Positions 1-21,798 of a stretch of DNA of 21,798 bases are shown one piece after another. Numbering within the stretch: position 1 is the stretch's first letter; each line of letters opens with the position of its first letter. The notes under the pieces are model-generated. The model ran no database searches. It was not told where the DNA came from and saw only the letters and a list, made by a program, of their open reading frames with translations. The DNA lies in the IMG/VR virus record IMGVR_UViG_3300022188_000412, positions 1-21,798 of that record; one strand, 5' to 3'. This DNA comes from a virus. The position numbers and the translations under genes are program-made.

Positions 1-29
1 GAGCTTGAAACTATACCGGTTATAACTAT

Positions 30-44
30 GTTCATATTTTGAAC
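30..44. repeat. 15-bp palindrome copy 1 (GTTCA-N5-TGAAC)
   Basis: GTTCATATTTTGAAC, preceded by the shared flank AACTAT. It lies at the left edge, just outside the iteron array, and no gene begins directly after it. It is one of 11 copies in the window. Confidence 0.75.
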
Positions 45-53
45 GGACTGAAA

Positions 54-93
54 TGTAATATGTAGCTTGTAGTCATATTTGTAATCATGTAAT

Positions 94-118
<25 letters not shown>
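54..118. repeat. Left iteron array, TGTAACCT-type units
   Basis: Degenerate tandem units begin with TGTA: 54-60, 61-67, 68-79, 80-87, 88-94, then three near-identical 8-mers TGTAACCT, TGTAACCT, TGTAACCC at 95-118. The last unit runs into a 12-C tract (116-127). The same unit appears inverted in the right array. Iteron-like arrays flanking AT-rich DNA are typical of initiator-binding origins; that role is inferred. Confidence 0.75.
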
Positions 119-330
<212 letters not shown>

Positions 331-354
<24 letters not shown>

Positions 355-388
355 GGGTTACATGGGTTACATGGGTTACAGGTTACAA
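331..388. repeat. Right iteron array, GGTTACAW units
   Basis: Seven tandem units of 8-9 bp: GGTTACAA (331), GGTTACAA (339), GGTTACAT (347), GGGTTACAT (355), GGGTTACAT (364), GGGTTACA (373), GGTTACAA (381). They are the reverse complement of the left-array unit. A single unit in the left orientation, TGTAACCG, recurs at 412-419. Confidence 0.85.
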
Positions 389-444
389 AAACCCGCTACA
401 AATGATGGGATTGTAACCGTAGAGGGTTGAGCTGGGATCAGGGG

Positions 445-473
445 TTGACAACTGGGGTTAGGTGTGATATAAT
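445..473 (+). promoter_or_regulatory. Consensus sigma-70/sigma-A promoter, rightward
   Basis: TTGACA at 445-450, a 17-bp spacer, then TATAAT at 468-473 with an extended -10 TG at 465-466. Transcription should begin near 480 and read into the small genes starting at 733. A related block, GGTTAGATGTGATATAGT, repeats about 50 bp downstream (507-523), with a -10-like TATAGT at 518-523 but no good -35. This is the best host-type promoter in the window and probably drives early expression. Confidence 0.8.
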
Positions 474-732
474 CAGGTATGATTGGATGAGGATGGGATG
501 AGAATGGTTAGATGTGATATAGTAGTATCTGGCGAACAAGCAAAACAGTAGATGCATAAACAATATGCAGATAATTGGCAAGCAAACCAGCTCCAGAAGC
601 AGACGCTCAAACCGGCGAACCGGCAAACCAGTAGATGTGCAGACCAGAAACAGGTATAACTAACCTGGTTCTTAATTATGAGAAGCAGAATCAGACCAAT
701 AAAGGTCTGGTTAATAATAGAAGGAGATTAGA
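474..732 (+). promoter_or_regulatory. Structured untranslated leader
   Basis: About 250 bases lie between the promoter and the first gene, with no supported ORF. Short hairpins follow one another: TGCATA/TATGCA (553-569), CCGG-CGAA-CCGG (612-623), CAGGT/ACCTG (651-667) and a 9-bp stem at 689-712. A 14-mer direct repeat with one mismatch (541-554 and 624-637) is also present. The leader may be a regulatory or stabilising 5' UTR; it does not match a riboswitch I recognise. Confidence 0.4.
689..712 (+). promoter_or_regulatory. RNA hairpin upstream of first gene
   Basis: AATCAGACC (689-697) pairs with GGTCTGGTT (704-712) around the loop AATAAA. The nine pairs include one U-G wobble (691/710). 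It ends about 8 bases before the ribosome binding site of the gene at 733. No T-run follows, so it is not an intrinsic terminator; a processing or translation-control hairpin is more likely. Confidence 0.5.
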
Positions 733-987
733 ATGATTACAGGAACTATTGTGTTAGAGGATATTAGTATCAGTTTTACAGCAGTGGGTAGCGCAAAGGG
801 AGAGAATAGAGAAGTATTATACACTATTTCCGATGCACTTTCAGATAAGTGCGAGACAAAAACTGTTGAACAAGAAAAGTTTTTCAAAACTCTTGCCATC
901 GCAGTACATAATGATGGAATGCCGGATTATAAGAAAGATTATGAAGATGCTGAAAGCATCCAGAGTTTGATAAGATGGATACCTTAA
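733..987 (+). CDS. Unknown small phage protein (84 aa), first gene of the early operon
   Basis: I do not recognise this 84-residue product. The start is fixed by AGAAGGAG at 720-726 before the ATG. It is mildly acidic in its C-terminal half (DYKKDYEDAES), has no obvious membrane segment or cysteine motif, and looks like a small soluble protein. It is the first gene downstream of the consensus promoter and sits between two RNA hairpins (689-712 and 989-1074), so it is probably among the earliest expressed genes. Such first genes are often host-takeover factors, but nothing in the sequence shows that here. Confidence 0.65.
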   Translation: MITGTIVLEDISISFTAVGSAKGENREVLYTISDALSDKCETKTVEQEKFFKTLAIAVHNDGMPDYKKDYEDAESIQSLIRWIP

Positions 988-988
988 A

Positions 989-1074
989 CTAATGGTGAGC
1001 AGAGCGAACAAGACAGGAATCGGTATCTGAATCGATATCAATCAGTTCCTGCCAAGCGTTCTGCTTACCATCAG
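989..1074 (+). ncRNA. Rod-like structured RNA or processing hairpin
   Basis: Arms 992-1006 and 1057-1071 form a 15-bp stem with no mismatch if G-U pairs are allowed (997/1066 and 1004/1059). A 7x5 internal loop leads to CAGGAA/TTCCTG (1014-1019 with 1046-1051), then GGTATC/GATATC (1022-1027 with 1034-1039) around TGAATC. All departures from Watson-Crick within the main stems are G-U in the plus-strand RNA, so the plus transcript is the likely functional molecule. It lacks tRNA landmarks and a T-run. It could be a small RNA or an RNase III-type cleavage site between genes. Confidence 0.55.
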
Positions 1075-1091
1075 CAACCATGGAGATGAAG

Positions 1092-1217
1092 ATGATTGAT
1101 CTATTCAGCACATACCAGGCAGAGGTTGAGCCAATAAAAGCAGAGCATGATAAGCGTTCTGAACTGGCTCAGATTATTAACGAACTATGTTTAATGTTTA
1201 AACGAAGGAAGAAATAA
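1092..1217 (+). CDS. Unknown very small protein (41 aa)
   Basis: Forty-one codons starting at the third of three in-frame ATGs (1080, 1086, 1092). The start at 1092 has GGAG at 1082-1085 with good spacing, while 1080 has no ribosome binding site. The product begins MIDLFSTYQAEVEPI and ends in a basic tail FKRRKK; it is predicted mostly helical. Its last codons overlap palindrome copy 2 (1189-1203). No homolog is recognised. Size alone makes this a moderate call. Confidence 0.4.
   Translation: MIDLFSTYQAEVEPIKAEHDKRSELAQIINELCLMFKRRKK
1189..1203. repeat. 15-bp palindrome copy 2, compensated variant
   Basis: GTTTAATGTTTAAAC, preceded by AACTAT. Relative to the consensus, C in the left arm is T and the matching G in the right arm is A, so symmetry is kept. 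It lies 15 bp before an ATG at 1219, followed by GAAGGAAG. Confidence 0.65.
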
Positions 1218-1218
1218 G

Positions 1219-1421
1219 ATGATAAACCAAAAAAGTTACATTGGACTCATCCTCCAAAATGCAGTTTCTGTGATGCCCAAGCCAAGTATGATGCACCAAC
1301 TAGCCATTGCACTGGAGCTTGAGCGTATATGTGTGAAGATTGTTTTAAAAGAGAAGGAGCTCCATTAAAACTATATACGGGCTATGAATTTATAGAAAAA
1401 GAGGAAAAGAATAATGTGTAG
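1219..1421 (+). pseudogene. Broken zinc-ribbon protein gene (frameshift plus in-frame TGA)
   Basis: The frame from 1218 encodes a convincing small zinc-ribbon protein: KPKKLHWTHPPKCSFCDAQ, then a CTGA stretch, a TGA stop at 1320-1322, then AYMCEDCFKREG and a tail ending at TAG 1419-1421. Two CxxC pairs flank the stop, and tryptophan is what I expect at the stop (TGG to TGA). The ATG at 1219, well placed after GAAGGAAG and palindrome copy 2, is one base out of frame; one extra G would restore M-D-K-P-K-K. In its own frame the ATG gives an unconvincing 49-aa product ending at 1368. I call it a gene with two lesions. Sequencing error is possible; general TGA recoding is unlikely because neighbours end in TGA. 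Confidence 0.55.
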
Positions 1422-1623
1422 AACAGAACAAGATAGACTAACAGAAATCAGAACAATGCGAATTCTTATCTATTCACCATTAGCAACCAGGGATAAGTAT
1501 AAACATAAGCGGGTAAGAGCAGAACATGCAGGAAAAGTGAAAATCTTCACCCCTGCAGAGATTCAGACCTATATCATACTATGTTCAAAAAATAAACAAA
1601 GTGTAAAAGGAGATAAAGAATGA
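1414..1623 (+). CDS. Unknown small basic protein (69 aa)
   Basis: Sixty-nine residues, rich in Lys/Arg, with a central stretch RILIYSPLATRDKYKHKRVR. The start follows GAGG (1401-1404) and overlaps the 3' end of the broken zinc-ribbon gene. Palindrome copy 3 (1583-1597) lies inside its 3' end, and its TGA overlaps the ATG of the next gene (ATGA), which implies coupled translation. It has no recognised domain. Because the C-terminal 15 residues are encoded by the palindrome and the next gene's ribosome binding site, that tail may not be constrained at protein level. Confidence 0.5.
   Translation: MCRTEQDRLTEIRTMRILIYSPLATRDKYKHKRVRAEHAGKVKIFTPAEIQTYIILCSKNKQSVKGDKE
1583..1597. repeat. 15-bp palindrome copy 3, degenerate
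   Basis: GTTCAAAAAATAAAC, with ACTAT upstream. The right arm has lost symmetry at one core position (G to A). It is followed by AAAGG and the gene at 1620. Confidence 0.6.
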
Positions 1624-2060
1624 GTAAAAGTTTCGTAACCAGTGTCCGCTGCGACTATCAGCACATTGCAGCTATTGGAAAGTTTTTAGAAAGTAAACAG
1701 ATGAAGCCTAAAACTAGAGGTAGAATTGCTTCTATTGCTATTAAGATATTAGCTGAGCATCTTCCTGTCGAGTTTCAAACCAACTCTCTATCACAAGCAG
1801 TCAATGATCTGGCTATTATGGGCTTTCAGACAGTTACACCTAAACAGCGTTATTTTAAAGTACTTAATAAGAATCTGGAAACAGAGCAAAAAGCAGCGCC
1901 AGAGCAGGCAGATCTGGTTAGCATGGTAGAAAAGATCAAAACAAACTTGGTTCAGGCAGAGACAGAGATACCTGTTAATGATGCAGAGTATAAGAAGCAG
2001 CTTAATAGTTTGCCTGATTTAATCGTAAGCGAAGAAGGAGAAACAGATGAAACAGATTAG
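1620..2060 (+). CDS. Unknown phage protein (146 aa)
   Basis: A 146-residue soluble protein starting after AAAAGGAG. Residues 1-50 contain a basic helical region (SKQMKPKTRGRIASIAIKILAEHL) that could bind nucleic acid. The C-terminal 60 residues are acidic and probably flexible, ending EEGETDETD. The domain is not recognised; a DNA-binding helical protein is only a guess from composition. It overlaps the preceding gene by 4 bases and the following small gene by 14, so it is part of a translationally coupled cluster. Confidence 0.7.
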   Translation: MSKSFVTSVRCDYQHIAAIGKFLESKQMKPKTRGRIASIAIKILAEHLPVEFQTNSLSQAVNDLAIMGFQTVTPKQRYFKVLNKNLETEQKAAPEQADLVSMVEKIKTNLVQAETEIPVNDAEYKKQLNSLPDLIVSEEGETDETD

Positions 2061-2214
2061 TAAAAAGAAGCTCATGTGCTGGAGGAAGATGATGCTGAAT
2101 CGCCCAGAACACCTAACCAGCGGAGAGATAAAAATCTACAATCAACAGTTTCTGGAAATGAATCAGATACTAATAGATCTTCAACTTCAAGCGGAAATAG
2201 ATAAACAAAAATAA
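2047..2214 (+). CDS. Unknown small protein (55 aa)
   Basis: A 55-codon ORF whose ATG lies inside the end of the previous gene, preceded by GAAGGAG (2033-2039). The N-terminus is strongly basic (MKQISKKKLMCWRKMM), followed by a helical Gln/Leu-rich segment (NQQFLEMNQILIDLQ). It ends directly before palindrome copy 4. It has no recognised family; size and basic charge suggest a nucleic-acid or protein-binding accessory factor, which is inference. Confidence 0.5.
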   Translation: MKQISKKKLMCWRKMMLNRPEHLTSGEIKIYNQQFLEMNQILIDLQLQAEIDKQK

Positions 2215-2218
2215 CTAT

Positions 2219-2233
2219 GTTCAAAAATTGAAC
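2219..2233. repeat. 15-bp palindrome copy 4, perfect
   Basis: GTTCAAAAATTGAAC, with ATAACTAT upstream and GAAGGAGGT immediately downstream. It lies exactly between the stop codon of one gene (2212-2214) and the start of the next (2249). Confidence 0.85.
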
Positions 2234-2248
2234 GAAGGAGGTAAGAAG

Positions 2249-2494
2249 ATGAACATTTATCTAATAACAATTCCAGATAATAAGAATATGTATGGTTCTT
2301 ATGAATCTGCAGTCGTAATTGCTTCTGATGAAGAAAATGCTCGTGCTATTCATCCATCAGGAAAAGACTGGAATGGAGAAGATTGTGAAAACTGGGCATG
2401 TATATCAGAGATAGATGTAGAGCTTTTAGGAGAAACAACTGCTGATACATCTTACTCTTCAGGTGATATTATTTGTGCCTTTTACTGGGAATAA
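2249..2494 (+). CDS. Conserved-type phage hypothetical protein (81 aa)
   Basis: The start at ATG 2249 is set by the near-ideal GAAGGAGGT at 2234-2242. An upstream TTG at 2228 is in frame but lies in the palindrome and has no ribosome binding site. The product reads MNIYLITIPDNKNMYGSYES, then SDEENARAIHPSG, and is acidic and rich in aromatic residues. The pattern of a short strand, then an alanine-rich DEENAR helix and IHPSG, resembles a small protein seen in many phage early regions, with no assigned function that I know. It is one of the genes under a perfect palindrome. Confidence 0.65.
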   Translation: MNIYLITIPDNKNMYGSYESAVVIASDEENARAIHPSGKDWNGEDCENWACISEIDVELLGETTADTSYSSGDIICAFYWE

Positions 2495-2503
2495 GGAGCT
2501 CTT

Positions 2504-2677
2504 ATGAATACTTATTGGCAAGAAATAATAGTTCTTAAAGAAGCTTATATTCAGATAAAAAAAGAACTAATTAGACTTTCTGAGAAACATAACATTCCTT
2601 ATTATGAGGTTGAAACAGATCTTAATAGAAAGTTAACCGATAATTCTTATAACATACAAGGAGCTTATTATGAATAA
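2504..2677 (+). CDS. Unknown small helical protein (57 aa)
   Basis: A 57-residue ORF with AAGGAG at 2493-2498 before ATG 2504. Its predicted helix, VLKEAYIQIKKELIRLSEKH, has hydrophobic heptad spacing, so it could form a short coiled coil. Its stop overlaps the ATG of the next gene at 2670 by 8 bases. It has no recognised family. The clean ribosome binding site and coupling to its neighbour support it being real. Confidence 0.55.
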   Translation: MNTYWQEIIVLKEAYIQIKKELIRLSEKHNIPYYEVETDLNRKLTDNSYNIQGAYYE

Positions 2678-3005
2678 TAAAGATGTCCAATCCCTTCACA
2701 GGGAAAACTTCCTGCTTATTAAAAAGATTCAAAGAGCTGCAGGGGAACTCGGTCAACTCCGAATAGCGATTAGAGAAAAAGAAGATCTACAACAAAAAAG
2801 TTTAGAACAGCAGAAAGAGCTATGTAAAAAGATCTATATATTAGAAGGAAAAGTAACTGTCCTGCTATCTTCTAAACAAGGCGATTGGAAGAAGAAAGAA
2901 GCAACTAAACAAGTGAAGCAGATCCAAAGCATGTCCGGTTCTGAACAGGATAAAATGCTCGAAAAGCTGCTTCTTATTAGATCAAAGAGACAACAGCTTG
3001 CATGA
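2670..3005 (+). CDS. Unknown coiled-coil protein (111 aa)
   Basis: A 111-residue highly charged protein with long predicted helices. Residues 8-65 have Leu/Ile heptad spacing and no proline, with many Lys, Glu and Gln, as in a coiled coil. The C-terminal third is basic (SKQGDWKKKEATKQVKQ). The ribosome binding site is AAGGAG just before the ATG. It is the last gene of the small-gene cluster before a 140-base gap containing a strong RNA hairpin. Function is unknown. Confidence 0.65.
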   Translation: MNNKDVQSLHRENFLLIKKIQRAAGELGQLRIAIREKEDLQQKSLEQQKELCKKIYILEGKVTVLLSSKQGDWKKKEATKQVKQIQSMSGSEQDKMLEKLLLIRSKRQQLA

Positions 3006-3024
3006 TCAGCATGGTCAGGGCAAA

Positions 3025-3062
3025 AATCATAGATGGTGAGAAAATCCTTGCCATCTATGGTT
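3025..3062 (+). promoter_or_regulatory. 16-bp RNA stem-loop between genes
   Basis: Arms 3025-3040 and 3047-3062 pair over 16 positions with three G-U pairs (3027/3060, 3037/3050, 3038/3049) and a six-base loop AAAATC. No T-run follows, so it is not a standard terminator. Its left arm shares ATGGTGAG (3033-3040) with the rod RNA (992-999). A processing site or stability element for the transcript of the 3148 gene is plausible. A weak small hairpin (TGGC/GCCA, 3090-3102) follows. Confidence 0.55.
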
Positions 3063-3147
3063 CCTGATGATAATATGGGTTTATTGAAATGGCATTTTGC
3101 CACCTTAAGTTTTTAAATCTTAATCTTTTAAAGAAGGAGTAAAAAGT

Positions 3148-3615
3148 ATGAGCAAGAAAAATAAAAATGACGTTGAAAAGGCGGACGCTACAGCGGTAGA
3201 TACAAAAACAGAAGTCGTAGAAGTCGTAGAAGAAGCTGTAATGGTTTACGATATGGTTAATCCAGATGCTGAGAATCCTGGCTATCTGGCTGTTGAAGCG
3301 AAGAAAGAAGGAAAAGCAGCTCGTTTATTCTATAATTTTGGTAAAGATTTGGCAGAAATGACTGAACTGTTTGGTGATACAGTTGTATTCTCCCAGGCAA
3401 GAGCTCAGATGAAGATCAAATTGCAAGCCGGTATGAGAAGTTATCTGGTTGCCGGACAGAACGTAAAAGATCTTGCCACAAAATTCATACCTGGTGTTGC
3501 TCTTGAGCGTATCCCGACTGATATGAATAAAGCCAGTGAGGAATATTTCACCGGTCTTTCTGATGATGAACAGGATGCCATGATCAAGCGCCTAATGGAA
3601 GCGAAGAATAAATAA
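3148..3615 (+). CDS. Phage hypothetical protein with acidic N-terminus (155 aa), likely highly expressed
   Basis: A 155-residue protein starting after GAAGGAG. Residues 1-35 are low complexity and acidic (VDTKTEVVEVVEEAV). Residues 50-155 are a compact helical region including KDLAEMTELFGDTVVFSQAR. Similar proteins occur in phage replication regions, but I know no assigned function. It stands alone between a processing-type hairpin (3025-3062) and a strong intrinsic terminator (about 3646-3678), an arrangement that suggests a separate abundant transcript. An ssDNA- or structure-binding role is possible but not shown. Confidence 0.7.
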   Translation: MSKKNKNDVEKADATAVDTKTEVVEVVEEAVMVYDMVNPDAENPGYLAVEAKKEGKAARLFYNFGKDLAEMTELFGDTVVFSQARAQMKIKLQAGMRSYLVAGQNVKDLATKFIPGVALERIPTDMNKASEEYFTGLSDDEQDAMIKRLMEAKNK

Positions 3616-3644
3616 TCTGATTTAATTCTGATCGATTAACAAAA

Positions 3645-3678
3645 CTCAGGAAGAGCTTAACCGTTCTTCCTGATTTTT
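3645..3678 (+). terminator. Intrinsic terminator
   Basis: TCAGGAAGA (3646-3654) pairs perfectly with TCTTCCTGA (3665-3673), extendable by a G-U and a C-G pair, followed by TTTTT (3674-3678). An A-run precedes the stem. It ends transcription after the 3148-3615 gene. Confidence 0.85.
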
Positions 3679-3701
3679 AAAAAGTTCCTGAAAGGGTGAA
3701 A

Positions 3702-4568
3702 ATGAGAAAAAGACAAGGTATCATGTTATGCTATCCCTATGAGGAAAGACGATTGACTGACCCTAAGTTCGGTTGGTCTTTCCCCCTTATTATCCAACCT
3801 AAACTTGACGGAGAACGCTGCAGGATTATCTGTCGAGGTACAGAACCTCCAATTATTCTAAGCTCTACAGAACGAAGAATCTTTTCTGTCCCACATATTT
3901 CAAAAGCAATTCAAGAGGCAAATCTCACTGATCTGGAGCTTGATGGTGAGCTTTATCTTCATGGGGAAACTTTTGAAACTATTAGTGGGATTGTTAGCAG
4001 GACAGAGAATCTTCATCCTGATCACGAACAGATGGAGTTTCACTGTTTTGATATAATTAACAAACAGTCTCAGATAGAACGCTCTTTATATCTAATGCAA
4101 GATCTTCCAGATATAAAATATATAAAGAAAGTAGATTTTCAGGTTATAACTGAGCTGAAAGATATTCCTGTCTTTTTTGATCTTTATTTGGATCTTGGTT
4201 ATGAGGGAATTATTTTTCGTCATCTGAAAGCTTCTTATGAGCGTAAACGATCTCGATTCATAATGAAGTTCAAACCAAAAAAGACTGATATTTATCGTAT
4301 CTTATCTGTCATTGAAGGCTCTGGTGAGCATACTCAAATGGTAGGTGCTTTTCTTTGTGCAGGTAATGATGAAACAGTTTTTAAAGTCGCTGCAGGGGAA
4401 TTTACTTATGCTCAACGGGCAGCTATTTGGGAGATGCGAAAAGCAGTCATTAACAATTATCTAAAAATCAGCTATCAAAACATAACAGCACATGGAGTTC
4501 CTCGTTTCGGGCTGGCTAAACAAATTATCCAGGCGCCTGAACAGAATGAATATGAATCTATCTTATAA
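3702..4568 (+). CDS. ATP-dependent DNA ligase
   Basis: A compact ATP-dependent DNA ligase (288 aa) that seals nicks during replication and recombination. Visible motifs are I, QPKLDGER with adenylated lysine K34; III, ELDGELYLHG (79-88) followed by SGIVSR (95-100); IV, EGIIFR (168-173); and V, FIMKFKPKKTD (186-196). An OB-fold-like C-terminal part (from about 200) follows, and there are no extra DNA-binding or BRCT domains. This fits small phage ligases. I start at ATG 3702, with AAAGG at 3691-3695, rather than GTG 3696. It is the first gene after the terminator at 3645-3678, so it needs its own promoter or readthrough; no clear promoter is visible. Confidence 0.92.
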   Translation: MRKRQGIMLCYPYEERRLTDPKFGWSFPLIIQPKLDGERCRIICRGTEPPIILSSTERRIFSVPHISKAIQEANLTDLELDGELYLHGETFETISGIVSRTENLHPDHEQMEFHCFDIINKQSQIERSLYLMQDLPDIKYIKKVDFQVITELKDIPVFFDLYLDLGYEGIIFRHLKASYERKRSRFIMKFKPKKTDIYRILSVIEGSGEHTQMVGAFLCAGNDETVFKVAAGEFTYAQRAAIWEMRKAVINNYLKISYQNITAHGVPRFGLAKQIIQAPEQNEYESIL

Positions 4569-4573
4569 ACTAT

Positions 4574-4588
4574 GTTCAATTTTTGAAC
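4574..4588. repeat. 15-bp palindrome copy 5, perfect arms
   Basis: GTTCAATTTTTGAAC, with AAACTAT upstream and AAAGAGAAAGG downstream. It lies between the ligase stop (4568) and the next start (4607). Confidence 0.85.
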
Positions 4589-4606
4589 AAAGAGAAAGGT
4601 TTTCTT

Positions 4607-4906
4607 ATGCCAAAAATATATATCGTTAACAAATCTATCCATGATTACTCATCAGCAGAGATCTATGGAGAGCTAGTTTTCCTCTCAGAAGGTAATTTGC
4701 GAAAATTTTCTACTAGCAGGGCATATAGAAAATTCATGCCTATTCTAAGGAATAGTTCAGAGAAAGATTATCTAATCATATCAGGTCTTCCCATGCTGAA
4801 TCTTGTAGCGGCATTTATTCTCATCCGCAAACATAAGCGTTTGAATATGCTGCTTTTTGATCCGTCGCAAGGGAAGAAGAAATATATTGAAAGAATTCTT
4901 AAATAA
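4607..4906 (+). CDS. Conserved-type phage hypothetical protein (99 aa)
   Basis: The start is ATG 4607 after AGAGAAAGG; an in-frame TTG at 4583 lies in the palindrome and is rejected. The sequence begins MPKIYIVNKSIHDYSSAEIYGELVFLSEG and contains a hydrophobic core (YLIISGLPMLNLVAAFILI), then LNMLLFDPSQGKKKY. It resembles a small alpha/beta protein family common in phage early or replication regions that I know only as uncharacterised. The central hydrophobic run is probably buried, since a glycine-proline break and flanking strands fit a fold better than a membrane helix. Confidence 0.65.
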   Translation: MPKIYIVNKSIHDYSSAEIYGELVFLSEGNLRKFSTSRAYRKFMPILRNSSEKDYLIISGLPMLNLVAAFILIRKHKRLNMLLFDPSQGKKKYIERILK

Positions 4907-4917
4907 AAGGAGAAAAA

Positions 4918-5193
4918 ATGGAAATTATCGCAAAAACAGAAAAAGGTTGTTTAATTCATGCGACAGATATTGAAGTCCAAGCAATATTAAAAGCAGTTTC
5001 AGGAATCCTACCTGAAAAATTAAATATAGGGCAGAAAATTCCAGCCATAGACTATGCTTCAACAATTATAAAAGTAAAAGCGTTAAAAGATAATTATATT
5101 TATACGTTGATGATAGATAAAATTAACTCTTTTAACAAAGAAGTAACTATTTTAACTGAGACTGTACTTAAAGCAAGTGAAATAGAAATATAA
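4918..5193 (+). CDS. Unknown small protein (91 aa)
   Basis: A 91-residue soluble protein starting after AAAAGGAG, 11 bases after its neighbour's stop. It has alternating strands and helices (ATDIEVQAILKAVSGILPEK), no cysteine clusters and no membrane segment. The domain is not recognised. Its position between the ligase-linked gene and the PD-(D/E)XK nuclease suggests an accessory role in DNA metabolism, by context only. Confidence 0.6.
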   Translation: MEIIAKTEKGCLIHATDIEVQAILKAVSGILPEKLNIGQKIPAIDYASTIIKVKALKDNYIYTLMIDKINSFNKEVTILTETVLKASEIEI

Positions 5194-5206
5194 GGAGAAA
5201 ACTATC

Positions 5207-6214
5207 ATGCCTTACTATGATGAATCTCTAACATACCATGTTCCTCCTCATCTAACCTGGAATATACAGGACGCTACAAAAGTAAAATGTTTTATGGAAT
5301 GTAATCGGAAATATTTCTTCGAATATACTATGGGCTGGAGAAACCAAGGAGCTAATATTCATCTGATCTTTGGTAGCGCTTGGCATGAAGCTCTGGCACA
5401 TCTTTATATGTCAGATTTTTCTGCTGCTAACATCAAGATCGCTTATTATGAACACTTCTTACCTTATTATCGTAAACATATTTTTGAGGAAGATGAGGAG
5501 ATCTATTCTCCAAAAGTTCCAAAACGAGCGTATCTGGCTCTCGCATACTACGCCACCATGAGGAAGATCTTTATGCGAGATTACAAAGTGGTTTATCACA
5601 ATGATGAACCTATGGTTGAGATCGGGGGAACTGTTAACCTGACTGACGAACATGAGATGGGTTTTAAGATGGATACTGTTGTTCAAGGTCCTCATGGTAT
5701 CGTTTCTCTGGAGCATAAAACTGGTTCGAGTACCTGGAATTGGGCGGATCAATGGGCGTTAAACATGCAAATGGGAGTTTATTCTCACGTTCTTTACTGC
5801 CTTTATCCTGCAGAACAAGTCAGGGGAGTTATTATAGACGGAACTTTTTTCAAAAAGACGAAAGATAATGCGAAAAGTGATGCGAAAGACCCTTTTCGTC
5901 ATTTTGATTTTATGGAAGTTCCTATTTATATGTCTTCCAATAGCATGAATCAGTGGCTCAACAATGCTATATGGTGGTTAGATCAAATCAAGGAACAGTT
6001 CAACGTGCTGGCGGAAAGCTCTGATTCTACTCCTATCATGCACGCTTTTCCCATGAACTCCACAAGCTGCTCAAACTGGTCTGGTTGTCAATATCATGAT
6101 CTCTGTCGAGCATGGGCAAATCCGTTACAGTATACAGAAAATGTTCCGATTGGTTTTCAGATAGATTTTTGGAATCCTTTGGAAGAAGATATCAGAGTAG
6201 AATTAACCGTATAA
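5207..6214 (+). CDS. PD-(D/E)XK nuclease, Cas4/RecB-like with four-cysteine cluster
   Basis: A 335-residue RecB/Cas4-type nuclease. The active site is visible as H60 (GSAWHEAL), D156 (GFKMDTVV), then E169 and K171 (VSLEHKTGS), with a QxxxY-like helix (NMQMGVYSHVLY). An N-terminal cysteine (C28, also C32) and C-terminal C288, C294 and C300 (spacing CX5CX5C) match the layout of the Fe-S cluster that staples AddB/Cas4 domains. It probably resects or processes DNA ends together with the downstream ATPase and putative ssDNA-binding protein. AGGAG precedes the ATG. It is not next to any CRISPR array. The family call is firm, the Fe-S cluster likely, the precise substrate unknown. Confidence 0.88.
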   Translation: MPYYDESLTYHVPPHLTWNIQDATKVKCFMECNRKYFFEYTMGWRNQGANIHLIFGSAWHEALAHLYMSDFSAANIKIAYYEHFLPYYRKHIFEEDEEIYSPKVPKRAYLALAYYATMRKIFMRDYKVVYHNDEPMVEIGGTVNLTDEHEMGFKMDTVVQGPHGIVSLEHKTGSSTWNWADQWALNMQMGVYSHVLYCLYPAEQVRGVIIDGTFFKKTKDNAKSDAKDPFRHFDFMEVPIYMSSNSMNQWLNNAIWWLDQIKEQFNVLAESSDSTPIMHAFPMNSTSCSNWSGCQYHDLCRAWANPLQYTENVPIGFQIDFWNPLEEDIRVELTV

Positions 6215-6218
6215 CTTC

Positions 6219-6233
6219 GTTTAAATTTTGAAC
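6219..6233. repeat. 15-bp palindrome copy 6, wobble variant
   Basis: GTTTAAATTTTGAAC, with ATAACTTC upstream and AGAGGTG downstream. The left-arm T would pair with G as a wobble in RNA. It lies between the nuclease gene and the gene at 6249. Confidence 0.7.
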
Positions 6234-6248
6234 ACAGAGGTGATTAGA

Positions 6249-6461
6249 ATGAAAGATGAAAAAGATAGAATTCGTATTCATTTTATTTTAGAGAAAGAAA
6301 TAGTCGCTAATTTTGAAAGTTTTTATATTCCTTTAATTGGGGATTATCTAAATCTTAGTATATGGGATTCTTCTTTTGAACATTATCAAGTAAAAAAACG
6401 TGAGTGGGTATATGCAGTTGGAGAATTATTAAAAATAAATATAACAATTAAAGTAGTATAA
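6249..6461 (+). CDS. Unknown small protein (70 aa)
   Basis: A 70-residue protein with ATG 6249 chosen because AGAGGTG lies at 6236-6242; a TTG at 6228 in frame lies in the palindrome. It begins MKDEKDRIRIHFILEKEI, and beta strands are predicted. It has no recognised family. It sits between the PD-(D/E)XK nuclease and the AAA_24 ATPase, so may belong to that recombination unit, by position only. Confidence 0.6.
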   Translation: MKDEKDRIRIHFILEKEIVANFESFYIPLIGDYLNLSIWDSSFEHYQVKKREWVYAVGELLKINITIKVV

Positions 6462-6474
6462 AAAGGAGGTATCA

Positions 6475-7329
6475 TTGGCATCTTTACTTAGTATCAAGAA
6501 AAAAGCAGCCCAAATAAAGCAGATGTATGACGAAGATCCCAGGAATCAGACGTTTAACGCTATTATTCACGGACCTATCAAGACAGGTAAAACTTCTCTT
6601 TTACGCACTTGTCCGAAACCTGTTTTTGTCCACTCTTTTGATCCAGGGGGAACGGATGTTCTCAAGGACATGATAGAAACAGGAGAGGTTCTGGTTGATA
6701 CAAGTTTTGAGAAAGAAGATCCTTTTAAACCTAAAGCTTGTAGATCATGGGAGGATTCTTTTAACGATCTTTACAAGCAAGATTTCTTCTCTCATGTAGG
6801 AACCTTTGCCATTGACAGTATGACGACCTGGGCACAGACTATCATGTACGAGGTCATCAGGCGGGCAGTTGCTTCTCCACGGGGGAAAAAGGCAGGAAGA
6901 GTTAACGGAGGTTCTCCACAGGAAAATGACTGGCTTCCGCAGATGAGTTTTATCGAGAATTATATGCGAAAGTTCCTCTCCCTGCCTTGCCATTGCATTC
7001 TCCTTGGTCATAGCGACCTGCCGAAAGATCGAGAAGGAAACCCAGTTGGAGATCTGGGGATAATGATAACTGGGAAGCTCCGGGAACGTATCCCTGCTCT
7101 TTTTTCTGAAATCTATTATCTGCGAATAAAAGATTATAAGAAGGAAACGAGAGAGCTTCTCATCAAACCCACTTATGGAATCCAGGTTGGCACGAGACTT
7201 GGGAATGGAGGTAAGTTAGAGAAAACAGAACCACCGGATATAGGGAAGATTATGAGAAAAGTAGGTCTTGATACAACAAGTAAACCTTTATTTAATGAGA
7301 TAATAATAGAACAAGAGGAGACAAGCTGA
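6475..7329 (+). CDS. AAA_24/Sak4-like RecA-fold ATPase
   Basis: A 284-residue P-loop ATPase. Walker A is HGPIKTGKTS (residues 32-41) and Walker B is FAIDSMTTWA (111-120). The following segment ILLGHSDLPKDREGNPVGD (from about 176) has the family's sensor-like layout. This matches phage AAA_24 proteins, several of which are Sak4-type single-strand annealing recombinases working with an SSB. The start is TTG 6475, not ATG: AAGGAGGT at 6463-6470 fixes it and no ATG is close. Its TGA overlaps the next ATG (TGATG), coupling it to the putative ssDNA-binding protein. Recombinase activity is inferred. Confidence 0.82.
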   Translation: MASLLSIKKKAAQIKQMYDEDPRNQTFNAIIHGPIKTGKTSLLRTCPKPVFVHSFDPGGTDVLKDMIETGEVLVDTSFEKEDPFKPKACRSWEDSFNDLYKQDFFSHVGTFAIDSMTTWAQTIMYEVIRRAVASPRGKKAGRVNGGSPQENDWLPQMSFIENYMRKFLSLPCHCILLGHSDLPKDREGNPVGDLGIMITGKLRERIPALFSEIYYLRIKDYKKETRELLIKPTYGIQVGTRLGNGGKLEKTEPPDIGKIMRKVGLDTTSKPLFNEIIIEQEETS

Positions 7330-7757
7330 TGAGTTTTTTAGATCTGAGTAATGAAAATCTGGATGATGCGAAAGAGCCAAAATGCGTAGATGAGGGAGAA
7401 TATACTCTGAGCATTACTGATTGGAAAACAGATGAGGAGGGAAAAGTAGAAAAAAGAGATCTTAACGATAATCCTTTCATCATGCCTGTGCTGGAAGTCA
7501 TTGAGTGCGAGGAAGCAGAATATGCTAAACCTATCACTCATTTTCTCCGCCTACCTTATCCTGAGATGAGTAAAAAAGATCGAAATGATGCCCAGTGGAA
7601 TCTGAAATGCTTCTTTGATGCCTTTGAAATAGATTATACTCAGCGTCTGGATTTCGATGAAACTCTGGGAAAAACCTGCGAAGCTCTGCTGACTGTCCAG
7701 CCTGATACTGGTTACGGAGAGCAGAATCGTGTTCAGCGTTTTATTAATCCGAGATAG
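7329..7757 (+). CDS. Putative ssDNA-binding protein, DUF669-like
   Basis: A 142-residue protein with the acidic N-terminus, EGEYTLSITDWKTDEEGK core and late FINPR typical of DUF669-like phage proteins. These are encoded directly after the AAA_24/Sak4 ATPase and are thought to act as its ssDNA-binding partner. Here the genes overlap by one base, the same order. It is predicted as an OB-like beta-rich fold with a central helical insert (NDAQWNLKCFFDAFEI). A strong terminator follows directly. Family assignment rests on pattern and context; no ssDNA-binding signature is unequivocal. Confidence 0.6.
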   Translation: MSFLDLSNENLDDAKEPKCVDEGEYTLSITDWKTDEEGKVEKRDLNDNPFIMPVLEVIECEEAEYAKPITHFLRLPYPEMSKKDRNDAQWNLKCFFDAFEIDYTQRLDFDETLGKTCEALLTVQPDTGYGEQNRVQRFINPR

Positions 7758-7764
7758 TTAACAG

Positions 7765-7792
7765 AAGGGGGAGGAGAAATCTTCCCCTTTTT
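7765..7792 (+). terminator. Intrinsic terminator
   Basis: AAGGGG (7765-7770) pairs with CCCCTT (7784-7789), then a bulged G, then AGGA with TCTT (one G-U) closing a GAAA loop, followed by a T-run ending at 7792. It ends the ligase-to-ssDNA-binding operon. Confidence 0.85.
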
Positions 7793-7805
7793 AAAAGGAG
7801 AAAAC

Positions 7806-7949
7806 ATGGGAGATACATATATAGCTTAGCTCAACCTGAAAGAAATTTATTCTAAAATTGCATCTAAACTAAAAGTGCCAATAAAAAGCAATCCAAATTG
7901 CTGCCATGTGTGTGAAGTTTATATGCAGGGAGAAAAAGGAAGCAGATGA
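7806..7949 (+). pseudogene. Small gene interrupted by in-frame TAG
   Basis: AAAAGGAG precedes ATG 7806. The frame reads MGDTYIA, then TAG (7827-7829), then LNLKEIYSKIASKLKV, NCCHVCEVYMQGEKGSR and TGA at 7947-7949, which overlaps the ATG of the next gene (ATGA). The good ribosome binding site, coding-like sequence after the stop and conserved-style junction suggest an intact 47-aa gene until recently. One C-to-T change in CAG (Gln) would create the TAG. Readthrough, sequencing error or true decay all fit. Without readthrough only seven residues are made. Confidence 0.5.
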
Positions 7950-8218
7950 TAGATAGAATAGTAGAAATAATTATTGCATGTTGTATTATAGTTAGTATTT
8001 ATATTTCTATTTATGGTTTCTATCAACTCTGGACAAGAACAGAGAGACAAGAACAGCTTCAAGCATATGAAATTAAAATCGTTATTCTTAATGATAAAAT
8101 CTACTGGCTTAAACAAACTAACAAACTATCAAATGTTCTGGAACAACTTCTCACTCCAATGCAGATAGATGAACTTGAGTTAATGAGTGAGCAGTTGAGA
8201 CAGAGGAAGGAGAAATAA
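7946..8218 (+). CDS. Small membrane-anchored coiled-coil protein (90 aa)
   Basis: A single N-terminal hydrophobic segment (residues 6-26, IIIACCIIVSIYISIYGF region) is followed by a charged helical tail with heptad-like spacing (residues 35-90). No signal-peptidase site is evident, so it is probably an inner-membrane protein with a cytoplasmic coiled coil. Such proteins may tether replication or act against the host, but nothing specific can be read. GGAAG precedes the ATG, and its TAA overlaps the next ATG (TAATG). Not recognised as a holin: only one transmembrane segment and no lysis neighbours. Confidence 0.65.
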   Translation: MIDRIVEIIIACCIIVSIYISIYGFYQLWTRTERQEQLQAYEIKIVILNDKIYWLKQTNKLSNVLEQLLTPMQIDELELMSEQLRQRKEK

Positions 8219-8463
8219 TGCTAGATGAATATCAAGAGTTATTGACAGTAGTAGAGGAAATAAAAGATATACTGCGTCCAAAAGAAGAACTAACAAATCA
8301 AGCCCAACTTATCAAGCTTATCAGAACAATTACTTACTTTGGAAAGGAAAGTTGGCTCGAAAATGTTATTCAGCACTCACTACCTGAAGGAATAAATAAG
8401 TTTGGTAATGTAAACCAAATCAAAATTAAAACAGAAACAGAAACAGAAAAGGAAAAGGAATGA
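8218..8463 (+). CDS. Unknown small acidic protein (81 aa)
   Basis: An 81-residue helical protein starting MLDEYQELLTVVEEIKDIL, coupled to the previous gene by a TAATG junction. The C-terminal tail KTETETEKEKE is low complexity, encoded by a tandem ACAGAA repeat (three copies near 8430-8446) that may vary in length. The stop overlaps the next ATG (ATGA). It has no recognised domain. Confidence 0.6.
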   Translation: MLDEYQELLTVVEEIKDILRPKEELTNQAQLIKLIRTITYFGKESWLENVIQHSLPEGINKFGNVNQIKIKTETETEKEKE

Positions 8464-8909
8464 AAGAAAGTGCTTGCACTGGCTGCCCATTGGAAAAACA
8501 GAGCAAAAATACTCAAATTTGTTCTTTCTGTCTTCGTCGCATCCAAGCAGTGGAAGGAAAACCTATAACCGCTCCTTATCCAACACAAGCAGATGTTGAA
8601 AAAGCATGTCAAATTCTTCGCTCTTGTTATGATATGGATAAAGATCCATTAGTAACTGGATCTAAATCTTCTGTTTGCGAAAGCTGTGGAGGAGAACTCT
8701 CTTGTTATTCTGCTTCAAACCTCTGTCGAAGATGTTATCTTAGATCAGGTGAAGTATGCCGGACAGAAACATGTGAAAACAAACTTTCGCCTCATAATAA
8801 ATCAGGTTTTTGCCGAGATTGTGGGAGGATTATTCATGAAAGAAAAAAGTTAGGATTAGATCCTTATGCACCTGTTAAAAAGAGAAAAAGGGTAAAAGGA
8901 TATGAATAA
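8460..8909 (+). CDS. Three-zinc-ribbon protein (149 aa)
   Basis: A 149-residue cysteine-rich protein. Pairs are C6/C9 with C21/C24, C73/C76 with C89/C92, and C100/C105 with C118/C121, that is three likely zinc-binding modules. Residues 25-70 form a linker with TQADVEKACQILRSCYDMD. The C-terminus is strongly basic (KLGLDPYAPVKKRKRVKGYE), which fits DNA or RNA binding. Phage multi-zinc-ribbon proteins can be transcription factors or host RNA-polymerase-binding proteins; here that is a guess. The start follows AAAAGGAAAAGG, with ATGA coupling to the previous gene. Confidence 0.75.
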   Translation: MKESACTGCPLEKQSKNTQICSFCLRRIQAVEGKPITAPYPTQADVEKACQILRSCYDMDKDPLVTGSKSSVCESCGGELSCYSASNLCRRCYLRSGEVCRTETCENKLSPHNKSGFCRDCGRIIHERKKLGLDPYAPVKKRKRVKGYE

Positions 8910-8913
8910 CTAT

Positions 8914-8928
8914 GTTCAAAAAATGAAC
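8914..8928. repeat. 15-bp palindrome copy 7
   Basis: GTTCAAAAAATGAAC, with AATAACTAT upstream and AAAGAGGAGG downstream. It lies between the zinc-ribbon gene stop (8909) and the start at 8947. Confidence 0.85.
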
Positions 8929-8946
8929 AAAGAGGAGGAAGCTAAT

Positions 8947-9192
8947 ATGAATATGGAAGAACTTAAAAAAATAGATCTAGTAAAAATGGCAGAAATGGGA
9001 GAACTCCTTAAAACAGCCTATAACTGTTTTACTAATATTTATGTATCTTTTATAGGTCATGAGCCGCCTATTATAGAATATTGGCTCTATATTGAAAAAG
9101 ATATCTACGGTCAATATCATTATTCTTGGGAGAGCCTTTGCATGGCAGTTGTAAAACTTCTTAAAGATAAAAAGGAAGAAAATGAAAGATAA
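8947..9192 (+). CDS. Unknown small protein (81 aa)
   Basis: Starts at ATG 8947, because AGAGGAGG lies at 8931-8938; an ATG at 8902 in frame would translate the palindrome and lacks a suitable site. The product begins MNMEELKKIDLVKMAEMGEL and contains an aromatic central region (IIEYWLYIEKDIYGQYHYSW). It may be a small alpha-helical adaptor. No homolog is recognised. It overlaps the next gene by 11 bases. Confidence 0.6.
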   Translation: MNMEELKKIDLVKMAEMGELLKTAYNCFTNIYVSFIGHEPPIIEYWLYIEKDIYGQYHYSWESLCMAVVKLLKDKKEENER

Positions 9193-9376
9193 AAGACATA
9201 GAGTAACTATTGATATAACTCTTGAACAGGAAAAGTTCCTCTCTCAGCTTCCTTATGGAAAGAAGAAAGAACTCTTTGGCTCTATTATAGATCTTCTAAT
9301 CTACTTAACCAGTCTTCATGGAGGTCGAATCTTTCAACGTATTATAGCACAGAAAATAGATATAAAAATCTTATAA
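9182..9376 (+). CDS. Small putative DNA-binding protein, RHH-like (64 aa)
   Basis: A 64-residue basic protein beginning MKDKRHRVTIDITLEQEKFL. The RVTIDITLEQEKFLSQL segment looks like the strand-plus-helix start of a ribbon-helix-helix or related small DNA-binding fold, followed by KKKELFGSIIDLLIYL. The match is by pattern only. AAGGAAG precedes the ATG, and the gene overlaps its upstream neighbour. It could bind the palindrome family, since RHH dimers bind palindromes, but no sequence evidence ties them. Confidence 0.45.
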   Translation: MKDKRHRVTIDITLEQEKFLSQLPYGKKKELFGSIIDLLIYLTSLHGGRIFQRIIAQKIDIKIL

Positions 9377-9384
9377 GGAATCTT

Positions 9385-9687
9385 ATGGATATTCGCTTTT
9401 TCAGAAAAAGTATCTCTCAAATGGATGATGATGAAAGTTTTAAACATATCAGATATCTACGTTCTCTGCGAAGAGAGATGAAAAAAATTAAAGAAAAAAA
9501 AGTCAAGATTAAAACAAAGGGGAAGAAGAAAACTATCATTCTATCTGCTGCTACTGATCTTGATAAACTTTCAGCAGAAGAGAAAAATATACTTCTTCAG
9601 AAAATGTTAAAACTTAAAAGAATTAAAGGAGAAAAGAAAGATGCAAAAAAGTCCAGCGTTAAAAATATCTCAAATAGTAGTTCATGA
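9385..9687 (+). CDS. Unknown highly basic protein (100 aa)
   Basis: A 100-residue protein dominated by lysine and arginine, with a central stretch MKKIKEKKVKIKTKGKKK and a helical C-terminal half (AEEKNILLQKMLKLKRIKG). It probably binds nucleic acid non-specifically. AAGGA at 9376-9380 precedes ATG 9385. Its last 47 bases overlap the start of the ParB-methyltransferase gene in another frame, so its C-terminal tail (SSVKNISNSSS) may be dictated by that gene. Confidence 0.55.
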   Translation: MDIRFFRKSISQMDDDESFKHIRYLRSLRREMKKIKEKKVKIKTKGKKKTIILSAATDLDKLSAEEKNILLQKMLKLKRIKGEKKDAKKSSVKNISNSSS

Positions 9688-11023
9688 TATTCTGCTCTCT
9701 GATATCGAAGTAGGGGAACGTTTTAGGAAAGATATGGGAGAACTTAATATTCTTGCTGCTTCGATAAAAAAGGACGGTCTGATACATCCTATTGCAGTAA
9801 GTAAGAATAAGGGAGAGAAACCATATCGTCTTATAGCAGGGGGTCGTCGTCTTGCTGCTATTACTCATATATGGAAAACATCTCATCCCAAAAATCCAGA
9901 GCAGCATAAAGTTTCTTGCAGAATTTTTGATGAAGATATACCAGAACTCCAACTTCGTGTTCTGGAATTTGCAGAAAATCTTTATCGTCACGATATGTCC
10001 TGGCAGGAAGAATGCAATTTGAAAGATCGTATTCACACTCTCCAACAGCAGATTCACGGTAAGAAACAATCAACATCTCCAGATGCTCCTGGGTGGTCGT
10101 TGCAAGATCTTTCTAAAATGACTGGGAAATCTAAAGGTTCTCTCTCTGGTGATCTCGCTCTTGCAAAAGTCATGAAAGATGTTCCTGAAGTAGATTGGTC
10201 TAAATTTGCAACAAAGAATGATGCACAGAAAGCATTAAAACTGGTAAAGAAAACGGTCAAACAATCCACAGATGCGGCTATAGCAAAGAAGATTATTGGA
10301 GAAGGGGATAGCCTGAAGAAGAAGCTTATAAACTCTTATCATATTATAGATTTCTTTGAAGGAGTGAAAAAACTCGGTAACGCTACAATGGATTTTATAG
10401 AGATCGATCCTCCTTATGCTATTGATTTGGAGAAACAGAAAAAAGATTATAATTATTCTGGCTATAATGAGATATCGCAAGCAGATTATCCTACTTTTAT
10501 GCAAAATCTTTTCACTGAATGCTACAGAGTTCTCAAACCTAATCGCTGGATGGTATGTTGGTTCGGACCTGATCCCTGGTTCGAGAATATTCATCAGTGG
10601 CTGGAAGATGCTAAGTTTAAGAATAAAAAAATCCCTTCTATCTGGGTGAAAGAAACTCTGGATAATACTGATCATATCAGCGCTCAATGTATGAGTCCTA
10701 ATCATGTTCTAGCAGCCGGTTACGAAATGTTTTTTCTTGCTCGTAAAGGTTCTCCCCAACTTAACAAACCAGGAAGTACAAATGTCTTTGGACATAGACC
10801 TATTCCTTCTCAGCAGAAAGTTCATCCAACAGAGCGTCCGATAGAACTTATAACAGATATTCTCAATACCTGCACAGCACCTGGCTCTAACATACTTGTC
10901 CCTTTTGCAGGAAGTGGAAACACTTTGATTGCAGCCGCCCAGAATCAAATGGTTTCAATCGGTTTTGATTTGACAGAGGCTTATTTTGAGAGTTTTATAA
11001 TTAAAGTGCATCGCTTATTTTAA
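9641..11023 (+). CDS. ParB-domain / DNA methyltransferase fusion
   Basis: A 460-residue fusion. Residues 20-125 are a ParB-like N-terminal domain: GERFRKDMGEL, AASIKKDGLIHPIAV, and the box RLIAGGRRLAA (63-73). Residues 150-180 form a helix-turn-helix-like segment (WSLQDLSKMTGKSKGSL). Residues 225-460 are a DNA methyltransferase with DPPY (256-259) before PFAGSGNT (421-428), i.e. the beta order, adding methyl to N6 of adenine or N4 of cytosine. HPTERPIELI is the usual preceding segment. It likely protects phage DNA or marks a site; the ParB-like part may add DNA binding or CTP/nuclease activity. The target is unknown. GGAGAA precedes the ATG. Confidence 0.88.
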   Translation: MQKSPALKISQIVVHDILLSDIEVGERFRKDMGELNILAASIKKDGLIHPIAVSKNKGEKPYRLIAGGRRLAAITHIWKTSHPKNPEQHKVSCRIFDEDIPELQLRVLEFAENLYRHDMSWQEECNLKDRIHTLQQQIHGKKQSTSPDAPGWSLQDLSKMTGKSKGSLSGDLALAKVMKDVPEVDWSKFATKNDAQKALKLVKKTVKQSTDAAIAKKIIGEGDSLKKKLINSYHIIDFFEGVKKLGNATMDFIEIDPPYAIDLEKQKKDYNYSGYNEISQADYPTFMQNLFTECYRVLKPNRWMVCWFGPDPWFENIHQWLEDAKFKNKKIPSIWVKETLDNTDHISAQCMSPNHVLAAGYEMFFLARKGSPQLNKPGSTNVFGHRPIPSQQKVHPTERPIELITDILNTCTAPGSNILVPFAGSGNTLIAAAQNQMVSIGFDLTEAYFESFIIKVHRLF

Positions 11024-11028
11024 TCTTC

Positions 11029-11043
11029 GTTCAAAAAATGAAC
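11029..11043. repeat. 15-bp palindrome copy 8
   Basis: GTTCAAAAAATGAAC, with AATCTTC upstream and ACAGTG downstream, followed by TAAGGAGG and the polymerase start. It lies in the 48-base gap between the methyltransferase and polymerase genes. Confidence 0.8.
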
Positions 11044-11071
11044 ACAGTGCAATCATTAAGGAGGAATATCT

Positions 11072-13555
11072 ATGAAACTTCCAAAAGCTTTCACAACTGT
11101 TCCTCCTACTCATAACATAACAGCCCCTTATGTGGGAGTGGGAGAACAGCCGAACTATCAAGATGTTAAAAAAAGAAAAATGTTTGACGGGGCTGTAGGG
11201 AGAGAGCTTGATGAAGATCTTGCAGCCGCTGATCTGAGCAGACCGTTAATCTATCTTACAAATGTCATCAAGGATAAGGATAAATATAAAGAACATTACA
11301 TTCAACTATATAAAAATAAAACTCTGCTGAAGGAACCAATCATCAGTGAACGTGGAATAGAATATCTAAAATTCCTCCAGTGGGAACTTGCCCAAACCAA
11401 AGCTGTTTATTTCATAGCCTTTGGAGGGATTGCTCTTTTTGCTTTAACGGAACGAACAGGTATTCAAAAATGGCGAGGGAGTGTTCTAGATTGTACACTG
11501 GTTCCTGGAAGAAAAGTGATTCCTATTCTTCACCCTGCAACTGTTGTCCCTCCCCAGAATCAGTTCTTAAACAAGCGTCTTATTATTTTTGATTTAAAAC
11601 GAGTGAGGGAATATACAGAAAAACTACATGTACCTACAAAAAGATCGGTTGTTATAGAACCTTCTTTCAAACAGGTACTGGATTTTCTTTCTTTCTGTAA
11701 AACAAAAGGGCTTAATGGGAGCAGGATAAGTTATGACATCGAGGTCTATATGAATCGTGTTCATAAACAAGTAAGCTGTATTGCTTTCGCTATTAACAAG
11801 CAATCAATCTGCATACCTTTTGCTGATGGGAAGGGAGATTATTTCTCCATTCAACAAGAGGTAGATATATGGAAAAAGATTGCAGAAATTCTTGAACATC
11901 CAAAGATTAAGATTTGCGGGCAGAACCTGGTTTTTGATAATCATTTTCTGCTTCGCACATATGGGATAGTAACTACTAACATAGACGATACTATGGTCGC
12001 CCAGAATATTCTTATGTCTGATTTCCCTAAAGGTCTAGATTTCATCACATCAGTCTGGACTGATCATCCTTATTATAAAGCAGATGGGAAAGCATTCTTC
12101 TCTGGTCACGGTGTCTATCAGAAGTTCTGGCAGTATAATGCAAGTGATGCTCATATCTGTGATGAAGCTTTTCCTAAACAGCGAGAAGAAATAACAAAAC
12201 TGGGATCTCTCGCTGCTTATCAGCGCCAAGTTAAGATCATCGAACCCTTAGTTTATATGATGGAAAGAGGGATTAAAGTAAATGTAAAACTGATGGAACA
12301 AGAAGGTCGAGCATATAAACAGAAAATAGAAGAATTTCAAGATGAACTCAATCAGCTTGCAGGAAAACCTTTAAACGCTAAGAGCCCTAAACAACTAAAA
12401 GAATATTTCTTGGAAGAAAAAGGAATAAAACCATATAAAAAAGCAGGAAAGATAACCTATAACGATGATGCTATGAAGCGTCTTATCAGAAAAGGTTTCC
12501 ATGAAGCTAAACTGATTCAGCAGATTAGAAAATACACTAAACTTCGTTCTACTTATCTGGACATAAATAAGATTGATGAGGACGGAAGGATCAGATGTTC
12601 ATATAATCCTGCAGGAACTCGTTATAGTCGCATCTCATCAAGTAAAAGTATTTGGGGAACGGGTAATAACATGCAAAACTTCCCCCATCATATTCAGAAG
12701 TTTTTAGTTCCTGATAAAGGTTATGTATACTACGCTTTCGATTTAAGCCAAGCGGAGAATAGAATAGTTGCTTATGTCGGAGAAGTAATAGATATGATTG
12801 AATGCTTCGAGACAGGCGCAGATGTTCATGCTAAAACTGCCCGAATCATTATGAAGACTTTTTTTGGAGAAGAAAAAGCAAAACAAATATCAGTAGAAGA
12901 ACTTGCTCCTGTCGGGGACGGTTCTCATAAGTGGCGAGATTGGGGGAAAAAGGCCAATCATGGCTTTAACTACGACTGGGGATTCAAGAACTTTGCATTA
13001 GCTAATGAGATTCCTGAAAATGAGGGAAAATTTATTTACACTGCTTATCATAATCTTTATCCTGGTGTACAGCAATCTTATCATACTTATATTAAAGCTT
13101 GTCTTCGTTCTTCTCGTATCCTGACAAATCTCATGAAAAGAAAAACTCTTTTTCTAGGTCCTATTATAGGAGAAAAAGCTAACGAGACTTTTAAGGAAGC
13201 TTATTCTTGCATTCCACAGGGGACAGTTGGAGATATGGTTAACGAATATGGGTTAAATTATATCTATTATAATCAAAATATTTTTCGCCCAGTAGAACTT
13301 CTCCGTCAAGTCCACGATGAGATTGGTTTTCAGATTCCTCTTTCTCTCCCCTGGTCTGATCATGTCAAGCTCCTCACATTGATTAAGAAGAAACTTGAAA
13401 CTCCTTTGACAACTCACAATGGAAGAACATTCATAATTCCTGCTGATCTAACAATGGGAATTCATCTGGATAAAAATAATGGATACGAAGTAGATTTCTC
13501 GAATGCTCTGGAAGCGGAACTTCAAAAGGGATGGAGAACTTTAAATGAGCTATAA
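11072..13555 (+). CDS. Family-A DNA polymerase with N-terminal UDG-like domain
   Basis: An 827-residue replicative polymerase. Residues 20-175 resemble a family-4-type uracil-DNA glycosylase: VGEQP (23-27), FDGAVGRELDEDL, YLTNVIK, FGGIALFAL, and HPATVV (154-159), but without the usual Fe-S cysteines. Residues 215-370 are a DEDDy 3'-5' exonuclease: D222/E224, D289 (QNLVFDNHF) and Y355-D359 (YNASD). Residues 390-827 are a family-A polymerase: motif A DLSQAE with D557, O-helix R622, K626, H630 and Y634, and motif C HDE (748-750). H630 sits where most family-A enzymes have Phe or Tyr. AAGGAGG precedes the ATG. It overlaps the next gene by 11 bases. Confidence 0.92.
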   Translation: MKLPKAFTTVPPTHNITAPYVGVGEQPNYQDVKKRKMFDGAVGRELDEDLAAADLSRPLIYLTNVIKDKDKYKEHYIQLYKNKTLLKEPIISERGIEYLKFLQWELAQTKAVYFIAFGGIALFALTERTGIQKWRGSVLDCTLVPGRKVIPILHPATVVPPQNQFLNKRLIIFDLKRVREYTEKLHVPTKRSVVIEPSFKQVLDFLSFCKTKGLNGSRISYDIEVYMNRVHKQVSCIAFAINKQSICIPFADGKGDYFSIQQEVDIWKKIAEILEHPKIKICGQNLVFDNHFLLRTYGIVTTNIDDTMVAQNILMSDFPKGLDFITSVWTDHPYYKADGKAFFSGHGVYQKFWQYNASDAHICDEAFPKQREEITKLGSLAAYQRQVKIIEPLVYMMERGIKVNVKLMEQEGRAYKQKIEEFQDELNQLAGKPLNAKSPKQLKEYFLEEKGIKPYKKAGKITYNDDAMKRLIRKGFHEAKLIQQIRKYTKLRSTYLDINKIDEDGRIRCSYNPAGTRYSRISSSKSIWGTGNNMQNFPHHIQKFLVPDKGYVYYAFDLSQAENRIVAYVGEVIDMIECFETGADVHAKTARIIMKTFFGEEKAKQISVEELAPVGDGSHKWRDWGKKANHGFNYDWGFKNFALANEIPENEGKFIYTAYHNLYPGVQQSYHTYIKACLRSSRILTNLMKRKTLFLGPIIGEKANETFKEAYSCIPQGTVGDMVNEYGLNYIYYNQNIFRPVELLRQVHDEIGFQIPLSLPWSDHVKLLTLIKKKLETPLTTHNGRTFIIPADLTMGIHLDKNNGYEVDFSNALEAELQKGWRTLNEL

Positions 13556-14774
13556 AAGATTATGTTCTGATTGGTTTGATAGTTATGTGCATTACTGTCA
13601 TGATTCTGAACCTCCGACAAAGTACCATGAATGGATGGCAGTTTCTATTATATCTTCTGCTTTGCAGCGGAAAAGTAGATTGGTCTGGGGTTCGCTGACT
13701 TTCTATCCTAACTTTTATATCGTATTAGTCTCCCCTCCAGGCAGAGCCCGAAAAGGGACTGCTATGAGTTTCGCTCAGGAATTTATAACCAAGATGAACA
13801 TACCAATGATCAGTGATACTACATCTTTACAGGCTATGATCAGGAGAATGAGTGAGAGCACTAATACAGAGGAATCTTCTGAGGAAGGTTACTTTGAGAG
13901 TCATTCATCTGTAACTGCTTTCTCTCCTGAACTATCTGTCTTTCTTGGTTTCTCTAATAAAGAATTAGTAGCGAGTCTTTGTAACTTCTACGATTGTCTA
14001 AATGTCTTTCGCTACGAAACAATATCGAGGGATGTAGAAGAAGTCATAGGTGTTTTTCTAACTCTGATCGGAGCAACTACTCCTAGCCAGATAAAAGAAT
14101 CTATGTCTATCGATACTATAGGCGCAGGTCTTCCGAGTCGTATCATCTTCGTTTATGAGGAAAAAATACAGCGTCGAGTTGTCTGTCCTTTCTTCACCCT
14201 CTCAGAGGAAGGTAAGAATCTTTATAATAAACTGATAAACGATCTAACCCAAATCAGATCTATGCGAGGCGATTTTAAAATATCCAAAAACTTTCTGACT
14301 CTTTGGACTGAGTGGTATGGGAACTATCCAGAAGACTGTGGGTTAGATCCTCAGTTCTTCGGGGGCTATTGGGAAAGACGTCCGACACATATTTTTAAAC
14401 TATCAATGGTCTTCTCTGCCAGTGAGAGTAATAAGAAAGTAATAACAGCAGGTCATTTGCGAAGAGCTATAAAGCTTTTGGAAGAAACAGAGATTAAAAT
14501 GCCACGTACTTTTCAATTCTCTGGACACTACAGCCAATCTGAAAACATCCAACGCATCATGGCTTATATTAGCGCACAGAAAGAAGTTTATAGAGACGAA
14601 CTTATGCAGAAATTCCTAATGTTCGTTAGCGAATATGAACTGGATAATATTCTAAAAGCTCTCAGGACTGCGAAATTCATAACTGTTTTAGATGGAAAAC
14701 TGGGAAGAACTATTATAAAGCATGTCCCACCCTCCGTTCAAAAATCAAACATAGAGGTGGATATAAATGAATAA
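13545..14774 (+). CDS. DUF3987-like putative P-loop protein (409 aa)
   Basis: A 409-residue protein resembling the DUF3987 group of phage and plasmid proteins, often annotated as primase or helicase-associated. Residues 1-60 include EPPTKYHEWMAVSIIS; a P-loop-like segment SPPGRARKGTA (63-73) occupies the usual Walker A position but is not canonical GxxxxGK[ST]. Central FLTLIGATTPSQIKESMS and GAGLPSRIIFVY (from about 175) are family-like. The C-terminal 70 residues may be a winged helix (ENIQRIMAYISAQKEVYRDEL). Lying directly after the polymerase, it may be the phage's helicase or primase-like replication partner. Catalytic function is not demonstrated by the motifs. Confidence 0.65.
   Translation: MSYKRLCSDWFDSYVHYCHDSEPPTKYHEWMAVSIISSALQRKSRLVWGSLTFYPNFYIVLVSPPGRARKGTAMSFAQEFITKMNIPMISDTTSLQAMIRRMSESTNTEESSEEGYFESHSSVTAFSPELSVFLGFSNKELVASLCNFYDCLNVFRYETISRDVEEVIGVFLTLIGATTPSQIKESMSIDTIGAGLPSRIIFVYEEKIQRRVVCPFFTLSEEGKNLYNKLINDLTQIRSMRGDFKISKNFLTLWTEWYGNYPEDCGLDPQFFGGYWERRPTHIFKLSMVFSASESNKKVITAGHLRRAIKLLEETEIKMPRTFQFSGHYSQSENIQRIMAYISAQKEVYRDELMQKFLMFVSEYELDNILKALRTAKFITVLDGKLGRTIIKHVPPSVQKSNIEVDINE
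14736..14750. repeat. 15-bp palindrome copy 9, degenerate
   Basis: GTTCAAAAATCAAAC, with CCTCC upstream and ATAGAGGTGG downstream. It overlaps the end of the DUF3987-like gene and lies 16 bp before the ATG at 14767. The right arm is mutated, so symmetry is poor, but context matches the other copies. Confidence 0.5.
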
Positions 14775-15075
14775 GATAAAACAAACAGCAACTATTATGC
14801 ATACTCTTTTTTGTGAGAAGGAACATGAAGAAGATATGATGAAATATGAAACGACTGAGAAGTGTCTTTTCTATCTGGAGCAAAGCATAGATCTAACATG
14901 GGAACTTGAAGCTCATCAGGAATGGTTGAAACAGGCTCATATGTTGGTTAAAATATCAGGTCCTATGGATTCAACAGATGTTCTGAAAGATTTGATAAAA
15001 GTTTATAATATAGCAAAACAGTTTAAAAAAATTAACGTAAAGCTTTTAGAATTTTTAAAAATCTTAATAACTTAG
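14767..15075 (+). CDS. Phage hypothetical protein (102 aa)
   Basis: A 102-residue helical protein with the segment MHTLFCEKEHEEDMMKYETT and YYLEQ-like ECLFYLEQSIDLTWELEAHQEWL. This pattern, a short MHTLFC motif then EWLK, recalls an uncharacterised family of phage proteins near replication genes; I know no function. AGAGGTGG lies upstream of the ATG, directly after palindrome copy 9. It overlaps the previous gene by 8 bases. Confidence 0.6.
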   Translation: MNKIKQTATIMHTLFCEKEHEEDMMKYETTEKCLFYLEQSIDLTWELEAHQEWLKQAHMLVKISGPMDSTDVLKDLIKVYNIAKQFKKINVKLLEFLKILIT

Positions 15076-15087
15076 AAAGGAGAAACT

Positions 15088-15258
15088 ATGCCGTTTGATG
15101 AAGACCCACAAGCAACAAGAGAAAGTTATCCCTGTCCTTGTGGAGGAATTGTTATGAAAGATGATGATAAGATGTTCTGGGAATGTGATAGTTGTGATTT
15201 TAGACGCTTAATATTAACAGTGAAAAAAGGAGAATATGACAGATCTAAAAAAACTTAA
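15088..15258 (+). CDS. Small zinc-ribbon protein (56 aa)
   Basis: A 56-residue ORF with AAAGGAG before ATG 15088. Cysteines at 16 and 18 (PCPCGG) and at 33 and 36 (WECDSCDF) form a zinc-ribbon arrangement, with basic residues after it (RRLILTVKKGEYDRSKKT). It resembles small phage zinc-ribbon proteins. It is intact, unlike the two broken cysteine-rich small genes elsewhere in the window. It overlaps the next gene by 23 bases in another frame. Confidence 0.65.
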   Translation: MPFDEDPQATRESYPCPCGGIVMKDDDKMFWECDSCDFRRLILTVKKGEYDRSKKT

Positions 15259-15415
15259 GGCCTTACTACAGAATTTTGGAATTGAATTTGAAGAAGAGAA
15301 TAAACTAATTACTTGTTCTACAGGAGCAAGAAAGATAGAAGGTTACTCATGTTTTTATGTTGAATTTGTTTTTAATAAAAAAGAACAATTTGAAACTATG
15401 GGAATTTATGAATAA
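15236..15415 (+). CDS. Unknown small protein (59 aa)
   Basis: A 59-residue ORF with AAAAAAGGAG before ATG 15236. It begins MTDLKKLKALLQNFGIEFEE and has a compact alpha-beta look (SCFYVEFVFNKKEQFETMGIYE). This short, helix-then-sheet shape is common in small phage adaptor proteins. No family is recognised. It starts inside the zinc-ribbon gene and ends before the gene at 15444. Confidence 0.55.
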   Translation: MTDLKKLKALLQNFGIEFEEENKLITCSTGARKIEGYSCFYVEFVFNKKEQFETMGIYE

Positions 15416-15443
15416 TAATTTACAACAAACTAAAGGAGTCCCA

Positions 15444-15731
15444 ATGAAACTGTTAGACGAAAAAATAAAACAAATTAAGATTTCTCAACGCTCTCAGCAT
15501 TCAGATATAAAAGAAGTTTTAACTGAGATGAATTTTGTTATACAAGAGCTGCAGAGGAGTATTCAACTTCTTCAGGTAGGGACTCATCATCCTATTAAAT
15601 ATGATAAAGCATTACAGAATGTTAAAACTGCTAATGATATTATTCTGCCCGAATCTGAACTAACCGCTATGGAAAAGGCAGAACAAATTAAACAGAAATA
15701 TGCCACTAAAGGAGCAGATAATAATGAATAA
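15444..15731 (+). CDS. Unknown coiled-coil protein (95 aa)
   Basis: The start at ATG 15444 is set by AAAGGAG (15432-15438). Earlier in-frame ATGs at 15357 and 15409 lack a site and would overlap the previous gene. The protein is helical with heptad spacing (residues 1-45, DEKIKQIKISQRSQHSDIKEVL) and is followed by a flexible part. It has no recognised domain. It overlaps the exonuclease gene by 8 bases. Confidence 0.6.
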   Translation: MKLLDEKIKQIKISQRSQHSDIKEVLTEMNFVIQELQRSIQLLQVGTHHPIKYDKALQNVKTANDIILPESELTAMEKAEQIKQKYATKGADNNE

Positions 15732-16314
15732 CCTTTTTATTGATTTTGAAACATCTGGTTTTCCCAGTTCTAAAATCCCTGCTGATCATCCTAAACAGGC
15801 TTGGATTGTTGAGGCTGCTATGATTCTTATGGACGAGCAGAAGATGATAGCAAAGTATTACATGCAGATTCAGGCAGATGGAAGAAGCATTCATCCAGGT
15901 GCTCAAGGAGTTCATGGAATATCTGTTGAACAAACAGAAGCTAATGGAATGCCTGAGTCTATTTTTTGTTTTATCCTTTCCGAGCTCTTGCAGAAAACAG
16001 ATCTTATTATAGGTCATAATGTGCTCTTTGAATATTCTTTTATGAAACTTCTTTTTGAAAAGAACGTATCAGAGCGAGGACTAGAAGCTATTAAAAAACT
16101 GCCTTCTTTCTGTACCATGAAAGAAACTACAGATCTTTGCAAGCTGCCTGGTAGATATGGTAAATATAAGTGGCCTAAACTTACTGAACTCTATGCGTGT
16201 CTTTTTGATAAAGAACTTACAGGCGCTCATAATGCGCTGGTTGATACAGAGGCAACTCAATCTTGTTATAATGTCTTAAATAAAATTAACAGTGGATATA
16301 AAGGAGATATATAA
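15724..16314 (+). CDS. DnaQ-like DEDDh 3'-5' exonuclease
   Basis: A 196-residue DEDDh-type exonuclease. Exo I is FIDFETSG with D7 and E9. Exo II is GHNVLFEYSF, in which E103 replaces the usual metal-binding Asp. Exo III epsilon is AHNALVDTEA with H169 and D174. Length fits a stand-alone proofreading or RNase T-like enzyme. Since the polymerase already has its own exonuclease domain, this one may process RNA, primers or short ends. I start at ATG 15724 (AAAGGAG at 15708-15714) instead of ATG 15700 upstream. The stop overlaps the next ATG (TAATG). Confidence 0.85.
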   Translation: MNNLFIDFETSGFPSSKIPADHPKQAWIVEAAMILMDEQKMIAKYYMQIQADGRSIHPGAQGVHGISVEQTEANGMPESIFCFILSELLQKTDLIIGHNVLFEYSFMKLLFEKNVSERGLEAIKKLPSFCTMKETTDLCKLPGRYGKYKWPKLTELYACLFDKELTGAHNALVDTEATQSCYNVLNKINSGYKGDI

Positions 16315-16817
16315 TGTCAGCACTTAATACGCAAGTCGGGGGAGATCATTATAAAGATTTTGCAATCCAGCCCATTGAATTTAGTATGAAGAATAATCTG
16401 GGTTTTATAGAAGGCGATATTGTTAAGAGGATTTGTAGATATAAAAAAACAGGAACAGGTCTTCAGGATTTAAATAAGATTATTCATGAAGTAGAATTAC
16501 TTAAAGAAATGATATTTGGATCGAAGGGGATTCCTGAAGAACCCTTATATAGAAATGATTCTCTTCCTGCAGAAGAATCAAAAACTCTCTGGGAGTGGCT
16601 AACTGCAGATCTTCAAAAAGGAAAAAAGGAGATTATGTTTTCTTTTATTAAAGAACTTCCCAAAGAAGAAGGTTATAATGAAGTTAAAAAACAAATAGAA
16701 GAAAAGATAGTATCTTCTTTCATAACAGATCTTCTCTTCCTCCTTGATACACGAGTTGAATGGGGAATAAAGGAACTCTATCTTATTATAAGCAGTCTTA
16801 AAAAGAGTAAGTATTAG
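16314..16817 (+). CDS. DUF3310-domain phage protein (167 aa)
   Basis: Residues 6-70 carry the DUF3310 signature: VGGDHYKDFAIQPIEFSMKN, then KRICRYKKTGTGLQDLNKI and HEVELL. This domain is frequent in phage replication modules, sometimes annotated as a nucleotide-kinase-like protein, without a solid function. The remaining 100 residues are an unassigned helical extension (WEWLTADLQKGKKEIMFSF). It is coupled to the exonuclease by TAATG, is the last rightward gene and is followed by a bidirectional terminator. Confidence 0.75.
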   Translation: MSALNTQVGGDHYKDFAIQPIEFSMKNNLGFIEGDIVKRICRYKKTGTGLQDLNKIIHEVELLKEMIFGSKGIPEEPLYRNDSLPAEESKTLWEWLTADLQKGKKEIMFSFIKELPKEEGYNEVKKQIEEKIVSSFITDLLFLLDTRVEWGIKELYLIISSLKKSKY

Positions 16818-16821
16818 TTAA

Positions 16822-16868
16822 AAAGATTCTTTGTTCAATTTTTGAACACAGTTGGACAAAGAATCTTT
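16822..16868. terminator. Bidirectional terminator between convergent operons
   Basis: AAAGATTCTTTG (16822-16833) pairs perfectly with CAAAGAATCTTT (16857-16868), a 12-bp stem. On the minus strand the stem runs into a T5 tract, a good leftward terminator. Rightward the T-run is interrupted (TTTCT). The loop carries palindrome copy 10. Confidence 0.75.
16833..16847. repeat. 15-bp palindrome copy 10, inside terminator loop
   Basis: GTTCAATTTTTGAAC. Its first G is the last base of the terminator stem and the rest lies in the loop. No gene starts after it in either direction, unlike most copies. Confidence 0.8.
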
Positions 16869-16876
16869 CTCCCTAT

Positions 16877-19800
16877 CTATAAACCCTTAACGCCTTTAAT
16901 TCCTCTAGAACGTTTTTTCTTCTTCTCGATGTATCTTCCCAACAGAATATCCGCCGCTGTTCCGTCTGCATCATAAGCTCTATAACCTTTGAGCAGGGTT
17001 GAGAAACCAGGTTGCCCCATAAGTCTTGGAAGAGCGGTCATATCTCCTCCGCCTAATCTCACAAGTTGTTCTGCCACAGCCCCTGTCAACTCACTCTCAT
17101 ATTTATATTTCCCTCCGTAAATAGGAATGAATTCTAATAATTCCAGTGCAGATTCTTTAATCGCTTTAACCTTGTTATCTGTCTGCCCCATAGATTCGTT
17201 ATAAGCTTTGACTGGCTGCGGGATTGGAGAGTTCCAACCTGCTTGATCAAAAGCCTGAGAAATCAGAGTAGAAGAAATAAGCCAAGTCATAATCTTTCTG
17301 ACCTGCTGAGGCTTTGTAATATCTGGATTTCTAATTCCCAGAACATGACGAGACAGATAATCAAAATTTGCAATAGTAAAAGTCTGAAGAGTTGTAATAA
17401 ACTTCCCTTCCGCTGTCCGTTGAATAGGAGCTCTCGCGCTTCTTGCTGCAGAACCCTGGGCTCTCACAACAGCATCATCCGCAAAATCTCGCGCGAAATC
17501 TTGTGTTGCTTTAGCTCGTTTAGATTTATCTAGCTTCTTATATTCTAAACTCTTCTTAAACCTTGATATTCCTTCTGCTTCTGCCGCAAACCAGGTGCCA
17601 TAAGAGACAATAGTATCAGTAAAAGAAAGAGGTAAGATTCCTTTTTGTTTTACCTCTTTACCCACCTTATGTAAAACCTTCCCTGTCTTTCCTGGAAACA
17701 GGGGATAACTATCTGCCGCATCCATAAGAATAGATTCAGGTGTACGAGTAGATAGAATATTAGAAGCCTTTTGAGCTCTTTTTATTTCTTCTGGACTCGT
17801 CAACTTTACACTTCCTTGTGCAAATCTTTTAACACCTACCTCAGCCAGTGTATTATTGAGAGAAGAAAACTGAACTACAGAAGAACGTAAAGCATAAGTC
17901 AGATATGAAACTGCTATATTACTACTAAGCTTAGAAAGAATTCTTCTTGCTCTCGGATTAGTAATAAACATTATAGGTTCTTTTCCCTTCTGATAATCCA
18001 ACCACTCGTTAAGAAAGTTATAAGTATTCGGCGCATTTTTATATAGCTCAAATCTTGGGTGCATTAACTCATGCATATAGGCTAACTTAGAAGTCTTCCC
18101 TATCGCATCTCCTGCAATCATAGCATAGCGTTCGAAATTTCTAAATGCATCGAGCTCCAGATAACCAGGAGTATCTACTCCCCCTCTATGTTTCTCATGC
18201 CCCTTCATACTCGTGGCTCTTCCTGTTCGATCCCGCAAAGAAGGAATTTCACGGATATCTTTTAAACTATCTTGCACCTTCTTATTCTTATCAAACACAG
18301 TTACATTTTTTAACTCTTTCAACTTACTCAGATCATGAGCCCACATAGAGTAATTTATCTCTGCAGGAAAAGCCTCATAACCAGCAGCAACTCGTTCCTT
18401 ATTTATTTTTGGATATAGTTCTTTATAAAGTTTCTGCAATGCATCGTAAACAACTGTCTCTTTCGGAGTTAACTCTGTAACAATATCTACTCCCATGTTT
18501 TTTAATCTAGCCACACCTCCTTCCTGCTGACTGACAGCATAGTTATCAATTCGCTCTGAACTCTTAGCACGTTCAAAAAGAGGAAGAGTTTTCTTCAACG
18601 CATTAGACTGTTTAATCAGATCCACTGATATATCAGAAGCTCTTTTCTCTATCTCGGTTGCTTTTCTATAAAAAAGATTTCGCAATTCTTTCCCTATAGA
18701 AGTAAAAATACCTTCTGAGGTCTGCATATGCCTGACTTTCTCTCCTAATACAGGGGCATTTATATTATGTGCTTGTTCTATAATCCTTGCATCTCCTCGT
18801 TTTACAGCAGGAGCGGTTCTATTTCCGGGGAGTTTCCGTCCTGCTATCAATTGCTCTGGCTTTTGATTCGGTTTCAGCCATTGAGAACTCTGATCGGGCT
18901 CTCCCATAGGAACTGTTTTCTTTCCTATTGTCATATCCAAAATCAGATTAATATTTTCTCTTGATATTCCTTGTGCTTGCAGAAGTTTCTCTGCGTTAAC
19001 TCCTTTGATTTTTCTACTGAGCAAGAAGTCTCTAATCTTTTTAACATCCTTCATATCAAGCGTGATAGAACCTTTTTCATTCCAAGGATTAAAACCCTCT
19101 TCTTCCATCAGATCTTCCCATTTTTCTTTCTTAAACTTAACTTTATCTCCTTCCACCTCTCGCATCTGTTCATCCCATTCTCTTTTAACCTGCTTATTCT
19201 TCGCTTTAATCTGTTCTTTCGTAGGTTTCAAAAGCCATCCTTCTGAATGAGGATCTTTCACAAGCTCTCCTATCAATCCCTGTGCTTCAGCAGAACGTCT
19301 TGCCATGAATTCTGATTTAGCAACTCCTTCTCCCCCTGAAAGTTTTACTGGCTGCTGTCTAGCATGGTACTCTGCCAGGATGTCAGATGTTCCCAGATCT
19401 TTCTTAACAGGTTTTGGTTTCTCTACTCCAGGAAGACGCCCTGTTTCTGGATCTATCTCAAACTCTTTACTCATTCGCTGATTTAGATCTTCTATCGTTT
19501 TTGCCTCTCTTTTCATCTGTTCTTGTAACTTTTGTAAAGAGGAACTATTCTTCCGCTCTGCAATATCGATAGCTCTAATAGATAGTTTTATATCCTCGGG
19601 ATTATAATTAAGGTCTTTCAGATCTTCTTTATAATATTCTTCTTTTTTCAGCTCACTCATAATTTCTTTTCTGGTCTTCTTTGCTTCTAACGCCTGTAAG
19701 ATAGTTTTATATATCCCCATATCTTTGGCAATAGTTAAACCATCTTTAACCTCAGTTATAATATTCTCCTCCATAGAAGCCAGAATATCAGGTTCTATTT

Positions 19801-21298
19801 CTTTCTCTGTTTTATGAACTGTTTTATCTTTTACTTTCTCTTCTGCTCTCTCATCTAATTGTCTCTTATGCTCAGGAACTTCTCCTCGCCTCTCTTTTCC
19901 TTTCTTTATATCTTCTATCGTCATAGGTTTAATCTTCGGTTTATTTATTCTATCTTCTGTTCGCTGCCTAGCCAGAGTTGAATCTTTCTGCTTACTGTCC
20001 CTAACCTTTTTAGCCATATCTGAAAACTCTTTTATTCTCTGAAAAGCTTCTGGTAATTCTACTGGAGGGGCTTCAGGAATCTTAAACGGTTTGTTTGCAA
20101 GAGGTGTCTCAGTATCCAGAACAAGTTCTTGTCTCTGTGTAAGTTCTCGTAGAGCTTCCTGTGCAGATATCTTTTGCTCTCTTCCTTTTTTTAATAGTTG
20201 TTCTGCCAAGCGAAGAGAAGGAGCAGGGGCATCTTCTGGTTTCAGTGTTTCTAAATATTCCTTATAGCGTTCTAGTTTCTGTTGATCAATTCTTTCTTGC
20301 AGTTTCTTATTCGCTTTAACAGATTCTTTTCTTCCTAGATCTAAAATTCGCTGGGCAATAGGATTCAGTTCAGGCGCAGGAGCCTCAGCAAGTTTTATTG
20401 GACGAGTTGCTTCGTGAGGAAGAATTGCTTCTTGTCCTTTTGCCTGTTTCTTCTGCCATATCTCTAACTCATGCAAATTCTCTGCCTGCATGATAGCTTC
20501 TAACTCATCTACTTTCCGCTGAAACCTTGCGTCCAGATCAGAAGGAGTTTTAGATTTTTCTATATCTTTCATAAGATCATTAAGTTCGTTTGCCTTTTCT
20601 TTCATCTTAGGACTTGCAGCTGCTCTTTCTTTAATGGCTTTAGTGACTTTGTTTATCCCTGTCTTTAATTCTTTTGAACAAGCATGCATGAACTTACACA
20701 AGCCAAGAGTCAACACTTGCTCTGAAGCCCAGCCTATATTAGGTCCGTAAAACTCTGTCATATCTTCCCCGATAGCTCTAGGACCTGAGAATAGTTTATG
20801 AAAAAACTCTCCTACATTTTCTGATATCTTCCTCCCCGTTTCAGTTTTAGGCTCTCCTGCAAGACTAGGAAGCCAACCTGCTGCGACTTTTGTTTCAAAA
20901 TGAATTTGTTTAGGAGATATTTTTTGTTCTTTATCTCCCAAAAGATTCAGTGTTTTTAAAGTTCCCATTGCTGTTCCCCCTAAAATCATAGAAGGAATAA
21001 AAGAATAAGCAGCCCAACCAAGCTGACCTATTGCCTCTGCAGTTCCTTGAACTCCTTCTACCGCTTTCTCCGCCGTCAGATCTCCTTTCATATCTCCCAA
21101 CCATTTCGTAGCCTGAGAAGGTTTAGAAATAGTTTGTGCTTTATTTTCTGCTTCCATCTCTCCTAGCCAATTACTTTCTATAGGAGAAGATTCTGGTATA
21201 GAAGAAATCTGTTCATCTGCGTTCAATTTTTGAACAAAGTTTAAATCTTCCTCTTCTCCCGTTTGATTCTGTTTATTCATTTCTTCTAACCAATTCAT
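16877..21298 (-). CDS. Giant virion/polyvalent-type protein (1473 aa)
   Basis: A 1473-residue protein. The N-terminus has three short copies WLEEM (3-7), WLGEM (44-48) and WLGDM (66-70), then hydrophobic stretches near 85-115 and 184-206. Residues about 210-800 are Lys/Glu-rich, with degenerate repeats beginning EAPAPEL (304), DAPAPSL (355) and EAPPVEL (408). The C-terminal 600 residues resemble regions of large phage proteins called internal virion or large polyvalent proteins (FERYAMIAGDAIGKTSKLAY; RSSVVQFSSLNNTLAEVG), with a hydrophobic segment near 1333-1352. No enzyme motif is visible. It is probably a packaged, DNA-ejection-related protein. AAAGGA precedes its ATG. Confidence 0.6.
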   Translation of the reverse strand: MNWLEEMNKQNQTGEEEDLNFVQKLNADEQISSIPESSPIESNWLGEMEAENKAQTISKPSQATKWLGDMKGDLTAEKAVEGVQGTAEAIGQLGWAAYSFIPSMILGGTAMGTLKTLNLLGDKEQKISPKQIHFETKVAAGWLPSLAGEPKTETGRKISENVGEFFHKLFSGPRAIGEDMTEFYGPNIGWASEQVLTLGLCKFMHACSKELKTGINKVTKAIKERAAASPKMKEKANELNDLMKDIEKSKTPSDLDARFQRKVDELEAIMQAENLHELEIWQKKQAKGQEAILPHEATRPIKLAEAPAPELNPIAQRILDLGRKESVKANKKLQERIDQQKLERYKEYLETLKPEDAPAPSLRLAEQLLKKGREQKISAQEALRELTQRQELVLDTETPLANKPFKIPEAPPVELPEAFQRIKEFSDMAKKVRDSKQKDSTLARQRTEDRINKPKIKPMTIEDIKKGKERRGEVPEHKRQLDERAEEKVKDKTVHKTEKEIEPDILASMEENIITEVKDGLTIAKDMGIYKTILQALEAKKTRKEIMSELKKEEYYKEDLKDLNYNPEDIKLSIRAIDIAERKNSSSLQKLQEQMKREAKTIEDLNQRMSKEFEIDPETGRLPGVEKPKPVKKDLGTSDILAEYHARQQPVKLSGGEGVAKSEFMARRSAEAQGLIGELVKDPHSEGWLLKPTKEQIKAKNKQVKREWDEQMREVEGDKVKFKKEKWEDLMEEEGFNPWNEKGSITLDMKDVKKIRDFLLSRKIKGVNAEKLLQAQGISRENINLILDMTIGKKTVPMGEPDQSSQWLKPNQKPEQLIAGRKLPGNRTAPAVKRGDARIIEQAHNINAPVLGEKVRHMQTSEGIFTSIGKELRNLFYRKATEIEKRASDISVDLIKQSNALKKTLPLFERAKSSERIDNYAVSQQEGGVARLKNMGVDIVTELTPKETVVYDALQKLYKELYPKINKERVAAGYEAFPAEINYSMWAHDLSKLKELKNVTVFDKNKKVQDSLKDIREIPSLRDRTGRATSMKGHEKHRGGVDTPGYLELDAFRNFERYAMIAGDAIGKTSKLAYMHELMHPRFELYKNAPNTYNFLNEWLDYQKGKEPIMFITNPRARRILSKLSSNIAVSYLTYALRSSVVQFSSLNNTLAEVGVKRFAQGSVKLTSPEEIKRAQKASNILSTRTPESILMDAADSYPLFPGKTGKVLHKVGKEVKQKGILPLSFTDTIVSYGTWFAAEAEGISRFKKSLEYKKLDKSKRAKATQDFARDFADDAVVRAQGSAARSARAPIQRTAEGKFITTLQTFTIANFDYLSRHVLGIRNPDITKPQQVRKIMTWLISSTLISQAFDQAGWNSPIPQPVKAYNESMGQTDNKVKAIKESALELLEFIPIYGGKYKYESELTGAVAEQLVRLGGGDMTALPRLMGQPGFSTLLKGYRAYDADGTAADILLGRYIEKKKKRSRGIKGVKGL
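21221..21235. repeat. 15-bp palindrome copy 11, inside coding sequence
   Basis: GTTCAATTTTTGAAC, followed by AAAG as in intergenic copies. It lies near the 5' end of the giant minus-strand gene, at codons about 22-26 (VQKLN), between the first two WLxxM motifs. Confidence 0.8.
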
Positions 21299-21299
21299 A

Positions 21300-21798
21300 T
21301 TATTCCTTTGCCTTCTCCTGGTTTATATAAATTATTTTAAGAGCTTCGTTAAGAGTCATGTTATTAGCTTTTGCTGCTTTTCTAATATCACTAATAGACA
21401 GTTTCTTTCCATTAGGAGTTTTCATATTAGTTAGTTTATAATGCCCTTTAGAAATATTAGATTTCCAACCTGGAAAAACATGTCCCTCTGTAAAAACAAC
21501 AACTGCTGTATTAGAATTTAAACGCTCAGCAATCTTGTTAGCGGATTCAGCAAGAGCCAGTGGATTTTTAAGATTCTCTCCCAAAGTAGTATACAAAGTC
21601 GCCCATTGTTTCTGATAAGCAAGATCTGTTTTCGCTTTCGCTTCTCCTGTCGCTGTTCCTCTTCCCTGCGCTGCTACCCATTGAGGAAAAGCACCTCCTT
21701 CAAGTGCAATATCTCCTGTTAATTTTTCACCCTCCCCAAGTCTTAACAATGCTCGATCTCTTAGATCTGCATCTACTTGCTCTCTTTCTCCTTTTGCA
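21300..21798 (-). CDS. Partial gene, probable virion protein (C-terminal part)
   Basis: The frame is open through the right edge (VDADLRDRALLRLGEGEK... upstream of the TTG at 21749), so the gene is cut by the window and its true start lies outside. The visible 166 residues include GDIALEGGAFPQWVAAQGRG and TAVVVFTEGHVFPGWKSN. No domain is recognised. One base separates its TAA from the giant protein's ATG, so the two are co-transcribed leftward, fitting a late structural operon. Confidence is in the ORF, not in function. Confidence 0.6.
   Translation of the reverse strand, partial: AKGEREQVDADLRDRALLRLGEGEKLTGDIALEGGAFPQWVAAQGRGTATGEAKAKTDLAYQKQWATLYTTLGENLKNPLALAESANKIAERLNSNTAVVVFTEGHVFPGWKSNISKGHYKLTNMKTPNGKKLSISDIRKAAKANNMTLNEALKIIYINQEKAKE

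Follow-up and report, generated by a model that had tools for sequence, protein, structure and literature searches.

Genetic context of the hairpin

The window analysed here is a 21,798-nucleotide stretch of DNA from an uncultured phage (IMG/VR record IMGVR_UViG_3300022188_000412, positions 1 to 21,798). Genes are co-directional on the plus strand from 733 to 16,817, and are then met by an opposing gene of 1473 aa. The gene order, successively a ligase, a nuclease, a Sak4-like ATPase, a ParB-methyltransferase, a DNA polymerase, a primase and the large opposing gene, agrees with that of Desulfofustis phage LS06-2018-MD01, the host of which was predicted to be Desulfofustis (PMC10370329), and the phage described here is related to it.

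The early operon is headed by a sigma70-type consensus promoter (445-473, plus strand; TTGACA-17-TATAAT with an extended TG, 12/12 match), which is conserved in two related loci, L083 and L084. The leading gene, orf84 (733-987, plus strand, stop codon at 985-987), encodes 84 aa that gave no match in Pfam or PHROGs. It is followed by a candidate small ORF of 41 aa (1082-1216, plus strand), with a Shine-Dalgarno motif (GGAG, 1082-1085) and an ATG at 1092, for which no homologue was found. The gap between these two ORFs is occupied by a hairpin, at positions 989-1074 of the plus strand, which starts directly downstream of orf84 and stops approximately 8 nt short of the Shine-Dalgarno motif. Located between co-directional ORFs and downstream from a consensus promoter, the hairpin would be transcribed as part of the operon.

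Structure and stability of the hairpin

An earlier note on this DNA had described a rod-like RNA composed of a 15-bp basal stem and two inner stems, all of which are real. In the plus-strand fold, the basal stem pairs 992-1006 with 1057-1071, the middle stem pairs 1012-1020 with 1045-1053 (7-bp core, 1014-1020/1045-1051) and the 6-bp apical stem pairs 1022-1027 with 1034-1039, closing a loop at 1028-1033. The term rod is fair, despite two internal loops (one 5x4 and one 1x5). When the sequence was folded in a 261-nt context, pairing probabilities in the basal stem were 0.80-1.0, and two additional pairs (989/1074 and 990/1073) were formed by the plus RNA across the A991/C1072 mismatch that they flank.

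The fold energy of the 86-nt element was -37.0 kcal/mol (z -5.9), and none of 10,000 dinucleotide shuffles was as stable, the lowest reaching -32.3. Among all 90-nt windows on both strands, the hairpin had the lowest energy and its own minus strand was among the next-lowest. Window-wide, stability alone is not overwhelming as evidence beyond chance, because 1 of 20 whole-window shuffles held a 90-nt stretch near the energy of the hairpin (-36.4). Stems of at least 15 bp with at least 7 G/C per arm, on the other hand, were expected 0.08 times per window (mean of shuffled copies). The hairpin is real and exceeds chance.

Wobble pairs in the two strands

The departures from perfect pairing had been described as G-U only in the plus RNA, and taken as a sign of selection on the sense strand. 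The three G-U pairs in question (997/1066, 1004/1059 and 1023/1038) are indeed present on the plus strand, and a fourth, U1020-G1045, forms in one register only. However, the plus strand also holds three A-C oppositions, A991/C1072, A1013/C1052 and C1021/A1040; these become G-U in the minus RNA, whose fold pairs all three. Three plus-strand G-U pairs (four with U1020-G1045) versus three in the minus strand is what is expected without strand preference: the departures are not confined to G-U pairs of the sense RNA, and the argument for sense-strand selection must be abandoned. The two strands are also nearly equal in fold energy, -37.0 for the plus strand versus -35.7 for the minus strand. The plus-strand wobbles were the only ones noticed because the plus-strand fold registers these as pairs but leaves the others as gaps; counting just the G-U pairs of that fold gives a misleading impression of strand selection.

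We also counted wobbles in hairpins from ten loci, with a strand-symmetric search that treated G-U and A-C alike and with gene maps made of mechanical ORF calls on one strand. Hairpins in gene gaps held 24 G-U versus 10 A-C, as compared with 30 versus 30 in hairpins within genes. With the count limited to the window, L083, L084 and L077, where the gene maps are most reliable, the gap bias shrinks to 9:5. The 24:10 bias speaks for a role of hairpins of this kind, in general, as sense RNA; it does not rescue the strand claim for the hairpin itself.

The balance of imperfections between strands, both of which fold, is also consistent with an action as DNA, where a protein of the phage or of its host would bind the inverted repeat as an operator, a replication site or a packaging site. 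The arms of the hairpin have ATGGTGAG/CTTRCCAT in common with a second gap hairpin (3025-3062, plus strand; 16 bp with G-U pairs), such an 8-mer being shared in 0.17% of arm shuffles, and a separate palindrome family occurs in the gaps of the phage. But the common 8-mer was selected after the fact, and the arms are offset by the two internal loops and thus form no tight dyad. The element is moreover present in a single copy, within the operon rather than at a promoter. All together, a DNA site appears unlikely.

Searches for the hairpin in other genomes

No homologue of the hairpin DNA was found in phages or in plasmids. Patterns built on the arms returned 66 chance-like matches in viral_contigs, none of them similar across the rod, and a strict pattern returned none in genome_contigs (84,980 prokaryote genomes). 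Thus, in searches of phages, related loci, viral_contigs and genome_contigs, no relative was found to retain the rod. There was no second copy in the window or in the record, and an element with one copy in the record does not belong with the REP- or MITE-type repeats. Rfam yielded no match at the gathering score nor, for positions 700-1300, any with an E of 1 or less.

An element that is absent from all relatives, and whose surrounding genes form a variable block, might be a neutral or selfish leftover, either a lineage-specific inverted duplication or a small mobile hairpin in a variable early region. All six imperfections in paired columns (6/6) are of the transition type, as in a decaying palindrome. 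In addition, a wider pattern based on the tips of the rod had one match in 2.9 million viral contigs, at 1614-1696 of an unrelated contig (L085). This match is a gene-gap hairpin with a perfect outer stem, nearly equal in length to the rod and with the same TGGTGAGCAG/CTGCTCACCA tips. However, the similarity of the two interiors is not significant (p 0.055), and by a rough estimate about 5 chance matches to the tip pattern are expected in viral contigs; we regard the likeness as a probable coincidence. A leftover is further disfavoured by the lack of a second copy in the window, by the fact that no target duplication was seen and by the empty search of prokaryote genomes, and we consider it quite improbable.

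The earlier note had also suggested a discrete small RNA. A regulatory RNA processed from the rod, or started near it, would agree with the compact and stable fold, but no promoter was found at its 5' end and no terminator signal after it; with neither an Rfam match nor conservation, the suggestion is unsupported and such an RNA is very unlikely.

Absence of a U-tract after the stem

No U-tract directly follows the stem, where CAGCAACC is found instead, and the hairpin was rejected as an intrinsic terminator on these grounds. Likewise, it was not among the terminators listed by a scan limited to loops of 3-8 nt. A terminator or attenuator that reduces transcription beyond orf84 would nevertheless suit a position after the leading gene, where L083 has a hairpin with a terminal T-run, and it could act through Rho-dependent or pausing effects. 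Against this, no other promoter of comparable match was found behind the rod in the plus-strand genes scanned (to 4000). We therefore find it improbable that the hairpin serves to lower transcription of the genes behind it.

Hairpins at leading early genes of related loci

Searches with orf84 returned a single locus, L002, in viral_contigs and none in genome_contigs or phages. The rod is absent from L002, but a perfect 15-bp hairpin lies there 7 bases past the stop codon of the orf84 homologue. L083 and L084 are related to the window through orf155 (61-62%), and L083 also has a homologue of orf146 (35%); a scan for relatives with orf146 returned none. The leading genes of L083 and L084 differ from those of the window, and in both loci a hairpin (398-431 in L083, 1201-1236 in L084) lies just after the leading gene or genes and is the longest, or among the two longest, of the gap hairpins of its locus. 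In L084 the gene that it follows is the third small one rather than the first. Hence each of the three related loci has a strong hairpin, unrelated to the rod, at the matching position: directly behind the orf84 homologue in L002, and behind the leading gene(s) of the early operon in L083 and L084. Because of its terminal T-run, the L083 hairpin could be a terminator, and the four hairpins do not necessarily have a common function. A long stem of another locus (L006, 10282-10364) was set aside, since it lies inside the primase gene.

To compare positions, all gene ends within each locus were ranked by how strongly the 90 nt beyond them fold, expressed as a z-score. The end of the leading early gene(s) or of orf84 ranked 2/32 in the window, 1/16 in L083, 1/15 in L084 and 1/11 in L002, with unrelated sequences in each case. 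In the window, only the gene end that closes the operon (16,817) outranked that of orf84. This positional pattern was spotted after the fact, during the analysis, and it is absent at the first genes of phage LS06. We tentatively suggest, while rather doubting it, that leading early genes of this phage group are swapped as cassettes, each with its own unrelated strong 3' hairpin, so that the position of a boundary element would be conserved and its sequence would not. If the pattern holds, it would mean that phages can replace the sequence of an mRNA boundary element, together with the gene in front of it, and still retain such an element where the early operon begins.

The orf84 product itself is 75% identical to its homologue at 3001-3246 of L002 (the best segment giving 72%), with an identical and unbroken C-terminal stretch. 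No homologue of the DNA polymerase or of the primase was found in L002. Possibly, orf84 is an early gene that moved horizontally.

A putative mRNA boundary element

We propose, with about even confidence, that the rod is an intercistronic hairpin that marks a processing or stability boundary in an early polycistronic phage mRNA, as an RNase III site and/or a block to 3' exonucleases. This is the most likely reading of a structure that exceeds chance, fills a gene gap, lacks a U-tract and is absent from relatives. Plus-strand transcription would start at the 445-473 promoter and, as RNA, the rod would set the leading gene orf84 apart from those behind it, through cleavage of the duplex by host RNase III and/or arrest of 3'-5' exonucleases at the stem. 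The orf84 message would thereby gain its own 3' end and lifetime, and expression of orf84 or of the downstream genes could be affected. The earlier suggestion that the sense transcript carries an RNase III site or a regulator still is the best reading, from the position, size and shape of the element, whereas the G-U-only evidence offered for it was wrong.

The rod is most likely an ordinary kind of element, already known in type. Intergenic REP-type hairpins are stable stems that lie just past stop codons within operons and block 3' exonucleases. The rod resembles them in its stability and position, but it is present in single copy and outside the REP sequence family. RNase III needs no more than a 12-bp stem capped by a tetraloop (PMC8708148), and the rod, with its 15-bp basal stem and its 7- and 6-bp stems, is long enough. 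Processing of phage mRNA by RNase III has a precedent in the R1.1 site of T7 (PMC8708148). Like R1.1 and the other sites of T7 early mRNAs, the rod is an irregular hairpin in which mismatches or bulges interrupt the stem; unlike them, it belongs to a different phage, probably with a host of another phylum, shows no sequence relation, is longer (86 nt) and is a predicted rather than an established substrate. Precedents in Escherichia coli are the intergenic RNase III hairpins of yajQ/panE, ahpF and pflB (PMC5371410), where cleavage was demonstrated, whereas that of the rod is presumed. Cleavage of such hairpins can stabilise neighbouring mRNA and, at yajQ/panE, closely similar structures are possible from either strand (PMC5371410), as in the rod.

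Additional features of the window

Other features of the window were recorded. A zinc-ribbon-like frame at 1218-1413 (plus strand) contains an in-frame TGA and no in-frame start codon; it could be a pseudogene, an assembly error or a case of recoding. At 7806-7949 (plus strand), a small frame with a good Shine-Dalgarno motif has TAG as its eighth codon. Near the left end (80-390), TGTAACC/GGTTACA repeats flank a long (TA)n tract and a C-run, making this region a candidate replication origin with iterons. Finally, a palindrome near CTATGTTCAAnnnnTTGAACAAAG is present in eight copies on the plus strand (at 1185, 1579, 2215, 4570, 6215, 8910, 11025 and 16829), mostly in gene gaps. Similar copies occur in L083, L005, L006 and L007, and the palindrome resembles an operator or else a motif in the mRNA.
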